Shown here: positions 1 to 64,000 of the stretch, piece by piece
Layout of the letters: every line of letters begins with the position of its first letter
Position numbering within the stretch: position 1 is the stretch's first letter
Assembly: GCF_000721495.1 (NCBI RefSeq)
Contig: NZ_JOHY01000010.1
Location: 101,526 to 165,525, forward strand
Source: Streptomyces sp. NRRL F-5123
Lineage (GTDB): Bacteria > Actinomycetota > Actinomycetes > Streptomycetales > Streptomycetaceae
Reading direction: 5' to 3'
Length of the DNA stretch: 64,000 nucleotides
Notes under the pieces: generated by a model
The model's database searches: none
Seen by the model: only the letters and a program-made list of their open reading frames with translations
Told to the model about the DNA's origin: nothing
Made by a program: the position numbers and the translations under genes

Positions 1-742
1 GGTCGGGGCTGAAGCGGCGGATCGCGTCCTTCTCGTCGCGGAAGTTGGCGAGCATCGCGTCGGACATGAAGCGCAGGTAGTCCAGGGTGATGCCCTGGAA
101 GGCGGTGTGGTCGGGGCCGCGCCAGTGCTCGGTGAGCGCGGACGGCGGCTCGATCTCGTCCCAGTCGTAGAAGGTGTGCGACCAGAAGTCGGTGTACCAG
201 GCGGCGTTGAGCGCCTCCAGCGTCCCGTAGCGCGTGCGCAGCCAGTCCCGGAAGCCCGCCGCGCACAGGTCGCAGTAGCAGGCGCCGCCGTACTCGTTGC
301 CGATGTGCCAGGCGATGACCGACGGGCGGCCGGCGTAGCGCTCGGCGACCCGCGCCGCCAGCCCGGCGGACAGCCGGCGGAAGGCCGGGGCGCTGGGGCA
401 GGAGTTGTGGCGCTGGCCGAAGCGGTGCTTGCGGCCCTCGAAGTCGGTGCGGGTCACCTCGGGGTAGGCGCGCGCGAGCCACGCGGGGTGCGCGCCCGTC
501 CCCGTGGCCAGGCAGATCCGCCGGCCCTGCGCCTCGGCCTCGTCCACCGCCCGGTCCAGCACGGTGAAGTCGTAGGTGTCCTCGGCCGGTTGGGTCTTGG
601 CCCAGACGAAGACGCCGAGGGTGACGGTGTCGATGCGAGCGGCGTCGAAGAGCCGGTAGTCGTCCTTCCACACGTGCTCCGGCCACTGCTCGGGGTTGTA
701 GTCCCCGCCGAAGGGGGTGCTGGGCGTGACGGGCAGGCTCAT
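1..742 (-). CDS. Beta-galactosidase, GH42 family (3' end cut by window)
   Basis: The first 247 codons of a glycoside hydrolase family 42 enzyme; the gene runs off the left edge. The N-terminus has the family-typical GGDYNPEQWP segment of the TIM barrel. The sequence HIGNEYG around residue 145 carries the Asn-Glu pair in which Glu is the GH42 acid/base. No signal peptide is visible, so the enzyme probably acts in the cytoplasm on imported oligosaccharides, releasing terminal galactose or arabinose-like sugars. Its ATG overlaps the stop of the upstream YesL-like gene by four bases (ATGA), which implies translational coupling. It is the last visible gene of the LacI-controlled operon. The nucleophile region lies outside the window, so substrate specificity cannot be judged. 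Confidence 0.9.
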   Translation of the reverse strand, partial: MSLPVTPSTPFGGDYNPEQWPEHVWKDDYRLFDAARIDTVTLGVFVWAKTQPAEDTYDFTVLDRAVDEAEAQGRRICLATGTGAHPAWLARAYPEVTRTDFEGRKHRFGQRHNSCPSAPAFRRLSAGLAARVAERYAGRPSVIAWHIGNEYGGACYCDLCAAGFRDWLRTRYGTLEALNAAWYTDFWSHTFYDWDEIEPPSALTEHWRGPDHTAFQGITLDYLRFMSDAMLANFRDEKDAIRRFSPD

Positions 743-1428
743 GCGGTGAATTCCTCGCGGATCCGGTCGATCATCGGCCGGCTGTTGGTGAGCGTCACGG
801 CGGCGATGACGGACGCGAGCAGGAAGGGCAGCAGCTGCGCACCTGCCAGGGTCACGGCGAAGGCGGCGGCCAGCACGCACAGGTTGCCGAGCGTCGCCTT
901 GAAGCCGCGCACCAGGAAGAACGCGGCCAGCCGCGCGGTGTCGCGGGTGCGGAAGCTGAACAGTGCGCTGATGACCATGGCGTTGACCATCCACAGCGCG
1001 GAGACGGCCGCGAATGCGGCGAGCAGCCCGGTCCACCAGCCCGGCACGCCCGCCGCGTCCCGGTGGGTGAGGACGGTCGCGACGAGCGCCATCGCGACCA
1101 GCCAGGGGGTGAACACCTTGAGCGCGTCCACCGCGTTGGCGCGGTAGCCGCGCCGGAAGGCGCGCGCCGGGTGCAGTTCGGTGAGGTCGCGGCTGCGCCG
1201 CTGCCACGCGTAGAGCCCGGCGGACCACGCGGGTCCCGCGGGCAGCGCGCACAGCGCGGCCAGCGGCACGTTGCTCGCGTCGCGGTCGAGCAGCCCGAGC
1301 ACCACCAGCCCGGGGGCCACCGCGACGAGCAGCAGCACCTCGACCACCAGCAGGCTGTAGACGAGGGCTGCGGCGCGGGCGAGCGGGCCCTCGCCGAACT
1401 CCTTGCGGGCTGCGGACGCGGCGCTCAT
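739..1428 (-). CDS. YesL-like (DUF624) membrane protein
   Basis: A 229-residue integral membrane protein with about five hydrophobic segments: residues 20-48, 57-75, around 105-125, 130-155 and 175-205. It resembles the DUF624/YesL family. Members of that family are regularly encoded inside LplABC/YesOPQ-type sugar import operons, and their biochemical role is unsettled. The short charged tail MIDRIREEF is typical of the family. It lies 31 bp after the GH39 gene and overlaps the GH42 start by four bases, so it belongs to the same transcript. An accessory role in sugar uptake is inferred from context only. Confidence 0.8.
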   Translation of the reverse strand: MSAASAARKEFGEGPLARAAALVYSLLVVEVLLLVAVAPGLVVLGLLDRDASNVPLAALCALPAGPAWSAGLYAWQRRSRDLTELHPARAFRRGYRANAVDALKVFTPWLVAMALVATVLTHRDAAGVPGWWTGLLAAFAAVSALWMVNAMVISALFSFRTRDTARLAAFFLVRGFKATLGNLCVLAAAFAVTLAGAQLLPFLLASVIAAVTLTNSRPMIDRIREEFTA

Positions 1429-1459
1429 GCGTGGCCTCCTGCGACGTCGGACGCGGCGC

Positions 1460-3007
1460 TCATGCCGGGCTCCCCTCCGGGGCCGAGGCGGGGTCGAGGC
1501 CGAGGAGCCGGCGCTCGTCCCACCACTGCGGGGTGCGGTCGGTGACCGGGGTCAGCTCCAGCAGGGTGACCTCGTGGCGGGCCAGGACGAGGTCGACCTC
1601 GACCCTCCCGCCGGCAACGGGCAGGCTGCGGTGGATGCGGGACGGCTCGGCGGCCTCCCGCAAAGCCGCCAGTTGCCGGCGGTCGGGCGACAGGGGGCGG
1701 CCCATCTCGGCCCACGCGGCCCACGCGTTGCCGGCGTCCTCGGAGACCGAGGAGCGGTGCGCGTAGACCGTGGCGTTGCCGGGGCCGCCGACCGGGACCG
1801 ACAGCCGTACGGTGTGGCCGTCGACGACCTCGCCGGTGCCGGTGTGGTCCACGGGCGCCCAGGCCAGGACGGTGACCCGACCGTCGGCGTGCCGGGTGAC
1901 GAGGTGGTCGGCGCCGCGCGCGAGGACGTCGCCGCCCATCCGGGCCATGAAGGCGTACAGGTGGTAGGTGGGCTTCTTGATCTGCCGGTGGGTGAGCAGC
2001 CCGAACCCGCCGTGGAAGAGGGCGGTGGGGATGCCGACCTCCTCGAACATGTCGCTGAAGGTCCAGTAGGAGAAGGAGTCCACCAGGTCGCCGCCGGCCG
2101 CCAGCACGGGCGCGAGGTACGCGGCGTGCAGCGCGGTGTCGTGCACCGGGTTGTCGGGGCGGTAGGAGGAGTTGAACTCCGTGATGTGCACGGGCAGTCC
2201 GGCGAGCTTGCTGCCCGCGAGCTGCTCGCGCGGCGCCGCGAACTGCTCCAGCAGCGCCGAGGCGGGCCCGAGCGTCTGGTGCACCCCGAAGGGGACGTGC
2301 TGCGCGGGACCGGTGGAGTAGGCGTGCCGGCTGACGAAGTCGCAGGGGGCGCCGCTGGCTTCGACGAATTCGGCGAAGCCGGTCATCCAGTGCGGCTGGT
2401 AGCCGGGCGCCAGCGAGGGCCCGCCGACCTGGAGCCCGGCGTCCACCTCCTTGACCGCCGCGGCGCTGACCTCGTAGAGGCGGTGGTAGGCGTCCTGGTC
2501 GGCGCCTTCCCAGAAGTCGGGGAGGTTGGGCTCGTTCCACACCTCGATGGGCCAGGTGCGCACCTCGTCGAGGCCGTAGCGGTCGACGAGGTGCGCGACC
2601 GTGCCGCGTACCAGGTCCGCCCACTCGCGCCAGTCGCGCGGCGGGGTGACGTTGCCCTTCCACCAGAAGACCGTCTGCTCGCCGGACGCCAGCTCGCCCG
2701 GCATGAAGCCGAGTTCGACGAAGGGCTTGATGCCGAGGTCGAGATAGGCGTCGACGACCTGGTCGACGTAGCTGAAGGAGTGCCGCACGTGCCGTGCCCC
2801 GGCGTGCTCGTACGGGCGGTGCACGCCGGTCTGGTCGCTCAGCAGGCCGTGGCCCCTGATGTGCCGGAAGCCGATGTCCTGCTGGACGAGGGCGAGCGAG
2901 TCCTGGTAGTCGCGCCGCAGGGCGAGGTCGAACCGGCCGGTCCCGACGCAGAAGCGCCACGCGTCCGTCAGATGTCCTGAAGGCTGGTCGGGTACTGGGA
3001 TCCGCAC
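1460..3007 (-). CDS. GH39 beta-xylosidase-like glycosidase
   Basis: A 515-residue protein with a GH39 clan-A barrel. The acid/base Glu is in IEVWNEPNLPDFW (E159) and the nucleophile Glu is in VHITEFNSSY (E277); both match the family signatures. Length is normal for bacterial GH39 beta-xylosidases (about 500 residues). The C-terminal 130 residues form the usual beta-sandwich. No signal peptide is seen, so it probably hydrolyses imported xylo-oligosaccharides in the cytoplasm. The GTG start at 3007 is preceded by AAAGGA. The gene follows the solute-binding lipoprotein and precedes YesL. Some GH39 enzymes act on other substrates, such as iduronate or galactofuranose, so the xylosidase call rests on the companion CE7 esterase and the operator type. 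Confidence 0.87.
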   Translation of the reverse strand: MRIPVPDQPSGHLTDAWRFCVGTGRFDLALRRDYQDSLALVQQDIGFRHIRGHGLLSDQTGVHRPYEHAGARHVRHSFSYVDQVVDAYLDLGIKPFVELGFMPGELASGEQTVFWWKGNVTPPRDWREWADLVRGTVAHLVDRYGLDEVRTWPIEVWNEPNLPDFWEGADQDAYHRLYEVSAAAVKEVDAGLQVGGPSLAPGYQPHWMTGFAEFVEASGAPCDFVSRHAYSTGPAQHVPFGVHQTLGPASALLEQFAAPREQLAGSKLAGLPVHITEFNSSYRPDNPVHDTALHAAYLAPVLAAGGDLVDSFSYWTFSDMFEEVGIPTALFHGGFGLLTHRQIKKPTYHLYAFMARMGGDVLARGADHLVTRHADGRVTVLAWAPVDHTGTGEVVDGHTVRLSVPVGGPGNATVYAHRSSVSEDAGNAWAAWAEMGRPLSPDRRQLAALREAAEPSRIHRSLPVAGGRVEVDLVLARHEVTLLELTPVTDRTPQWWDERRLLGLDPASAPEGSPA

Positions 3008-3087
3008 AGTGGTGGTCCTTTACGAGGGTGCGTGTCTGCGTCGGTGCCGGCCGGTCCGGTGGGAGGGTCCCCGCTGCGGGCCGGGCG

Positions 3088-4761
3088 TCAGCTCTTGTCG
3101 GAGCCGTTCTTCTTGCTCTTGTAGCGGTCGTAGGCGCCGTTCACGAGGCTCAGGTACTGGTCGCCGTTCTTGCCCTTGAGCTCGCTCTTGAACTTGTCCC
3201 ACTCGCTGAGCGGGCGCTTGCCGAGGATGAAGTCCAGGGTCTGCTGCTGGACGAAGTCCCACAGCGGCGCCTCGTAGAGCGAGAACTGCTCCTGCTCCTC
3301 GGAGTTGAGCGGGTACGGCGGCGGCACCGGGAGCGTCTTGCGGGCGGTCATGATCTTCTGGAATTCCTTCTCCTCGTCGGAGAAGACGGACTCCAGCAGC
3401 TGGGTGCTGCCGCCGTAGGCGAAGTTGCCGTTGGAGAAGCCGAAGTCGACGTTCAGCTTCTTCGTGCCGCTCGGGTTCAGACCGACGTAGTCGACGTCCT
3501 TGGCGAGCTTGAAGTTGCCTGCGGCGTCCTTGGTGTAGGTGACGCCCTCGACACCCCACTTGGCGAAGACCTGGCCCTCGTCGGAGTAGAACAGCCAGTC
3601 CACGAACTGCATGATCGCCACGAAGTCCTTGGAGTCGCGCGCCTTCGTGGAGATCATCAGGCCGTTCTCCAGGCGCGAGCCGACCTTGACCTCGCCCGCG
3701 GGGCCGACCGGCACCGGCATCTTGGTGACCTTGGCGCTCGGCACCGCCTTGGCCAGGCCCGGACGGTAGGTGTTGACGAGCTCCTGCGCGTTGGTGGAGA
3801 TCACGAACGACTTGCCGGAGGTGAACTTCGCGTTGGCCTGGTCGTCGGTCTGCGTGAAGCTCTCCGGGTCGAGGAGCTTCTCCTTCACCAGCTTCGCGGT
3901 GTACTCCACCATCGCCTTGTACTGGTCCATCGCGCCGGTCAGCACGAACTTGTCCGAGGCGGTGTCGTACGTGGCGTTGTGGTAACCCCAGCCGCCGCCG
4001 TAACCGGCGCCGAACGCCTGGCCGAAGGTCTGCAGCATGGCGCCGGCCGGGTGGGGCTGGCTCCAGCGGTCCGACAGCGGGTACTTGTCGGGGTGCGCGG
4101 CCCTCATCGCCTTGAGGACGTTGTAGAGGTCGTCGAGCGTCTTGGGCATCTGCAGGCCCAGCTCGTCCAGGATGTCGGTGCGGATCGCGAAGGTGTAGTC
4201 GACCCAGACGTCCTCGTGCAGGCCCGGCAGCACGTAGTACTTGCCGTCGTCCTGCACGACGGTCTCGACGTCGCCCTGCAGGTTCCACCTCTTGATCTTG
4301 TCCTGGTAGTTGGGCATCAGGTGGACGTAGTCGCTGACGGCCAGGATCGCGCCGGAGGAGACGAACGCCACCTCCTGGCCGTAGTAGGTCTTGGGGATCA
4401 GGAAGGGGGCGTCACCGGCGCCGATCATGACGCTGCGCTTGTTCTCGTAGTCGCTCAGCGGGATGACGGTCGGCTTGAGCGTGACGTTCGTGCGCTTGGC
4501 CAGCTCGGTCCAGAAGAGCCAGTTGCCCTTCTCGGGGTAGCCGGGGTTGTCGTTGAGCATGGTGGTGAGGGTGAAGGGCTTCGTCGCCTTGAACTGGTCG
4601 CCGACGCCGAACTTGTCCATGGCGTCGGCTCTGTTCTTCGACAGGTCCGAGCTCTTCTTGTCGCCGCCGCCGTCGCTGCTGCAGGCGCTCAGGCCGAGCG
4701 TCGCCGCACCGAGCGTGGCGCCCAGCGAAACGAGCATCGACCGGCGGGAGATGTTGTTCAT
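3088..4761 (-). CDS. Extracellular sugar-binding lipoprotein (LplA-like ABC importer component)
   Basis: A 557-residue solute-binding protein. The N-terminus has a twin-arginine motif (ISRRSML) followed by a lipobox ending LSAC at residue 27, so it is probably exported by Tat and lipid-anchored outside the membrane. Its large size and YGGGWG and DVWVDYTF-type segments fit the LplA/YtcQ subgroup of family 1 binding proteins. It would deliver oligosaccharide to the two permeases encoded just upstream. A 120-bp gap holding a perfect 7-bp hairpin separates it from the permease gene, which may raise or stabilise its message relative to the permeases. The ligand is unknown; xylan- or arabinan-derived oligosaccharides are the best guess from the neighbouring GH39, GH42 and CE7 enzymes. 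Confidence 0.9.
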   Translation of the reverse strand: MNNISRRSMLVSLGATLGAATLGLSACSSDGGGDKKSSDLSKNRADAMDKFGVGDQFKATKPFTLTTMLNDNPGYPEKGNWLFWTELAKRTNVTLKPTVIPLSDYENKRSVMIGAGDAPFLIPKTYYGQEVAFVSSGAILAVSDYVHLMPNYQDKIKRWNLQGDVETVVQDDGKYYVLPGLHEDVWVDYTFAIRTDILDELGLQMPKTLDDLYNVLKAMRAAHPDKYPLSDRWSQPHPAGAMLQTFGQAFGAGYGGGWGYHNATYDTASDKFVLTGAMDQYKAMVEYTAKLVKEKLLDPESFTQTDDQANAKFTSGKSFVISTNAQELVNTYRPGLAKAVPSAKVTKMPVPVGPAGEVKVGSRLENGLMISTKARDSKDFVAIMQFVDWLFYSDEGQVFAKWGVEGVTYTKDAAGNFKLAKDVDYVGLNPSGTKKLNVDFGFSNGNFAYGGSTQLLESVFSDEEKEFQKIMTARKTLPVPPPYPLNSEEQEQFSLYEAPLWDFVQQQTLDFILGKRPLSEWDKFKSELKGKNGDQYLSLVNGAYDRYKSKKNGSDKS

Positions 4762-4839
4762 GGGGACTCCATTCCCGCCATGCGCGGGAGTTCGGGGTAG
4801 GGGGTGGTACGGGACGGGTCTGGCACGGGTGTTGCGTAC

Positions 4840-4857
4840 GGGCCGCGAACGCGGCCC
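4840..4857 (-). promoter_or_regulatory. Intercistronic hairpin between permease and binding-protein genes
   Basis: A perfect 7-bp inverted repeat, GGGCCGC-GAAC-GCGGCCC, lies in the 120-bp gap between the second permease and the binding-protein gene. Such hairpins often stabilise the downstream message or cause partial termination, letting the binding protein be made at a different level. A second, shorter one (CCCG-GCATGG-CGGG type) lies at 4772-4789, beside the lipoprotein start. Function is inferred from position; no U-tract is seen. Confidence 0.4.
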
Positions 4858-4881
4858 GCGCGCGGCGGCGCTCCCCGGGGG

Positions 4882-5808
4882 TCAGCCCTTGACGGCGCCG
4901 AGCGTGACCCCGGAGACGAAGTAGCGCTGGACGAAGGGGTAGACGACCAGGATCGGGAGGGTGGTCAGCACGATCGTCACGGCCTGGATGTTGGCGCCGA
5001 TCGCGGTCGCGTCCGCCTCCGAGAAGCCCACGGAGGTGCCGCCGGTGGCACCGGCGATCATGTTGCGCAGGTAGACGGTGACCGGCATCAGGTCGGAGTG
5101 GTCCATGTAGAGGAAGGCCGTGAACCACGAGTTCCAGAAGGACACCGCGTAGAAGAGCACCATCGTGGCCAGCACCGCCTTGGACAGCGGGAGCACGACG
5201 CGCCACAGGATGCCGTACGTGTTCAGGCCGTCGATCGCGGCGGCCTCCTCCAGCTCCACCGGCAGACCCTCGAAGAAGGCCTTCATCACCAGCAGGTTGA
5301 ACACGCTGATCGCATTGGGCAGCGCGATGGCCCACACGCTGTTCTTCAGGCCGAGCGTGGTGACCAGGATGTAGTTCGGGATCAGGCCGCCGCTGAAGAA
5401 CATCGTGAAGACGGCGACACCGACCAGCACCCCGCGGCCGCGCAGGTCCTTCTTGGACAGCACGTACGCGTAGCAGGTGGTCAGCACCATTGCCACGACC
5501 GTGGCGGCGACGGTGTAGACGACCGTGTTGCGGTAGTCCGTCCAGAACAGCGAGTTGCTCATCACGGCCTTGTAGGTCGTGACGTTGAAGCCGCGCGGCC
5601 AGAGGCTGACCTTGCCCGACCGGATGTAGCCGTCCTCGCTGAAGGAGCGGGCCACGATGTTGACCACCGGGTAGAGCGTCACCACGACGACCCCGAGCAG
5701 GATCAGCGTGTTGACCACCTGGAAGACCCGGTAGCTGCGGCTGGTGCTGATCCCGGCCGGCCGCATCGTCGGCCGGTCGTCGGTGGCGGTTGTGTCGAGG
5801 GCTACCAC
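4882..5808 (-). CDS. Carbohydrate ABC transporter permease (LplC/YtcP-like)
   Basis: A 308-residue inner-membrane permease of the MalG/LplC type with six predicted membrane helices. The cytoplasmic EAA loop reads EAAAIDGL, the contact site for the ATPase. The GTG start at 5808 is chosen because it is preceded by GGGGACGAG and overlaps the stop of the upstream permease (GTGGTAG), implying coupling. A longer open frame upstream is only the antisense/out-of-frame extension. The C-terminus GVTLGAVKG is characteristic of this subgroup. The operon has no ATPase gene, so a shared ATPase such as MsiK, encoded elsewhere in streptomycetes, must supply energy. Confidence 0.92.
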   Translation of the reverse strand: MVALDTTATDDRPTMRPAGISTSRSYRVFQVVNTLILLGVVVVTLYPVVNIVARSFSEDGYIRSGKVSLWPRGFNVTTYKAVMSNSLFWTDYRNTVVYTVAATVVAMVLTTCYAYVLSKKDLRGRGVLVGVAVFTMFFSGGLIPNYILVTTLGLKNSVWAIALPNAISVFNLLVMKAFFEGLPVELEEAAAIDGLNTYGILWRVVLPLSKAVLATMVLFYAVSFWNSWFTAFLYMDHSDLMPVTVYLRNMIAGATGGTSVGFSEADATAIGANIQAVTIVLTTLPILVVYPFVQRYFVSGVTLGAVKG

Positions 5809-6809
5809 AGGCTCGTCCCCACTGTGCGACGTGAAATCCGGTTGGCCGTGACGATCAGCACCAGCCCGATCACGGACTCGAACAGCCCGATCGCGGCGGC
5901 ATAGCTGAAGTTGTTGGAGACGACGCCCATCCGGTACAGGTACGTGGAGATGACATCCGCCGTCGGGTACGTCAGCGGGTTGTAGAGGAGCAGGATCTTC
6001 TCGAAGCCCACCGCCATGAACGTGCCGATGTTGAGGATCAGCAGCGTGACCATGGTGGGCCGGATGCCCGGCAGCGTGACGTGCCAGGTCTGCTTCCAGC
6101 GGTTGGCGCCGTCGATCCGCGCGGCCTCGTAGAGGTTGTCGTCGATCGAGGTGAGCGCGGCCAGGTAGAGGATCGTGCCCCAGCCGACCGTCTGCCACAG
6201 CTCGGACGACACGTAGATGGAGCGGAACCAGCCGGGCTCCTGGATGAACAGGATCTGCTTGTGCCCGAAGTGCCGGATCGCCTGGTTGACCGGGCCGTCG
6301 GCGGCCAGGAACTGCATGACCACACCGGCCACGATGACCGTCGACAGGAAGTGCGGCAGGTAGGAGATCGACTGCACCAGCCGCTTGAACTTGCGGCTGC
6401 GCACCTCGTTCAGCAGCAGCGCCAGGATGATCGGCATCGGGAAGGCGAAGACCAGCGTCAGCACGCCCATGTACAGGGTGTTCCAGAAGACGTGCCAGAA
6501 CTGCGGGTCGTGCCAGAAGAGCTTGAAGTAGCGCCAGCCGACCCACTCGTCGCCGAACATGCTGCTGCCGGGGTGGTACCGCCGGAAGGCGATGACGTTC
6601 CCGAGCATCGGCAGATACCGGAAGATCGCGAAGAACAGCAGCGGCAGCACCGCGAGTGAATAGAGCTGCCAGTCGCGGCGCAGCGACTGCCGCCAGGACC
6701 GTTTTGCCCCCTTGGCAGGCTTACCGCCCTTGGGGCGGGTCCGGGCGGATTTCCGCCCGCCCGCGCCAGAGGCTTCGGACGGCAGGTCCACCGTCCCCAT
6801 CGTGCTCAT
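5802..6809 (-). CDS. Carbohydrate ABC transporter permease (LplB/YtcO-like), first gene of operon
   Basis: A 335-residue MalF/LplB-type permease. A basic, Lys/Arg/Gly-rich cytoplasmic tail of about 40 residues precedes six membrane segments. The EAA loop is EAARIDGANRWKQTW. The ATG at 6809 was preferred to the longer frame starting at 6869 because CGGAGG lies seven bases upstream of it and the extra residues are not conserved-looking. It is the promoter-proximal gene of the operon running to the left edge. Transcription probably starts near 6954 from a promoter that overlaps a LacI-type operator. It pairs with the next permease to form the membrane channel. Confidence 0.92.
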   Translation of the reverse strand: MSTMGTVDLPSEASGAGGRKSARTRPKGGKPAKGAKRSWRQSLRRDWQLYSLAVLPLLFFAIFRYLPMLGNVIAFRRYHPGSSMFGDEWVGWRYFKLFWHDPQFWHVFWNTLYMGVLTLVFAFPMPIILALLLNEVRSRKFKRLVQSISYLPHFLSTVIVAGVVMQFLAADGPVNQAIRHFGHKQILFIQEPGWFRSIYVSSELWQTVGWGTILYLAALTSIDDNLYEAARIDGANRWKQTWHVTLPGIRPTMVTLLILNIGTFMAVGFEKILLLYNPLTYPTADVISTYLYRMGVVSNNFSYAAAIGLFESVIGLVLIVTANRISRRTVGTSLW

Positions 6810-6923
6810 CGTCGGGCCTCCGTGCGGTGGATGGGTGACGCACGCCCACCTCGGCTGGCGCTGGTTCAACCATGCGCAGGACCGCGCCGACCTCCAGGAG
6901 GCGGCAAGACAGGAGCGGGCGAA

Positions 6924-6938
6924 GTCGAAACTTTCGAC
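6924..6938. promoter_or_regulatory. LacI-family operator 1 (sugar-uptake operon)
   Basis: The palindrome GTCGAAA-C-TTTCGAC is perfect apart from its central base. It shares its core with a second copy at 7087-7105 in the same divergent region. Its position, just downstream of a predicted promoter reading leftward, suits road-block repression of the permease operon by the adjacent LacI regulator. CGAAA-N-TTTCG cores are known upstream of actinomycete xylanase genes and are bound by LacI-type xylan regulators; binding here is inferred. Confidence 0.75.
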
Positions 6939-6960
6939 ATTCTTGCTTAATGTGTCGGGC

Positions 6961-6990
6961 AGCCTAAGGACGTGGCAGAACAGGTGTCAA
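6961..6990 (-). promoter_or_regulatory. Predicted sigma70-type promoter of the sugar-uptake operon
   Basis: On the minus strand, TTGACA (6990-6985) is followed after 18 bases by TAGGCT (6966-6961). This is a strong housekeeping-type promoter for a streptomycete. It would start transcription near 6954, about 15 bases before operator 1 and about 145 bases before the permease ATG. The start site is not mapped; the call rests on the match to consensus and on its position. Confidence 0.6.
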
Positions 6991-7086
6991 TAGGTGGGAC
7001 AGCAGCATTCGAGCCTGGTCTGGCCTCATCAAGTGCCGTATATTCGCCATCTGCCCACCCCATGGGCACAGCTTGTTTCCGTAGAT

Positions 7087-7105
7087 GTGTCGAAACTTTC
7101 GACAC
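7087..7105. promoter_or_regulatory. LacI-family operator 2 (regulator autoregulation)
   Basis: A 19-bp palindrome, GTGTCGAAA-C-TTTCGACAC, lies 21 bp before the GTG start of the LacI regulator. It is a longer version of operator 1, and the two centres are 165 bp apart. The pair could be bridged by a tetramer or bound by two dimers, giving repression of the import operon and autoregulation. No other copies of the core were noticed in the window. Confidence 0.75.
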
Positions 7106-7126
7106 CCTGCAGCGTAGGGCACCTCC

Positions 7127-8164
7127 GTGACCAGTACCGATCCAGCAGGCGGGCAGCGGGCCGCGACGATCGCCACCATCGCCAGCGAGGTGGGCGTCTC
7201 AGTGGCGACCGTCTCCAAGGTCCTCAACGGACGAGCGGACGTGGCCGACGAGACCCGGGCGCGGGTCGAGGCCAGCCTCGAACGCCACCGCTACCGGCGC
7301 AGAAGCCGCCGTACGAACGAACCGAGCAACCAAGTACACCTGGTCTTCCACGAGTTCGACTCCGCGTGGGCCATGGAGATCATCCGCGGCGTGGAGGAGG
7401 CGGTGACCGCCGCCGGGATCGAACTGGTGCTCACCCAGCTCGGCGGCGTGCACCGGCCGCAGGACACCTGGCTGGACCTGATCGTCGGCCGCCGGCCGCT
7501 CGGCGTGCTCCTCGTCCAGTGCGGGCTCGCCGAGGCCCAGCAGGAGAAGCTGCGCCGCCAGCGCGTCCCCTTCGTCGCCGTCGACACCGACAGCGCGACC
7601 CCCGCCGCCGTCCCCACCGTCGGCTCCAACAACTGGAACGGCGGCCTCATCGCCGCCCGCCACCTGCTCGAACTCGGCCACCGCCGGATCGCCGTCATCG
7701 CCGGCCCGGAGGACCTGCTGTGCAGCCGCGCCCGCCTCGCCGGCTTCAGCAGCGCCCACGACGAGGCCGGTCTCACCATGGACCTCGGCCTCGTCCGGCA
7801 CGGCAACTTCTACCTCGACGCCGGATACCGGCACGGCATGGAGCTGCTCCAGCTCCCCGACCCGCCCACCGCGATCTTCGCCGGATCCGACGCCCAGGCC
7901 ATGGGAGTCCTGCGCGCCGCACGGCAGTTGGGGCTGCGGCTGCCGGACGACCTGTCCGTCGTCGGCTACGACAACCTGCCGGTCGCCGCCTGGATGGAAC
8001 CGGCGCTCACCACCGTCCACCAGCCGCTGCACGACATGGCCGCCACCGCCACCCGCATGCTGCTGGACCTCGCGGCCGGCGCGGACGTCCCCACCAAGCG
8101 CATCGACCTGGGCACCGAACTGGTCGTCCGGGAGAGCACGGCGCCGCCCAAACCCGGGCCCTGA
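7127..8164 (+). CDS. LacI-family transcriptional regulator of the xylan/oligosaccharide locus
   Basis: A 345-residue LacI/GalR repressor. The helix-turn-helix spans about residues 13-36 (TIATIASEVGVSVATVSKVL), followed by the hinge helix. The rest is a periplasmic-binding-protein-like effector domain ending with the usual GYDNLPVAAW and LTTVHQP segments. The start is GTG at 7127. It is transcribed away from the permease operon, and two matching palindromes lie between them, so it very likely represses that operon and itself until an inducing sugar is bound. It may form a unit with the CE7 esterase 63 bp downstream. The inducer is unknown; a xylo- or arabino-oligosaccharide is inferred from neighbours. 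Confidence 0.93.
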   Translation: MTSTDPAGGQRAATIATIASEVGVSVATVSKVLNGRADVADETRARVEASLERHRYRRRSRRTNEPSNQVHLVFHEFDSAWAMEIIRGVEEAVTAAGIELVLTQLGGVHRPQDTWLDLIVGRRPLGVLLVQCGLAEAQQEKLRRQRVPFVAVDTDSATPAAVPTVGSNNWNGGLIAARHLLELGHRRIAVIAGPEDLLCSRARLAGFSSAHDEAGLTMDLGLVRHGNFYLDAGYRHGMELLQLPDPPTAIFAGSDAQAMGVLRAARQLGLRLPDDLSVVGYDNLPVAAWMEPALTTVHQPLHDMAATATRMLLDLAAGADVPTKRIDLGTELVVRESTAPPKPGP

Positions 8165-8227
8165 ACGGCCTCCCCCCGCACGGCGTTCCGCCGCCCCGAC
8201 CCCGAACCCCTCACGCTGGAGGACCCC

Positions 8228-9223
8228 GTGGCCCTGTTCGACCTACCGATCGGCGAGTTGCAGGCCTACGCGCCCGACGTGCGCGAGCCCGACGACTTCG
8301 ACGCGTTCTGGGCCGCCACCCTCAAACAGTCCGACACCGCGCCCGTCCTCCTCGACGTCCGCCGCGCCGACACCGACCTCAGCCTCGTCGAGACCTGGGA
8401 CGTCACCTTCGCCGGCTTCGGCGGCCACCCCGTCCGCGGCTGGTTCACCCGCCCCGCGGGCGTCTCCGCGCCGCTGCCCGCGGTCGTCGAGTACCTCGGG
8501 TACGGGCGCGGTCGCGGCCTCCCGCACGAGCGCCTGGCCTGGGCGAACGCCGGATACGCGCACCTGCTCATGGACAGCCGCGGCCAGGGCGACCTCTACG
8601 GCAACGGCGGCGACACCCCCGACCCGGACGCCGGCACCCTCGGCGGCCCCGGCGTCGTCGTCCGCGGCATCCTCGACCCGCACGACTACTACTACCGCCG
8701 CCTCGTCACCGACGCGGTGCGCGCGGTCGCGGCGGTGCGGGCGCTGCCCGGCGTCGACCCGGCGCGCGTCGCCGCGGTCGGCAACAGCCAGGGCGGCGGC
8801 CTCGCCCTCGCCGTCGCCGGCCTCGTCCCCGACCTCGCGGCCCTCATGATCGCCGCGCCCTTCCTCTGCCACGTGCAACGCGCCATCGACATCACCGACG
8901 CGGAGCCGTACGGCGAGGTCGTCCGCTACCTCGCCGTCCACCGCGAGGCGGAGGAGCACGTCCGGACGACGCTGTCCTACGTCGACGGCGTCAACTTCGC
9001 GCGGCGCGCGTCCGCGCCCGTCCACGTGGGCGTGGGCCTGCGGGACACGGTGTGCCCGCCGAGCACGGTGTTCGCGGCGTACAACCACTACGGCTCCGCC
9101 GCCGCGGGGGCGGACGCGGTGGAGCGGGCCGTCCATGTCTACCCGTTCAACCACCACGAGGGCGGCGAGGCGTTGCACGCCGCCCGCCAACTCGCGTGGC
9201 TCCGCGCCCGGATGGCGCCCTGA
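8228..9223 (+). CDS. Acetylxylan esterase / cephalosporin-C deacetylase, CE7 family
   Basis: A 331-residue alpha/beta hydrolase of carbohydrate esterase family 7 (AXE1). Family motifs are present: RGQGD at 118-122, the nucleophile elbow GNSQGG with S187, the aspartate in GLRDTVCPPST (D273) and the histidine in NHHEGG (H310). No signal peptide is seen, as is normal for CE7 enzymes, which deacetylate short acetylated xylo-oligosaccharides inside the cell. The GTG start at 8228 follows a good GGAGG. It lies 63 bp after the LacI gene on the same strand, so it is probably co-transcribed. Together with GH39 and GH42 it points to use of acetylated xylan-type hemicellulose. Confidence 0.92.
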   Translation: MALFDLPIGELQAYAPDVREPDDFDAFWAATLKQSDTAPVLLDVRRADTDLSLVETWDVTFAGFGGHPVRGWFTRPAGVSAPLPAVVEYLGYGRGRGLPHERLAWANAGYAHLLMDSRGQGDLYGNGGDTPDPDAGTLGGPGVVVRGILDPHDYYYRRLVTDAVRAVAAVRALPGVDPARVAAVGNSQGGGLALAVAGLVPDLAALMIAAPFLCHVQRAIDITDAEPYGEVVRYLAVHREAEEHVRTTLSYVDGVNFARRASAPVHVGVGLRDTVCPPSTVFAAYNHYGSAAAGADAVERAVHVYPFNHHEGGEALHAARQLAWLRARMAP

Positions 9224-9230
9224 GCCGGTG

Positions 9231-9307
9231 GCTGCCGCCGCGGGGTGGGCGTTTCCCGCTGCCGCGGGGGGTGAGCGCTCCCGCTGCCGCGGGGGGTGAG
9301 CGTTTTC
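9231..9307. repeat. Three tandem copies of an approximately 25-bp GC-rich repeat
   Basis: Three consecutive units start at 9231, 9258 and 9283. Each has the core GCTGCCGCGGGGGGTGAGCG with small changes. The array directly follows the CE7 esterase stop. It has no reading frame of note and is probably a replication-slippage product with no known function. Confidence 0.7.
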
Positions 9308-9324
9308 AGGGGCGCGTGGGGGCA

Positions 9325-9420
9325 CCTCCCAGGCGGAGCCCTGGGGGGAGAACTGCGCGCGCAGCCCACCACCGGCCGGTGGTCCTGGGGGCGCCCCCAG
9401 GCGGAGCTCTGGGGGAGAAC
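9325..9420. repeat. GC-rich inverted repeats between two genes
   Basis: Two similar hairpins, CTCCCAGG...CCTGGGGGGAG and CCCCCAG-GCGGAGCT-CTGGGGG, flank the perfect palindrome ACCACCGGCCGGTGGT (9368-9383). This type of element is dispersed in Streptomyces intergenic DNA and could end transcription from the CE7 gene. The rest of the 9224-9543 gap shows no gene; a further GCGTTT-type repeat lies near 9490-9530. Confidence 0.5.
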
Positions 9421-9543
9421 CGTACTGCCCCTTCGGACCTGTGACGACCTGCGCCCCGCAGGGGCTGGGGGTACCGCCCAGGCGCCCTGAAACGCGCACC
9501 CCGCGCGGCAGCGCAAACGCACCCCGCGGGTGAAGATGGGCTC

Positions 9544-10719
9544 ATGACGATGATCCACGGAGAAGCCGCCACCCGATTCGGCGGCGTCAGAGCCGCGTTC
9601 GCGGAGAACTTCACCGAGCGCGGGGACACCGGCGCGGCGTTGTGCGTGTACGTGGACGGCGAGGCCGTCGTCGACCTGTGGGGCGGCCTCGCCGACCCCG
9701 CGGCGAACCGCCCGTGGCAGCGGGACACGCTCCAGCTGGTGTACTCCGCCACGAAGGGTGTGGTCGCCACCGCGGCCCATATGCTCGCCGAGCGGGGCGA
9801 GTTGGACCTCGACGCGCCTGTCGCCCGCTACTGGCCGGAATTCGCCGCGAACGGCAAGGGCGGGATCCCGGTGCGCTGGCTGCTCTCCCACCGCGCCGGG
9901 CTGGTCGCGCTGGACGAGCCCGTACCGCTCGCGGACGCGCTCGCCTGGACGCCGATGGTCGACGCGCTCGCGGCGCAGAAGCCGCAGTGGACGCCGGGGA
10001 CGGCGCACGGCTACCACGGGCGGACGTTCGGATGGCTGGTCGGCGAGGTGATACGCCGGGTGTCGGGCCGTACGCCGGGGCGGTTCCTCGCCGAGGAGAT
10101 CGCGGCCCCGCTGGGCGGCCTGGACTTCTTCGTCGGCCTGCCGCCCGCCGAGCGCGAGCGGGTGAGCGTCATGTCCTACCCCGCGCCGGAGGTCGATCTC
10201 GCCTCGCTGCCGCCCGAGTCGTTGCCCGCTGAGATCCGCGACGCGGTGGCGATGTGGGCGGATCCGCAGTCGCTGGCGAACCGCGCGTTCGCCGTGACGG
10301 ACCCGGCGGACGTGGACTTCGGGTCCGCGGAGGTGCAGGCCGCCGAGATCCCGTCGTCGAACGGCATCTGCACCGCCCGTGCGCTGGCGCGGATCTACGC
10401 GGCGCTGGTCGGCGAGGTGGACGGGGTGCGGCTGCTGTCGCCGGAGACGGTGGCGGCGGCGACCGTGCAGCAGTCGGCGGGCCCGGACCTGGTCATGGGC
10501 TTCCCGAGCCGCTTCGGGTCGGGCTTCATGCTGCCGACCCTGCTCGCGCCGCTGACCGGCCCCGCCGCCTTCGGGCACCAGGGGCGGGGCGGTTCGCTGG
10601 CCTTCGCCGACCCCGAGCGGGGGCTGGCATTTGCCTACGTCGTGAACACCATCGTGGAGGGTGCCGACGACCGGCGCGCCGCCACGCTGGTCAACGCGGT
10701 GCGGGCGGCTCTGGCCTGA
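9544..10719 (+). CDS. Serine hydrolase, beta-lactamase/EstB-like (family VIII esterase type)
   Basis: A 391-residue protein of the class C beta-lactamase fold. The SxxK catalytic motif is SATK (S68, K71). A candidate Tyr base is in HGYHGRTFG (Y157), and the third motif resembles GHQGRGG near residue 345. No export signal is present, which fits cytoplasmic EstB-type esterases rather than a secreted beta-lactamase. Such enzymes hydrolyse small esters or D-amino-acid-type amides; the natural substrate is unknown. It stands alone between the repeat region and a convergent lipoprotein gene. Confidence 0.85.
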   Translation: MTMIHGEAATRFGGVRAAFAENFTERGDTGAALCVYVDGEAVVDLWGGLADPAANRPWQRDTLQLVYSATKGVVATAAHMLAERGELDLDAPVARYWPEFAANGKGGIPVRWLLSHRAGLVALDEPVPLADALAWTPMVDALAAQKPQWTPGTAHGYHGRTFGWLVGEVIRRVSGRTPGRFLAEEIAAPLGGLDFFVGLPPAERERVSVMSYPAPEVDLASLPPESLPAEIRDAVAMWADPQSLANRAFAVTDPADVDFGSAEVQAAEIPSSNGICTARALARIYAALVGEVDGVRLLSPETVAAATVQQSAGPDLVMGFPSRFGSGFMLPTLLAPLTGPAAFGHQGRGGSLAFADPERGLAFAYVVNTIVEGADDRRAATLVNAVRAALA

Positions 10720-10722
10720 GCG

Positions 10723-12018
10723 CTACCCGCGCGGGGCGGCCGTGGCCCACAGGTCGGCGTTGCCGGCGATCAGGATGCGACCGCCCGCGAGGGTGACGAC
10801 GGTGGTCGGCGGGTTCTCGGAGCAGCCGAGGCCGCCGCGCCGCCACTTCGCGGTGTCGGCGGTGCCGTCCCCGATCCACACCGAACCGCACGCCACCGAG
10901 CGGGCTTCGGGCTTCGGCTTGGGCTGGTGGGCGGAGCCGACGAGTACGGGGTGCCCGTTGCCGTCGACGGTCGCGGCGACGACCTCGCCGCTGCCCATCG
11001 CCGCGGTGTCGGCCCGCGACCAGTGCCGTCCGTCGGTGCTGGTGAGGACCAGCGGCAGCGTCGCGGAGACCCCGCCGGGCGCGGCATACCCGCCCACCGC
11101 GTACCAACGGCCGGACGCGTGCAGGACGTTGGTGACGACCGTGCCCGCGGGGGTGCCGGTGACCCGGCCGGCGGTCCAGTGCGTACCGGAGTCCGCGCTG
11201 TACCAGAACGGCAGTGTGCCGTCGGGGGTGTGGTAGTCGTACGCGTTGCTCGCCTTCAGGGCAACGGCGACGACCTGTGTGCCGTTCACGGCGAACCCGC
11301 CGACGGGCGTGGGGGGTTGGAGGCCGTCCACGGTCGGCAGCGGGACCCGGCGCACGGTGCGGCCCGCGTCGTCCGACGCGAGGACGTACGGCGTCTCGAC
11401 CTGGTGGACGTACTCCCCGCCGCCGATCAGCAGCCGGTCACCCACCTTGACGGCGGTGTTGACCGAGGCGTCGTCGGAGGTCTCCTCCTCGGGGCGCAGG
11501 CGGAAGGTCAACGGCAGCTCGGCCAGGGTCGTCTGCTTGCCGCCGGGCGCCCGCAGGGTGAGGTGGCCGCCGACGCCGAGGAGCGCGCCCCCGGTCCACG
11601 GCACGACGACGTCGGCGGCGAGGCCGCCGCCCGTCCACCCGGTGCGCATCGAGTACGGCTTGTCGTCCTCCTTGTCCGCCGCGGGCCGCGGGGTGATCGC
11701 GAAGGACGTACAGCCCTTGGAGCCGGTCCAGTTGACGTTCGCGTAGTGGTAGCCGTTGTTGTACGTGCCGATGCCGAGGGCGCAGTCGCCCAGCGGGACG
11801 AGCTGCCGCAGCCCCTCGCCGGGGGCGACGTACGGTTCGGAGCCCGGGTATTCCACGGACGCGTACTCGACGGCGTTCGCGTACCGGGTGAAGCCGAACT
11901 TCGTGGCGCTCGTGTCCCCGCCACCTGCTCCGTGCGCGGTGCCGCAGCCCGCGAGCGCCAGCGGCGCACACGCCGCGAGGCCCGCGATGACCGCGAGCCG
12001 CCCCCCTCGTGGTGTCAT
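10723..12018 (-). CDS. Lipoprotein with BNR/sialidase-like repeats, function unknown
   Basis: A 431-residue exported lipoprotein. The N-terminus has a hydrophobic segment and the lipobox LAGC. The body carries recurring Asp-box-like pieces (SDDAGRT, SADSGTHW, STDGRHWSR) of the kind found in beta-propellers of sialidases and BNR proteins. The ATG at 12018 is chosen because it sits directly before the signal sequence; a longer frame to 12135 adds only low-complexity sequence. The propeller probably binds a ligand or partner outside the membrane. No catalytic residues can be recognised. It converges with the serine hydrolase, leaving only three bases between them. Confidence 0.78.
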   Translation of the reverse strand: MTPRGGRLAVIAGLAACAPLALAGCGTAHGAGGGDTSATKFGFTRYANAVEYASVEYPGSEPYVAPGEGLRQLVPLGDCALGIGTYNNGYHYANVNWTGSKGCTSFAITPRPAADKEDDKPYSMRTGWTGGGLAADVVVPWTGGALLGVGGHLTLRAPGGKQTTLAELPLTFRLRPEEETSDDASVNTAVKVGDRLLIGGGEYVHQVETPYVLASDDAGRTVRRVPLPTVDGLQPPTPVGGFAVNGTQVVAVALKASNAYDYHTPDGTLPFWYSADSGTHWTAGRVTGTPAGTVVTNVLHASGRWYAVGGYAAPGGVSATLPLVLTSTDGRHWSRADTAAMGSGEVVAATVDGNGHPVLVGSAHQPKPKPEARSVACGSVWIGDGTADTAKWRRGGLGCSENPPTTVVTLAGGRILIAGNADLWATAAPRG

Positions 12019-12170
12019 GCCGCCCACGCTAGCCGAGCGGCCGGCCTCGCGGCCGGGCGGTTCCGGGACGGCCCCGGGGCCAAGAGGTCGCGTGGCGGGC
12101 CTCCGCGGCGTCGCGTGCCCCGGCACCTCCCCCACGCGGGACCCGCACGCCGCCCCCTAACCTTCCTGTC

Positions 12171-12974
12171 ATGATCAGCTCCTACACACCGGCCGCGGAC
12201 GCCGAGGTCGCGGCGGCCGCCGCCAAGGCAGGCGCGGACGTGGTCCGCGCGATGTACGGGACGCGGCTGGACCGCGTCGACAAGGGCGGCGGCGACTTCG
12301 CGACCTCCGCGGACATCGAGGCCGAGAAGACGATCCTGGGCGTCCTCCGCGCCGCCCGCCCCGACGACGCGTTCCTCGGCGAGGAGGGCGGACGGCAGGG
12401 CGGTGCGGCCGGCACGCAGCGGGAGTGGCTGGTCGACCCGCTGTGCGGCACCCTCAACTACGCGGCCGGCACGATGCTGGTGGGCGTCAACGTGGCGCTG
12501 CGCGGCGGGCCCGCGGCCGTCGCCGACCCCTTCTCCGGCGAGGTCTTCTGCACGGACGGCACCACCGCCTGGCTCCGCGAGGACGGCGCCGCGTCCTCCC
12601 CCCTGGCACCGTCCGCCGCGACCCGCCTCGTCGACGTCAACCTCGACCCGCTGGCCCGCGGCCCCTACGGCTTCCGCGCCCTCGACATGCTGGCCGACCC
12701 CGCCTTCGACGAGCACTTCCGCACCCGCGTCGGCTCCACGTCCCTGGCCCTCGCCTGGGTCGCCACCGGCCGCCGCGCCGCCTACGTCACCGACGGCGGC
12801 GACGTCGCCTCCAGCGTCCACTTCGCCGCCGGCATCGCCCTGTGCCGCGCTGCCGGCTGCACCGTCACCGCCCTCGACGGCTCCCCCCTCACCCCGACCA
12901 CCCGCGGCCTCCTCGCAGCGGCGGACGCCCCCACGCACGCACGGCTGCTGTCCATCGTCACCGCGACGCACTGA
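12171..12974 (+). CDS. Inositol-monophosphatase-like protein with altered metal site
   Basis: A 267-residue member of the inositol monophosphatase fold. It has the early DFATSADIEAEKTI segment, FLGEEGG with the metal-binding Glu, and WLVDPLCGTLNY. In active enzymes the last motif is WxxDPxDGTxNF; here the second Asp is Cys (C92). The second metal motif, WDxAAG, is replaced by SVHFAAG (H217). Two of the usual Mg-binding acids are therefore missing, so ordinary phosphatase activity is doubtful. The reading frame is intact, so this looks like a diverged paralogue rather than a pseudogene. It is transcribed away from the BNR lipoprotein. Confidence 0.8.
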   Translation: MISSYTPAADAEVAAAAAKAGADVVRAMYGTRLDRVDKGGGDFATSADIEAEKTILGVLRAARPDDAFLGEEGGRQGGAAGTQREWLVDPLCGTLNYAAGTMLVGVNVALRGGPAAVADPFSGEVFCTDGTTAWLREDGAASSPLAPSAATRLVDVNLDPLARGPYGFRALDMLADPAFDEHFRTRVGSTSLALAWVATGRRAAYVTDGGDVASSVHFAAGIALCRAAGCTVTALDGSPLTPTTRGLLAAADAPTHARLLSIVTATH

Positions 12975-13093
12975 GTCCCGGGGCCGCGCGGGCGGTTCCG
13001 GCTGCACGCCGGACACCCCGCGCGGCCCCGCGCGGCCCCGCCGGGCACGACCGGGCACCACCGGGCGCGGACCGGCTGGTTAGGGTCGACGGC

Positions 13094-13753
13094 ATGACGA
13101 CACCCCTCGCCGGCAGCGCCTTCGACTCCCTCCGCCTCGACGCCGTGCCCGACCGGGAGGCGCTGCGCCGTGCGTACGCACTCCCCAGCGACGCGGCCGT
13201 GCGCAAGCAGATGACCGAACTCACGCCCCAGACACGGCGGTTGATCGGCTGCGCGGCGCTGGTCCTGATCGCCAGCGCGGACGCCGAGGGCAACTGCGAC
13301 GTCTCGCCGCGCGGCGGCCCTCCCGGCTTCGTCTCCGTCCTGGACGACCGGACCGTGGCGATACCCGACGCGACCGGCAACAAGCGCCTGGACACCCTCC
13401 AGAACGTCATCGCCACCGGCCGCGCCGGCCTCCTCTTCGTCATCCCCGGCCGGACCACCACCCTGCGGGTGAACGGCCGCGCCGTCGTCTCCACCCGCCC
13501 GGACCTCCTCTCCCAGCTCACCCCCGTGGGCAAGCCCCCCGCCGGCGCCCTGGTCCTGGGCATCGAGGAGGTCTACCCCCACTGCCCCAAGTCCCTCCTC
13601 CGCAGCGCCGCCTGGAAGCCCGACCAGTGGCTCCCGGCGGACGCCCAGCCCACCTCGGCCGAAGTCACCCTGGCCCAACTGCGGATGCCCGAACTGACGA
13701 TCGCCGACATCGAGCAGGCGGAGGCGGACTCGCTGAAGTACCGCTACGAGTGA
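13094..13753 (+). CDS. Pyridoxamine-phosphate-oxidase-like flavoprotein
   Basis: A 219-residue protein of the split-barrel FMN-binding superfamily, in the MSMEG_1061-type subgroup. Typical pieces are DVSPRGGPPGF, a DATGNKRLDTLQN loop and PHCPKSLLRSAAW. Members bind FMN, F420 or haem and reduce or bind small molecules; the substrate here is unknown. The ATG at 13094 was chosen as the start of the conserved domain; the open frame extends further only in overlap with the upstream gene. No signal peptide is seen. It stands alone, with a convergent Nudix gene 25 bp downstream. Confidence 0.82.
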   Translation: MTTPLAGSAFDSLRLDAVPDREALRRAYALPSDAAVRKQMTELTPQTRRLIGCAALVLIASADAEGNCDVSPRGGPPGFVSVLDDRTVAIPDATGNKRLDTLQNVIATGRAGLLFVIPGRTTTLRVNGRAVVSTRPDLLSQLTPVGKPPAGALVLGIEEVYPHCPKSLLRSAAWKPDQWLPADAQPTSAEVTLAQLRMPELTIADIEQAEADSLKYRYE

Positions 13754-13778
13754 CGGACCGGGCCCGGCCCCGCGAGGC

Positions 13779-14246
13779 TCAACGGCAAGGCGTGCCCGCG
13801 GGCTTGTGCCAGCCGTGGAGGGAGAAGGGCTCGCCCTTGAGCCAGTGGCCGATCCCGTAGGCGTTGTACGGGACGGTGTTGTCCGGCAGGACGTCGGCCG
13901 GGTGCCAGGACAGGCCCGCGCACTTGTGGGGCTCCATGTTCCGGGGCTCGCCGTGCCAGTACCGGGCGGTGAAGAACCAGCCGACCCGGGTCTCCCCCTC
14001 AGGATTGCGGAAGTGCATGACGTGCACGATCCGCAGCGCCTCGCGCTCGACGACGATTCCGGTCTCCTCGCGGGCCTCACGTATCACGGCCGCACAGACG
14101 TCCTCGCCCTCGTCGAGCTTGCCGGACGGGAGGTTCAGCATCCCGTCGGCGTAGCCGGTGCCCCGCCGCTCGGCAAGGCACACGGCACCGTCGCGCTCGC
14201 GCTGCAGGATGAGCATCACGTCGTTCACGGGGCGTTGCGGGGCCAC
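13779..14246 (-). CDS. Nudix hydrolase
   Basis: A 155-residue Nudix protein. The full signature is present: GKLDEGEDVCAAVIREAREETGI, that is G-x5-E-x7-RE-xx-EE-x-G, which binds the catalytic Mg ions. The fold hydrolyses nucleoside diphosphates linked to other groups; the substrate cannot be told from sequence. Length is usual for small single-domain Nudix enzymes. It lies downstream of the small unrecognised frame at 14295-14447 and an MFS gene on the same strand, and could be co-transcribed with them. Confidence 0.9.
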   Translation of the reverse strand: MAPQRPVNDVMLILQRERDGAVCLAERRGTGYADGMLNLPSGKLDEGEDVCAAVIREAREETGIVVEREALRIVHVMHFRNPEGETRVGWFFTARYWHGEPRNMEPHKCAGLSWHPADVLPDNTVPYNAYGIGHWLKGEPFSLHGWHKPAGTPCR

Positions 14247-14294
14247 TTCGTCCTCCGACCGGTGAGGCGTTGCCGGCAGGGGGCTCCAGCCGGA

Positions 14295-14447
14295 TCAGGC
14301 GGCGGGCAGCCCCATGTCCTCAACGCGCTCCACGGTCCGCTGGACACGCTCGGCGACCGTCAGCCCGGTGGGCATGTCGGGGATCCGTACCGCGGTGAGC
14401 GCCCCGGCGGAGCCCACAGGCTGCCGCGAAGACCGCCGGACGTCCAT
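14295..14447 (-). CDS. Possible small protein (50 residues), unrecognised
   Basis: A short frame begins with MDVRRSSRQP and ends MGLPAA, preceded by GGCGAGGAC as a possible ribosome site. Its second half (PTGLTVAERVQRTVERVED) looks like an amphipathic helix. It sits between the MFS and Nudix genes on the same strand and starts just after the MFS stop codon. No family is recognised. It could equally be the remnant of a longer gene, or chance coding. Confidence 0.3.
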   Translation of the reverse strand: MDVRRSSRQPVGSAGALTAVRIPDMPTGLTVAERVQRTVERVEDMGLPAA

Positions 14448-14464
14448 GTCCTCGCCGAACGCCT

Positions 14465-15745
14465 TCAGGGCGCGGTTGCCGCGTCCGGCAGACCCGACCC
14501 GACGCCGGTCGGCTCGGCTCCCCCGGGTGCGCGGGCGCCGCGGATCGCCGGGTGCGCGGTCGTCAGGAGGGCCAGCGCGAGCAGCCATGCGGTGGAGGCC
14601 CAGACGAGGGGGTGGGTGCCCAGCACGGAGATGAGGAAGCCGCCGGCCAGGGTGCCGGCGGAGAGTGCGCCCGTCGTGAGGGTCGAGACCGCGGCCGAGG
14701 CGCGGCCGCGCAGCGCGTCGGGGGTGGCGGAGAGCTGGTGGGCTGTCATGGCCACCATGTAGACGGGAGCCGCCACGGACTCGGCGGCGGCGACGGCCGC
14801 GAGGGCGAGGGGGCCGGGCGCGAGGGCGTACAGGGGGAACATCAGCGCCTCGGACCACAGCATCACCACCGCGATCCGCCCGAGCGGGAAGCGGCGGACG
14901 GCGTATTGGGAGACGAGCGCGCCGGCCATCGTGCCCGCGGCGGCGCCGCTGAAGATGACGCCGATCCACAGCGGCGAGGCGCCCGCCTCCCGGGCGAGGG
15001 TCACGATGAGGAGGTAACCGGCGCCGTAGCGGATCTTGTCAGCGGCGTTGACGAGGGTGAGGAAGCGGATGACGGGCCTGCCCCACAACCACCGCAGCCC
15101 CTCCCGGATTTCGCGCGTGAGCTGCGCAACCCCGCGGCCGGACGCAGTGGTTGCGGGGCGGAAGTCCGCGCGCATGAGGCGCAAGGAGAGTGCGGACCCG
15201 GCGAAGGAGAGTGCGTTGGCGGCGAACGGCACGATCCGGCCCACCGCGTACAGCGCCCCCGCGAGCGGTGCGCCGAGGACGCCGACCGCGCCCGACGCGG
15301 ACTGCGACCAGCCGAGCGCGGCGGCCAGCCGCTGCGGGCCGACGACGGCGGGCAGCGCCGCAGTGCTCGCCGCCTGGAAGAGGGTCGTGAGGACGCCGGA
15401 CAGCACGGCCGTGGCGTACAGCTGCGGCATGCCGAGCGCGTCCTGCCACAGCGCGACCGCGACGCCCGCGGTGAGCAGCGCGCGGCCGGCGTCGCACCAC
15501 ACCATCAGCGCGCGCCGGTCGAAGCGGTCGGCGAGCGCTCCCGCGACGAGTCCGAAGACGAGGAAGGACAGGGTGCTCAGCCCCAGGACGAGGCCGGCGC
15601 GGGCGGCCGAGCCGGTGAGGGCCAGCACGACGAGCGGCAGGGCCATGCCCTGCGCCTGGTCGCCGACAGCCGAGACGACCTGGCCGCACAGCAGCAGCGA
15701 GAAATTCCGGTCACGCAACAGACCGGGCTTACGAGAGGTGTTCAC
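14465..15745 (-). CDS. MFS transporter (DHA3/macrolide-efflux-like)
   Basis: A 426-residue transporter with about 12 membrane helices. The N-terminus, LLRDRNFSLLLCGQVVSAVG, is typical of the MFS_3 (macrolide-efflux-like) group. The loop between helices 2 and 3 is GALADRFDRRALM, the MFS motif A. The substrate is unknown, probably a drug-like compound. It is divergent from an AraC-family regulator 272 bp away. That regulator may control it, but no operator is evident. Confidence 0.88.
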   Translation of the reverse strand: MNTSRKPGLLRDRNFSLLLCGQVVSAVGDQAQGMALPLVVLALTGSAARAGLVLGLSTLSFLVFGLVAGALADRFDRRALMVWCDAGRALLTAGVAVALWQDALGMPQLYATAVLSGVLTTLFQAASTAALPAVVGPQRLAAALGWSQSASGAVGVLGAPLAGALYAVGRIVPFAANALSFAGSALSLRLMRADFRPATTASGRGVAQLTREIREGLRWLWGRPVIRFLTLVNAADKIRYGAGYLLIVTLAREAGASPLWIGVIFSGAAAGTMAGALVSQYAVRRFPLGRIAVVMLWSEALMFPLYALAPGPLALAAVAAAESVAAPVYMVAMTAHQLSATPDALRGRASAAVSTLTTGALSAGTLAGGFLISVLGTHPLVWASTAWLLALALLTTAHPAIRGARAPGGAEPTGVGSGLPDAATAP

Positions 15746-16017
15746 GAAGATACGCTCCGTAGTAGCTCATGGGCACAAGGGCGGTGTCGCGCTTGGTGCC
15801 GGGCTACGAGACCCGGGGCGTGGTGAACACGCGCGGATCTTCCCGTGCCGAACCGGCCTCCCGCAACCGATTTCGGGCCGGAAGCAGCAGCGCGCGGAAC
15901 CTCCGGGCGCGGCCGATGCGTCGCGGCATATGGCGTCCCCACGGGGGAATGCGGTTGACTCCGCTACGCAAGCGGCGGGGAGGCCGGTTGGGGCAGGTGT
16001 GCCGGGGGTGATCCTGA

Positions 16018-17004
16018 GTGCTGGACGAGATGGTCTTCCGCAGCGAGGAGCTGGCGGCCGCCGACAGGTTCGACGTGTGGCACGACCTGATGAGCAGCAC
16101 CCACGCGCCCATGGACCTCACGAGCGACTACGCCGCGGACTTCCGCGGGACGCTCCGGCTGATGGACCTCGGCGGGATCACCCTGTGGCCGGCGTCCTTC
16201 CCGCAGCTCACCTTCCACCGCACGCCCCGCCGTATCCGGCAGTCCGACCCGGAGACGGTCAACCTCTCACTGGTCGTGCAGGGCGACGCGTGGACGAGCT
16301 GGCCCGACCGCCCGCAACGGGCCCTCCGGGTACAGGACTTCCACATGAACGTCTCGTCGGTCCCGATGAGCGTCTGCGGCGTCGGCCCGTGGATCGAGAT
16401 GATCGGCGTCGAGATGCCCCGGTGCGCGCTGAGCCTGCCGTGGGACCGGGTACGGGACGTCCTCGGACGGGACCTGCAAGGGCGGACGGGCATCGGCGCG
16501 CTGGTCGCGCAGTTCCTCACCCAGGTGACCTCGCACACCGGCCAGTACCGGCAGGCCGACGCGCCCCGCCTCGGCCGGGTCCTCGCCGACCTGGTGAGCG
16601 CGCAGTTCGCGCAGGTCCTCGACGCCGAGGACGGCCTCGCGCCGGAGACCCGCACCCGCGCGCTCACGCTGGAGCTGATGGCGTTCATCCGCCGCCACCT
16701 CGCCGACCCCGACCTGACCCCGAGCAGCGTCGCCGCCGCCCGGCACATCTCCCGCAGCCACCTGCACCGGCTCTTCCAGGCGCGGGGCACGACCGTCGCC
16801 GCGTACATCCGCGAGCAGCGGCTCGAAGGCGCGCGCCGCGAACTCGCCGATGGCGCCGGGGAGGTCCCCGTCCACGCGATCGCCGCGCGCTGGGGCTTCA
16901 AGGACCACGCGACCTTCACCCGCAGCTTCCGCGCCGCGTACGGCGTCAGCCCGCGCGACTTCCGGCACGCCGCGCACCTCGTCCCGACCCCGGCAGGACG
17001 GTGA
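16018..17004 (+). CDS. AraC-family regulator
   Basis: A 328-residue regulator. Residues 20-190 match the AraC-binding-like sensor domain of the FeaR/NphR type (FxxWxxLM near residue 18, then a cupin-like region). The C-terminal 100 residues carry two helix-turn-helix motifs, ending RWGFKDHATFTRSFRAAYG and SPRDFR, the AraC/XylS signature. The GTG start at 16018 is used. It is divergent from the MFS gene and convergent with the kinase gene. The 272-bp gap upstream holds no recognised gene and must contain the two promoters. The effector is unknown. Confidence 0.9.
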   Translation: MLDEMVFRSEELAAADRFDVWHDLMSSTHAPMDLTSDYAADFRGTLRLMDLGGITLWPASFPQLTFHRTPRRIRQSDPETVNLSLVVQGDAWTSWPDRPQRALRVQDFHMNVSSVPMSVCGVGPWIEMIGVEMPRCALSLPWDRVRDVLGRDLQGRTGIGALVAQFLTQVTSHTGQYRQADAPRLGRVLADLVSAQFAQVLDAEDGLAPETRTRALTLELMAFIRRHLADPDLTPSSVAAARHISRSHLHRLFQARGTTVAAYIREQRLEGARRELADGAGEVPVHAIAARWGFKDHATFTRSFRAAYGVSPRDFRHAAHLVPTPAGR

Positions 17005-17005
17005 G

Positions 17006-19651
17006 TCAGCGCGGGGGGCGCACCGCGTAGAGGGTCTTCGGCTGCATGCCCTTGCCGGACGCGAACGTGGACGCCTGCGCGACGAGCAGCCCGCTTCCCG
17101 GGTCCTCCGCCCACGCCTCGATGTAGCCGTCGGGGATGCCGTCGGGAGCCGTCCACACGTCGTGGCCCGTCGCCGGATCGACGCCCGCGAGGCCGAACGG
17201 CGCGGGCGTGGGCGGCCGTCCGGCCGGGGCCGCGGTGGCGGGCGGCCCGGAGCTGACGGTGAACGGGACCCAGGGGGCGGCGACGGCGGTCGGAGCCGTG
17301 CCGTCCGCGCCGGCCCAGGAACCGGCGGGCAGCGGCATCCGGCCCTGCCCCTCCCAGAGCACCGCGCCGGTTCGGGCGTCGAGGGCGCTGTACTTCCCGC
17401 CGGGCGCCGAGGGGCCGGGCGGCTCGTCCACGCTGATCACGCACGGCCGCGGATCTCCCGCCCCGAGCCCCATGAACCACGCGGGCGACTTCCGGCTCCA
17501 CAGCGCGTGGCCGTCGTCCATCGAGTACGCGGTGAAACCCCCCGCGTACTGCGCGCTGCCCTCGCGTCTGAGGCGCTGCACGAAGAAGGCGCCCGACGGG
17601 GAGGACACCCCGACGTAGCCCTCCGCCCCGGACACCGGCACGCTGCCGCGTACCGTGCCGTCCTCGACGCTCACCAGGGTCAGGGACGACGGGTCGGTCT
17701 CCCCGGCGGCGAGGAGGGCGGTGGGCGCGTGGGCGGACACGCGCCACGAGCCGGTCCAGCGGGTGGACTTGGTGGTCGGGTCGAGGCAGAGCAGGATCCC
17801 GAACCCGCCCGGTGACTGCGGGTCCTCGCGACCGATCAGCAGGGCCTCGGCGGAGACCGTCGTCACGGAGTTGATGATCGCCTGGCCGTCGGTCTCGTCG
17901 GTCTCCCACGTCCACCGCCACAACTCCTCGGCGTCCGACGCCCGGAGGGCGACGAGGAATTTCGCGAGGACCGCATAGAGGGTCCTGCCGTCGGCCGAGA
18001 GCGCGAGGTGGGGGAAGCCGGTGTTGAGGAGCCAGTTGCTGCCGGAGGGCGGGGCCGGGAGCTGGAGGGAGTAGCTCCAGGACGCCTCGCCCGTCGCGGG
18101 CGCGATGCGGCGGATCCGCCGGTCCTCGGTACTGAGGTAGAGCGCGCCGTCCTGGCCGATGACGTAGCCGTAGGCGCTGTCGTCGGCCTTCGAGGCGTCG
18201 GAGAGGTCGGGCAGCTTCCACCGGCGCTCGCCGGTGGTGAGGTCGACGCCGATGAGCTGCTTGTCGTCCTCCAGGAGGGCGGCGCCGGAGGCGAGGCCGA
18301 CGAACTGCTCGGTGGCCGGGATCTGCCAGGCGAGTGCGGCCTTCCCGAGGCCCTTGCCGCTGCCGCTGCCGCCGTCGCCGTCGCCGTCGCCCTTGTCCGG
18401 GAGCAGGGCGAGGGTGGTGGCCGTGGCCCCGCCCGCGACGACGACGCCGATCCCCGCGAGCAGCACCGTCCGCCGGGTGGGGCGGCGCCTGTCCGGTACG
18501 GGCGCGGGTACGGGCTCGGCCGGCGGTACGGGAGCGGGGGCGGTCTCCGTCGGAGCCTGCGGGACGGATACGGGGTCCGGCTCGGGCGGACGTACGGGCG
18601 GCGGCGCGTCCGGGCGGGTCGGGACGGACGCGGGGTCCGGCGCCGTACCCTCCGCCCCCTGCGGCGTGAGCGCACCCTCCGGCGTACCCGGCGACGCACC
18701 CGCCACGGGCCCCAGCGCCGCCGCGGCCCCCGCGTACGGCATCAGCCGGGCCGCGACCTCCGTCGCCGACGCCGGGCGGGCGGCCGGGGACTTGGCCAGC
18801 AGCGCGAGGACGAGCTCGTCGAGGGCGGGCGGGATGCCGGGGCGGGCGGCGGAGGGCGGGACCGGGGCCTCGGTCGCGTGGGCGAGGAGTTGCGCGGTGA
18901 CGACGCGGTCGCCGAACGGCGGGCGGCCGGTGAGCAGATGGTGCAGCAGGCAGCCGAGCGCATAGAGGTCGGCGCGGTGGTCGACGGCCGCGCCCGTGGC
19001 CTGCTCGGGCGACATCCAGGGCGCCGAGCCGAGGACGGCGGCGGGCGCGCTGAGCTTGGTGAGGTCGTAGGAGAGGTCGAAGGCGGCGATGCCGAAGTCC
19101 AGGACGGTGGCGCGCCCGCGGTCGTCGACCATGACGTTGGCGGGCTTGATGTCGCGGTGCACGATGCCGCGCGCGTGCGCGGCCGCGAGCGCGAGGGCGA
19201 CCTGCCGGGCGAGGTCGGCCGCGGCGGCGGGCGGCAGCGGGCCGCGGTCGTCGAGGACCCGGTCGAGGCTGCTGCCGGCGGCGAGGGCCATCACGATGAA
19301 GACCTCGGAGCCGTCGCGCCCGAAGTCGTGGACGGTCAGCACGTGTTCGTCGACGAGCTGCGCCGCGGCCGTCGCCTCCCGCTCCAGCCGCCGTACGGCG
19401 CCGGCGTCGTCGGCGAGCGGGCCGCGGATGAGCTTGATCGCGACCGCGCGGTGCAGCACCGGGTCGTCCGCCCGCCACACCTCACCCATGCCGCCGCGCC
19501 CGAGCCGCTCCTGCAGCCGGTAGCGCCCGGCGAGCGTCCGCCCGTCCGGAACCCCGGGAGCCGCCGGAACGCCCGGACCCGCCCCCGCCCCCTCCGCCGC
19601 GGGCTCCCCCGGCGTACCGCTCCCGGCGCCGGCCACGTTCCCGTCCACCAC
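17006..19651 (-). CDS. Transmembrane Ser/Thr protein kinase with PQQ-like beta-propeller sensor
   Basis: An 881-residue Hanks-type kinase. Residues 40-305 form the kinase domain: glycine loop [10 protein letters not shown], catalytic Lys in AIKLI (K73), HRDIKPANV with D167, and LDFGIA with D185, so the kinase should be active. A Pro-rich linker (about 315-388) leads to one membrane helix (395-417). The outside part contains repeated Trp-rich blades (LAWQIP, WKLP, WSYSL, WRWTW, LWSRKSP) of a PQQ-like propeller. The protein probably senses an extracellular ligand or wall component and phosphorylates cytoplasmic targets. Streptomycetes encode many such kinases. It is divergent from the choice-of-anchor gene and has no phosphatase gene beside it. 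Confidence 0.92.
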
Positions 19652-19941
19652 GTCCGCATCCCCCCGGCTGACCAGACGTCAATCATCGACTACGACGTGA
19701 TCACCGCGCCAGCGGATCCGGCCATCCCGCCCGCCGGACCGGGCGCGACCGTGCTCGCCGCTGCCCCGCACCCGTATCCGCTCGGCCCCGCCCGCGGCGG
19801 GGAACCGGGACAGCCCCGGTCGGGCCCGTCCTCCCGGACTACTCGCACGGCCCACGCCGGTGTGCGCCGATCGGATGCAGGAGGAGACGCGCCCCCGCCG
19901 GTCCGGAGGATTCGCGAGCCCGTCTGCCTACGGTCGCGGGC

Positions 19942-21228
19942 ATGCGCAAACCACTCTTCGCCACAGCCGGCCTCGCCGTGTGCACGTGCAGCCTCGCCGT
20001 CGCCGGGCTCGTCGCCATGCCCTCCGCGCCCGCCGCGGTCGCCGCGACCCGCGCGGTCGGCAACCCCGTCACCGGCAACCAGGGCTTCGGGACCATCGTC
20101 GAGCACGACGCCGTGCTCGGCACCACCGAGACCGAGGGGACGGTCGCCCTCGGCGGTGACCTGTCCTTCGGCCCCGCCTACAACGTCGCGCTGCACACCG
20201 CCGGCGACTTCGTCGACGACGGCGACGCGCAGCCCACCGCGCTGCTGGTCGGCGGCCGTGTGCAGACCGCCACCAGCGACCCGGCGGGCGTACTCCAGGT
20301 GCTGAACAACGGCTACGTCAAGATCGGCGACCCCACCGGGGTGGACGTGCTCGACCGGGACCAGAACAACGCGAGCGTCAACACCCGGGTCGTCCCGGAG
20401 GGCGCGGGATACGACGCCACGCCCCGCATCCAGCTCACCACCGACCAGCCGCCCGCCTCCGTCGCCCCGAAGCCGGGCCTCATCGACTTCACGACGCTCT
20501 TCTCCGACTACCGCGCCCGGGCCGCCGCGATGGCCACCTGCGACGCCAACGTCGTGCTGCGGCACGCGAACGGCGACCCGCTCGACCCGCAGACCGGCTT
20601 CCCCGACGGCACGGACGCCTACGTGAGCCTCGTCCCCGGGCGGACCAACGTCCTGCACATCACCGGCGACGACCTCAACCACATCGGCAACCTCACCTTC
20701 CGCGACCACCCCACCGCGAACACCCCCTTCCTCGTCGTCGTCGACACCACCGCCACCGGCGGGCAGTACACCTGGGACGTGCCGACGCTCGCAGGCGTCA
20801 GCGGGGACCAGGCGCCCTACATGCTCTGGGACTTCCCGGACGCCACGGACATCGAACTGGCCACCGGTGACAGCCTGGAAGGCACGATCTACGCCCCGAA
20901 CGCCCACCTCACCGACACCGACGCCGCCAACATCGAGGGCGACATCGTCGTACGCCAACTGACCGCGGGCCCACAGCTCGCGAACGGCACCTGGGTCAAC
21001 GCGGGCGAGATCCACAACTTCCCCTTCAACGCGTCGATCGACTGCGGCACCCTCCCGACGACGACGCCGCCGACCACGACCCCGCCCACCACCCCGCCGA
21101 CGACACCCCCGACCACGCCGCCCACCACGCCTCCGACCACCCCGCCGACGACACCCCCCACGACCCCGCCCACCACCTGCCCGCCCAGCACCAAGCCGCC
21201 GACCTACGGGCACGGCTACGCGGACTGA
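19942..21228 (+). CDS. Secreted choice-of-anchor A family protein with Pro-Thr tail
   Basis: A 428-residue exported protein. It has a signal peptide ending near residue 35 (SAPAAVAA), then a choice-of-anchor A domain of about 300 residues. The region after residue 370 is a long Pro/Thr repeat, followed by a short Cys-containing tail (TCPPSTKPPTYGHGY). In this family the C-terminus usually carries a wall anchor. Here no LPXTG or LAXTG sortase motif and no terminal membrane helix follow, so it is likely released or held by the Pro-Thr stalk. The function is unknown; surface adhesion is a common suggestion. Confidence 0.82.
   Translation: MRKPLFATAGLAVCTCSLAVAGLVAMPSAPAAVAATRAVGNPVTGNQGFGTIVEHDAVLGTTETEGTVALGGDLSFGPAYNVALHTAGDFVDDGDAQPTALLVGGRVQTATSDPAGVLQVLNNGYVKIGDPTGVDVLDRDQNNASVNTRVVPEGAGYDATPRIQLTTDQPPASVAPKPGLIDFTTLFSDYRARAAAMATCDANVVLRHANGDPLDPQTGFPDGTDAYVSLVPGRTNVLHITGDDLNHIGNLTFRDHPTANTPFLVVVDTTATGGQYTWDVPTLAGVSGDQAPYMLWDFPDATDIELATGDSLEGTIYAPNAHLTDTDAANIEGDIVVRQLTAGPQLANGTWVNAGEIHNFPFNASIDCGTLPTTTPPTTTPPTTPPTTPPTTPPTTPPTTPPTTPPTTPPTTCPPSTKPPTYGHGYAD
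21055..21177 (+). repeat. Coding tandem repeat for a Pro-Thr stalk
   Basis: About 120 bp encode iterated PTTPPTT units at the C-terminus of the choice-of-anchor protein. The DNA repeats with period 12-21 bp (ACCACCCCGCCGACGAC-type units), so copy number may vary between strains through slippage. It is the region most likely to be misassembled. Confidence 0.75.
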
Positions 21229-21275
21229 GGCCCGCGCACCCGTCACCCCGCCCGGGGCGGCGGCCCCCGCCGGGC

Positions 21276-22700
21276 TCAGCTCTTGAGGGCCCGGTCCACG
21301 AGCGGGCCGGCCGCCCCGGTGTAGTTCGCCGGGTCCAGCAGGTCCGCCAACTGCTCCGCGTCCAGCAGGCCTTGCAGCCGCGGCTCGTCCGCCAGGACGT
21401 CGGCGAGCGGGCGGCCCTCAGCGGCGGCCCGCTGCGAGGCCGCGCCCATCAGCTCCTTCGCCGCGGCCTTGCCGAGCGCCGGGGCCAGCACCGCCGAGAC
21501 GCGTTCGGAGGCGATCTGCCCGCCGGTCGCGGCGAGGTTGGCGCGCATCCGCTCCGGGTGGACGCTGAGCCCTCGCACCAGCTCGACCGCGGTGTACGCG
21601 GCCCCGCCCGTCAGCCGCAGGCACTCGCGCAGCGGCTGCCACTCGGCGTGCCACACGCCCGCCGAGCGCTCGTCCTCGGTGACCAGGCAGGACGCCAGCA
21701 CCCCTGACAGCGCCGGGACCTGGATCGCCGCCGAGCGGATGAGCGTGGCCAGCACCGGATTGCGCTTGTGCGGCATCGCGGAGGACACCCCGCGGCCCGC
21801 CCCGCCCGGCTCGGCGGCCTCGCCGACCTCCGTGCGGGCCAGCACCAGCACGTCGGCGGCGATCTTGCCGAGCGCCCCCGCGGTGTGCGCGAGCGCGGCC
21901 CCGAGATCCGCGAGCGGCGTGCGCAGCGCGTGCCAGGGCAGGACGGGCACGGCCAGGCCGGTTTCGGCGGCGAAGGCGGTCACCAGGTCGAGCACGGCGG
22001 CGGGTTCGGCGCCCTCGCCCGCGTACTGGTGGTAGCCGGCCAGCGTGCCGGCCGCGCCGCCGAGCGACACCGGCAGCCCGCGGTCGGCGACCGCGCCGAT
22101 CCGCTCCGCGGCGTCCAGCACCAGCTGCCGCCAGCCCGCGGCCTTCAGCCCGAAGGTGGTGGGCACGGCGTGCAGCGCGAGGGTGCGGCCGGCCATGACG
22201 GTGTCGCGGTGCTCGGCGGCGAGCGCCGCGAGGGCGTCGGCGACGGTGTGCAGGTCGGCGCGGATCAGCCGCAGCGCCCGCGCGGCGACCAGCATCGCGC
22301 CGGTGTCCAGGATGTCCTGGCTGGTGGAGCCGCGGTGCACGAACTCCGCCGCGTCCGGCGCCCGTTCGGCGACGACACGGGTGAGCGCCGCGACCAGTCC
22401 GACGACCGGGTTGGCGGTCTCCCGCGCGGCGAGCGCGAGCCCCCGTACGTCCAGGTGCTCGGCCCGCGCGGCCGCCGTGATCGCCTCGGCGGCGGCCGCG
22501 GGCACGGTCCCGCAGCGCACCTGCGCCCGCACCAGCGCCGCTTCGGCGTCCAGCATCGCCTGCAGCCAGGCGGCGTCGCCGACCGCGGCCTCCGCCGGGG
22601 TGCCCGCCCGTACGGGGGAGAGCAACCCCAGGTCGGCCCAGGCGGGTTGGTGCTCCCCGTACGGTGTCGCGCTCATGTCCTCGTCCTTCCGCTCCGTCAT
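21276..22700 (-). CDS. Lyase of the fumarase/aspartase superfamily, probable nitrosuccinate lyase (CreD-like)
   Basis: A 474-residue lyase of the PcaB/adenylosuccinate-lyase branch. The superfamily signature loop is GVSSAMPHKRNP, carrying the catalytic Ser, and the earlier HRGSTSQDI segment is also present. The start at 22700 is used because its ATGA overlaps the stop of the upstream FAD-enzyme gene, implying coupled synthesis; the ATG at 22676 is the alternative. Annotation by similarity would be 3-carboxy-cis,cis-muconate cycloisomerase. However, no protocatechuate genes are near, and coupling to a CreE-like FAD enzyme fits nitrosuccinate lyase, which releases nitrous acid and fumarate in the aspartate-nitrosuccinate pathway. 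The substrate assignment is inference. Confidence 0.75.
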   Translation of the reverse strand: MTERKDEDMSATPYGEHQPAWADLGLLSPVRAGTPAEAAVGDAAWLQAMLDAEAALVRAQVRCGTVPAAAAEAITAAARAEHLDVRGLALAARETANPVVGLVAALTRVVAERAPDAAEFVHRGSTSQDILDTGAMLVAARALRLIRADLHTVADALAALAAEHRDTVMAGRTLALHAVPTTFGLKAAGWRQLVLDAAERIGAVADRGLPVSLGGAAGTLAGYHQYAGEGAEPAAVLDLVTAFAAETGLAVPVLPWHALRTPLADLGAALAHTAGALGKIAADVLVLARTEVGEAAEPGGAGRGVSSAMPHKRNPVLATLIRSAAIQVPALSGVLASCLVTEDERSAGVWHAEWQPLRECLRLTGGAAYTAVELVRGLSVHPERMRANLAATGGQIASERVSAVLAPALGKAAAKELMGAASQRAAAEGRPLADVLADEPRLQGLLDAEQLADLLDPANYTGAAGPLVDRALKS

Positions 22701-24751
22701 GCCCTCGTCCCCGTGCCCTCCACCGTACGGTCGCGCCTGCCGGCCGGCTCCGGCAGCCGGCCCTGCGGGAGGCCGGGTTCTGGCAGCGCGAGGACGGCGG
22801 CGGCGATGTCGTCGGACTCCTCCAGGGTGACCGAGCCGACGCCGGGGCGGATGCCCGCCGCCGTCACCCAGTGCACGGACTCCGTCGGCACGCCGTACGC
22901 GAAGCGCCGCGGGTGTGCGGTGCCGTGGGCGTCGAGCAGGCGGCAGGGGCGGCGCGAGACGGCGAGGCCGCCGGTCTCGTAGTCCGTGCCGTCGGTGCCG
23001 GGGACGCGGTAGGTGCGGCACTGTCCGGTCCGCAGCAGGTGCGTCATCAGCGGGTCGGCGGTGCGGCGCAGGTCGATGTCCGGCAGCCGGGCCTCGATCA
23101 GCGCGGTGGCCCGCACCCGCACGTCGGCGATCTCGGTGGAGGTCGCCACGAAGCACGGCCCGCCGTCCGCCGGGTCCGCGGCGATGCCGACCCGCATGCC
23201 GGGCCCGGTGACGTCCAGGATCCCGGCGTCGATGAGTGCGGCCATCTCCTCGATACGGGACGCGGGCGGGCCGATCGACAGGTAGGCGTTGAGCGGGGTG
23301 TACCAGCCGTCCAGCTCGTCGCGGTGCGAGGCGGCGTCCAGCCCGCCGTGGTCGACCGCGAGCCGCACCTCGTTGCGCAGGTCGCGCAGGATGTCCAGGG
23401 CGGCTTTGAACGGCCCGTCCACGTTGCCCTCGTGGGCCTTGCGCACGTCGTCGTCGAGGTAACCGCGCAGCCAGCCGCGGAAGGCGGCAACGTCCCGCAA
23501 CTCCGGTGCGCCGTAGGGGCGTTCGACACGGCCCCAGTCCCAGCGGTCGGCGGGCGCGATGCCCGCCTCGTCCAGCAGCCGCTGCTCGTCCTCGCCGGGC
23601 GCGGCGCGCAGGTAGCGTGCCGCGAAGTCCGCGGCCCTCGCGGGGGTTTCGCGGTGTGCGAGCAGCGTCTCGTAGTAGACGCACTGCACTTCCATCGCGA
23701 TCAGCGCCCACAGCCCGGTGCCGAAGCGCACCGGCTCGCTCGCGGTGGCCGGGGTGCGCAGCGCCGCGACGTACTCGGCGGTGAGCAGCCGCGGGGTGTA
23801 ACGCCCGTGCGCACCCTTCTGGTTGTCGCCCCGCGCCTGGTACGGCACGCCGCGCCGCGACCCCGCCACCAGGTGCGGCTCCTTTCCCGAGGGCCGGTAG
23901 ACCAGCCGTCCGCCGCTGCGCTCGAACACCCCGCCGCGGGCGTGCGTGAAGAGCGCCATGTAGTCGAAGAAGCCGAGGCCCAGGCCGCGCAGCAGCACCG
24001 TCTCACCGGGCGCGACCGCCGACACGTCGGTGTCCGCGGGGTTGGCGGGCGGGATGTACGTGAGCTGGTGCCGGGCGGCGAACGCCGTCAACTCCCGCTC
24101 GGTGCTGGTCGGGTGGACGGGCACATGGCCCTGCGCGAGCAGCACCGCGCCGAGGCCGGCCAGCCGGGTGCCGTCCTCCAGCAGCACGGTCTGCGGCCCG
24201 TGCGGGCCGAGCGCGCTGTCCCCGTCGTCCAGCGCGACCGCCCGCGACGCGTGCACCCTGACGCGTACGTGCGCGGGGGCGTCCGCGGCGACGTGGCGGA
24301 AGGCCCACGTCAGGTACTGCCCGTAGAGCGCGCGGGTCGGGTAGGTGTCCGGCCCGATCGCGCGGGCCTCGCGCAGCGCGGCGTCGTCCGGTCCCGGCGC
24401 GCCCGAGGCGTCCGCGATGTCGGCGAGCGCCTTCGCCCACTCGTACAGGCTCGGGCCGCGCTCCAGCGGCCCCTCGATGCTGACGCTCGCGTCCGTGAAG
24501 ACGGTGACCTGGCTCGCGACGGTGTTCATGAGCAGGTGCCGCGACTGGTCCAGCCGCCACACCCGCCCCGCGCCGGGCGGGTCGGGGTCCACGACGTGCA
24601 GCGTGAGCCGCTGCCACCGCGGGTGCCGCCGTTCACGGGCGACGATCCGCTCCAGCAGCGAGAGCCCGCGCGGTCCGGCGCCCACGACGCACACCTCCAA
24701 CCCGCGCCCCGCCGCCCCGTCGGACGGCGGTTCGCCCCCGTAGTACGACAT
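22697..24751 (-). CDS. FAD/NAD(P)-binding monooxygenase, probable aspartate N-oxygenase (CreE-like)
   Basis: A 684-residue flavoprotein with an N-terminal Rossmann motif, VVGAGPRGLSLLERI, followed by LTLHVVDPDPPGAGRVW. This is the NAD_binding_9-type architecture of CreE and FzmM. In cremeomycin and fosfazinomycin biosynthesis, those enzymes oxidise L-aspartate to nitrosuccinate using FAD and NADPH. The large size and the neighbouring coupled lyase match that pair. The ATG at 24751 has GAGAGGGG upstream; a GTG at 24772 is a possible longer start. No membrane segments or signal are seen. Homology to CreE is judged from remembered features and needs an alignment. Confidence 0.75.
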   Translation of the reverse strand: MSYYGGEPPSDGAAGRGLEVCVVGAGPRGLSLLERIVARERRHPRWQRLTLHVVDPDPPGAGRVWRLDQSRHLLMNTVASQVTVFTDASVSIEGPLERGPSLYEWAKALADIADASGAPGPDDAALREARAIGPDTYPTRALYGQYLTWAFRHVAADAPAHVRVRVHASRAVALDDGDSALGPHGPQTVLLEDGTRLAGLGAVLLAQGHVPVHPTSTERELTAFAARHQLTYIPPANPADTDVSAVAPGETVLLRGLGLGFFDYMALFTHARGGVFERSGGRLVYRPSGKEPHLVAGSRRGVPYQARGDNQKGAHGRYTPRLLTAEYVAALRTPATASEPVRFGTGLWALIAMEVQCVYYETLLAHRETPARAADFAARYLRAAPGEDEQRLLDEAGIAPADRWDWGRVERPYGAPELRDVAAFRGWLRGYLDDDVRKAHEGNVDGPFKAALDILRDLRNEVRLAVDHGGLDAASHRDELDGWYTPLNAYLSIGPPASRIEEMAALIDAGILDVTGPGMRVGIAADPADGGPCFVATSTEIADVRVRATALIEARLPDIDLRRTADPLMTHLLRTGQCRTYRVPGTDGTDYETGGLAVSRRPCRLLDAHGTAHPRRFAYGVPTESVHWVTAAGIRPGVGSVTLEESDDIAAAVLALPEPGLPQGRLPEPAGRRDRTVEGTGTRA

Positions 24752-24977
24752 CCGGGCCAGCCCCTCTCCCACGTGAGTGCCTCACTTCACGGACTACGCC
24801 CACCTTTGGTCCGCCGCCTTGCCGCCCACTATCCGCGCCCTTGGCGCCCTGGTAGTCGCGATCTGCCGCGCGGGGCGGCATGCGTTTCGCGCCGCGGGGC
24901 GAGCGTTCTGCGCTGCCGCGCCGGGCGGGGGCGGCGGGCGGCGGGCGCGTCCGGGGAACGACTGCGTCGCCGGGCCC

Positions 24978-25532
24978 CTAGGAGCACTCACCCCGCACGG
25001 CGGCGCGGTCCAGCGCGGCAAGGCGGCTGCTCGCGTACCCGCGGATCCGCTTCGTGCGCCCGCGTTCGCCGAGCCGGCGGAGCACGGCCGGTTCGGGCGA
25101 GGCCTGCGCGAGGCGCACCTGCAGCCAGTCGCTCCACGACTCCTGGACCTCGCCGTCCGCGAGCAGCGGGGTCAGCGCGGCGCTCTGCAGGAGCGCCACG
25201 TCCCGCGCGTACCGCTGCGCGTACTCCCTGCTGTACTCCCAGCGCAGTTGCGCGATCCACCGCGCCCGCTCCCCCTCCGGGAGCCTCTCGAGCACCGGCA
25301 GCAGCACGCTCAGCGCGACGTTCTGATCCGGCTCGAACCAGATCACCTCGAAGAGCAGGCCGAAGTTCTCCGCTTCCCCGAGGGCCGCCTCGTACAGCCT
25401 CCACCGGTCGTGCCCGTTGTCCGCGTCCCCGACCGGCAGACCCGTGCGGTCAGCCAGCTCGTCGAGGACGGCGACGAGCCGGCCGTCCTCGTCCCGTCTT
25501 CCGTCGTCCACCCGGAATCGCCCCCCTGTCAT
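24978..25532 (-). CDS. Hypothetical protein (184 residues)
   Basis: A soluble, Leu/Arg/Glu-rich protein, probably all alpha-helical, with no signal peptide or membrane segment. The ATG at 25532 has an excellent GGAGGGGG site, and the reading frame upstream of it is low-complexity. Notable segments are LLFEVIWFEPDQNVALSVLLPVLERLP and an Arg-rich C-terminal region. No family is recognised. It lies 226 bp downstream of the CreE-like gene's start on the same strand, so it could lead that operon or be independent. The 305 bp upstream of it (25533-25837) contain no recognisable gene. Confidence 0.6.
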   Translation of the reverse strand: MTGGRFRVDDGRRDEDGRLVAVLDELADRTGLPVGDADNGHDRWRLYEAALGEAENFGLLFEVIWFEPDQNVALSVLLPVLERLPEGERARWIAQLRWEYSREYAQRYARDVALLQSAALTPLLADGEVQESWSDWLQVRLAQASPEPAVLRRLGERGRTKRIRGYASSRLAALDRAAVRGECS

Positions 25533-25837
25533 GAATCCCCCTCCATGGACGGGCGCGCGCGGCCTTCCCGTTGCACGGAATCGGCCGCTGCCGCGGCCGC
25601 CCCCCCGACGCTCCATGGCCGGAACGGCCGCTGCGCCCCCGCGCAGCCGACCGGACAAATGACCATACGCCCAGCAGCTGTGATCCGGCCCCGAATGATT
25701 CAGCCATGAACAAGTCTGCGGAGTCGCACCCGTCACCAGCGCCACCGGCGCGCGCTCCGGCGCGCAGGAGGCGGCCACCCCACCGCCTCGGAGACGCGGC
25801 CGACGCCGCGGTGAGTCGAACACCGGGCCGGCGGAGC

Positions 25838-27652
25838 TTACTTGCCGTGGTAGACGTACGGCCAGTAGACCGGCATGCAGCCCTCCTCGGCCCCGTTGAC
25901 CACCTGGGCGGACTTGGGGACGCCGCCCGCCTTGGGGGCGGTCTTGGCGAAGTCGGTGCCGGTGCGCCAGTCCGCGCCGATCGTCAGGGTGATGTGCTCG
26001 ACGTCCGGGGACGCCTTGACGTCGCTCACCGGGATCTTGAGGACGCCCGCGACCGCCGTCGCGTCGGCCTTCGCCTGGGCGCCGCCGCTCGCCGGGTAGA
26101 CGACGGTCGTCGCGGGGTTGGGCGCGGGCGTCTTGTCGAAGTCCGCCTGTGTGTAGCCCGCCGCCTTGAGCGCGTCGGCGATGTCACCCGCGCGGCCCGG
26201 AACGGCCTGACCGGTCGCCGCGTTGCCCGCCGTGCCGTTGACGACCGTGACGGCGACGGTCGCCGGCGCGCCCGCGGGCGGGCCCGAAGGCTTGGGCGAA
26301 CTCGTCGGCGAGGCGGTGGACTTGGGCTTGCCGTTGGGGTCCATCTCGGTGTCGTTGCGCAGCAGCGACCAGACGGTGTCGGCGTCCTTGGACGGGATGT
26401 AGTGGGCCTTGGGGGCTTCGGGGTCGGCGTCGTGCGGCATCGTCGCCATGGAGATGCGGTTCGGCGGCACGGTCTTGAGCTGCATCCCCAGGTCGTACAG
26501 CTTCTTCGGGGTGCCGATCTCCTCGGAGACGACGAAGGCCGACATCGCCGTCGTGGCGATGTCGTTGAGCTTGGCCGGGTTGCTGAAGAGGTTCTCGCCG
26601 CGCAGCTTCCGGATGAGCGAGTTCATGTACATGTGCTGGGCCTCGGCGCGGCCCGCGTCGTCCATGAAGGGGTGCCGGGCGCGCAGCCAGGCGAGCGCCA
26701 TCTCCGGGTCGGTGATGGTCTGCTTGCCTGCCTTCTTCAGCAGCAGGTGGGAGGTGCCGGGCGCGCTCGCCGTCGGGTGGTCGTAGACGGGCTTCTCCAC
26801 GCAGACGTCGACGCCGCCGACGACCCTGGCCATCTCCACCACGCCGTGGAAGCGGATCATCATCCAGTGGTCGATGTAGACCTTGGTGAGGTTCTGCACG
26901 GTCGCGAGTGTGCAGCCCGCGCCGCCGCGGGTGAGGGAGGCGTTGATGATGTCCTCCGTCGGCGCGTAGACGTGGTGCGTCTTCGGGTCGGTGCACTCCG
27001 GTATCTGCACCCGGGTGTCGCGCGGGATGCTCACGACCGACATGTTGCTGCGGTCCGCGGACAGGTGGGCGATCATGATGACGTCCGCGCGCTCGCCCTT
27101 GGCGTCCTTCGCGCCGCCGAGCTTGGCGTCCTCCGGGTCGTCGCGGTTGTCCGAGCCGATGATGAGGATGTTCATCGCGCTCGTGCCGTCGGCGTTGGCC
27201 TTCGCCTTGTGGACGGTGCTCTTGCCGCTGACGCGCTCGCCCTTCTGGATCTTGCTGGCGAGGTATTCGTAGTAGCCGAACGCCGCGCCCGCCGTGCCGA
27301 GTACGGCGACGCAGGTGCCGATCGCGGTCCACTTGAGGATCTTGCGGCGGCGGCCGACGGGCTTCTTCCGGCCCCGGCCCCGGGCGCCGCCGCGCCGGTG
27401 GCCGCCGCCGTGCTGGGGGCCTCCGTGCCGGCCGCCGCCGTGCTGGGGGCCTCCGTGCTGCGGACCGTCCTCGCCGCCGTCCCGGCCCGGCGGGGAGCCC
27501 CCGTGATGCCCCGCGCGGTGCCCGCCGGGCTCCGCGCGTCGCGGGCCGGGGACGCCGGGGGCGCCGGCGTCCGGGCCGGAGCCCGCTCCCGTACCCGTAC
27601 CCGTACCGCCGTCCGGCCAGAACCCGCCGCCCTCCGCCGTGCCGCCGTGCAT
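25838..27652 (-). CDS. LytR-CpsA-Psr (LCP) family wall-polymer ligase
   Basis: A 604-residue membrane protein. The first 110 residues are a Gly/His-rich cytoplasmic tail with a repeated GGPQHGGG unit, followed by one membrane helix around residues 108-128. The LCP domain follows: NILIIGSDNR, SIPRDTRVQIP with its conserved Arg/Asp, and LAWLRARH. The C-terminal 120 residues resemble the LytR_C domain. LCP enzymes transfer teichoic acid, arabinogalactan or other undecaprenyl-linked polymers onto peptidoglycan outside the membrane. The ATG at 27652 with GGGGGA upstream is preferred to a TTG two codons earlier. It stands alone. Confidence 0.93.
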   Translation of the reverse strand: MHGGTAEGGGFWPDGGTGTGTGAGSGPDAGAPGVPGPRRAEPGGHRAGHHGGSPPGRDGGEDGPQHGGPQHGGGRHGGPQHGGGHRRGGARGRGRKKPVGRRRKILKWTAIGTCVAVLGTAGAAFGYYEYLASKIQKGERVSGKSTVHKAKANADGTSAMNILIIGSDNRDDPEDAKLGGAKDAKGERADVIMIAHLSADRSNMSVVSIPRDTRVQIPECTDPKTHHVYAPTEDIINASLTRGGAGCTLATVQNLTKVYIDHWMMIRFHGVVEMARVVGGVDVCVEKPVYDHPTASAPGTSHLLLKKAGKQTITDPEMALAWLRARHPFMDDAGRAEAQHMYMNSLIRKLRGENLFSNPAKLNDIATTAMSAFVVSEEIGTPKKLYDLGMQLKTVPPNRISMATMPHDADPEAPKAHYIPSKDADTVWSLLRNDTEMDPNGKPKSTASPTSSPKPSGPPAGAPATVAVTVVNGTAGNAATGQAVPGRAGDIADALKAAGYTQADFDKTPAPNPATTVVYPASGGAQAKADATAVAGVLKIPVSDVKASPDVEHITLTIGADWRTGTDFAKTAPKAGGVPKSAQVVNGAEEGCMPVYWPYVYHGK

Positions 27653-27866
27653 CCGCAACCATCCCCCATGTCATGGGCGTTCGCCCGTGGCCCGGCCGGG
27701 CGGGACAGTCCGCCGACACCGCATCAGACGATCACGGTCGGCCGAAAGTTGTAGGGCACGCGATCACCGCCGCCCAACCCCGCCCGTTTCCGGACCTGTT
27801 GTGCCCATACGGTCCGCCGCACGCGGCCGCGCCCGCACCTCCTCGGCGCCGGTCCGGTCAGGGCCG

Positions 27867-27894
27867 TTGACATGGAACTCAACAGGCGTAGAGT
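27867..27894 (+). promoter_or_regulatory. Predicted promoter of the DHA2 efflux gene
   Basis: TTGACA (27867-27872) and TAGAGT (27889-27894) are separated by 16 bases, 40 bp before the efflux gene start. The promoter overlaps the first of two TetR-type inverted repeats, so repression by steric exclusion is expected. Not mapped; based on the consensus match. Confidence 0.6.
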
Positions 27895-27929
27895 TCTGCA
27901 CGGCAGAAGAACTCAACACGTGAGGAGTT
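27875..27929. promoter_or_regulatory. Two tandem TetR-type operators
   Basis: The inverted repeat AACTC-N10-GAGTT occurs twice, at 27876-27895 and 27910-27929, and both start AACTCAACA. The centres are 34 bp apart, about three helical turns. One overlaps the promoter and the other the ribosome site. The TetR gene directly after the efflux gene is the obvious candidate ligand-responsive repressor; binding is inferred. Confidence 0.65.
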
Positions 27930-27933
27930 AAGG

Positions 27934-29667
27934 ATGTCCGCCGCAACTCCCGCCGCCGGAGGCGCAGTGACCGCCACCGGCGGGCTGCTCGCCGCCAGGC
28001 GCGGCCACCGCGTGCTCGCGCTGGTGGTGGTCCTCTCGGCCGTCTTCATGCAGCTGCTCGACACCACGATCGTCACGGTCGCGATCCCGTCCATCCAGGA
28101 CGACCTCGGCGCCGGCTTCGGCACCGTTCAGCTCGTGCTGGCCGGCTACAGCCTCACCTTCGCCTGCACCCTCGTCACCGGCGGCCGGCTCGGCGACAGC
28201 CACGGCAGGCGCCGCCTCTTCCTCACCGGGATGCTCGGCTTCGTCCTCACCTCCGCGCTGTGCGGCGCGGCGCCGGACGCCACCACCCTCGTCGTCGCAC
28301 GGCTCGTCCAGGGCATGTGCTCGGGCCTGATGTTCCCGCAGGTCCTGGCCATCATCCAGAGCCTCTACGACGAGCGGAGCCGCCCGAAGGCACTCGGCGC
28401 GTACGGCGCCTCCATCGGCCTGGCGACCATCTCGGGCCCCGTCCTCGGCGGCGCCCTCATCGCTGCCGACGTCCTCGGCACGGGCTGGCGCGCGATCTTC
28501 TACCTCAACCTGCCCATCGGCGCCCTCGCCCTCGCCGGCGCGCTGCGCATCCTCCCCGAGACGTACGGCGACCGCGGGCGCCGCCTCGATCTGACGGGCG
28601 CGCTGCTGGTGACCGGCGGGCTCTTCCTACTGGTGCTGCCGCTCGTCGTGGGCCGCGACCAGGGGTGGCCGGTCTGGGCGTGGGTGCTGCTCGCGCTGAG
28701 CGTGCCCGTGCTCGGCGCCTTCGTGGCGCAGCAGCGGCGGCTGGGGCGGCGCGCGGACGCCGACCCGCTGATCCGGCCGGGCCTCTTCGCCCGCCGCTCC
28801 TTCAGCGTGGGCCTGGCCGTCAACCTGGTCTTCTTCGCCGGGATCCCGAGCTTCTTCTTCCTCTTCATCCTCACCCTCCAGGCAGGCTTCGGCTACAGCG
28901 CGGTCGGCGCGGGCACGGTCACGCTCGGCTTCGCCGTCTTCGTCGCCCTCGCCTCCGCCCGCTCCAGCGCGGTGGTCCGCCGCCTCGGCACCCGTACGCT
29001 CTCGCTCGGCACCGCGCTGCTGGTCGCCGGCATGACCGGCGTGCTGCTCACCCTGCACGCCGCCGGCACCGGCCTGCACGGCTACCAGCTGCTGCCCTCG
29101 CTGGCGGTGGCCGGCATCGGCGCCGGGCTCTTCCTCGCACCCGTCACCGGCGTCATCACCGCCGGGCTGCCGCAGCGCGACGCCGGATCGGCCTCGGGCG
29201 TGCTGGCCACCGCGCAGCAGGTCGGCGCGGCGCTCGGCATCGCGGTGGCGGGCGTGATCTTCTTCGGCCTGCTCGGCGGCAACGCGCAGCGCTCGGTCGA
29301 CGCGGTCACCCCGGCCCTGCGCGAGCAGCTCACCGCGGCCCACCTCACCGCGGGCCAGCAGCACGACGTCCTGGCCGGCTTCACCGCCTGCTTCACCGAC
29401 CGCGCCCACGCCACCGACCCCGCGGCCACCCCCGCGAGCTGCGCCCGGATGAGCAGCCGGGCGGCCGCCGCCCCCGCGGACGTAAGGGCGGCGGTCCAGC
29501 GGGCCGTCGTCGCCGAGGCCCTCCCGCAGGCCCGGCGGCACGACTTCAGCCGCACCCTGCAGCAGGCACTGGGCTGGCAGGTGGGCGTCTTCGCCCTCTC
29601 CTTCCTGCTGGTGGCGGCGCTGCCGCGGGTACGCGGCGGGGACGTCAGCACCCTCCCGGCGGCATGA
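27934..29667 (+). CDS. MFS drug efflux transporter, DHA2 family (EmrB/QacA-like)
   Basis: A 577-residue, 14-helix proton antiporter. It has LLDTTIVTVAIPSIQ in helix 1 (motif D1), motif A as GGRLGDSHGRRR, and motif C-like ISGPVLGG in helix 5. It pumps drug-like compounds out of the cell; the natural substrate is unknown. The ATG at 27934 follows GAGGAG. The upstream region has a promoter and two matching operators, and a TetR gene follows on the same strand, giving a typical self-contained, inducible efflux unit. The extracytoplasmic loop near residues 465-520 is long and contains two Cys, as in several actinomycete EmrB homologues. Confidence 0.93.
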   Translation: MSAATPAAGGAVTATGGLLAARRGHRVLALVVVLSAVFMQLLDTTIVTVAIPSIQDDLGAGFGTVQLVLAGYSLTFACTLVTGGRLGDSHGRRRLFLTGMLGFVLTSALCGAAPDATTLVVARLVQGMCSGLMFPQVLAIIQSLYDERSRPKALGAYGASIGLATISGPVLGGALIAADVLGTGWRAIFYLNLPIGALALAGALRILPETYGDRGRRLDLTGALLVTGGLFLLVLPLVVGRDQGWPVWAWVLLALSVPVLGAFVAQQRRLGRRADADPLIRPGLFARRSFSVGLAVNLVFFAGIPSFFFLFILTLQAGFGYSAVGAGTVTLGFAVFVALASARSSAVVRRLGTRTLSLGTALLVAGMTGVLLTLHAAGTGLHGYQLLPSLAVAGIGAGLFLAPVTGVITAGLPQRDAGSASGVLATAQQVGAALGIAVAGVIFFGLLGGNAQRSVDAVTPALREQLTAAHLTAGQQHDVLAGFTACFTDRAHATDPAATPASCARMSSRAAAAPADVRAAVQRAVVAEALPQARRHDFSRTLQQALGWQVGVFALSFLLVAALPRVRGGDVSTLPAA

Positions 29668-29842
29668 CCTCCGGCCGGCCGGGCTATGGGCCGCGCGCCC
29701 GTACCCGGCGTTCCGCCCCGGAAGGCGCGGCGGTGACGGCGGTGGCGGGCCCGGCGCCGGCGAAGGGGACGGCGGTGACGGCCCGGGACGTCCCGGAGGG
29801 CGCCGCGGCGGCCGGGGACCGGAAGGGCGGGGAAGCCCCGCC

Positions 29843-29848
29843 TATACT
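29843..29848 (+). promoter_or_regulatory. Candidate -10 box of a leaderless TetR promoter
   Basis: TATACT is followed after seven bases by the GTG at 29856, the spacing expected when transcription begins at the start codon. No convincing -35 box is visible 17-18 bases upstream. It supports, but does not prove, the shorter TetR start. Confidence 0.4.
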
Positions 29849-29855
29849 TCCGGCT

Positions 29856-30476
29856 GTGCCCCCCTCCGCCCCGCAGCCCCCGGCCCGCCGCCGGGGAGGC
29901 CGCCGCGGGGGCGACGCCGACACCCGCGGGGACATCCTGCGGGCCGCGCGCGAGCAGTTCGCCCAGGGCTACGAGGCGACGAGCGTACGCGCCGTCGCGC
30001 GCGCGGCGGACGTCGACCCGTCGCTGATCGTGCAGTATTTCGGCGGCAAGGACGGCCTGTTCAAGGCGGTGCTCGACGAGGCCGTGCAGCCGCACGAGGG
30101 CGTGGGCCGCGTACTGGCCGCGGGCGGTGAGGGCGCCGGCGGGCCCGACCTCGGGCACGGGCTCGCCGCGTACTTCTTCGGCATCTGGGAGGACCCGGCC
30201 CGCCGCCACCCCTTCCAGGCGATGCTCGTCTCGGCCGCCTCCAACGAGGCCGCCGCGACCGTGCTGCGCGACTTCGTACGGGGCGAGGTCATCGCCCGCG
30301 TCGGCGCGATGCTCGACGGCGACGACGCGGAACTGCGCGCGGAACTCGCCGGTTCGCACCTCATCGGCGCCGCCCTCGTGCGCTACGTCTACCGCATCCC
30401 GCCGCTGTGCGACGCCCCGCTGGACGACGTCGTCGCCCGCATCGGCCGCGCCGTGCGGGGCTACCTGACCGGCTGA
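29856..30476 (+). CDS. TetR-family repressor, likely controls the adjacent efflux gene
   Basis: A 206-residue TetR regulator. The helix-turn-helix is in ATSVRAVARAADVDPSLIVQYFGGKDGLF. The C-terminal part resembles TetR_C_17-type domains. The start is uncertain. GTG at 29856 gives a normal length and lies seven bases after a TATACT box, suggesting a leaderless transcript. An ATG at 29664 overlapping the efflux stop would add 64 low-complexity residues. The gene follows the DHA2 pump, and two inverted repeats in front of that pump are its probable targets. Confidence 0.87.
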   Translation: MPPSAPQPPARRRGGRRGGDADTRGDILRAAREQFAQGYEATSVRAVARAADVDPSLIVQYFGGKDGLFKAVLDEAVQPHEGVGRVLAAGGEGAGGPDLGHGLAAYFFGIWEDPARRHPFQAMLVSAASNEAAATVLRDFVRGEVIARVGAMLDGDDAELRAELAGSHLIGAALVRYVYRIPPLCDAPLDDVVARIGRAVRGYLTG

Positions 30477-30670
30477 CCCCGCACCCGCCGGGCCCGTCGA
30501 CGTAGCAGCCGTTCCCGCGCCGGGGTGCTCGACGTCGTCCGGTCAGGCCTGCTCGCGGGCCACCCGCCGGGGCGCGTCGCGCGGGACGCGCGGGCGTCGG
30601 CGGGGGCGGCCCCGGACGCGCTCGAACGGGGCTCCGCCCGAGGGGCGTCGGCGCCCGCGGTGTACCCGGC

Positions 30671-31921
30671 TCAGCCCCGCCCGTGCTTCAGCCGGCGTGC
30701 CGCGCTGCGCAGGGTGCGGGCGGGGGTGCGGGTCACCGAGTGGCGGACGCGGGCGGTCTGGCGCTTCCAGGCGCGGGAGCGGCGCGAGGCGGCGAGGTCG
30801 GCGAAGAGGGCCTCGTACGCGGCGACGGCACGGTCGGGGTCGTAGCGGTGCGCGGAGGCGAGGGCGGCCTCGCCCATCCGGCGCCGGGCCGGCTCGTCGG
30901 CGACGAGCTCCAGCAGCGCGGCGGCCAGCGCGTCCCGGTCGCCCTTGGGCACCAGGCGGCCGTCGACCCCGTCGGTGATGATCTCGGCGGGGCCGAGCGG
31001 GCAGTCGGTGGAGACGACCGGCACACCGCAGCGCATCGCCTCGACGAGCGTCATGCCGAAGGACTCCGCGTCCGAGGCGGACGCGACGATCGACGCCTTC
31101 GCGAACTCCCCCTCGATCGGCGAGACGACACCCATCAGCACCGCCCGGCCGTTCAGCCCGCGGTCGTCGATGAACTGCTGGATGGCGGCCTTCTCCGGGC
31201 CGACGCCGTAGATCCGCAGCGTCCAGTCCGGGTATTTGGCGGCGACGTCGCCGAACGCGTCGATGAGCAGGTCGTACCGCTTGCCGCGCGCCAGCCGCCC
31301 GGCGGCGGCGATGACCTTGGCCGTGCCGTCCGCCGGTGAAGTGCCGATGTCGGGCACCGAGTTGGGGATCGCCAGAACGCGCAGGCCGGGCAGGCTCATC
31401 CGCGCCCGGTACATGGCGGCGTCCGCCTCGGTGATGGTGACCAGCGCGTCCAACCGCCGGTAGAAACGGGCGAACTGGCCGCGCAGCCTGGCGCCGTGGC
31501 TGTCGTACGTCAGGTGCTCCTGGGCGATCCGCAGGGCAGTGGGCGGGCCGAAGCGCGAGAGGTAGACGTTGATACCGGGCCGGGTGCCGATGATGACGTC
31601 GGCGTCGCACTCCCGCAGGTACTCCTCGACCCGCTGGTCGATGAGCCGGCTGTACTGGGCCAGCCGCTTCTCGGCGGGCGGGAAGGCGGTCGACGGCTCC
31701 GCCGTCAGCGGGTGGGCCCGGTCGTCGGACCCCGGCCGCGCGTCCACCAGCGGCACGACCGTCAGTCGCGGATCTATCTCGAACTCCGGCTCCGTGCGGT
31801 GCCGCCGCACGGACACGATCGTCACCGCGTGCCGCTCCGCCAGCGCCACGGCGAGATTGAGCGTCGTCCGGTTCGTGCCGCCGAGCCCGTAGAGGTCATG
31901 AATCAGGAATGTGATCTTCAT
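30671..31921 (-). CDS. Glycosyltransferase family 4
   Basis: A 416-residue GT-B glycosyltransferase. The N-terminus MKITFLIHDLYGLGGTNR is typical. The donor-binding C-terminal domain has AAGRLARGKRYDLLIDAF, then the ESFGMTLVEAMRCGVPVV motif with the conserved Glu pair that contacts the nucleotide sugar. The tail is Arg/Lys-rich and may bind the membrane. It probably adds a sugar to a cell-wall or exopolysaccharide lipid carrier. The ATG at 31921 sits before the first beta strand and has GGGGGAG upstream; the longer frame to 31999 is not convincing. It has no obvious operon partners here. Confidence 0.88.
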   Translation of the reverse strand: MKITFLIHDLYGLGGTNRTTLNLAVALAERHAVTIVSVRRHRTEPEFEIDPRLTVVPLVDARPGSDDRAHPLTAEPSTAFPPAEKRLAQYSRLIDQRVEEYLRECDADVIIGTRPGINVYLSRFGPPTALRIAQEHLTYDSHGARLRGQFARFYRRLDALVTITEADAAMYRARMSLPGLRVLAIPNSVPDIGTSPADGTAKVIAAAGRLARGKRYDLLIDAFGDVAAKYPDWTLRIYGVGPEKAAIQQFIDDRGLNGRAVLMGVVSPIEGEFAKASIVASASDAESFGMTLVEAMRCGVPVVSTDCPLGPAEIITDGVDGRLVPKGDRDALAAALLELVADEPARRRMGEAALASAHRYDPDRAVAAYEALFADLAASRRSRAWKRQTARVRHSVTRTPARTLRSAARRLKHGRG

Positions 31922-32080
31922 GTCTGCCGCTCCCCCGCGTCCCGCGCCTGGGTCCACCATGTGACCCACGAACCTAGGCAAAAGCTGTGCAAAAGCCAAA
32001 CGCGAGCTGAACGACGGGCGTGCTGCCGGTGCGCGGCAGGGCTGTGACCGGCGGGGGGACGTGTCGCGGACGCGCGGCCG

Positions 32081-33388
32081 TCAGCTGTCGGGCGTCGTGG
32101 GGGCCCAGGACTCACCGTCGTAGAAGTAGGCCGGGTCGCCCTTGAGGCCGAGGGTGCGGAAGGGGTGGCCGTGGTCGTCGACGGTGAGCTTGCCGGAGTG
32201 GTCGCCGCTGCTCCAGGCCAGTTCCAGGTACCAGCTGACGTCACGATCGGCGGTGCTCGCGTCCACGTCCAGGACCTGGGGGTCGGTCGCGGAGATCCGG
32301 TACGGGAATCTGCTGAGGGTCACCGTCGTGCCGTCGGCGGCGAGGCCCCGGACCGGGGTCGTACGCGGGGCCGGCGCATCGAGGTCCACCGCGAAGTTCG
32401 CAGGGTCGAGGGGGCCGCCGCAGCCGGAGCCGGGCGTGTAGACGTTGCCCTTCCGGGCCGGCTTGCTGCTCACGACGTGGACGTAGAGGGCGTGCAGCAC
32501 GATCGGCTGCGTCGCCCCGGTCTGCGCGGTCAGCTCCAGCCGCAGGTGCCCCGCCGGAACGCCGCCCAGTGCGGCCGCCCACGCGTTCGTCTGCTCCAGC
32601 GACGGCGGCGGGGGCACCTTGCCGGGCTGCTGCGGCATCCGGAACCACGCCCCGCACTGCGCGTTCCAGTTGTCGGCCATCACGTCGACCGCGAAGGGCG
32701 CCGGGCCGGTGTACGGGGCGGGGGCCGTCGTGGTGGGCGTCGCCGCCGTGGGGGTCGCGGACGCGGACGCCGGGGACGCCGGGGACGTCGCGGCCGGGGC
32801 GGAGGTCGGGGGCGGGGCGGCCGCGGTACGGCTGTGCGTCGCCGGGAGCGGGGAGGCCGGGCCGGCGTCGCGGCCGCCGTCGCCCCGGCCGTTCAGCGCG
32901 ACCGGCAGCGTGGCGACGGCGGCGATCGCCGCGACCGCGCCCAGGACGAGCAGGGTGCGGCGGACCCGCGGCGACCTGCCCGCTGCGGCGCCTGGCCCGG
33001 CGGTGACGTCGGGCCCGGCGACCGGCGCCTCCGCCTGCTCCTCCGCCGCCCCCTCCGTCTGCTCCCCCACGGGCTCCCCCACCGGCTCCGCGGCAGGCTC
33101 CGTCAAAGCCGCGGGCCGCGCCTCCCCCGGTCGGTCGGTTTCGCGGCGTGTTGCGTCCGCGAGCACCCAGCAGCGGTGGAGTGTGAGCAGTTCCTCGGGC
33201 GTCGCGCCGCAGAGCCGGGCGAAACGCTCGACCGGGGCGTAGTCCGCGGGTACGGCGGCGCCGTTGCAGTAGCGGTGCAGGGTGGAGGTGCTGAGGTGCA
33301 GCCGGGTGGCGAGCTGGCCGTAACTGCGCCCCGAGCGTTCCTTCAGCTCGCGCAGCCGCCGCGCGAATTCCTCGACGTGCGTGGTCAT
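32081..33388 (-). CDS. Transmembrane XRE-type helix-turn-helix protein
   Basis: A 435-residue protein. An N-terminal XRE helix-turn-helix (about residues 15-75: RSGRSYGQLATRLHLSTSTL) is followed by a charged linker. One membrane helix lies near residues 140-165, followed by a Ser/Pro/Thr-rich stretch and an extracytoplasmic domain of about 200 residues with two Cys. This layout, a DNA-binding head with an outside sensor, is common in streptomycetes; the signal and targets are unknown. The ATG at 33388 has GGGGAGGG seven bases upstream. It is divergent from the DUF4232 lipoprotein, 173 bp away. Confidence 0.82.
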   Translation of the reverse strand: MTTHVEEFARRLRELKERSGRSYGQLATRLHLSTSTLHRYCNGAAVPADYAPVERFARLCGATPEELLTLHRCWVLADATRRETDRPGEARPAALTEPAAEPVGEPVGEQTEGAAEEQAEAPVAGPDVTAGPGAAAGRSPRVRRTLLVLGAVAAIAAVATLPVALNGRGDGGRDAGPASPLPATHSRTAAAPPPTSAPAATSPASPASASATPTAATPTTTAPAPYTGPAPFAVDVMADNWNAQCGAWFRMPQQPGKVPPPPSLEQTNAWAAALGGVPAGHLRLELTAQTGATQPIVLHALYVHVVSSKPARKGNVYTPGSGCGGPLDPANFAVDLDAPAPRTTPVRGLAADGTTVTLSRFPYRISATDPQVLDVDASTADRDVSWYLELAWSSGDHSGKLTVDDHGHPFRTLGLKGDPAYFYDGESWAPTTPDS

Positions 33389-33561
33389 TCCCCAGCCCTC
33401 CCCGTCCCGGAACGGCGTTCCAGGTGGGGACATCATCGCAGCTCAGAGGGGCTGGAACGTCCCAGCGTCCCGGACTGTCGCGAGATTGTGGCGTACGGGA
33501 CGGACCACGTCCGACGGTGGTGAGGCAAGCCAGTCAGCGATCCACACGAAGGGCGGCCACC

Positions 33562-34377
33562 ATGCCGACGAAGCCCGCTTTCCTGTCCGTTGTGTCTCTC
33601 ACGTCCTTCACGTCGCTCGCCTCCGCCGCGGTCCTCGGCCTCGGCGTCCTCACCCTCACGGCGTGCCAGTCGGACGACACCGGCGCGGCCCCCTCCACGA
33701 CGTCGTCGAGCCCCGCCGCCCCGGCCGCGGGCACGAGCGGCACGCCCACCGCGTCCACGGCCCCGGCCGCCCCGGCGTCCGCGAGCCCCGGCGAGGGCGA
33801 CGGCAGGAGCAGCACCTCGAAGGGCGGCGGCTCGAAGACCGGCACCCCGCGGAGCGGGACCTCGAAGGGCGGCGGGTCGAAGGGCGGCGGTGACGCGACG
33901 AGCGACAGCTACGCGTTCACCCACCCCTGCACACCGCAGCAGCTCTCGGTGCACGTGACGGGCCGCTCGGGCGCACCGTCCCAGCGGGTCATCGCGGTGC
34001 GCAACACCGGGCAGCGCTCCTGCGGCCTGAGCTACTACCCGCTCGTCCACCTCGACAACGCGAAGGCCCCGAACGGCGAGAGGGCCGTCCACCCGATGAT
34101 CCCCAGCGGCCTCGGCGGCGCCCCGGCGTTCCCGGTGTACGCGGGCGCCACCGCCTACGCCGTCATCGACCTCGACCCGAGCGGCGCGACCACCGGCACC
34201 GTCCCCGGCATCGACGAGCTGAACGTCCTCCCGGACGGCGACCACATGCCCAACGCCGCCACCCTCGGCTTCCCCCTCCCCGCCGCCACTCCCGTCCTCC
34301 ACCCCAAGCTCGGCCTCTACCGCACCACCGTCGCTGACGCCGTCTCCTCCATGCGGTCCGCCGACTACCAGTCCTGA
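33562..34377 (+). CDS. DUF4232 lipoprotein
   Basis: A 271-residue exported lipoprotein. The N-terminal signal ends in the lipobox LTAC. A Ser/Thr/Pro/Ala spacer and Gly-Gly-Gly-Ser-Lys repeats precede a DUF4232 domain (about residues 115-260), whose typical features are HPCTPQQLSVH and RVIAVRNTGQRSCGLSYYP. The domain binds no known ligand. The ATG at 33562 begins the signal sequence; the upstream frame is spurious. It is divergent from the XRE membrane protein, and the two may be co-regulated. It would sit on the outer face of the membrane. Confidence 0.85.
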   Translation: MPTKPAFLSVVSLTSFTSLASAAVLGLGVLTLTACQSDDTGAAPSTTSSSPAAPAAGTSGTPTASTAPAAPASASPGEGDGRSSTSKGGGSKTGTPRSGTSKGGGSKGGGDATSDSYAFTHPCTPQQLSVHVTGRSGAPSQRVIAVRNTGQRSCGLSYYPLVHLDNAKAPNGERAVHPMIPSGLGGAPAFPVYAGATAYAVIDLDPSGATTGTVPGIDELNVLPDGDHMPNAATLGFPLPAATPVLHPKLGLYRTTVADAVSSMRSADYQS

Positions 34378-34539
34378 CCCGCCGCGGCCCGGCCGGGCAG
34401 CCCCGCCCCGCGGGGAGTACCACCGCCGGGGTGGGGTTTTCTGTAGGGCGGGATCCGGATACTGGCTGCATGTCCGCCGCCTCCGCGGATCCGTAGCGTC
34501 GTCGGTGTCGGAAGATACGGACGGCGGAGGGACGGGGAC

Positions 34540-35352
34540 GTGGACGGCAGGACGGGCAGGACGGCCGGCGCGGTCAGCGCGGGCACGGGCGCCGGGGAGG
34601 CGCTGCGGATGGTGGACGTGGTCAAGGTCTACGGGGGCGGGAAGGACGTCGTCGCACTGGACGGGGTGTCGCTCGCGCTCGGGACGGGGACGTTCACGGC
34701 GGTCATGGGGCCGTCCGGGTCGGGGAAGAGCACGCTGCTGCAGTGCGCTGCGGGGCTGGACCGGCCGACGGCCGGGCGGGTGCTGGTCGGCGGGGTGGAG
34801 CTGCCGGGGGGCGGCGAGTCGGAGCTGACGCGCTTCCGGCGGTCGCGGATCGGGTTCGTCTTCCAGCACTACAACCTCGTGCCGTACCTCACCGTGCGGC
34901 AGAACGTGCTGCTGCCGCAGTCGCTCGCCGGGCGGCGCGGGCGGCGGGCCGGGGCGGAGGCGGCGGCGGTGCTGGAGCGGCTGGGCGTCGCGAACCTGGC
35001 GGAGCGGCGGCCCGCGGAGCTGTCGGGCGGGCAGCAGCAGCGGGTGGCGATCGCCCGGGCGCTGGCGACCCGGCCCGCGGTGCTGTTCGCGGACGAGCCG
35101 ACCGGCGCGCTGGACACGGCGAGCAGCCGGCAGGTGCTGGCGCTGCTGCGGGAGAGCGCGGACGCCTTCGGGCAGACGGTCGTCATGGTCACGCACGACC
35201 CGGTGGCGGCGGCCTTCGCCGACACCGTCCTCTTCCTGGCCGACGGCCGGCTGGTCGACGAGCTGCGGTCCCCGGACGCGGCGGAGACCGCGCGCCGGAT
35301 GGCCGCCCTGGACGGCGCCACCGCCACCGCCTTCCGGAAGGAGGCCGCGTGA
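34540..35352 (+). CDS. ABC transporter ATP-binding protein (MacB/LolD-like)
   Basis: A 270-residue ATPase. Walker A is GPSGSGKST (residues 57-65), the signature is LSGGQQQRVAIARAL, and Walker B is VLFADEPTGALD. This set is typical of the MacB/LolD/FtsE branch that drives FtsX-like permeases. The GTG start at 34540 has GGAGG upstream. Its stop overlaps the permease start (TGATG), implying coupling. A sensor kinase and response regulator follow, so the transporter is probably made in response to a membrane or antibiotic signal. Confidence 0.93.
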   Translation: MDGRTGRTAGAVSAGTGAGEALRMVDVVKVYGGGKDVVALDGVSLALGTGTFTAVMGPSGSGKSTLLQCAAGLDRPTAGRVLVGGVELPGGGESELTRFRRSRIGFVFQHYNLVPYLTVRQNVLLPQSLAGRRGRRAGAEAAAVLERLGVANLAERRPAELSGGQQQRVAIARALATRPAVLFADEPTGALDTASSRQVLALLRESADAFGQTVVMVTHDPVAAAFADTVLFLADGRLVDELRSPDAAETARRMAALDGATATAFRKEAA

Positions 35353-36710
35353 TGGCCGCCGGACTCGCCCGCGCGTCGGTACGGCACCGCCGCGGCACCT
35401 TCCTCGCCGCCTTCCTCGCGGTCTTCCTGGGCGCGGCGATCCTGATGTCCTTCGCCGCCCTGCTGGACACCGCGGGCGGCCCGCACGTCACCGGGACGGA
35501 CCGGAACACGCTCACGATCATGGCCTCGGTCGTCGGCGGCTGGGGCGTGCTCGTGGTCGCCTCCGCGGTGGCCACGACCCTCGCGGTGGCGGCCCGCCAA
35601 CGGGCGGGCGAGCTGGCCCTGCTGCGCTCGCTGGGCGCCACACCCGCGCAGACCGTACGGCTGGTGGTCGGCGAGACGGCCCTGGTGGGGCTGGCCGGGG
35701 TGCTGCTGGCGCTGCCGGTCGGCTACGGCGGCGGCTGGACGCTGCTGCACCTGCTCCAGGACACCGGCCAGGTCGGCGACGCGGTGGGCTTCCGGTTCGG
35801 CGCGTCGGCGCTCGCCGTCGGGGCGGGCGGCAGCCTGCTGGCGGCGCTCGCGGCGTCGTTCGGCACGGCGCGGCGGGCGGCCCGCCGCAGGGCCGTGGAG
35901 GCGCACCGGCAGGCGGCCGCGGGCGGCCGCCGCACCAGCCGCTTCCGGCTGGCCGCGGGCGCGCTGCTGGTGGTGGCCGGGGCGAGCTGCGCGGTGGTCA
36001 CGGCGACCGCCCTGGACGCCTCGAAGATCGAGTCGCAGTCGGTCGCGGGCGAGGCCGCGGTGCTGTCCGCGCTGGGCTTCGCGCTGCTCGCGCCCGTACT
36101 GCTGCGCGCGGTGACCGCGGCCCTGGCCCCGCTGCTGGGCGCGTTCGGGGCGCCGGGCAGGCTCGGCGTGCTGGCGGTGCGGCAGCGCGTCCAGCGGGCG
36201 GCGACCGCGGTGATGCCGATCGTGCTGTGCACGGCGATCTCCACGGGGACGCTGGCCATGCAGTCGGTGTGGAATGCGGCGCACCCGCACCTGTCCGCGG
36301 ACGACAAGGGCACGGCGACGCTCAACTACGTGGTCGTCGGCATGCTCGCGGTCTTCGCCGCGGTGATGCTGGTCAACCTGGTGGTCGCCGAAACGGCCGC
36401 CCGGCAGGGCGAGTTCGCCCAGCTGCGGCTGGCCGGTGCGACGCAGCCGCAGTTGCTGCGGCAGGTCGCCGCCGAGACGGCGCTGACGCTGGTGACGGGG
36501 CTGCTGTTCGGCACGGCCGCGGCCGCGGCGTCCGCGGTGCCGTACAGCCTGGCCGTGTCGGGTGACGTCCTGCCGGGCTCGGCGGTCGGCATCCACACGG
36601 CGGTGGTCGCCGGGGTGGCGGTGCTCGCACTGGGCGCCGCCCTCACCGCCGCCCGCCGCGCGGGCCGGGCCCCCGCGACGGTGGCCCTGCGGACGGCGGT
36701 GGCGGCGTGA
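35352..36710 (+). CDS. FtsX-like ABC permease
   Basis: A 452-residue membrane protein with two FtsX/MacB-like halves. Hydrophobic blocks lie near residues 18-45, 55-85, 100-130 and 150-175, then again at 195-225, 235-265, 320-350 and 385-445. The ATG at 35352 overlaps the ATPase stop and has GGAGG nearby. Such permeases, with their ATPase, export or mechanically transduce signals for lipids, peptides or antibiotics. It precedes a two-component system, a layout often linked to response to cell-envelope stress or antimicrobial peptides in Gram-positive bacteria. Confidence 0.9.
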   Translation: MAAGLARASVRHRRGTFLAAFLAVFLGAAILMSFAALLDTAGGPHVTGTDRNTLTIMASVVGGWGVLVVASAVATTLAVAARQRAGELALLRSLGATPAQTVRLVVGETALVGLAGVLLALPVGYGGGWTLLHLLQDTGQVGDAVGFRFGASALAVGAGGSLLAALAASFGTARRAARRRAVEAHRQAAAGGRRTSRFRLAAGALLVVAGASCAVVTATALDASKIESQSVAGEAAVLSALGFALLAPVLLRAVTAALAPLLGAFGAPGRLGVLAVRQRVQRAATAVMPIVLCTAISTGTLAMQSVWNAAHPHLSADDKGTATLNYVVVGMLAVFAAVMLVNLVVAETAARQGEFAQLRLAGATQPQLLRQVAAETALTLVTGLLFGTAAAAASAVPYSLAVSGDVLPGSAVGIHTAVVAGVAVLALGAALTAARRAGRAPATVALRTAVAA

Positions 36711-36789
36711 CGGCGGGGGGCCGCGGGGCGGGGCAGGCCGCGACGGGTCCCGTACGGCGCACCGCGGGCGTACGCACGGAGGTGTCCGC

Positions 36790-37878
36790 GTGAGCGCGGC
36801 ATTCCCTCTCTCCCGACCGGGGCGGCGGCTGCGCCGGCCCGGTTGGGGCGTTCTCCTGGTGTGGCAGGCCGTCGCCTCGGTGGTCGTCGGGGTGGTCGGC
36901 ACCCTGGTGTGGGCGCAGCTGAGCCCGATGTACTTCTGGCCGCGGTGGGTGTGGTTCGGGCTCGGCGTCAACCTGGCGCTGCAGTACGGGCTGCGCTGGG
37001 CGCTGCGCAAGCCGCGCGGGCGGCGGCGGGCGTTCGCGCTCCAACTCGCCCTGAGCGCGGTGTGGGTGGGCATCGACGTCGTGTCGTGGGCCCTGTCCGG
37101 CGGGGGCTTCTTCTGGCCGGTCTTCAGCACGCCTGTGGTGGCCGTCGCACTCGTGGTGCACGCGTGGTGGCTGCAGCGGCTGCCGCCGGCCCGCGAGCAG
37201 GAGCTGACCGAGCGGGTGGCTGCGCTGCACCGTACGCGCAGCGGCGTACTCGACGTCCAGGCCGCGGAGTTGAAACGGATCGAGCGGGATCTGCACGACG
37301 GGGCGCAGGCCCGCATGGTGTCGCTGGCGATGAACCTCGGGCTCGCGAGCGAGCTGCTGCGCCGCGACCCGGACGCGGTCGCCGCGCTGCTCGCGGAGGC
37401 GCGGGAGACGACGCTGACCGCGCTGGAGGAGCTGCGTACGGTCATGGAGGGCATCCAGCCGCCCGTGCTGGCCGACCGCGGGCTGGTCGGCGCCGTGCAG
37501 GCGGTCGCGCTGGACCTGGCGCTGCCGGTGGCGGTCGAGGCGGACGTGCCGGGCCGGCCGGAGGCACCGGTGGAGTCGGCGGTGTACTTCGCGACGACGG
37601 AGTGCCTGGCCAACGTCGTCAAGCACGCGGGTGCGACGCGTGCGTGGGTGGGCCTCGTACACCGCGCCGGTACGCTGACGGTCGTCGTCGGCGACGACGG
37701 CCGCGGCGGCGCGGCCGTGGGTGCCGGAAGCGGGCTGAGCGGGGTGGCGCGCCGGCTGGAGGTCTTCGACGGCACGCTCGCTGTGGACAGCCCGCCCGGG
37801 GGCCCGACCCGGGTCACGATGGAGGTACCGTGCGCGTTGTCATCGCCGAAGACCTCGCCCTCCTCCGGGACGGCCTGA
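36790..37878 (+). CDS. Sensor histidine kinase (NarL-type, HisKA_3)
   Basis: A 362-residue kinase with four membrane helices in the first 125 residues and little extracellular sequence, which suggests sensing in the membrane. The DHp motif is RIERDLHDGAQARM with phospho-acceptor His 169. The ATPase domain has ECLANVVKHAGA (N box) and GDDGRGG (G1 box). The GTG start at 36790 follows GGAGG. The 3' end overlaps the response-regulator gene by 49 bases. It should phosphorylate that regulator and probably controls the ABC exporter upstream. Confidence 0.92.
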   Translation: MSAAFPLSRPGRRLRRPGWGVLLVWQAVASVVVGVVGTLVWAQLSPMYFWPRWVWFGLGVNLALQYGLRWALRKPRGRRRAFALQLALSAVWVGIDVVSWALSGGGFFWPVFSTPVVAVALVVHAWWLQRLPPAREQELTERVAALHRTRSGVLDVQAAELKRIERDLHDGAQARMVSLAMNLGLASELLRRDPDAVAALLAEARETTLTALEELRTVMEGIQPPVLADRGLVGAVQAVALDLALPVAVEADVPGRPEAPVESAVYFATTECLANVVKHAGATRAWVGLVHRAGTLTVVVGDDGRGGAAVGAGSGLSGVARRLEVFDGTLAVDSPPGGPTRVTMEVPCALSSPKTSPSSGTA

Positions 37879-38489
37879 CCCGCCTGCTGGAGGCGCACGA
37901 CTTCGAGGTGGTGGCCGCGGTCGGCGACCCGGAGGCGCTGTCGCAGGCGCTGGCCCGCGCGGAGGTGGACGTCGCGGTCGTGGACGTCCGGATGCCGCCG
38001 ACGTACAGCAACGAGGGGCTGGTCGCGGCCCTCGCCGCGCGCGAACGCCGCCCGGGGCTCCCGGTGGTGGTGCTCAGCCAGTACGTCGAGCAGCTCTACG
38101 CACGGGAGTTGCTCAGCTCGGGCGAGGGCGCGATCGGCTACCTGCTCAAGGACCGGGTGGGCAACGTCCCGGACTTCGTCGAGGCGGTACGGCAGGTGGC
38201 CAGGGGCGCGACGGTGCTGGACCCGAAGGTCGTCTCGGCGATGGTCTCCCGGCTGGAGGCGACGGGGCCCATGTCCCGGCTCACCCCGCGCGAGCGCGAG
38301 GTGCTGTCGCTGATGGCGCAGGGCCGTTCCAACGCGGGCGTCGCCGCGGCCCTGGTCGTCACGGAGAACGCCGTGAGCAAGCACATCAACAGCATCTTCG
38401 CGAAGCTGGACCTGCCGACCGCCTCCGACGACAACCGCCGGGTGCTCGCGGTCCTCGAATACCTGCGGACCGAGGGCGGGCTCAGCTGA
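37830..38489 (+). CDS. Response regulator, NarL/LuxR family
   Basis: A 219-residue regulator. The receiver domain has the acidic pair ED (7-8), phospho-acceptor D52 in VVDVRMP and switch Lys 107 in LLKDR. The LuxR-type helix-turn-helix is at the C-terminus (LTPREREVLSLMAQGRSN, then VSKHINSIFAKL). The GTG start at 37830 follows GGAGG directly and lies inside the kinase gene by 49 bases, so translation is coupled. Likely targets are the ABC exporter genes; no operator is evident. It converges with the next gene, overlapping by eight bases. Confidence 0.93.
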   Translation: MRVVIAEDLALLRDGLTRLLEAHDFEVVAAVGDPEALSQALARAEVDVAVVDVRMPPTYSNEGLVAALAARERRPGLPVVVLSQYVEQLYARELLSSGEGAIGYLLKDRVGNVPDFVEAVRQVARGATVLDPKVVSAMVSRLEATGPMSRLTPREREVLSLMAQGRSNAGVAAALVVTENAVSKHINSIFAKLDLPTASDDNRRVLAVLEYLRTEGGLS

Positions 38490-39528
38490 CGCCGGCCAAC
38501 TCCCCCCGCATCTCCCACGCTTCGAGCGGGAAGGCCAGCTCCTTGGCCTCGCCCAGCAGCCCGACCACCCGCGCCTGCTCCTCGAAGGCGGCGGCGCCCG
38601 GGCCCCCGGAGGCGAAGTCGGCGTAGGCGCGCAGCACGAACTCCGTCAGCGCGTCGTCGCGGAAGACCGCGCGCGGCTCGGGCGGTACGTCCCGTACGAG
38701 CAGGCGCAGTTGGGCGTAGTGGTCGGAGGCCTCGGCGGGGTAGTGGCCGATCGCGGTGCCCTGGTCGAAGCGCAGCGTGATCCGGCGTTCGCGCACGGGC
38801 GAGGTGAGGTCGGAGCGGATGACGCCGCGGACTCCGCCGTGGTGCGCGAGGCGCAGGGTGGCGCCGCCGAGCCGGGGCAGCCGCCGCCCGTTGACGTCCA
38901 GGTCGGTGCAGATCGCGCCCGCCACGTCGGCGTCCCCGGCAAGCCGCAGCAGGACGCCCATCGCGTGCGGGATCTCGACGTCGAAGGCGGTCGGGTGCCC
39001 GGAGCCGGCGAGCGAGCGCCGGAAGCGCGGCTTGCTCTGGACGACGGAGATCTGCCGCAGCGCGCCCAGCGCGGACCGCTCCCGGACGAGCACGGTCAGC
39101 CGGTCGGTGAGCGTGCTGGCCAACCAGGGTGCGACGACGGCGACTTGCACGTCCGGACCGCGCAGCAACTCCAGCAGCCGCGCGAGGTCGCGCGGCCCGG
39201 AGGCGAGCGGCATCTCCACCAGCAGCCTGCGGAAGCCGAGTTCGAGCAGCTCCTCGATCAGCTCGACCCGCGCGACCGGCGGCGTGCAGACGTGCACGAC
39301 CGTACGCCCGGGGTCCAGCACGCGCCGGGCCTGCGCGAGCGAGGCCACCGTGTGCACGCCCTCCGCCGTGTGGCGGGCGCGGGCCGCGGCGTCCCGGTCG
39401 AAGGCGGCCACGGGGCCGGGCGCGAACCAACGCGGCTGCCGCTCCCGGGCCTTGGCCAGGACCGGCAGATGGAGGCCCGCCCCCGCCCGGCCCAGGCCGA
39501 CGACCATCGTGTGCAGCATCTCCGGCAT
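38482..39528 (-). CDS. Gfo/Idh/MocA family oxidoreductase
   Basis: A 348-residue protein with an N-terminal Rossmann fold (TMVVGLGRAGAGLHLPVL), a VHVCTPP motif and RRLLVEMPLA, matching the Gfo/Idh/MocA group of NAD(P)-dependent sugar or cyclitol dehydrogenases. The substrate is unknown. The ATG at 39528 is preferred, with GGAAGG upstream. A promoter candidate (TTGACT-N18-CAGGCT) lies at 39656-39627. It sits next to the cyclodipeptide cluster, on the same strand as the oxidase pair but 318 bp from it, so membership in the cluster is uncertain. Confidence 0.82.
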   Translation of the reverse strand: MPEMLHTMVVGLGRAGAGLHLPVLAKARERQPRWFAPGPVAAFDRDAAARARHTAEGVHTVASLAQARRVLDPGRTVVHVCTPPVARVELIEELLELGFRRLLVEMPLASGPRDLARLLELLRGPDVQVAVVAPWLASTLTDRLTVLVRERSALGALRQISVVQSKPRFRRSLAGSGHPTAFDVEIPHAMGVLLRLAGDADVAGAICTDLDVNGRRLPRLGGATLRLAHHGGVRGVIRSDLTSPVRERRITLRFDQGTAIGHYPAEASDHYAQLRLLVRDVPPEPRAVFRDDALTEFVLRAYADFASGGPGAAAFEEQARVVGLLGEAKELAFPLEAWEMRGELAGVS

Positions 39529-39626
39529 GTCCGGCAACAACCTTCCGTAGCGTTCCGCCCTCACGGGGGCGGTGTTCCGTCGAACCAGCGGTGCCCGGTC
39601 GCAGGAGATCCGGGACAACGCGGGCC

Positions 39627-39656
39627 AGCCTGCGCGCCCGAACCGGACGAAGTCAA
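39627..39656 (-). promoter_or_regulatory. Candidate promoter upstream of the Gfo/Idh/MocA gene
   Basis: On the minus strand, TTGACT (39656-39651) and CAGGCT (39632-39627) are 18 bases apart. This would give a leader of about 90 bases. The rest of the 39529-39846 gap holds no recognised gene. Weak evidence, based on consensus only. Confidence 0.35.
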
Positions 39657-39846
39657 CGAAACGCGCCGGTCGCGCCCTTTTCACAGGAAACAACCCAAGA
39701 GGCTTGCCGCGTACCGGTGTTCGCCGCCCCCGCGGACGTGGGCCGGGGCGATGCGCCGCGGACCTGCCCGGCCGACCCCGAGGGCCGCGGATTCTGCACC
39801 CTCTTTCCGTCCTGGCCCCCGACCCCCCGCCGCCGTGCGGCCCGGC

Positions 39847-40182
39847 TCACGGGCGCGGGAGCAGGTCCACGTCCCGTCCCCGGTCGCACAGCACCTCCGC
39901 GAGGCGGTCGCACGCCGAGTCCAGCAGCGTGTTGATGTCCCCGCAGCCGCCTATCGGCCCGGTCATGAACGCCTCCAGCTCGGTGCGCAGCCCGGTGACG
40001 GCCGGGTCCTGCCCGCCCAGCCCCTCGACAAGGGCCAGCGTGCGCCGGGCGGCGTCCAGGCACCGCGCCTGGCCGTACACGGCCGGCTCGTCCGCCAGTC
40101 CGCGCCCGCTGCTGAGCAGGAAGGCCGCCAGCAGCAGCAGTTCCTCCCGCATACGGCCGCTGTCACTGCTCCCATGTGTCAT
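39847..40182 (-). CDS. Small AlbB-like (DUF6092-type) subunit of a cyclic dipeptide oxidase
   Basis: A 111-residue acidic, Cys-containing soluble protein beginning MTHGSSDSG, with no signal peptide. Size, gene order and its 20-base overlap with the end of the nitroreductase-like gene match AlbB of the albonoursin pathway. There, AlbB is needed with AlbA to form the cyclic dipeptide oxidase that introduces double bonds into diketopiperazines. Membership in DUF6092 is from memory and uncertain. The ATG at 40182 has GAGG eight bases upstream; a GTG/ATG slightly upstream is possible. It is the terminal gene of the leftward unit in the cyclodipeptide-terpene cluster. Confidence 0.65.
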   Translation of the reverse strand: MTHGSSDSGRMREELLLLAAFLLSSGRGLADEPAVYGQARCLDAARRTLALVEGLGGQDPAVTGLRTELEAFMTGPIGGCGDINTLLDSACDRLAEVLCDRGRDVDLLPRP

Positions 40183-40804
40183 GTCTGAGCACCTCGTTCC
40201 GGTCACGTCGGTCGGTCGGGCGCAGCGGCCCGGCGGGGTGGCCGACCGGCACCAGCAGCACGGGGTCGAGGTGTGCGGGGAGCCGGAGGACCGTCCGCAC
40301 CGGCCCCTCGCGGAAGCCGCCGACGGGGCAGCCGCCGAGCCCGAGGGCGTGGGCTGCCAGCAGCAGGTTCTCCACGGCCATGGCCACGCACAGCAGCCCC
40401 ATGTCCCAGCCGCCTTCCCCGGGCCCGCGTTCGTCGACCGGCCGGGACCGGTCGAAACAGGCGGCGACGACGAGCGGCGGCGTGCCGATGATCCCGGGGG
40501 CGAACGCGCCGAGCAGGCGCAGCGTCCGCCGCTCGCGCACGGCGACGAAGGCCCACGCCTGCTTGTTGGAGGCCGTGGGCGCCGCGAGCATCGCGCTCAC
40601 GAGCATCTCCAGGACCTCGTCGTCGACCTGCCGGCCGGTGTACTGCCTGACGACACTTCGGCTCCGCAGTACGCGCAGCACCGCGTCCGCCGAGCCCGCC
40701 GGACCCGCCGGACCTGCCGGACCCGCGTCCACCGCGTCCACGAGCGCGCGGCCCGCACGCTCCTCGCGCACCCGGAGTGACGCCCCAAGGGAGATATCAG
40801 CCAC
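40163..40804 (-). CDS. Nitroreductase-family flavoprotein, AlbA-like cyclic dipeptide oxidase subunit
   Basis: A 213-residue FMN-dependent nitroreductase-fold protein: RSRSVVRQYTGRQVDDEVL and APTASNKQAWAFVAV near the N-terminus, and GGCPVGGFREG near the C-terminus. In the albonoursin cluster, AlbA has this fold and, with AlbB, dehydrogenates the alpha-beta bonds of cyclo-dipeptides. Here the 3' end overlaps the small partner gene by 20 bases, as in that system. The GTG start at 40804 begins the conserved part. The gene is divergent from the methyltransferase, sharing a 63-bp promoter region. An ordinary nitroreductase is the alternative; the neighbouring synthase makes the oxidase role more likely. 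Confidence 0.75.
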   Translation of the reverse strand: MADISLGASLRVREERAGRALVDAVDAGPAGPAGPAGSADAVLRVLRSRSVVRQYTGRQVDDEVLEMLVSAMLAAPTASNKQAWAFVAVRERRTLRLLGAFAPGIIGTPPLVVAACFDRSRPVDERGPGEGGWDMGLLCVAMAVENLLLAAHALGLGGCPVGGFREGPVRTVLRLPAHLDPVLLVPVGHPAGPLRPTDRRDRNEVLRHDTWEQ

Positions 40805-40833
40805 TTCACTAACTGTACGTGATGAGATAGAGC
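40805..40833 (+). promoter_or_regulatory. Candidate promoter for the methyltransferase-cyclase-CDPS-prenyltransferase operon
   Basis: TTCACT (40805-40810) and TAGAGC (40828-40833) are 17 bases apart on the plus strand, with GGGAG before the methyltransferase ATG at 40868. The same 63-bp segment must hold the promoter of the divergent oxidase pair, so both arms may be co-regulated. A short TCAC-N9-GTGA inverted repeat overlaps the box. Weak consensus. Confidence 0.4.
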
Positions 40834-40867
40834 AAATACGCTCAAGGCAGACAGGGAGTCTTTCCGG

Positions 40868-41752
40868 ATGCAGCAGCAGACCACGGCGGCCCGTGCCCCC
40901 GGCGCCCCCGCCGTCCTCCCGCCTCCCGGACAGGGCGGCGAGGGGGACGGGGACGGCATCGGCGGCCTCTACGACAAGGTGTCGCACATCCTGTCCGGCC
41001 CCTACGGAGGGAATCTGCACATCGGCCTGTGGGCCGAGCCCCGCGAGGACGACACGCTCCCCCGGGCCGCCGACCGGATGACCGACCTGGTCGCCGACCA
41101 CCTGATGCTCTCGCGCGGGCAGCACCTGCTGGACGTCGGCTCGGGCACCGGCGCACCGGCCCTGCGCATCGCGCGCCGGCACGGTGTCGAGGTCACCGGA
41201 GTGTCCGTCAGCGCCGTGGAGACGGACCGGGCCACCGCGCTGGCCCGCGCCGAGGGGCTCGCCGAGCGCGTCCGGTTCGAGCGCGCCGACGCCCTGGCGC
41301 TGCCGTACGGCGCCGGATCCTTCGACGCGGCCTGCGCGGTGGAGTCGATGAGCCATATCCGCGACCGCGCCGGTGCGCTGGCGCAGATCCGCCGGGTCCT
41401 GCGTCCGGGCGGGCGCCTGGTGGTCGCCGACGGAATGCTGCTGCCCCCGCAGGGCCCGCGCCCGCGGGAGGCACGGGCGCTCGACGCCGGCCCGGCGATG
41501 CACCTGCCGCCCACGCTGGAGGGATGGCGTACGGAGCTGCGGGAGAGCGGGCTGACCCCGCTGGAAGCCGTCGACCTCAGCGACCACTGGCGTCACTCGG
41601 CGGCCCAGATGCTCCGGCTGATGGCCGAGGCGCGCGGGGAGTTCGAACGGGCCATCGGCGCCGAGGAGTTCGGTGCGGCCCTCGCGGGGCTGGAGCAGTT
41701 CTGCGGCCATCCGGATCTGGGTTACGTCCTGCTCGTCGCCGCGCGGAACTGA
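40868..41752 (+). CDS. SAM-dependent small-molecule methyltransferase (cyclodipeptide cluster)
   Basis: A 294-residue class I methyltransferase. After a Pro/Gly-rich start of about 30 residues comes YDKVSHILSGPYGGNLHIGLW, a segment shared with secondary-metabolite methyltransferases. SAM-binding motif I is LLDVGSGTGAPALRIA, and further motifs are FDAACAVESMSHI and LRPGGRLVVAD. It would place a methyl group on the diketopiperazine or its terpenoid adduct; N- or O-methylation cannot be told. It opens the rightward operon, followed by the cyclase (35 bp), CDPS and prenyltransferase. Confidence 0.88.
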   Translation: MQQQTTAARAPGAPAVLPPPGQGGEGDGDGIGGLYDKVSHILSGPYGGNLHIGLWAEPREDDTLPRAADRMTDLVADHLMLSRGQHLLDVGSGTGAPALRIARRHGVEVTGVSVSAVETDRATALARAEGLAERVRFERADALALPYGAGSFDAACAVESMSHIRDRAGALAQIRRVLRPGGRLVVADGMLLPPQGPRPREARALDAGPAMHLPPTLEGWRTELRESGLTPLEAVDLSDHWRHSAAQMLRLMAEARGEFERAIGAEEFGAALAGLEQFCGHPDLGYVLLVAARN

Positions 41753-41787
41753 GCCGGGGTCCCCATGTCACAGCATCGGGAGTCCAC

Positions 41788-42504
41788 ATGTCACAGCAGA
41801 TGACACCGGTCACGGCCATGATCGCGACGGCGAACATGCTGTGGGCGGTCGTCTACGTGCTGATCATCCGGGCCGGGCTGCGCGACCGCACCTACGGCAT
41901 GCCGATCGTGGCACTGTGGCTGAACCTCTCCTGGGAGGGGAACTTCTCCTTCGTGCGCCCGCAGCCCGGAGCGCTGTGGGTGACGAACGTGGTCTGGTTC
42001 CTGCTGGACTGCGGCATCCTGTGGACGGCGCTGCGCTACGGCCACCGGGAGTTCCCCTGGCTGCCGCGGTGGGGGTACGTCCTCGGCCTCGCGCTGACCG
42101 GCGCGTGCTGCTGGACCGGCATGGAGGCGGCGCTGCGCCAGCTCGAACGCGCCGGCGGCATCGAGACGGCGGGCACGTACACCGGTTTCGGCGCGCAGTT
42201 GGTGATGTCGTGCCTGTTCCCGGCCATGCTGATGGCCCGGCGGTCCACGTCCGGCCAGTCGACCGCCATCGGGGTGTGCCGGCTGGTGGCCGACGCCGGA
42301 GCGGTGGCCGGCGGGGTGGTCTGGCTGCGGAACGGCACCGTGGTCGGCGGTCCGGTCCTGCCGGTCGTCTTCACCCTCGCGATCGTCCTGGACCTCGCCT
42401 ACGTGGCCGGCGTGTCCGCCGTGCGGCGGGCCGAGCGGCGCGTTCCGGCCGCCGTCGCCCCGGATCCGGCCGCAGGCGCCCCCGTCGTGCTGGGAGGCGG
42501 GTGA
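41788..42504 (+). CDS. Membrane terpene cyclase, Pyr4/PaxB-like (DmtA-type)
   Basis: A 238-residue integral membrane protein with seven predicted helices. Size and helix pattern match the fungal Pyr4/PaxB cyclases and the bacterial DmtA proteins of drimentine biosynthesis. The acidic residues essential in Pyr4 (E63, D218) have plausible counterparts here: E50 in ALWLNLSWEGNF and D202 in AIVLDLAYV. It would protonate and cyclise the farnesyl chain of a prenylated cyclodipeptide to a drimane-like bicycle. An 11-bp repeat (ATGTCACAGCA) occurs at 41765 and at the start codon, 41788; only the second is in frame. Start, length and context all support the call; no catalytic test is possible here. 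Confidence 0.82.
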   Translation: MSQQMTPVTAMIATANMLWAVVYVLIIRAGLRDRTYGMPIVALWLNLSWEGNFSFVRPQPGALWVTNVVWFLLDCGILWTALRYGHREFPWLPRWGYVLGLALTGACCWTGMEAALRQLERAGGIETAGTYTGFGAQLVMSCLFPAMLMARRSTSGQSTAIGVCRLVADAGAVAGGVVWLRNGTVVGGPVLPVVFTLAIVLDLAYVAGVSAVRRAERRVPAAVAPDPAAGAPVVLGGG

Positions 42505-42648
42505 GCTGCTGCGAGGCGTCCCGCACGGCAGTCGGGTGAGGCCTGTCACCCACGTGCCGGACCGCCGCACACCGGTAGTGGCAGGCGGGGAAAGTCCTGG
42601 TATATCCCTGTAGTCGTCGCGTCAGCCGCCCGTATCAGGAAGCGCTCT

Positions 42649-43440
42649 ATGACCAGCAGGACCGAAACCAGCGTGCCGATCCCGGAGTCGTCGGAGCCGC
42701 CTGAGCCCTCGTTCGGCGTCGAGCCCCTCACCGGCAACTGCCGACGGGTCTTCGACCGGGGCGAGCACGCCCTGATCGGAGTGAGCCCCGGCAACAGCTA
42801 CTTCAGCGAGGAGCTGCTGACCGGTCTCCTCCGCTGGACCGCCCTGCGCTTCGACCGGATCGACGTCGTGATCCCCGACAGCGCGCGGCGGGAGACGTTC
42901 CTGGCCCTCGGCTACGCTCCCGAGCGCGCCCGGAAGAAGTCGTGGGAGGAGGCGTCCCGCATCCGCAACCGGGTGCTGCGCGCGTGGGAGGCGGCCGGGG
43001 TGACCAGCCGGCCCTTCGCCGCCCACCGGCTGTCCCGCCTCACCGAGCACCCCGCCTACCAGGCGCTGCTGCACCGCACCGAGCAGGAGTGGGCGAAGGG
43101 CTCGGTCCTGCGGGAGTCCTACCTGGCGGCCGCCCGGTCGGTGCTGCACGGGCTGTTGAAAGGTGCCGCGCCCACCCAGGAGCAAGCCGAGCTGGCGGCC
43201 CGTCACCTGATCGCGGAGACCCCGCTGCTGATCGGTGCCCCGGACGTCTTCGGCGTCGCGAGTTCGGCCGCTTTTTACCACAAGCGCATCGACTTCATCG
43301 ACGCCGTCTACGCCGGGCACACTTCCCTGGACGCCCATCCGGACCAGGGGTTCGTCATCGTCCAACGGGAGCCTGCCGAGGCCCCGGCGCCCGCGCCCGC
43401 TTCCGTCCAGGCTGTGGCCGGCCCCCGGCTGCTTCCGTGA
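42649..43440 (+). CDS. Cyclodipeptide synthase (CDPS), NYH subfamily
   Basis: A 263-residue CDPS that joins two aminoacyl-tRNAs into a cyclic dipeptide. The region RGEHALIGVSPGNSYFS matches AlbC closely, giving catalytic Ser 46 (AlbC S37) and Asn 49 (N40). FYHKRIDF gives Tyr 210 and His 211 (AlbC Y202, H203), defining the NYH group. The AlbC Y178/E182 pair aligns to His 186/Glu 190, so the usually conserved Tyr is replaced. The ATG at 42649 follows AGGAAG. The product may contain Trp, since drimentine-type prenyltransferases act on Trp diketopiperazines, but specificity cannot be read here. The next gene overlaps by four bases. Confidence 0.93.
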   Translation: MTSRTETSVPIPESSEPPEPSFGVEPLTGNCRRVFDRGEHALIGVSPGNSYFSEELLTGLLRWTALRFDRIDVVIPDSARRETFLALGYAPERARKKSWEEASRIRNRVLRAWEAAGVTSRPFAAHRLSRLTEHPAYQALLHRTEQEWAKGSVLRESYLAAARSVLHGLLKGAAPTQEQAELAARHLIAETPLLIGAPDVFGVASSAAFYHKRIDFIDAVYAGHTSLDAHPDQGFVIVQREPAEAPAPAPASVQAVAGPRLLP

Positions 43441-44327
43441 GCGCGCGGGAACTGGACGCGGCCGGCATCCACGACCCCCTCCTCCGCGACGCCTACGGCC
43501 ACTGCGAAGCGCGCCTGCTCCACCACAACCACGCGGCACACGCGGGCAGCCGCGCCCTGATGGCACCGGCGAAACGCCCGTACTGGGACGCGATCATGGC
43601 CTTCTGCGGCCACGCGGACGACCTGGCGGACGCCCGGGACAGCTCCCCGGAGCAACGGCGCCACGACTTCGACGCGTTCGTCGCCGACTTCGACCGGACC
43701 CTGGCAGCCGATCCGGCTCCGGCGCCCGCGGCGCAGCCGGCGTCCCTGGTCTGCACGGCGTTCGCGGACTTCGTACGCACCTGGCAGATCCCCGGCCACA
43801 GCCTCCGCCAGGCCCAACGGGCCGTACGGGAGGACATGGCCGTACGGGAGTACCGCACGACCGCCGAACTGGACCGCTACATCGCGGGCGTGAGCGGCCA
43901 GCCCGCCCTCTGGCTCGCCGACCTCTTCGGCACCGCCGACACCGCCGACCGTACGGCGGCCCGCGACGCGGCGGTCTCCCTGGGCGTGAGCCTGCAGATC
44001 CTGGACAACCTCACGGACGTCCCCGAGGACCTGCACCTCGGCAAGCTCTACCTCCCGCTGGACGACCTGTCGCGCTGCGGGCTGACCCGCGCGGACGTCG
44101 AGGAGGCGGTCGCCGGCAGGCACAGCACCGCCCCGCTGCGCCGCCTCGTCGCCCTGCACACCCAACGCGCCCGCGACCACCTCTCCCAGGGTGAGGCGTG
44201 GCCCGGCCTGGCCCACCCCGCGAGCCGCGACTTCGTACAGGCCATGGTGTCCCAGACCCGCCAGGCGACCGAGCTCCTCGAATCGGCGGACTACGACCTG
44301 TTCGTCCTGTCGGCCACCGCCGCCTGA
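43437..44327 (+). CDS. Squalene/phytoene-synthase-like prenyltransferase (DmtC-type)
   Basis: A 296-residue protein of the trans-isoprenyl diphosphate synthase, head-to-head group. The two Asp-rich motifs are DDLADARD (61-68) and DNLTDVPED (190-198), with the typical GKLYLPLDDL after the second. It is shorter than a true phytoene synthase, and no carotenoid genes are near. In drimentine clusters this kind of enzyme farnesylates the indole C3 of a Trp-containing cyclodipeptide, and that role is inferred here. The GTG start at 43437 overlaps the CDPS stop (GTGA), so the two are coupled. It ends the rightward operon. Confidence 0.88.
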   Translation: MSARELDAAGIHDPLLRDAYGHCEARLLHHNHAAHAGSRALMAPAKRPYWDAIMAFCGHADDLADARDSSPEQRRHDFDAFVADFDRTLAADPAPAPAAQPASLVCTAFADFVRTWQIPGHSLRQAQRAVREDMAVREYRTTAELDRYIAGVSGQPALWLADLFGTADTADRTAARDAAVSLGVSLQILDNLTDVPEDLHLGKLYLPLDDLSRCGLTRADVEEAVAGRHSTAPLRRLVALHTQRARDHLSQGEAWPGLAHPASRDFVQAMVSQTRQATELLESADYDLFVLSATAA

Positions 44328-44358
44328 CGCCCGGGTGGGCCCCGACCCGATCACAGCA

Positions 44359-45147
44359 CTAGCTCCGCGCCGCCCGCCAGGTGAGGGCGCGGAACGGGAG
44401 GTCGAAGGCGTCGTCGGGGCCGATGCCGAGCTGCGCGCAGAGCGTGTCCCGGGCTCGGGCCAGCAGCGCCCGGCGCTCCTGCTCGGGGAGCAGGATGACG
44501 CGGCTGTACGTGCCGAGCAGCGCCGCCGCCTCGGCCGGGGTGGTGCGGCGGGTGGTGGTGAAGGCGGCGTGCTCCAGCGCGCCGAAGGGCGAGTCCGGGG
44601 TCTCCAGCGCCGTGCGCAGCAGCTCCCCGCGACGGGCCCAGCGCTCCGTGGGGGCCGGCTGGCCGCCGGTGCCGCCGAGCCCGCTCGACCAGCGGTCCAC
44701 CCAGTCGACGCCGCGGTCGATGCCGTTCCAGACGATGCCCAACCGCCCGCCGCTCCGCAGCACGCGAGCGATCTCGGGTACGGCCCGGCCGGTGTCGAAC
44801 CAGTGCCACGCCGAGGAGACGATCACCGCGTCCACGGCCGCGTCCGGCAACGGGATCGACTCCGCGCTGCCGCGTCGTACGTCGGCGTCCGGAAGCCGCT
44901 CGGCGAGCACCGCCCGCATCCGGTCGTCCGGCTCGACCGCGTACACCTCCGGCACGCGGGGCGCCAGCAGCGCCGTGAGGGTGCCGGCACCGGCCGCCAG
45001 GTCGAGAACGGCGGACGCGCCCTCGGGCAGCATCCAGCCGACCGCCTCTTCCTGCGGAGCCGGGCGCAGCCGCCCGTAGTCCTCGGCGACCCGCCCGAAG
45101 GCGGCGGCGCGCTCCGGAGGGAAAGGTGAGGGCGAGGAAGTGGCCAT
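44359..45147 (-). CDS. Class I SAM-dependent methyltransferase
   Basis: A 262-residue methyltransferase of the Methyltransf_11 type. SAM motif I is LDLAAGAGTLTALLA, followed by VYAVEPDDRM, then AWHWFDTGRAVPEIARVLRSGG. It is the UbiE/SmtA-like group found widely in streptomycetes with unknown substrates. The ATG at 45147 has GGAGG about ten bases upstream. It converges with the prenyltransferase gene 31 bp away, so it is probably outside the cyclodipeptide operon, though its position leaves a role possible. Confidence 0.85.
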   Translation of the reverse strand: MATSSPSPFPPERAAAFGRVAEDYGRLRPAPQEEAVGWMLPEGASAVLDLAAGAGTLTALLAPRVPEVYAVEPDDRMRAVLAERLPDADVRRGSAESIPLPDAAVDAVIVSSAWHWFDTGRAVPEIARVLRSGGRLGIVWNGIDRGVDWVDRWSSGLGGTGGQPAPTERWARRGELLRTALETPDSPFGALEHAAFTTTRRTTPAEAAALLGTYSRVILLPEQERRALLARARDTLCAQLGIGPDDAFDLPFRALTWRAARS

Positions 45148-45297
45148 GGCTCGGGTGCCTCCGTCGGGTCGGACGTCCACCCGGCAGTAGATCACGCCCC
45201 CCGGTCACAGCCCCGCACCCGTCCGGGAACGTGACCCCGCCCCCGCCGCCGGGTCAGCGGCGGAGGCCGGCCCCGGGAGTGCACTCCACGGCGGCCC

Positions 45298-45915
45298 TCA
45301 CGCGCCCGCCACCGGCACGAGGATGCCGGCTTCGGGCGTCGGCCGTTCGGCCTCGTCCACGATGAGGGCCGCGACGGTGGCGCGCGAGGCGTGCGGCGGC
45401 AGGAAGGGCTTGGGGTACTGCGCCAGGGGTACGTTGCGGCGGGCCGCGCTGACGTCCCCGACCCACAGGTCGGGCGCGTGGAAGACGGTGGCGCCGCTCT
45501 CCAGGACGATCGCGTCGGCCGCGGCCTTCTCCGCCAGCTCCTTGCCGACGAACATCTTCATCACCGCCTGGTAGATGCCTCCTCCGGCGCCGGTCGACAG
45601 TCCCGAACCCAGCGCGCCGAGCCACAGGGTGCGGACGGGCAACGCCGCCAGGATCCGCGCGCCCGCCACCAGGGCGCCCGGGCCGTCGCCCTTGCTGATG
45701 CCGAGCGCGGACACGACGACGTCCACATCGCCCAGGTCCGGGAAGGACCGCGGCCCGGTCACGTCCGCCTCGCGGACCTCGACCCCGCCCCGTGCGGGCT
45801 GGACGTACTTCTGCGGGCTGCGGACGAGCGCGACTGCCTCGTGGCCCCGTTCGACCGCCTGGTCCACGACCAGGCGCCCGACCCGGCCGGTCGCGCCGAG
45901 AACTGCGATGCGCAT
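45298..45915 (-). CDS. NAD(P)H-binding SDR-like protein (NmrA/YwnB type)
   Basis: A 205-residue atypical short-chain dehydrogenase. The N-terminal Rossmann motif is AVLGATGRVGRLVVDQA, and the VSALGISKGDG segment is typical of the NAD(P)H-binding PF13460 group. The usual YxxxK catalytic pair is absent, as in this branch. It may act as a flavin reductase-like or redox-sensing protein. It is divergent from the TetR gene, and direct repeats between them are the probable operator. The ATG at 45915 is the first in-frame start at the fold. Confidence 0.85.
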   Translation of the reverse strand: MRIAVLGATGRVGRLVVDQAVERGHEAVALVRSPQKYVQPARGGVEVREADVTGPRSFPDLGDVDVVVSALGISKGDGPGALVAGARILAALPVRTLWLGALGSGLSTGAGGGIYQAVMKMFVGKELAEKAAADAIVLESGATVFHAPDLWVGDVSAARRNVPLAQYPKPFLPPHASRATVAALIVDEAERPTPEAGILVPVAGA

Positions 45916-45930
45916 GACGACTCCACTAAC

Positions 45931-45969
45931 TGAACAAGTGTTGGTGAACTTGAGTGAACACCTGTTGGT
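45931..45969. promoter_or_regulatory. TetR-type operator repeats between SDR and TetR genes
   Basis: TGAACAAGTGTTGGT (45931-45945) and TGAACACCTGTTGGT (45955-45969) are direct repeats 24 bp apart. Each contains a palindrome AACA-N2-TGTT. They lie 16 bp upstream of the SDR start and about 90 bp before the TetR gene, a standard place for a repressor to control both. Binding is inferred. Confidence 0.6.
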
Positions 45970-46055
45970 CAGAGGTGTCAAGCCGTACGGCCCGGGCGCC
46001 CGAGCGGCGCCGAAAGGTAAGGTGAACGCCCGTTGCCGACGAGGAGGAGCCGGGT

Positions 46056-46712
46056 ATGGCCGGGGAGCAGGCCCCGCGTCGCCGACGCAACCCCCGAGGT
46101 CAGGGGCAGACGCTCAAGGCCGAACTGGTCGAGGCCGCCGCCCGGCTGCTGGCCACCCTCGACCGACCGGAGACGTTGACCCTGCGGCAGGTCGCCCGGG
46201 AGGTCGGCGTCGCGCCCGCCAGCATCTACAGCCACTTCCCCGACCTCGGCGCCCTGATCCAGCACGTGCTGCGACTGCGGTTCGCCGAGCTGGCCCGGCT
46301 GATGGACGAGGCGGCGGCACGGACCGCCGACCCCCTGGACGACCTCGTCGCCCGCTGCGCCGCCTACGCGCGCTGGGGGGTCGAGCACCCCGGGGAGTAC
46401 CGCACGCTCTTCGGAGGCCGCATGCCGGCCGAACTCGTCCCCCTCCAGGCGTACGGCGCCGGCGAGGCCCTCCTGGGCTCCGTCATCACGTCACTGGCCG
46501 ACGTCCGGCAGCGCGGCGGTGAGCGGTCCGGCCCCGAGCGGCAATGGCAGAACGGGCTGCTCCTGTGGACCGCGCTGCACGGTCTCGTCGCCCTCTACAA
46601 CGACCACGGCGCCATCCCCTGGCCGCCGCTGGACACCCTCGTCGCCGACGTCCTCGCCCTCCACACGGGCGAGCCGGCCGAAGAGATCTCGGCGCGTCTC
46701 CCGGCGGGATGA
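46056..46712 (+). CDS. TetR/AcrR-family regulator
   Basis: A 218-residue regulator. The N-terminal DNA-binding region is RRNPRGQGQTLKAELVEAAARLL followed by LTLRQVAREVGVAPASIYSHFPDL. The C-terminal part resembles the TetR_C_13-type ligand domain (GVEHPGEYRTLFGG, LLLWTALHGLVALY). It is divergent from the SDR-like gene, with paired operators between, so it likely represses that gene. The inducer is unknown. The 267 bp after it (46713-46979) hold no gene that can be supported. Confidence 0.9.
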   Translation: MAGEQAPRRRRNPRGQGQTLKAELVEAAARLLATLDRPETLTLRQVAREVGVAPASIYSHFPDLGALIQHVLRLRFAELARLMDEAAARTADPLDDLVARCAAYARWGVEHPGEYRTLFGGRMPAELVPLQAYGAGEALLGSVITSLADVRQRGGERSGPERQWQNGLLLWTALHGLVALYNDHGAIPWPPLDTLVADVLALHTGEPAEEISARLPAG

Positions 46713-46979
46713 CCCCGGTGGGCCCGGGGCCCGCGGGACGCCCACCCGCAGGGCCCGGGCATCACCCTGAACCGCACCCTCCCCGCGGCCGAGACCGCCC
46801 GGACTTCACGGGGCCGCTCCTCCTCACCGTACGGCGGCCCTCCTGCCACAGCCTGCCGCCGCGTCCCGGGTGGCACGAACGGCTCAAACGGGTCACTCTC
46901 GTTCATGTACGGGGAGTGGGCCGTCCGAGCGACCGGCCGGCCCCGTTCGACGCCACCGCCGAACCCCATGGAGGTCGCC

Positions 46980-47339
46980 ATGTCCACGCTGGCCTGGGAA
47001 CAAGGAGGCGTGATCAACGCCAGCTACTCCGCCGGAGGCCTCGGCGCGCCGTACGGCGTGTATCCCACCGAGACCGTGCACATCCAGGTCGACAAGGTCC
47101 CCATCCCGCCCCCTCCTGACGGCTGGGCGGTGCACGTCCATGTGGGGCTCGCCCTCGTCAAGGCCGAGTCCGCAGAGATCGGGATCATGTCCGCCACCAA
47201 GGTGGGCCTCGGACCGGATGTGACCTTCGACCCCTGGGAAACAGCCGCCTACGGCCAGATCCTGGGATTCACCGTGGGCGCCGACGTGACGAACGGCGCC
47301 ATGCGGGGCTGGTGGTACTGGCAGCTGTGGCAGTGGTGA
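46980..47339 (+). CDS. Hypothetical protein (119 residues)
   Basis: The ATG at 46980 follows GGAGG exactly, so translation is likely. The protein is Gly/Val-rich with no membrane segment or signal, and it ends in an unusually Trp-rich tail (GWWYWQLWQW). No family is recognised. A longer start at 46905 exists but lacks a ribosome site. It is followed by a 100-bp gap containing a fragment of a PIN-domain gene. Possibly a small secreted-by-other-means or phage-like protein; no function can be given. Confidence 0.5.
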   Translation: MSTLAWEQGGVINASYSAGGLGAPYGVYPTETVHIQVDKVPIPPPPDGWAVHVHVGLALVKAESAEIGIMSATKVGLGPDVTFDPWETAAYGQILGFTVGADVTNGAMRGWWYWQLWQW

Positions 47340-47370
47340 CCGACGAAGCTGCCCCGGGGCGGTCGGGCGG

Positions 47371-47409
47371 CGTATTGCGCGTCGTAGGCGCTCAGGTCGG
47401 CGTGGAGCT
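47371..47409 (-). pseudogene. Fragment of a VapC/PIN-domain gene
   Basis: A 39-bp stretch is identical at 36 of 39 positions to 56340-56378 inside the vapC gene at 56230. It encodes the residues LHADLSAYDAQYA, matching LHANVSAYDAQYV of that PIN domain. No start, stop or further similarity is seen around it. It is either a short duplication or the last remains of a second PIN-domain toxin gene. Confidence 0.5.
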
Positions 47410-47448
47410 CTGCCCGAACTGACCGTGCTGGACCGGCCCGCCTGAGGC

Positions 47449-48339
47449 CTACCGCCCGGACACCTCCCTGAGGGCGGCCAGCAGCCCGCCGAGCGCCGGC
47501 TGGGCCGACGGGGCCTCCCGTACGGCGGCGTGGATGGCCCGGCCCGGCTCCGGGTGCCGCACCGCGCGTACGACCACCCCGGGGTGGCGGTTCGTCAGCC
47601 CCATGGCCGGGATCAGACCGACCCCGAGCCCCGCGGCGACAAACCCCTGCGCGGTGGCGTAGTCCTCGCTCTCCGCCACGAAGTCGGGGCTGAAACCCGC
47701 CGCGGCGCAGCCCTCGACCACCGCGTCCAGGCACGGGCCGGGCCGGTCGCTGCGCACCCAGGGCTCGTCGGCGAGGTCCGCGAGGTCCAGGACCTCCTCG
47801 GCGGCCAGTCGGTGACCCAACGGCAGCACCGCGCGGTAGGGGTCGTCCAGCAGATGGACGAAGCGGACGCCCTCATGGGTCCGCCCGCGCGGCCGGACCA
47901 CCAGGGCGAGGTCGGCCCGGCCCTGGACGACATCGGGCAGCGGATCCTCGGGGTCGGTCATTCTGAGGTCGACCCGGATGCCGGGGTGCTGCTGCCTCAG
48001 CTGGGCGAGCGCGGGTGCGATCAGGCTCGCACCCGCCGTGGCGAAGTAGCGGATCGACAGCAGACCGGTGCGCCCGGAGCGCAGATCGGCCAGTGCGGTC
48101 TCCGCCTCGGCCACGTGCCTGCTGATGACGGCCGCGTGCTCGCTGAGCAGCCGGCCGGCCTCGGTCGGCCGCACCCCGCGGCCGACCCGCTCCAGCAGCG
48201 GCAGCCCGGCCTGCCGCTCCAGCGCCGCCACCTGCTGGCTGACCGCGGAGGGGGTGTAGCCCAGGTTCGTCGCCGCGGCGGTGATCGACCCGCTGGTGAC
48301 CACGGCGCGGAGGACCTGCATGCGTCGCACATCAATCAT
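47449..48339 (-). CDS. LysR-family transcriptional regulator
   Basis: A 296-residue LysR regulator. The helix-turn-helix lies at residues 10-40 (VVTSGSITAAATNLGYTPSAVSQQVAALERQAGLPLL). The ligand domain follows from about 90 (LLSIRYFATAGASLIAPAL). The ATG at 48339 begins the canonical MIDVRRMQVLRAV; the longer frame to 48408 is not needed. It is divergent from the EamA transporter 117 bp away, a common arrangement in which LysR controls the exporter. The inducer is unknown. Confidence 0.92.
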   Translation of the reverse strand: MIDVRRMQVLRAVVTSGSITAAATNLGYTPSAVSQQVAALERQAGLPLLERVGRGVRPTEAGRLLSEHAAVISRHVAEAETALADLRSGRTGLLSIRYFATAGASLIAPALAQLRQQHPGIRVDLRMTDPEDPLPDVVQGRADLALVVRPRGRTHEGVRFVHLLDDPYRAVLPLGHRLAAEEVLDLADLADEPWVRSDRPGPCLDAVVEGCAAAGFSPDFVAESEDYATAQGFVAAGLGVGLIPAMGLTNRHPGVVVRAVRHPEPGRAIHAAVREAPSAQPALGGLLAALREVSGR

Positions 48340-48456
48340 GCAGCAGAGCTTAAAGGTTGAGCCGAATCTTTTGCTTGTCCTGTTGCGAATCGGCCCGGCA
48401 CCATGCAAGCCGGGCCGGGCAAGTGGCAGCAGGAAGACAGCAGGGAGGCGGACGTG

Positions 48457-49587
48457 ATGGACGGCGGACGGGGCTCATCGGTGCGGATGGCCGCACTTGC
48501 GCTGCTGTGGGGATCGGCGTTCCTGTGGATCAAGATCGCACTCAACGGAGGACTCACCCCGTTCCAGATCGCCTTCGTCCGGTCGGCCCTCGGCGCGGCG
48601 GTCCTGCTCGCCCTGATGCACGCCGCGGGGCAGCGGCTCCCGCGCGACCGGGCCGTCTGGGGGCATCTGGTGGTGGCCGCCTTCTTCTGCAACACCCTGC
48701 CGTTCCTTGCGTTCGGCATCGGCGAGCAGACCGTCGACTCCGGCCTGGCCGGGGTGCTCCATGCGACCACCCCGCTGTGGTCCGTGCTCATCGGCACGGC
48801 CATCGGCACGGAACGCGGCATCGGCGCCGTCCGCCTGGGCGGGCTGCTGCTCGGCTTCGCCGGAACGCTGGTGATCTTCGGCCCCTGGCAGGGCACGGGC
48901 CCCCTGGGCGGCGGCGCACTCGCCCTGTTCGGGGCGGCGGCGAGCTACGCCGTCGGCTTCGCCTACATGGGGAGCCGGCTGACCGGGCGGGGAACCGCGC
49001 CGCTCGCCCTCTCCGCGGCCCAGCTCCTGGTCGCCACGGCACTGAGCGTCCCCGCACTGCCGGCCACCGGCGCCGCACCGGCCGGCACCGGTCTGCGGGC
49101 CGTACTCGCCGTCACCGTCCTCGGCATATGCAGCACCGGCCTGACCTTCTACCTCAACTACCGCCTGATCGCGGACGAGGGGGCCACCAGCGCGGCCACC
49201 GTCGGCTACCTGCTGCCGGTCGTCTCCGTCGCGCTCGGCGCGGCCGTCCTCGGGGAGCAGCTCGGCCCGCGGGTCGTCGCCGGGGCTGCCGTGGTGCTCG
49301 CCGGAGTCGCGGCCACCCGGTGGCGCAGCCGCCCGTCAGGATGCGCGACCTGCGCGCCCGGCCACGCGGGTGTGGACCGCCAGGCGGGTCGCCCGCCGGA
49401 AGCGCACGGACAAGAAGCCGTCACCCGTGACGGTGTGGAACAGACCACCGCCTCGCCGGCGAGGATGGTCCCCCGCACACCGTGCGTCGGACCCGGACAG
49501 GCGAGACACGTCCCAGCGCAGGACTCGAACAAAACTTCGCATAAATCACCACAAAATACCGTGCTGGCTCTTGACGAAATGGATTGA
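48457..49587 (+). CDS. EamA/DMT-family transporter with unusual C-terminal extension
   Basis: A 376-residue membrane protein with ten predicted helices in two EamA repeats; the second repeat ends near residue 290 (VVLAGVAATRWRSRP), the usual end of the family. About 80 further residues follow. They are hydrophilic and Cys/Pro/Ala-rich, and they cover AT-richer DNA that looks non-coding. A frameshift or altered 3' end may have added this tail. The ATG at 48457 (or GTG at 48454) has GGGAGG upstream. The transporter exports metabolites such as amino acids; the substrate is unknown. LysR is divergent. Confidence 0.85.
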   Translation: MDGGRGSSVRMAALALLWGSAFLWIKIALNGGLTPFQIAFVRSALGAAVLLALMHAAGQRLPRDRAVWGHLVVAAFFCNTLPFLAFGIGEQTVDSGLAGVLHATTPLWSVLIGTAIGTERGIGAVRLGGLLLGFAGTLVIFGPWQGTGPLGGGALALFGAAASYAVGFAYMGSRLTGRGTAPLALSAAQLLVATALSVPALPATGAAPAGTGLRAVLAVTVLGICSTGLTFYLNYRLIADEGATSAATVGYLLPVVSVALGAAVLGEQLGPRVVAGAAVVLAGVAATRWRSRPSGCATCAPGHAGVDRQAGRPPEAHGQEAVTRDGVEQTTASPARMVPRTPCVGPGQARHVPAQDSNKTSHKSPQNTVLALDEMD

Positions 49588-49676
49588 AGCTGCCACCTTG
49601 CCTCGGCAAGAGCCGTCGCCCACCGTGCCGTACCAGTGCTCAACCTCCCTACCGCGCAGCCTCCGGAGGCCCGCGA

Positions 49677-51062
49677 ATGAGCTCACGCCACGTCAACTTC
49701 ACTCTGCGCCGGCCCCACCGACCGGTCCAGGCTGCCTTGGTGCTGGCCCTGGCAGTCGGCGGCCTGAGCGGCGGGGTCGCGCCGGCCGCCGCCGGACCCG
49801 ATCCGGCCACCTCACCGACGACCCACGCCTCGGCCTCCCCCGGCCGGGTCGACTTCCACAAGTGGACGACCCTGGCCGACTTCACCTCCGGCAGCGGGAG
49901 CGGCGTCGAGGAACTGTCCGGTGACCGCACGGGCATCGACATCGCCGGCACCGTCGGATCCATCAGCTACAAGGACCCCTACCTGCATACGACCAATTCG
50001 TACGGCTACGCCACGTGGACCTCGCCGGTCCACCCGCTCGGGTTCGGCGCGACCGAGCTGGTCTCGTCGTGGAATGCGCAGACCCCCGCCGGAACGTGGA
50101 CGAAGGTCGAAGTGAACGCCACGATGGAGGACGGCGTACAGACCGGCTGGCTGGACATGGGCCACTGGGCGGCGCTGGACACCGACATCGCCCGGACCTC
50201 GGTGAGCCCCACGGCCGCTCCGTACGGTCGGGTCAGCACCGACACCTTCAACGCTTCTCCCGGGCACTCGGTCCACGCGTACCAGCTTCGCGCCACGCTG
50301 TACCGCCGGTCCGGCTCGACCGCGACGCCCAGGCTCTGGCAGCTCGCCGCGTTCGCCTCGCTCGTGCCCGCCCGCACATCCGTTGTCCCGAGTCCGCTCG
50401 GCGGCGCAGAGGGAATCGAACTGGCAGTACCGAAGTACTCCCAGCAGATCCACGCCGGCGAGTACAAGAAATACGGCGGCGGCGGGGACGCGTGGTGCAG
50501 CCCGACCTCGAGTGAAATGATCGACGAGTTCTGGGGCGCAGGACCCACAGCAGCCGACATGTCCTGGGTCGACCCGTCCTACGCCGACCCCAGTGTCGAC
50601 TACGCCGCGCGGGAGACGTACGACTATCTGTACCAGGGCACGGGCAACTGGCCGTTCAACGCCGGCTACGCCTCACACTTCGGTCTGGATGCCGAGGTCG
50701 TCCAGCTCCAGAGCACCGACGACCTGGAGCAACTGATCAAGGCCGGCATCCCGGTGGCGATCTCCGTCGCGTTCGACAACGGCGAGCTCACGGGAGCCGG
50801 CTACGGCACGGCCGGCCACCTCATGGTCGTCGACGGATTCACCCAGACCGGCGATTTCATCGTCAACGACCCGTTCTCCGCCTCCGACGCGCAGGTCCGC
50901 CACATCTACGCCCGCGGCCAACTGGAGAACATCTGGCTGCGTACCTACTGGACCCGGGCCAACGGTTCGACAGGCTACGGCTCCGGCGGCGTCGCCTACG
51001 TGATCACGCCGCACAGCTCGACGCTGCCCCCGGTCCTCGACCCGGCGAACCCCACCTGGTGA
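49677..51062 (+). CDS. Secreted C39-like peptidase
   Basis: A 461-residue exported protein. A signal peptide is evident (residues 15-40, AAAG end). Residues 60-235 form an accessory domain with aromatic beta-strand-like sequence. The last 220 residues form a papain-like C39_2 domain with Cys in GDAWCSPTSSEMI (C274), His in GHLMVVDGF (H381) and Asn/Asp in FIVNDPF (397-398). It probably cleaves extracellular proteins or peptides; the family includes bacteriocin-processing and wall-associated enzymes. The ATG at 49677 has CCGGAGG upstream. Confidence 0.88.
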   Translation: MSSRHVNFTLRRPHRPVQAALVLALAVGGLSGGVAPAAAGPDPATSPTTHASASPGRVDFHKWTTLADFTSGSGSGVEELSGDRTGIDIAGTVGSISYKDPYLHTTNSYGYATWTSPVHPLGFGATELVSSWNAQTPAGTWTKVEVNATMEDGVQTGWLDMGHWAALDTDIARTSVSPTAAPYGRVSTDTFNASPGHSVHAYQLRATLYRRSGSTATPRLWQLAAFASLVPARTSVVPSPLGGAEGIELAVPKYSQQIHAGEYKKYGGGGDAWCSPTSSEMIDEFWGAGPTAADMSWVDPSYADPSVDYAARETYDYLYQGTGNWPFNAGYASHFGLDAEVVQLQSTDDLEQLIKAGIPVAISVAFDNGELTGAGYGTAGHLMVVDGFTQTGDFIVNDPFSASDAQVRHIYARGQLENIWLRTYWTRANGSTGYGSGGVAYVITPHSSTLPPVLDPANPTW

Positions 51063-51065
51063 CAG

Positions 51066-51289
51066 CCCGGACCCACCGGTGGGGCGGGGTCACCGACTTG
51101 CCCGGCGGTCAGCACGAAGGCCACCGGCCTGCGGCGGTCGTCGGCGGCGAGGTGGATCTTCGTGGTCAGTCCGCCGCGGGACCGGCCGATGGCATGGTCG
51201 TGCGGCTCGTCGGCCGGGGCCCCTTTTTGTGGGCCCCGGCCGCGTGCCGATACGCGCGCACGCACGATCGTGGAGTCGACCGGGACGGC
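51066..51289 (-). pseudogene. Truncated IS5-family transposase remnant
   Basis: A 220-bp remnant of a DDE transposase. The minus strand reads HDHAIGRSRGGLTTKIHLAADD, then RRPVAFVLTAGQVGD, the well-known core of actinobacterial IS5-type transposases. An upstream piece (VDSTIVRA) is in another frame, so a frameshift is present. The element is cut at both ends, fills the gap between the C39 peptidase and the gamma-glutamyltransferase, and has no recognisable terminal repeats. Confidence 0.8.
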
Positions 51290-53140
51290 CTAGCCCGCCG
51301 GGACCACCACCATGGCCGAGCCGCCGCCCCGCCGCACCGGCTCCGCCGCGGCCAGCCAGCGCCCGTCGCCGAGGCGCTGGATGCCGGTGGCCGCACCGAT
51401 CTCCGGGTTCTGGGCGAAGTGGTGCCCGATGCCCTCCAGTTGGGCCTTCAGCGGACTGTTCCACAGGTCCGGTTCGAGTTCGGTGTTCGCCGCGTTGCGC
51501 TGGCTGGCCCGGGGCGCGGCGATCGCGTCGACCAGGGGCAGGCCGCGGTCGACGTGCTCGGTGAGCACCTGGAGCACGGTGGTGATGATGGTCGCGCCGC
51601 CGGGCGAGCCGATCGCGAAGTCCGGGCGGCCGTCCTTGAGCACGATGGTCGGGGAGATCGACGAGCGCGGCCGCTTGCCGGGACCGGGCAGGTTCGGGTC
51701 CGGCACGGCGGGATTGGCGGGGACGAAGGAGAAGTCGGTCAGCTCGTTGTTGAGCAGGAAGCCGCGCCCCGGCACGGTGATGGCGCTGCCGCCGGTCTGC
51801 TCGATGGTGAGGGTGTAGGCGACGACGTTCCCCCACTTGTCGGCGACCGTCAGGTGCGTGGTGTTGTCGCCCTCGTACGTGGTGGGCGCGGCCGTCCCGG
51901 TGCCGCCGCACGCCGCGGGGTGGGCGGGGTCGCCGGGGGTGAGCGGGCTGGTCAGCACCGCGTCGTCCTTGATCAGGCAGGCCCGCGAGTCGGCGAACGC
52001 CTGGGAGGTCAGCCCGGCGGTCGGCACCTGCTCGAAGGCGGGGTCGCCGACCCAGCGGCCGCGGTCGGCGAAGGCGATCCGGCTGGCCTCGATGTAGTGG
52101 TGCAGGTACTGCAGTTGCGAGGCGTCCTTGAGATCGGTGTTCTGCAGGATGTTCAGCGCCTCGGCCACCGTCGTCCCGCCGGAGGAGGACGGCGCGGGCC
52201 CGTACACGTCCAGGCCGCGGTAGGCGGTGTGGGTCGGCGCCTGCTTCTTCGCGGTGTACGACGCCAGGTCCGCGGTGGTCAGGTCGCCGGTGCGCACCAC
52301 GCGGGTGGCGGCGGGGTCCACCGGGGGCTTGCGGACGGTGCGCACGATGTCCGCGCCGATGTCGCCGTGGTAGATCGCGTCGATCCCCTTGGCGCCCAGC
52401 TCCTGGTAGGTGCGGGCGAGTTCGGGGTTGCGCAGGGTGGAGCCGACGGCCGGCGGCTGCCCGCCGGACAGGAAGAGCGCGGCGGTGGCCGGGAAGTCCT
52501 TGAACCGGTCCTGGTTGGCGGCGGTCTGCGAGTTGAAGGTCGGGTCGACCGTGAAGCCCTGCCGGGCGATCGTCTCGGCGGGCTTGAGGACCTCGCCCAG
52601 CGACCGCGTGCCCCACGAGTCGAGCGCGGTCTGCCAGGTCGCGGCGGTGCCGGGGACGCCGACGCTGCGGCCGCTGGTGACCGCGTCGGCGAAGGCCAGC
52701 GGCTTGCCGTTCTCGACGAACAGCTGGTCGGTGGCGCTGCGTGGGGCGGTCTCCCGGCCGTCGATGGTGAACACCTGGTGCTGGCGGGCGCTGTAGTACA
52801 CGAAGTAGCCGCCCCCGCCGATGCCCGAGGAATACGGCTCGGTGACGCCGAGCGCGGCTGCCGTGGCCACGGCGGCGTCCACCGCGTTCCCGCCGCGCCG
52901 CAGCACCTCGACGCCGGCCGCGGTGGCGTCGGCGTCCACGCTGGCGACGGCCCCGCCGTACCCGACGGCGAGCGGGGTCTTGGCGGGCGGCGCCGCCGGG
53001 TCGTGGTGCGCCGGGGCGGCGGCGGTGAGGGCGCCGGTCAGCGCCGTGACGGCGAGCACGGACACCGCCCGTACGACCCGGGGCCGTGCCTGGTTCCTGG
53101 TCGGATGTGCGTCGGGGTGTGCGCGACGGTTGCGTCCCAC
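51290..53140 (-). CDS. ggt: Gamma-glutamyltransferase
   Basis: A 616-residue N-terminal nucleophile hydrolase. A signal-like segment is at 20-45. The self-processing site and nucleophile Thr is in GDNTTHLTVAD (T427), giving the usual large and small subunits after autocleavage. Substrate-binding pieces NELTDFSF and SSISPTIVLKDG follow. It transfers or hydrolyses the gamma-glutamyl group of glutathione and related peptides outside the cell. The GTG start at 53140 has TGGAGG upstream. It lies against an IS5 remnant at its 3' end, with its stop intact. Confidence 0.94.
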   Translation of the reverse strand: MGRNRRAHPDAHPTRNQARPRVVRAVSVLAVTALTGALTAAAPAHHDPAAPPAKTPLAVGYGGAVASVDADATAAGVEVLRRGGNAVDAAVATAAALGVTEPYSSGIGGGGYFVYYSARQHQVFTIDGRETAPRSATDQLFVENGKPLAFADAVTSGRSVGVPGTAATWQTALDSWGTRSLGEVLKPAETIARQGFTVDPTFNSQTAANQDRFKDFPATAALFLSGGQPPAVGSTLRNPELARTYQELGAKGIDAIYHGDIGADIVRTVRKPPVDPAATRVVRTGDLTTADLASYTAKKQAPTHTAYRGLDVYGPAPSSSGGTTVAEALNILQNTDLKDASQLQYLHHYIEASRIAFADRGRWVGDPAFEQVPTAGLTSQAFADSRACLIKDDAVLTSPLTPGDPAHPAACGGTGTAAPTTYEGDNTTHLTVADKWGNVVAYTLTIEQTGGSAITVPGRGFLLNNELTDFSFVPANPAVPDPNLPGPGKRPRSSISPTIVLKDGRPDFAIGSPGGATIITTVLQVLTEHVDRGLPLVDAIAAPRASQRNAANTELEPDLWNSPLKAQLEGIGHHFAQNPEIGAATGIQRLGDGRWLAAAEPVRRGGGSAMVVVPAG

Positions 53141-53214
53141 TGCGACCTCCAGTCAACGACGGTCCCGGCAGCCTAACTTCGCCCCGGCCGGCACGACAGG
53201 AGGACGCGGAGCAG

Positions 53215-53337
53215 GTGGACTTCCTGGAGAAGGACTTCACCGCAATCGCCGACATCGCACTTCCCGTCGACATCGCACTTCCCGTCGACACGTCGCGGGA
53301 CGTTCTCAGTGAGTACCTGGAAGGACTGCACCAGTGA
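53215..53337 (+). CDS. Possible 40-residue protein coupled to DUF397 gene
   Basis: A short acidic frame with GTG start at 53215 and an AGGAGG further upstream. Its stop overlaps the DUF397 start by four bases (GTGA), which favours real translation. It contains a perfect 18-bp tandem duplication (53251-53268 and 53269-53286), which gives the repeated residues DIALPV. In streptomycetes, DUF397 genes usually follow a helix-turn-helix gene; that partner is missing here, and this frame may be its degenerate end. No family is recognised. Confidence 0.4.
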   Translation: MDFLEKDFTAIADIALPVDIALPVDTSRDVLSEYLEGLHQ

Positions 53338-53570
53338 TCACCGACAACCTGACGGCCTCGGAGCTCATGGGCGCCGTCTGGAGGAAGTCTTCCTCCAGCG
53401 GAGGCAACGAGGGCCAATGCGTCGAGGTCGCTGACCTCACGGCCACGCCGTTCGCCGGACAGCGGGGCATCGAGGACTCCAAGAACCCAGAAGGCCCCGC
53501 GCTGCTCATTCCCACGGAGTCGTTCGCGAGCTTCATGACTGCCGTGAAAGCAGGCGGGTTCGACATCTGA
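53334..53570 (+). CDS. DUF397 domain protein
   Basis: A 78-residue protein with the typical DUF397 arrangement: WRKSSSSGGNEGQCVEVADL, then RGIEDSKNPEGPALL and a C-terminal FMTAVKAGGFD. These small proteins are abundant in streptomycetes and are normally paired with a helix-turn-helix regulator in a Scr1-like toxin-antitoxin-like or regulatory pair. That partner is absent upstream. The GTG start overlaps the preceding short frame. A strong stem-loop terminator follows. Confidence 0.9.
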   Translation: MITDNLTASELMGAVWRKSSSSGGNEGQCVEVADLTATPFAGQRGIEDSKNPEGPALLIPTESFASFMTAVKAGGFDI

Positions 53571-53582
53571 TGGGCCAGGCTC

Positions 53583-53631
53583 CGTCGAGGCCCGTCTCCC
53601 CCGCCCCAACGGGGACGGACGAGCCTCGACG
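53583..53631. terminator. Stem-loop terminator after DUF397 gene
   Basis: CGTCGAGGC (53583-53591) pairs with GCCTCGACG (53623-53631) in a 9-bp stem, with further CCGTC/GACGG and CCCC/GGGG pairing inside. It lies 13 bp after the DUF397 stop. The remaining 430 bp up to 54064 contain no gene I can support. Confidence 0.65.
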
Positions 53632-54033
53632 TGTCCGCATCATCCAACCCCTGGGACCGACACAGGCGGCGGCCGCAGCGGATCAGCGCGCTGGGTCTGT
53701 CGAAGTGGGCGGCGAGCTGGACCAGGGTGTTGGCTTCGTCGTGCAGCGTTTCGAGCACCTATGACACGACAGACCGGCTGATGAGGTCCCCCACCTTCTC
53801 AGCGGAGCAGGGCGGGCTCGGCCCCCGAGGCCCGTGGCAACACGAAGCGGCCCCTGAGGCCCTCACCTGGCCCGTGGAGAAACCGGACAGCATCTCTGCC
53901 CGCGCCGGGTACGCCCTGGCCACGTCCGTTGCACGCTCGCTGCACGGATGGCCACGGTTCGGCCACCGGACGCCCCCGGACCGCGTTCCGCGAGGGGGCC
54001 TGCGGGCGTCCCGGCTGCCGAGGAAAAGCAAAA

Positions 54034-54062
54034 CCCCAGGTCACGGGCTATGTGACCTGGGG
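54034..54062 (-). terminator. Original tRNA-Thr terminator hairpin (left island end)
   Basis: An 11-bp stem, CCCCAGGTCAC/GTGACCTGGGG, is followed on the minus strand by TTTTGCTTTTCC. It resembles the hairpin at 57641-57668 and lies just beyond the tRNA fragment. It was probably the terminator of tRNA-Thr before the island inserted. Confidence 0.6.
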
Positions 54063-54064
54063 CT

Positions 54065-54116
54065 TCGTGGAGCCGCCTTCGGGATTCGAACCCGAGACCT
54101 ACGCATTACGAGTGCG
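54065..54116 (-). repeat. 52-bp tRNA-Thr 3' fragment (distal attachment-site copy)
   Basis: This segment is identical over 52 bp to 59107-59158. It covers the anticodon loop, variable region, T-arm, acceptor end and CCA of tRNA-Thr(CGT) on the minus strand, and lacks the 5' half. The island between the copies lies on the tRNA 3' side. This is the classic signature left when an element integrates at the 3' end of a tRNA gene. Confidence 0.85.
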
Positions 54117-54445
54117 GGGCCGGCCATGCCACCGCATTCCAGCTCATGCCGCGCAGTGATGTTTCACCTGGTCAGAGCACCTGTATCTGGGTAAGCGGTC
54201 ATGCCTTGTGCCGCCCCGTCCAAAGGCGTCCGCGCTCCCCTCGCGCACCCCCGATGGCGATAGCGGGTCACCGTCCGCGATGGGGTCGAGCGTCGGTCTG
54301 CAAACGAGAGGCCCGTTGCCGGAGCGAGAACCCAGCCCAGCTTCTTGCTCACCCATCGCCACGGTGGACCGTTCCCTCGGACGAGGAGCATGTGTTGCTC
54401 TTCGACAATGCCGAACCGCCCACACCGGTCGGTTCCGCGGTCGAT
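54117..54445. other. Island DNA with no supported gene
   Basis: About 330 bp between the left island repeat and the GH43 gene. Reading frames exist on both strands (for example 54164-54391 on the minus strand) but have no ribosome site, no recognisable domain and no preferred codon pattern. I see nothing functional here. Confidence 0.5.
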
Positions 54446-56014
54446 CTAGCGCGCCACGCCGCCCGTTCCACTGCTTTGACCGGTGAGCGTCGCAGGCGTG
54501 TAGTCGAACCAGTCGAAGGCGACGCTGCCTTCGATGGCGTACATGCCGATCACACGGCCGGTGAAGCCGGTGCTGAGCTGGGTCGAAAGGTAACGCCCGT
54601 CGAGTTCCGCCAGCAGTGCCGTGTCGGTGCCGACGATCGAGAAGGCAAGCGTGTCCGGCCCGGCGGCTTCCGTGCCCAGCGGCCCCTGCTCCAGTTCGCC
54701 GGCGGAGGTGACGGAGGGCGGCAGCACGCCGGTCGTCCGGGTCTCGATGACCAGGGTGAGTGGTCCCGGCGGTACCGGGCGCCGGGCCACGGTCTGCCGC
54801 AGCGGGCCGATCCGGGCGACCACACTCGCCTCTCCGCCACTGACTTCGAGTTCGTAGTGGTGTGCCTCGTCCATGCGCACGCACAGTCCGCCGCGGCCCG
54901 TGCCCGGATCGATACGGACGGAGACCCGGCAGTCCAGGTGCTGCTGGCGGCGTCCGACGAAGGTGTACCCGGGGCGGTCGAGGCTCGGGCCGGCCGCACG
55001 GAGCGTCAGCCACCCACGCCTCTCGCCCAGTGACCACGACGTGTCAGGCAGGCTGCGAGGGGAGATCCAGCCTGGTGACAACGCTGCGGAGTCGAAGTCG
55101 TCCCGGGCGGGTTCGGGCGCCCACGGGTGCCATGCCGCGGGGGCCGGATGCTGTGCCTGGACCGGGCCGGCGACGGGCCAGCCGTCCTCCCACCGCACCG
55201 GCGCCAGGAACGTCTCCCGCCCCATGACATGGAATCGGGGGAAGGCTCCTCGGGGCCGGGTGCCGAGCAGGACCAGCCACCACGTGCCGTCGGCGGCCTG
55301 GACGAGATCGGCGTGTCCGGTGCTCTGGATCGGCAGATCGGTGCTGCGGTGGCTCAGGAACGGGTTCGAAGGGCACGGCTCGAACGGCCCGCGGGGGGAG
55401 CGGCTGCGCGCGATGGAGACGGCGTGCCCGTCGCCGGTACCGCCCTCGGAGACCAGCAGGTACCACCAGCCGTCGATGCGATGAAGATGCGGCGACTCCG
55501 GATACTGCCCACCGGATCCCGACCATGTCCGCCATGGGCCCTCCAGCACCGCCCCTGTCGACGGGTCGATGCGCGCCATACGGACGCCGGAGGTGCTGCA
55601 CCAGCACGCGCCGTCGTCGTCCCAGGCCAGGTCGGGGTCCACACCGGGCAAATCGACGTGGACGGGATCGGACCACGGACCCTCCGGCCGCTCGCTGGTG
55701 ACGATCAGATGCCCGGCGGGGACTCCGCCGGCACCTACCCGGGAAGTGATCACGTAGAACAGGCCGTCGTGATGCCGGATCGTCGGCGCGTAGATACCGC
55801 GGGAAGACGGTATGTCGTCCGTCAGGCCCAGTTGCCCGGGCCGGTCCAGGACGTTGCCGACCTGCCGCCAGTGCACCAGGTCGCGGCTGTGGAAGAGGGG
55901 GACTCCGGGGAAGTACTCGAAGCTCGAACTCACTGCGTAGTAATCATCGCCGACCCGGCACACGCTCGGGTCTGGGTAGAAGCCACTGATCACCGGGTTG
56001 TCGTACATCTGCAT
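54446..56014 (-). CDS. GH43 beta-xylosidase/alpha-arabinofuranosidase
   Basis: A 522-residue glycosidase with the five-bladed propeller of GH43. The catalytic acids are seen: base Asp in GFYPDPSVCR (D15), pKa-tuning Asp in LPGVDPDLAWDDDG, and acid Glu in YPESPHLHRIDG. Its C-terminal 200 residues match the XynB-type beta-sandwich domain. No signal peptide is present, so it should hydrolyse xylo- or arabino-oligosaccharides in the cell. It is the sole metabolic cargo of the tRNA island. It is unlike the GH39-type gene in the left locus, so the two serve related substrates without sharing an operon. Confidence 0.9.
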   Translation of the reverse strand: MQMYDNPVISGFYPDPSVCRVGDDYYAVSSSFEYFPGVPLFHSRDLVHWRQVGNVLDRPGQLGLTDDIPSSRGIYAPTIRHHDGLFYVITSRVGAGGVPAGHLIVTSERPEGPWSDPVHVDLPGVDPDLAWDDDGACWCSTSGVRMARIDPSTGAVLEGPWRTWSGSGGQYPESPHLHRIDGWWYLLVSEGGTGDGHAVSIARSRSPRGPFEPCPSNPFLSHRSTDLPIQSTGHADLVQAADGTWWLVLLGTRPRGAFPRFHVMGRETFLAPVRWEDGWPVAGPVQAQHPAPAAWHPWAPEPARDDFDSAALSPGWISPRSLPDTSWSLGERRGWLTLRAAGPSLDRPGYTFVGRRQQHLDCRVSVRIDPGTGRGGLCVRMDEAHHYELEVSGGEASVVARIGPLRQTVARRPVPPGPLTLVIETRTTGVLPPSVTSAGELEQGPLGTEAAGPDTLAFSIVGTDTALLAELDGRYLSTQLSTGFTGRVIGMYAIEGSVAFDWFDYTPATLTGQSSGTGGVAR

Positions 56015-56229
56015 GGGGAGCTGGTCTTCCTCGGTTCGGTCGCCGCGCGCCCCGGCGGATGCCGGGGTGCGCGGCGGTCGTGCGTCTCGGTCGCGTGGTC
56101 GCCGTCGGGCCGCCGGTCAGCTCGCGGTCCGCCGCCGGCCGGAGCCGCCGTTGCGGGTCCACACGCCGATCTTCGCCCCGTTCGTCGCTCCTGCGCCAGG
56201 TCCGAGCTCGGTCCGGACGCCGCCTCGTG

Positions 56230-56637
56230 CTATTCGGTGGCACCCCCGAAGACCTCGACCGCACACTTTGCCGCGCCGCTGCGAGCGATGCGGGCATCGC
56301 AGGTGACGAGGGGGACGCCGAGCGCTTCAGCGAGGGTGACGTATTGCGCGTCGTAGGCGCTCACATTGGCGTGGAGCTTTTGGATCCGCTCCCAGAAGGG
56401 CAGCGTCTCCCTCCTGGTGATCGGAAGCAGCCGGTAGGCGGCGATCGCCTTGCCGACCTCCTTTTCCGTGAGCTTTCCGCCGCGTCGCATGCCCAGGAGG
56501 GCCGACTGGACCTCGTAGTCGAGAAGGGTGGGGGCGTAGACGTCGGTGGCTTGGGCGACACGGGTGCGGATCCGTTCGCCTTCGGCGTTGTGTGCGGTGA
56601 GGACAGCGACGAGGGCGGAGCAGTCGAGGACGATCAA
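56230..56637 (-). CDS. vapC: VapC toxin, PIN-domain ribonuclease
   Basis: A 135-residue PIN-domain protein. The metal-binding acids are in LIVLDCSAL (Asp 5), LLDYEVQSALL, AYDAQYVTLAEALG and TCDARIA. It is a probable RNase that cleaves tRNA or rRNA and is neutralised by the neighbouring VapB. Translation starts at TTG (56637), which overlaps the vapB stop (TTGA), so coupling replaces a separate ribosome site. A 39-bp piece of it has a near copy at 47371. Targets cannot be read from sequence. Confidence 0.88.
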   Translation of the reverse strand: MIVLDCSALVAVLTAHNAEGERIRTRVAQATDVYAPTLLDYEVQSALLGMRRGGKLTEKEVGKAIAAYRLLPITRRETLPFWERIQKLHANVSAYDAQYVTLAEALGVPLVTCDARIARSGAAKCAVEVFGGATE

Positions 56638-56864
56638 CGGCCCGCCCGGCCCTCGTCGATGGCGCTGAGGATGTCGGCGGTGCTGATGTCGGCGGTGGTC
56701 TCGCGGTTGAGGCGTTCCATCATCTCGGCCATGGTCGGCTTCGCCGTCTCGCGTTCGATGAGATCGAGGAAGTATGCCTGGAGAGACTTTCCGGCCTGGG
56801 CGGCGCGGATCTTCAGGGTCTGGATCTGGTCGTCGGGGACGTCCCGGATGGTGAGTGCACTCAT
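56634..56864 (-). CDS. vapB: VapB antitoxin
   Basis: A 76-residue antitoxin. The N-terminal MSALTIRDVPDDQIQTLKIRAAQAGKSLQ is a ribbon-helix-helix/FitA-like DNA-binding region. The C-terminal tail (ADILSAIDEGRAGR) would bind and block the PIN toxin. The ATG at 56864 lies six bases after a TAAAAT box, so its transcript is probably leaderless. The palindrome AATGC-N2-GCATT in the promoter is the likely self-repression site. The downstream vapC overlaps by four bases. Confidence 0.88.
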   Translation of the reverse strand: MSALTIRDVPDDQIQTLKIRAAQAGKSLQAYFLDLIERETAKPTMAEMMERLNRETTADISTADILSAIDEGRAGR

Positions 56865-56870
56865 GTTTCC

Positions 56871-56899
56871 ATTTTAGCAGCAATGCAGGCATTTTGCAG
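56871..56899 (-). promoter_or_regulatory. vapBC promoter and operator
   Basis: On the minus strand, TAAAAT (56876-56871) is six bases before the vapB ATG, with TGCAAA about 16 bases upstream as a poor -35. AATGC-AG-GCATT (56882-56893) sits between the two boxes. The segment is AT-rich against the surrounding 70% GC DNA. Leaderless transcription and self-repression by VapB or VapBC are expected but not shown. Confidence 0.55.
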
Positions 56900-57640
56900 A
56901 TACGCCTGGTCGATTACACAGGGTGCCCGGCGAGACGCCCAGGAGGGTGGCGGAGGCGGGCCCGGTCCAGTCGCCGTAGTCGAGCAAGTGGAGGCGCGGT
57001 TCGGCGGTCGCCGGGGTGCCCCTGGCCGGGATGCGGCGCGCCGGGCGTTTAGGGCGCGGCGGCGCTCGGCGGCGGCCACCCGCAGCAGCCGACCGTCCTC
57101 CCGTACGGCATCCACCCCGGCGGCGCACTCGCCCGGTGGTCCAACGACCCGCCCAGCGGCGCCCTTACCTCCCTGCTCGACACCGTCTTCGGCCGCGACC
57201 AAGCCCACGTCTACCTCGCGGTCGGGGCTGCTGAAGACGGGCGGTAAACCCGCGCCGGACAGGCCACAGTGAAGCAGGCGGTCAGCCCAGGCGGCCCCGC
57301 GGCCAGCGCCGTCCCCGGAGCACAATCCCTTGCCAGAGTGCGACAACCCTTGCCGGAGCGGTCGGTCTCGTAGAGCCCCGATCCGGTAGAGCGGAACCCC
57401 CACGAAATCGCGACGGACGGGCGCGGCACAGGCTGCGGCCGGTGGAGTCAGGACAGGCAGCCAGCAGCACATCGGCGACGACCCCGTAGCTGGCCTTGAC
57501 CGGGAAAGCCCAGCTCAGACGGCATCTCTGCGTATGCGCGTCCTCAGCGGCCGACGAAGGGTGACTCACCGACCTCCGCATCGGAATGCGTAGGTCAAAA
57601 TGCCCTCATGGAGCCGCTTCCATGATCAAGAAAAAGAAAA
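56878..57640. other. Decayed island DNA without an intact gene
   Basis: About 760 bp upstream of vapB contain only short or unsupported frames. A plus-strand stretch (57090-57246) reads YGIHPGGALARWSNDP and ends in an in-frame TAA, like the C-terminus of a lost protein, but its beginning is absent. Another minus-strand frame (57282-57581) shows no motif. I consider the stretch a graveyard of disrupted genes. Confidence 0.5.
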
Positions 57641-57668
57641 ACCCCAGGTCATAGGCCTAACCTGGGGT
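57641..57668 (-). terminator. Rho-independent terminator, island-borne, now split from tRNA-Thr
   Basis: The 9-bp stem ACCCCAGGT/ACCTGGGGT, with loop CATAGGCCTA, is followed on the minus strand by TTTTTCTTTTTCTT, a full U-tract. Before the IS256-family insertion it lay directly downstream of tRNA-Thr. The element probably carried it so that tRNA transcripts still ended correctly after integration. Confidence 0.75.
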
Positions 57669-57677
57669 TCATCGTGG
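57669..57677. repeat. 9-bp target-site duplication, left copy
   Basis: TCATCGTGG is identical to 59104-59112. The pair flanks the IS256-family element and marks the insertion site at the end of tRNA-Thr. Confidence 0.75.
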
Positions 57678-59103
57678 GTCACGTCCGCTGGAGTGGTGTA
57701 TCGACGGCCACTCGGTGATCTTGTTTTGAGGCTATGCGCTGAGTTCGGTGGGTAGGGGCGTGTTGTCAGTTTCTGACTCGTTCGGGTGGTGGGCCTTGGC
57801 CAGGAGGTCGAGGCCCATGTAACGGCGGGCCTCTGTCCATTCGTCGTTCTGTTCGGCCAGGACGGCGCCGACCAGGCGGATCAGTGCGGTGCGGTCGGGG
57901 AAGATCCCGACGACGTCGGTGCGGCGGCGGATCTCCTTGTTCAGTCGCTCCTGCGGGTTGTTGGACCAGATCTGCCGCCAGATCTCGCGGGGGAAGGCGG
58001 TGAAGGCCAGCAGGTCGTGCTGGGCGGTATCAAGGTGGGCTGCGGCCTTGGGGAACTTCGCCTCCAGGGCGTTCAGCGCGTGCGTCATCTGGGCTTTCAC
58101 GGCGTCGGTGTCGGGTTGTTCGAAGACCGTCCGCAGCAGGGTGGCCACCCAGGGCTGGGCGGATTTCGGCACTTGCGAGAGCAGATTCCTGGCGTAGTGG
58201 GTGCGGCACCTCTGCCAGGACGCGCCGGGCAGGACGGCTCCGATCGCGTTGACCAGGCCGGTGTGGGCGTCGGAGACGACGAGCTGGACGCCGCTCAGGC
58301 CGCGGGCGGTCAGCGAGCGCAGGAACGCCAGCCAGCCGGCGCCGTCCTCGGCGGTGGCGACGTCGATGCCGAGGATCTCGCGGTGCCCGTCGGCGTTGAC
58401 ACCGACCGCGACCAGCGCGTGGACGTTGACGATCCGCCCTTCCTCGCGGACCTTCTGGGTCAGCGCGTCGACCCAGACGAACGCATACGGTCCGGCGTCC
58501 AGCGGCCGGTTGCGGAAAGCGGCGACCTGCTCGTCCAGGTGCTTGGCCATCGCGCTGACCTGCGACTTACTCAGCTGCGTCACGCCCAGGGACTGCGCGA
58601 ACTTCTCCACCCGGCGGGTCGAGACTCCGAGGAGGTAGGCGGTGGCGACCACCGAGATGAGGGCCTGCTCGGCCCGGCGGCGGCGTTCCAGCAGCCAGGC
58701 CGGGAAGTAGCTGCCGGTCCGCAGTTTGGGGATCGCGAGTTCGACGGTGCCGACGCGGGTGTCCCACTCGCGGGGGCGGTATCCGTTGCGGTGGTTGACG
58801 CGTTCGTCGCTGACCTGCCCATACCCCGCATTGCACATCGCGTCGGCCTCCGCCGACATCAACGCGTCGGTGAACGTCTTCACCATCGCGCGCAGCAGAT
58901 CCGGACTCGCCGACGCGAGGTTGTCCTCAGTGAGAGCGTGCAGGGGCAGACTGTCGGTTGCGGTCATCGTGCTGATCTCCTTCGAGGCTTAGACACTTCG
59001 AAGATCAGCCGGTGGCCGTTCATCTATGCGGGCACCAACCCGGACGCCGGGACAAACCCCCGGATCAGGTCAAACCCGTTTCACCACTTCCAAAGACGCA
59101 ACC
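57678..59103 (-). mobile_element. Intact IS256-family insertion sequence (1426 bp)
   Basis: The element holds one complete transposase gene. Its boundaries follow from the 9-bp direct repeat TCATCGTGG at 57669-57677 and 59104-59112. The ends form an imperfect inverted repeat of about 25 bp sharing CGTC, TTGGA/CTGGA and GTGGTG. The right target copy contains the tRNA-Thr 3' CCA. Size, repeat length and target duplication (8-9 bp) fit the IS256 family. Confidence 0.8.
57732..58967 (-). CDS. IS256-family transposase
   Basis: A 411-residue transposase of the mutator-like DDE family. The catalytic acids appear in FVWVDALTQKVREEG (first Asp), VVSDAHTGL (second Asp) and NNPQERLNKEIRRR (Glu). It has full length, an ATG start and no internal stop, so it should be active. 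It occupies nearly the whole IS element, with short flanks carrying the ends. It cuts and pastes or copies the element through a circular intermediate, as IS256-family elements do. Confidence 0.93.
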   Translation of the reverse strand: MTATDSLPLHALTEDNLASASPDLLRAMVKTFTDALMSAEADAMCNAGYGQVSDERVNHRNGYRPREWDTRVGTVELAIPKLRTGSYFPAWLLERRRRAEQALISVVATAYLLGVSTRRVEKFAQSLGVTQLSKSQVSAMAKHLDEQVAAFRNRPLDAGPYAFVWVDALTQKVREEGRIVNVHALVAVGVNADGHREILGIDVATAEDGAGWLAFLRSLTARGLSGVQLVVSDAHTGLVNAIGAVLPGASWQRCRTHYARNLLSQVPKSAQPWVATLLRTVFEQPDTDAVKAQMTHALNALEAKFPKAAAHLDTAQHDLLAFTAFPREIWRQIWSNNPQERLNKEIRRRTDVVGIFPDRTALIRLVGAVLAEQNDEWTEARRYMGLDLLAKAHHPNESETDNTPLPTELSA

Positions 59104-59112
59104 TCATCGTGG
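59104..59112. repeat. 9-bp target-site duplication, right copy (contains tRNA CCA)
   Basis: TCATCGTGG repeats 57669-57677. Its last three bases, TGG, are the CCA end of tRNA-Thr on the minus strand, so duplication kept the tRNA 3' end intact when the IS inserted. Confidence 0.75.
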
Positions 59113-59158
59113 AGCCGCCTTCGGGATTCGAACCCGAGACCTACGCATTACGAGTGCG
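59107..59158 (-). repeat. 52-bp attachment-site copy inside tRNA-Thr
   Basis: Identical to 54065-54116 over 52 bp. It spans from the anticodon stem to just past the CCA. It marks the proximal boundary of the island and the likely recombination core. Confidence 0.85.
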
Positions 59159-59186
59159 TTGCTCTGGCCAACTGAGCTAAGGCGGC
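59113..59186 (-). tRNA. tRNA-Thr(CGT)
   Basis: The minus strand folds into a full cloverleaf. It has a 7-bp acceptor stem (GCCGCCT/AGGCGGC), a D-arm GCTC...GAGC, anticodon stem ACGCA/TGCGT with loop CTCGTAA giving anticodon CGU, and a T-arm TCGGG-TTCGAAT-CCCGA. The discriminator T is followed by an encoded CCA (59110-59112). It is the intact proximal end of the genomic island and is directly abutted by an IS256-family element. Its own terminator is now 1.4 kb away at 57641. Confidence 0.96.
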
Positions 59187-59276
59187 GTGCTGCGCGCGTA
59201 GTGCCAAGGTTGGCAGGCGCAGCGGGGGAAAGTCTACAGGGTTCCGGGGGGTGGTTCTGACCGGGCGGGGGGCTGG

Positions 59277-60908
59277 TCAGGTGCACTTCTTGTGGGTGGG
59301 GGGGACGGTGCCGGAGAGGAGGTAGGCGTTGACGGCGTTGTCGATGCAGGTGGAGCCGCGCGCGTAGGCGGTGTGGCCGTCGCCGTCGTAGGTGAGGAGG
59401 GTGCCGGAGGTGAGCTGGGAGGCGAGGGACTGGGCCCAGGCGTAGGGGGTGGCCGGGTCGCGGAGGGTGCCGACGACGAGGATCGGGGCGGCGCCCTTGG
59501 CGGGGATGCGTTCCGGGTGGCCGGTGGCCTGGAGGGGCCAGTAGCCGCAGACCAGGGAGGACCAGGCCAGGGCCGTGCCGAAGTGCGGGGAGGCGGCGCG
59601 GAAGGAGGCGACCGCCTTGCCGACGTCGGCCGGGGAACGGAAGGCCGGGGGGAGGTCGAGGCAGTTCACGGCGGCGTTGGCGTACATCAGATTGCTGTAC
59701 TTACCGGAGGCGTCCCGCTCGTAGTAGCCGTCGGAGAGCTTGAGGAGCGGTCCGCCGTCGCCCTTGTTCGCACTGATCAGGGCGCCGCGCAGGGAGGGCC
59801 AGGCCTCCTGGTCGTACATTGCGGCGATCACACCGGTGGTGCCGAGCGCCTCAGTGAGGGGGCGGGAGGTGCCGGTGGGGAGCGGGTGCTTGTCGAGGGC
59901 GGCGAAGAGGGCGTCGAGGCGCTTGCCGGCGTCGGCGGTGGAGGTGCGGCCGAGCGGGCAGTCGGAGCGCTTGACGCAGTCGGCGGCGAAGGCGTCGAAG
60001 GCGGTCTCGAAGCCGCCGGCCTGGGTGCGGCTGCTCTGCAGGGCGTCCACGGACGGGTCCATCGCGCCGTCGAGGACGAGCCGGCCGACGCGCTGCGGAA
60101 AGAGGCCGGCGTAGGTGGCGCCGAGGAAGGTGCCGTACGACTTGCCGACGTAGTTCAGCTTGGCGTCGCCGAGCAGCTCGCGCAGGACGTCCATGTCGCG
60201 CGCGGACTCGACGGTGGAGACGTGGCCGAGCAGCGCGGCGGACATCTTCTTGCAGCCCGCGGCGAACCCGCGGTCGGCAGTGGCGAGCTTGCCCTGCTCG
60301 GCGGTGTCGTCGGGGGTGGTGTCGACGGCCGTGTAGGCGTCCATCTGCTTGTCGGTCAGGCATTTCACCGGCTCGCTGCGGGCCACGCCGCGCGGGTCGA
60401 CGGCCGCCATGTCGTAGCGGGCGGTGACGGCGGCCGGGTAGCCGAGGGCCGCGTACTGCATGTAGTCGATCGCGGAGCCGCCGGGCCCACCGGGGTTGAC
60501 GAGCAGCGAGCCGAGCCGCTTTCCGGGGCCGGTGGCCTTCTTGCGGGCCACGGCGAGTTCCAGGTCGTTCTTGGCGGACGGATGTGCGTAGTCCAGCGGG
60601 ACGCGCATGGTGGCGCAGTCGAAGTCCGGGACGCCGCAGGAGTGCCAGGCGAGCTTCTGCTGGTAGTACGGCTTCAGGTTCCCGGGCGTCGCGGCCGGGA
60701 GGGGGTTGAGCGTCGCCTCGGTGGCGGGCTGCGCCGTCGCGCCGGACGCGGCGCCGGCGTCGGGCGCGGCCGTTTCCGGCGCCGGGGAGGCCGAGGCGGA
60801 GGGAGCGGCCGGGTGGTCGCCGTCCGAGCACGCCGAGCATGTGGACAGCAGCAGCCCGGCCACCGCGAGTGCGGCGGCCGGGAGGCGGAGCAGGCGTGTG
60901 GGGTGCAT
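59277..60908 (-). CDS. Secreted alpha/beta hydrolase lipoprotein, tripeptidyl-aminopeptidase (Slp)-like
   Basis: A 543-residue lipoprotein. A signal peptide ends in a Cys-rich lipobox (LLLSTCSAC). After an Ala/Pro spacer come the alpha/beta hydrolase pieces VNPGGPGGSAIDYM and the elbow YVGKSYGTFLG with the nucleophile Ser. The acid is in VGTLRDPATPY, and His is in DGDGHTAY; a TAP-like C-terminal region is present. It probably removes tripeptides from proteins outside the cell, like the streptomycete SlpD/SlpE and Tap enzymes. Such genes lie next to holB in other streptomycetes. The ATG at 60908 starts the signal sequence. Confidence 0.9.
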   Translation of the reverse strand: MHPTRLLRLPAAALAVAGLLLSTCSACSDGDHPAAPSASASPAPETAAPDAGAASGATAQPATEATLNPLPAATPGNLKPYYQQKLAWHSCGVPDFDCATMRVPLDYAHPSAKNDLELAVARKKATGPGKRLGSLLVNPGGPGGSAIDYMQYAALGYPAAVTARYDMAAVDPRGVARSEPVKCLTDKQMDAYTAVDTTPDDTAEQGKLATADRGFAAGCKKMSAALLGHVSTVESARDMDVLRELLGDAKLNYVGKSYGTFLGATYAGLFPQRVGRLVLDGAMDPSVDALQSSRTQAGGFETAFDAFAADCVKRSDCPLGRTSTADAGKRLDALFAALDKHPLPTGTSRPLTEALGTTGVIAAMYDQEAWPSLRGALISANKGDGGPLLKLSDGYYERDASGKYSNLMYANAAVNCLDLPPAFRSPADVGKAVASFRAASPHFGTALAWSSLVCGYWPLQATGHPERIPAKGAAPILVVGTLRDPATPYAWAQSLASQLTSGTLLTYDGDGHTAYARGSTCIDNAVNAYLLSGTVPPTHKKCT

Positions 60909-61047
60909 CGGCGGCTCAGGTCCTCCCGTCGGATGAATGCGAGCGTATCGGGGGTCCGTCGCGGGCGCGCTGCGAGGTGTCCCTCTCACGGGTGAATACG
61001 GTTTTTGAGGTGATTTGCTGGATTGCGGGCCGGTGTGGCGTGGGTAG

Positions 61048-62061
61048 TCAGCTGGCGGGGCCGCCGCGGGGGTTGGCGGGGGCCGGGGAAGCGGGCGGGG
61101 TTGCGATGGCGGCGGGGCCGTCGAGCTTCTCCGTGAGGTAGCCGGCGATCTGGGCGAAGAGTTCGCGGCGGACCGGCACGCCGTCGACGAGGCGTACGTC
61201 GTCGGCTCCGCGCGGGCGAAGGGCGGTGCGCAGCCGCCGGGCTGCGGTCTGGGCCGCGGTCTCGCCGGGGGCGGAGGCGAGCAGCAAGGGAGGTGGCGCG
61301 GTGCGCGACGAGGAGGAGGCGGCAAGTGGTGGGTACAGACCGGAGACACCGGCGGCGGCGCCGTAGCGGCCGGTGGTCGCAAGTGCTGCGTTCACGGCGC
61401 AGGGAGCACCGGCACCGACGCCGATGACGCCTGTGCCGCCGCGCGCGGGCAGGACGCGGAAGTGCCGGCCGGCGGCGGCGAGGGCGGCGCCACCGCGGGC
61501 GCAGTCCGCGGGGAGGACGAGGACGAAGGGGTCGGCGAGCCCGCGCCGGAGGGCGAGGGCGAAGCCGTCGAAGAGGTCCGCCTCGCGCTCCGCGGGCAGA
61601 TGGGCGACGGCGACCGGGAAGGCGACGCGCACGCCCCGCGGGGAGGCGTACCACGGCGGCAGCCACACCCGGGTGCCGTCCGCCAGCTGGTCGAGGGTGC
61701 CGCCGGCCGGATACCCGAGGGTGTGCAGCGCGGGCGGCGGGGGTGCGGGCTGCGGGGTACGCCGCGGGGCCGGGGGGGCGGGCACGCCGGACGCCTTGCC
61801 GCCGTCGGCGCTGACGCGGGTGGTGCCGCTGCCGCTCGCGCCGTTCGGGCCGCCGCCGAGCAGTGGAAGGGCCAGCACTCCGGCCAGGAGCGCGGCGGTC
61901 CCGGCTGCCCCGGCACGCAGGACGGTGCCGTTGCGGTCGACGGGCAGCTCGTAGACCCGCCCGGCCCGCTCCGCCCACCAGTGCCGCACCGCCCGGTGCC
62001 CGAGCAGCACGGCCGCCGCCCCGGCCAGCACGACCAGCACGGACCACACGACGTCAGCCAC
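61048..62061 (-). CDS. Membrane-anchored hypothetical protein with esterase-like region
   Basis: A 337-residue protein. Two membrane segments lie near residues 5-22 and 45-65. A Pro-rich linker and an exported domain of about 220 residues follow, with hydrophobic core strands (VRVAFPVAVAHLP, DPFVLVLPADC, VIGVGAGAPCAVNAALATTG). The fold may be alpha/beta-hydrolase-like, but I see no clear GxSxG nucleophile, so activity is unproven. The GTG at 62061 has GAGGGGG six bases upstream. It lies between holB and the aminopeptidase gene on the same strand. Confidence 0.6.
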   Translation of the reverse strand: MADVVWSVLVVLAGAAAVLLGHRAVRHWWAERAGRVYELPVDRNGTVLRAGAAGTAALLAGVLALPLLGGGPNGASGSGTTRVSADGGKASGVPAPPAPRRTPQPAPPPPALHTLGYPAGGTLDQLADGTRVWLPPWYASPRGVRVAFPVAVAHLPAEREADLFDGFALALRRGLADPFVLVLPADCARGGAALAAAGRHFRVLPARGGTGVIGVGAGAPCAVNAALATTGRYGAAAGVSGLYPPLAASSSSRTAPPPLLLASAPGETAAQTAARRLRTALRPRGADDVRLVDGVPVRRELFAQIAGYLTEKLDGPAAIATPPASPAPANPRGGPAS

Positions 62062-62369
62062 GGCAACCCCCTCGGGACGGCGCCCCCGCAGGGGCCACGA
62101 CGGGCAGGCAGCACCCTTCCTGCACCTTGCAACGCCCACCGCCCGAGCCCCGGCTGCCGTCACGCACTCCACCCCGCGATCACCCGAACGCCGCACAACC
62201 GCTCCGCGGGGGCGCGGGAGGGGACCTGTCGCAGGCCCCGCGCAACCAGCCCCACCAACACCAGGCTCAGGCGGCCCGGCAGACAGGCCCAACCGGCGCA
62301 GAGGCCCGGAACAAGCCCCACGCCCCACGCAACCAGCCCCACCAGGCGCCGGCGGCCCGGCAGACAGGC
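62062..62369. other. Intergenic stretch with degenerate direct repeats
   Basis: A 308-bp gap between the membrane-protein gene and holB. Two similar blocks (around 62237-62297 and 62328-62380) share CGCAACCAGCCCCACCA and CGGCCCGGCAGACAGG. No gene or terminator is clear. The repeats are like short GC-rich elements seen between Streptomyces genes. Confidence 0.45.
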
Positions 62370-63563
62370 TCAGGCGGCGCGGAGGGTGAGGGTCATGGCC
62401 TCGACGGCGAGGAGGGGGGCGACGTTGCGGTCGAGGGCCTCGCGGCAGGCGAGGACCGCCTCGATACGGCGCAGGCTCTGCTCCGGACGGGAGTCGGCGG
62501 CGAGGCGGCGGATACCGTCGGCGACCTCGACGTTGGCGATGCGCTCGTCCGAGCCGAGCTGGACGGCGAGGACGTCACGGTAGAAGCCGGCGAGATCGGT
62601 GAGGGCGAGGTCGAGGGTGTCGCGCTGGGTACGGGTGGAGCGGCGCTTCTGCCGGTCGGCCAGGTCCTTCATCACGCCGGCCGTACCCCGCGGCATCCGC
62701 CCGCCGGTTCCGGCCGCCGCGCCGAGGGCGGCACGAAGCTCCTCGGTCTCCTTGGCGTCGACCTCCTCGGCCACCGCCTTGGCGTCCTCCGCCGCCGCGT
62801 CGACGAGCTCCTGCGCCGCCCGCAGGCACCCGCCGATGTCGCCGATCCGCATCGGCAGCCGCAGCACGGCCGCCCGCCGCTCGCGGGCCGCCTCGTCGGT
62901 GGCCAGCCGCCGGGCCCGGTCGATGTGCCCCTGCGTGGCCCAGGCGACCTGCGCGGCAAGGCCGGGTTCGATGCCGTCGCGCCGCGTCAGGACGTCCGCG
63001 ACCGCCTCGGCGGACGGCGTCCGCAGCGTGAGCAGCCGGCAGCGCGAGCGGATGGTCGGCAGCGCGTCCTCGACGGAGGGCGCGCACAGCAGCCACACCG
63101 TGCGCGGCGCCGGCTCCTCGACGGCCTTGAGCAGCACGTTGCCCGCGCCTTCGGTGAGCCGGTCGGCGTCCTCCAGGACGATCACCTGCCAGCGGCCGCC
63201 CGCCGGCGACATCGACGCCCGCCGCACCAGGTCACGCGTGTCCTTGACGCCGATCGAGAGCAGGTCCGTACGGACGAACTCCACGTCCGCGTGCGTACCC
63301 ACCAGCGTGGTGTGGCAGCCCTCGCAGAAACCGCACCCAGGCGCACCGCCCAGCGCCCGGTCCGGACTCACGCACTGCAACGCGGCGGCGAACGCCCGCG
63401 CGGCAGTCGCCCGCCCCGACCCGGGCGGCCCCGTGAAGAGCCACGCATGCGTCATCCGCGACCCCGCCGCCCCCGAGGTGACGACGGCGTCGGCATCCGC
63501 CGCGGCCGCGGCCAGCTCGGCCACGACATGGGACTGCCCGACCACGTCGTCCCAAACGGCCAC
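62370..63563 (-). CDS. holB: DNA polymerase III subunit delta'
   Basis: A 397-residue clamp-loader subunit. It has the AAA+ fold with MAVWDDVVGQSHVVAEL, a Walker A-like GPPGSGRATAARAF (with Arg in place of the usual Lys), a zinc finger CGFCEGCH near residues 76-83, the DADRLTEGAGNVLLKAVEEP segment and the SRC motif (TIRSRCRLL). The delta' subunit opens the sliding clamp with gamma/tau and delta. The GTG start at 63563 precedes VVGQ. In streptomycetes, tmk usually precedes holB; here a tandem repeat region precedes it instead. Confidence 0.95.
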   Translation of the reverse strand: MAVWDDVVGQSHVVAELAAAAADADAVVTSGAAGSRMTHAWLFTGPPGSGRATAARAFAAALQCVSPDRALGGAPGCGFCEGCHTTLVGTHADVEFVRTDLLSIGVKDTRDLVRRASMSPAGGRWQVIVLEDADRLTEGAGNVLLKAVEEPAPRTVWLLCAPSVEDALPTIRSRCRLLTLRTPSAEAVADVLTRRDGIEPGLAAQVAWATQGHIDRARRLATDEAARERRAAVLRLPMRIGDIGGCLRAAQELVDAAAEDAKAVAEEVDAKETEELRAALGAAAGTGGRMPRGTAGVMKDLADRQKRRSTRTQRDTLDLALTDLAGFYRDVLAVQLGSDERIANVEVADGIRRLAADSRPEQSLRRIEAVLACREALDRNVAPLLAVEAMTLTLRAA

Positions 63564-63624
63564 CGCGCACTCCTCTCACCGATCCGCTCCATTCTGCGCC
63601 ATCCCTCTGACACCCCCGCCCACA

Positions 63625-63877
63625 CCCTTGCCCATCCGGGCGAGCGATCCACCCCCACCGGCATGCAGCCGCCGACGAAACCGGGGAGGGGGACGATCCG
63701 GGGGTTGCCCTTGCCCAGCCGGGCGAGCGATCCCCCACCGGCGGGACAGCCGCCCACGAAACCGGTGAGGGGGACCGTCCGGGGTTTGCCCTTGCCCCGC
63801 GGGGCGAGCGATCCCCCACCCCCGCCCGCGTGCACCCGCCCTCCGGCCGGGAGGGGGACGATCCGGGGGTGCCCCCG
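63625..63877. repeat. Three tandem copies of an approximately 82-bp repeat upstream of holB
   Basis: Units start at 63625, 63708 and 63789 and share CCCTTGCCC...GGGCGAGCGATCC and GAGGGGGACGATCCGGGG parts. The third diverges at its end. Reading frames across the array give only repetitive sequence and no credible protein. It lies between holB and the expected upstream gene and is likely intergenic. Confidence 0.65.
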
Positions 63878-63879
63878 CA

Positions 63880-63933
63880 GGAATGCGCTTCCCAGCCCCT
63901 CACCAATTCGGGAAGAGGGCGAACGCGCATTCC
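63880..63933. repeat. Nested inverted repeat at right window end
   Basis: GGAATGCGC (63880-63888) pairs with GCGCATTCC (63925-63933), and CTTCCC/GGGAAG pairs inside. The hairpin could end transcription from a gene beyond the window. The remaining 63934-64000 contain nothing I can identify. Confidence 0.5.
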
Positions 63934-64000
63934 GAGGAGGTACCCCCGGAGTGGCACCCGACCCCACCCCCGCACGGACAGCGCGATGCCCCGCCGGGCA

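Follow-up and report, generated by a model that had tools for sequence, protein, structure and literature searches.

Six open reading frames lie at positions 39,847-44,327 of the window (the whole 64,000-nucleotide stretch of DNA that was analysed) and form two divergent units, an albB/albA-like pair on one strand and genes for a methyltransferase, a cyclase, a CDPS and a prenyltransferase on the other. The names in brackets apply via the identity of the locus, which is very probable and is argued below.

39847..40182, minus strand: albB-like, small cyclodipeptide oxidase (CDO) subunit (CDO-Ssp5123 subunit B); PF19585 (DUF6092), 9.5e-24
40163..40804, minus strand: albA-like, flavin CDO subunit; Pfam nitroreductase PF00881, 5.4e-24; start uncertain (GTG 40804, 40771 or further in)
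40868..41752, plus strand: class I SAM methyltransferase; Pfam Methyltransf_11 PF08241, 1.2e-20
41788..42504, plus strand: Pyr4-like membrane terpene cyclase (DmtA2); Pyr4-TMTC PF25129, 2e-27; start at 41788 or 41800
42649..43440, plus strand: CDPS of the NYH subfamily (DmtB2, or CDPS 75); PF16715, 2.1e-66; TIGR04539, 6e-69
43437..44327, plus strand: phytoene-synthase-like prenyltransferase (DmtC2); SQS_PSY PF00494, 7.1e-38

The six frames have a G+C content at codon position 3 of 0.89-0.95 and are free of TTA codons. The two units are separated by 63 bp if GTG 40804 is taken as the start of albA; given the preferred starts, albA shares 20 bp with albB, and the CDPS gene shares 4 bp with the prenyltransferase gene. 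In our judgement albB starts at ATG 40182 rather than at GTG 40206.

Both proteins of the oxidase pair match two solved cyclodipeptide oxidase filaments: the AlbA-like protein retrieves 9exv_A (7.2e-72) and the albonoursin synthase chain 8uc3_A (8.9e-55), and the AlbB-like protein the AlbB chains 9exv_C (3.9e-26) and 8uc3_D (3.2e-20). The FMN-linking Cys115 of AlbA is kept as Cys139 and the FMN-site residues R24, R28, S54, N55, R175 and C135-P-V-G138 are conserved, while Ser139 of AlbA is replaced by Gly163. In the small protein, E33, P34, Y37, R41 and M78 of AlbB are found as E32, P33, Y36, R40 and M73. Judged by its sequence, with the FMN cysteine and site residues, the E-P-Y-R and Met positions and the overlapping genes, the pair belongs to the AlbA/AlbB type of oxidase and is predicted to form filaments. 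Both subunits, the FMN-linking cysteine and the gene overlap are common to albonoursin synthase AlbAB and NdasCDO, whose clusters are not known to contain terpene genes.

On the plus strand, genes for a membrane terpene cyclase and a phytoene-synthase-like prenyltransferase flank that of an NYH CDPS of the Trp-X kind, which is the association that characterizes drimentine-type loci. When the residues of DmtA1 were mapped through the cyclase of L111, a dmt1-like locus, rather than through DmtA1 itself, all nine positions W29, Y33, N56, W59, E60, D94, E133, D214 and Y217 had an identical counterpart in the window cyclase (W19, Y23, N46, W49, E50, D74, E113, D202 and Y205); the dispensable C58 of DmtA1 is a serine. 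The prenyltransferase is identical to that of L111 at 135 of 296 aligned residues. The earlier note had given the same outer coordinates and described six genes in two divergent units, and both points are borne out by the open reading frames and the Pfam matches. Its family assignments agree with the Pfam matches as well, and are backed by the residue checks for the oxidase, the cyclase and the CDPS: the nitroreductase-like and small proteins are related to AlbA and AlbB, and the cyclase to Pyr4 and DmtA.

We conclude, with a probability of about 0.96, that this locus is the dmt2 drimentine locus of Streptomyces sp. NRRL F-5123, which has been covered in three papers (PMC6173783, PMC7487605, PMC5816076). 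The pocket motifs of the CDPS, LGVPLLLA and ASVGKID, equal those printed for CDPS 75 of that strain at 15 of 15 residues, one of which hinges on where the gap is put (MAFFT aligns G168 there, phmmer H167); which row of the printed table belongs to CDPS 75 was deduced from the row order, the product and the residues given for DmtB2 in other text. Among 27 other CDPSs compared, the best pocket score is 12/15, despite 74% identity. The DmtB2 residues V74, L194 and I214 (PMC6173783) all carry the same numbers in the window CDPS (3/3), and the published accession is NZ_JOHY01000010.1, with which contig number 10 agrees, a circumstantial point because contigs are not necessarily numbered after their accessions. 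Beyond the cluster, the pieces of WP_031517753.1 printed for NRRL F-5123 are found exactly in one frame of the genome (C-tail 57/57, signal peptide 27/27), once SR and EL, with which the printed pieces end and begin in the five rows given, are omitted as presumed construct residues; the best C-tail among 34 other genomes of the same genus reaches 75%. Near-identical strains could share such short published stretches, and the residues might recur unchanged in a sister strain. Nevertheless, an independent, closely similar drimentine-type cluster from another strain of the species or genus is extremely unlikely in view of the joint agreement of the pocket residues, the three residue numbers, the contig number and the two exact protein pieces; moreover, no cyclase match in the 34 other genomes is better than 1.3e-19. 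In gene kinds, CDPS pocket residues and residue numbers we found no difference from dmt2.

A close system by printed gene content is dmt3 of S. aidingensis CGMCC 4.5739, in which an oxidase pair and one or more methyltransferase genes likewise accompany the trio of cyclase, CDPS and prenyltransferase; cyclo(Trp-Leu) is the product of its CDPS, whereas that of dmt2 makes cyclo(Trp-Pro). In dmt1 of S. youssoufiensis OUC6819 and in two related loci, L111 and L143, cyclase, CDPS and prenyltransferase follow in the same order as in the window, but without an adjoining oxidase or methyltransferase. Identity of the window proteins with those of L111 and L143 is 52-54% for the CDPS, about 36% for the cyclase and about 44-46% for the prenyltransferase, and the CDPSs of all three loci have Gln at AlbC position 203, where the window CDPS has His. 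The nocardioazine cluster noz2 (NozR, NozPT, NozMT), as described in print, likewise unites a phytoene-synthase-like prenyltransferase with a methyltransferase acting on Trp diketopiperazines; it differs by the addition of a C5 prenyl group and by a racemase, neither a cyclase nor an oxidase is named for it, and NozMT was compared by description. A contig scan with a single peptide pattern gave 70 loci, which under-sample the nearest relatives because the window cyclase itself misfits the pattern (Trp instead of A/C/G). Among these 70, only L002 combined cyclase and prenyltransferase with a CDPS match, located at the contig start (25% identity over 137 aa). Searches in the genera of G058 (three genomes) and G040 (two genomes) yielded nothing; in the larger genome searches absences weigh little, since 6-8 candidate places were scored per genome.

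Whether the oxidase belongs to the same pathway as the cyclase, CDPS and prenyltransferase deserves consideration, as the two are divergently transcribed and the oxidase is absent from two dmt1-like loci and, in print, from dmt1 (PMC6173783). That they are independent neighbours with no shared molecule is nonetheless highly improbable: in E. coli the cyclodipeptide made by the CDPS of this locus is a substrate of the oxidase, which is present in both dmt2 and dmt3 (PMC6173783). In addition, among the DNA matches listed for the 34 genomes of the same genus (8 candidate places scored per genome), none falls within 39,682-44,364, while both flanks match, a pattern that fits a block gained or lost as one. 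The methyltransferase gene at 44,359-45,195 and the Gfo/Idh/MocA oxidoreductase gene at 38,482-39,693 were considered as parts of the cluster and excluded, because they have DNA matches (86% in G002 and 77% in G016, respectively) in genomes of the genus that have no cyclase match.

Several steps of the dmt2 pathway are known from published work. Using aminoacyl-tRNAs, the CDPS condenses Trp and Pro into cyclo(Trp-Pro) (cWP, 99.5%), with traces of other products, and CDO-Ssp5123 dehydrogenates cWP in E. coli to the dehydroproline form cWdeltaP. Expression of dmtB2 and dmtC2 gives farnesylated pre-drimentines C and A, and dmtA2B2C2 gives drimentines C and A (PMC6173783). In the order that we propose, the oxidase would come in early, while the cyclodipeptide is still free; the prenyltransferase would then transfer farnesyl onto indole C-3 with closure of the pyrroloindoline; the membrane cyclase would protonate the distal double bond to give the drimane bicycle; and the methyltransferase would act at some point after prenylation. 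We give this joint order about an even chance.

The methylation step is the one for which another course has to be weighed. The gene at 40868..41752 is presumably the published N-methyltransferase of the dmt2 locus, DmtMT2-1, which, according to a methyltransferase study in iScience in 2020, reportedly N-methylates pre-drimentines. Because prenylation with ring closure would leave both ring nitrogens of a Trp-Pro product fully substituted, indoline N-4 is the likeliest site. The enzyme might instead methylate the terpene chain, or a ring nitrogen while the cyclodipeptide is still unprenylated: a review table files the drimentine methyltransferases under N-methylation of the diketopiperazine ring, which suits the indoline reading poorly, the ring NH is retained in the minor Trp-Leu products, and the nearest solved relatives include PDB 5gm1 (7.9e-38), which we take to be TleD, an enzyme whose methylation target is a prenyl chain. 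We consider this unlikely, since MitM (1.2e-49), 3bus (4e-45) and 6uv6 (1.2e-43) all outscore 5gm1, and since the major CDPS product contains Pro, whose nitrogen is not methylatable, while methylation of the Trp amide would, on chemical grounds, block ring closure. In the comparable nocardioazine pathway, the prenylated compound was the sole substrate, among those assayed, that NozMT methylated.

With methylation at indoline N-4, we infer that the six genes would yield N4-methyl didehydro-drimentine C (C32H41N3O2, [M+H]+ 500.328), against expected [M+H]+ values of 488.328 for drimentine C and 486.312 for its didehydro form. The literature searched yielded no account of what the six dmt2 genes produce together. 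It is possible, at slightly worse than even odds, that the intact cluster makes this undescribed N4-methylated didehydro drimentine C and that published work on dmt2 caught only part-way products.

A dehydrogenated, methylated, terpenylated diketopiperazine had already been predicted in the earlier note, and this product type is supported. The accompanying suggestion that the gene combination was unfamiliar does not hold: the drimentine paper of 2018 places genes for a CDO subunit and a methyltransferase beside the cyclase, CDPS and prenyltransferase trio in dmt2 and dmt3 (PMC6173783), and both oxidases were tested in 2020 (PMC7487605), so that the gene content of dmt2 and dmt3 rules out novelty. 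Since the locus is very probably the published dmt2 cluster, its gene set is not a new combination, and the CDPS, oxidase and terpene steps of dmt2 have each been tested already. The comparison with genomes of the same genus suggests the limits of the cluster and sets it apart from the adjoining methyltransferase gene.

Two divergent units at 39,847–44,327 hold six genes:

39,847–40,182, minus strand, albB-like gene, downstream of the albA-like gene and overlapping it by 20 bp
40,163–40,804, minus strand, albA-like gene
40,868–41,752, plus strand, methyltransferase
41,788–42,504, plus strand, Pyr4-like cyclase
42,649–43,440, plus strand, cyclodipeptide synthase (CDPS)
43,437–44,327, plus strand, prenyltransferase

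Pfam agrees with the earlier note on the family of all six products. The CDPS is the sole protein above an NCBIfam entry's own cut-off (TIGR04539, 231.9 vs 45 bits); matches of the albA-like, methyltransferase, cyclase and prenyltransferase products all fall below it, and no NCBIfam entry is listed for the AlbB-like protein. The short overlap is in keeping with the 20–30 nt typical of cyclodipeptide oxidase (CDO) gene pairs (PMC11760959; papers are cited here by PMC number from the excerpts available of each).

The kinship of the nitroreductase-like and small genes with AlbA/AlbB is borne out by matches to solved CDO chains and by the conserved FMN-linking cysteine. Solved chains matched by the A subunit are 9exv_A (7.2e-72) and, from albonoursin synthase, 8uc3_A (8.9e-55), and those matched by the B subunit are 9exv_C (3.9e-26) and 8uc3_D (3.2e-20); we take 9exv as NdasCDO because R28, R29, R32, E117 and C121 carry the numbers printed for that enzyme. 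Among the AlbAB residues in the available text of PMC11055893, the FMN-linking Cys115 of AlbA corresponds to Cys139 of the window subunit, R24, R28, S54, N55, R175 and the C-P-V-G stretch are conserved, and all five AlbB residues (E33, P34, Y37, R41, M78) are retained; in contrast, S139 of AlbA is replaced by Gly (PMC11055893). Given these residues and the solved-chain matches, it is very unlikely that the A subunit is a plain nitroreductase.

The relationship of the cyclase to Pyr4/DmtA is likewise upheld, since it is identical at 9/9 functional residues of DmtA1 (W29, Y33, N56, W59, E60, D94, E133, D214, Y217). These mutation-tested positions (excerpts of PMC6173783) were transferred through L111, a locus of genome G300 which we take as dmt1-like because its CDPS has Gln at AlbC position 203, its CDPS and prenyltransferase ORFs have the published DmtB1 and DmtC1 lengths (233 and 311 aa), and W29/Y33/N56/C58/W59/E60 recur in its cyclase with the numbering shifted by 12. 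However, L111 is not identical to dmt1, having Leu where DmtB1 has Val205 (PMC6173783). L111 and L143 (genome G517) are two dmt1-like cyclase-CDPS-prenyltransferase loci, in whose CDPSs the His of the NYH type (AlbC position 203) is replaced by Gln, as it is in database proteins P0164–P0166; this change seems to mark a small clade.

The window very probably carries dmt2, the drimentine locus of Streptomyces sp. NRRL F-5123. In the available part of PMC5816076, the pocket-motif row LGVPLLLA / ASVGKID accommodates Trp and Pro. Row labels are missing there, and we take this row as CDPS 75 of NRRL F-5123 because row order and product fit, as do DmtB2 residues 186 (Leu), 200 (hydrophobic, either Ala or Leu across DmtB1-3) and 207 (Asp) (PMC6173783); neither of the two remaining rows for Trp and Pro in that part has this residue set. 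The window CDPS has exactly this pocket, while the best of 27 other CDPSs (17 database homologues and 10 from fetched loci), P0162, shares 12/15 positions at 74% identity and the runner-up 10/15. V74, L194 and I214 of DmtB2 (PMC6173783) also occur at the same numbers. As circumstantial support, the window lies on contig 10 of its genome (G000), matching the accession printed for CDPS 75, NZ_JOHY01000010.1 (PMC5816076). Finally, two pieces of WP_031517753.1 printed for NRRL F-5123 (PMC10924467) are found exactly in one frame of G000; its C-tail reaches 75% at best in 34 other same-genus genomes.

The combination, which was unknown to the writer of the earlier note, is already in print. Homologues of both CDO subunits adjoin dmt2 and dmt3, with methyltransferase gene(s) in the adjacent regions (PMC6173783; restated in PMC7487605); CDO-Ssp5123, the oxidase of dmt2, makes cW-delta-P from cWP, converting it to the dehydroproline form, and CDO-Said5739 makes cW-delta-L (PMC7487605). 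CDPS 75 yields 99.5% cWP plus cWF and cWG (PMC5816076), DmtB2 yields cWP and a small amount of cWL, pre-drimentines C and A are obtained with dmtB2C2, and drimentines C and A with dmtA2B2C2 (PMC6173783). The gene reading is correct, and the system is a published one.

The cluster limits were probed by a DNA search in which 36,600–47,000 was compared with 35 genomes of the genus, the window's own among them, and 8 candidate places were scored per genome. Among the matches listed, those of the left flank reach ~38,510, the next gene is matched internally in G028 (to 39,344) and G016 (to 39,681), right-flank matches begin at 44,365, and 39,682–44,364 has no match but the window's own. The cyclase protein has no match in 33 of the 34 other same-genus genomes and a distant one in the 34th (all candidates scored). 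This DNA gap and the rarity of the cyclase suggest that the six genes form an accessory block, with a second methyltransferase outside it. The latter, a class I enzyme (44,359–45,195, minus strand) directly downstream of the cluster, is probably not a cluster gene because its DNA is 86% identical in same-genus G002, a genome without a cyclase match, although several putative methyltransferases were counted near this CDPS (PMC5816076). Just to the left of the cluster, a histidine kinase and LuxR-type response regulator (36,562–38,489, plus strand), with 79–83% DNA matches in several same-genus genomes, are a possible regulator. Elsewhere, a Mutator-family transposase (57,732–58,967, minus strand) adjoins a tRNA-Thr gene (59,110–59,186), perhaps an insertion site; GH39, solute-binding protein, LacI regulator and acetyl xylan esterase genes at 1,460–9,223 look like a xylan-use group, and a GH43 gene lies at 54,446–56,014.

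Of 394 genomes of the family, at least 8, the window's own among them, have a cyclase match (E ≤ 1e-25), and at least 147 have a CDPS family match. Closer CDPSs (E ≤ 1e-38) were found in at least 15 of 392 genomes of a large sister genus and at least 11 of 293 of an order sample, own included (all lower bounds, 6–8 candidate places being scored per genome), and in 0/3, 1/70 and 0/2 genomes of three other genera. A cyclase profile and single-protein searches were run on 24 stretches from other genomes (L002, L111, L113-L119, L143-L157), some of which are truncated where their contigs end. L111 and L143 combine cyclase, CDPS and prenyltransferase; L002 has cyclase and prenyltransferase, and its CDPS match, at the start of the contig, is weak. 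The oxidase appears only in L156, a 6-kb contig lacking cyclase and prenyltransferase matches. None of the 24 stretches represents a second genome with all parts, dmt3 being known from print only. L144, L145, L146, L148 and L150 have a CDPS beside a phytoene-synthase-like prenyltransferase and a relative of the cluster methyltransferase (nearest in L146, 44.5% over 283 aa), with no cyclase or oxidase match within the fetched stretches; these look like loci for acyclic terpenylated or prenylated diketopiperazines.

The cluster methyltransferase was reportedly characterised as DmtMT2-1 in an iScience study of 2020; the name was not found in the literature searched. Titles and abstract openings there, subscription papers being outside the search, name no didehydro, methylated drimentine, which is weak evidence of absence. 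Product masses were calculated starting from 488.3277, the value printed for pre-drimentine C, and drimentine carbon numbering puts the aminal carbon at C-3 (PMC6173783); N-4 would be the indoline nitrogen and N-15 the one contributed by the second amino acid. When this is proline, as in Trp-Pro products, N-15 is the proline nitrogen and N-2 is used in ring closure, therefore N-4 is the only free NH, and we propose the methyl there. Methylation at a diketopiperazine-ring nitrogen is the alternative: minor Trp-Leu products retain a ring NH, and the available part of a review table files the methyltransferase work as ring N-methylation, which counts against N-4. The enzymes probably act approximately in the order CDPS, oxidase, prenyltransferase, cyclase and methyltransferase, in which we infer the places of the oxidase and the methyltransferase.
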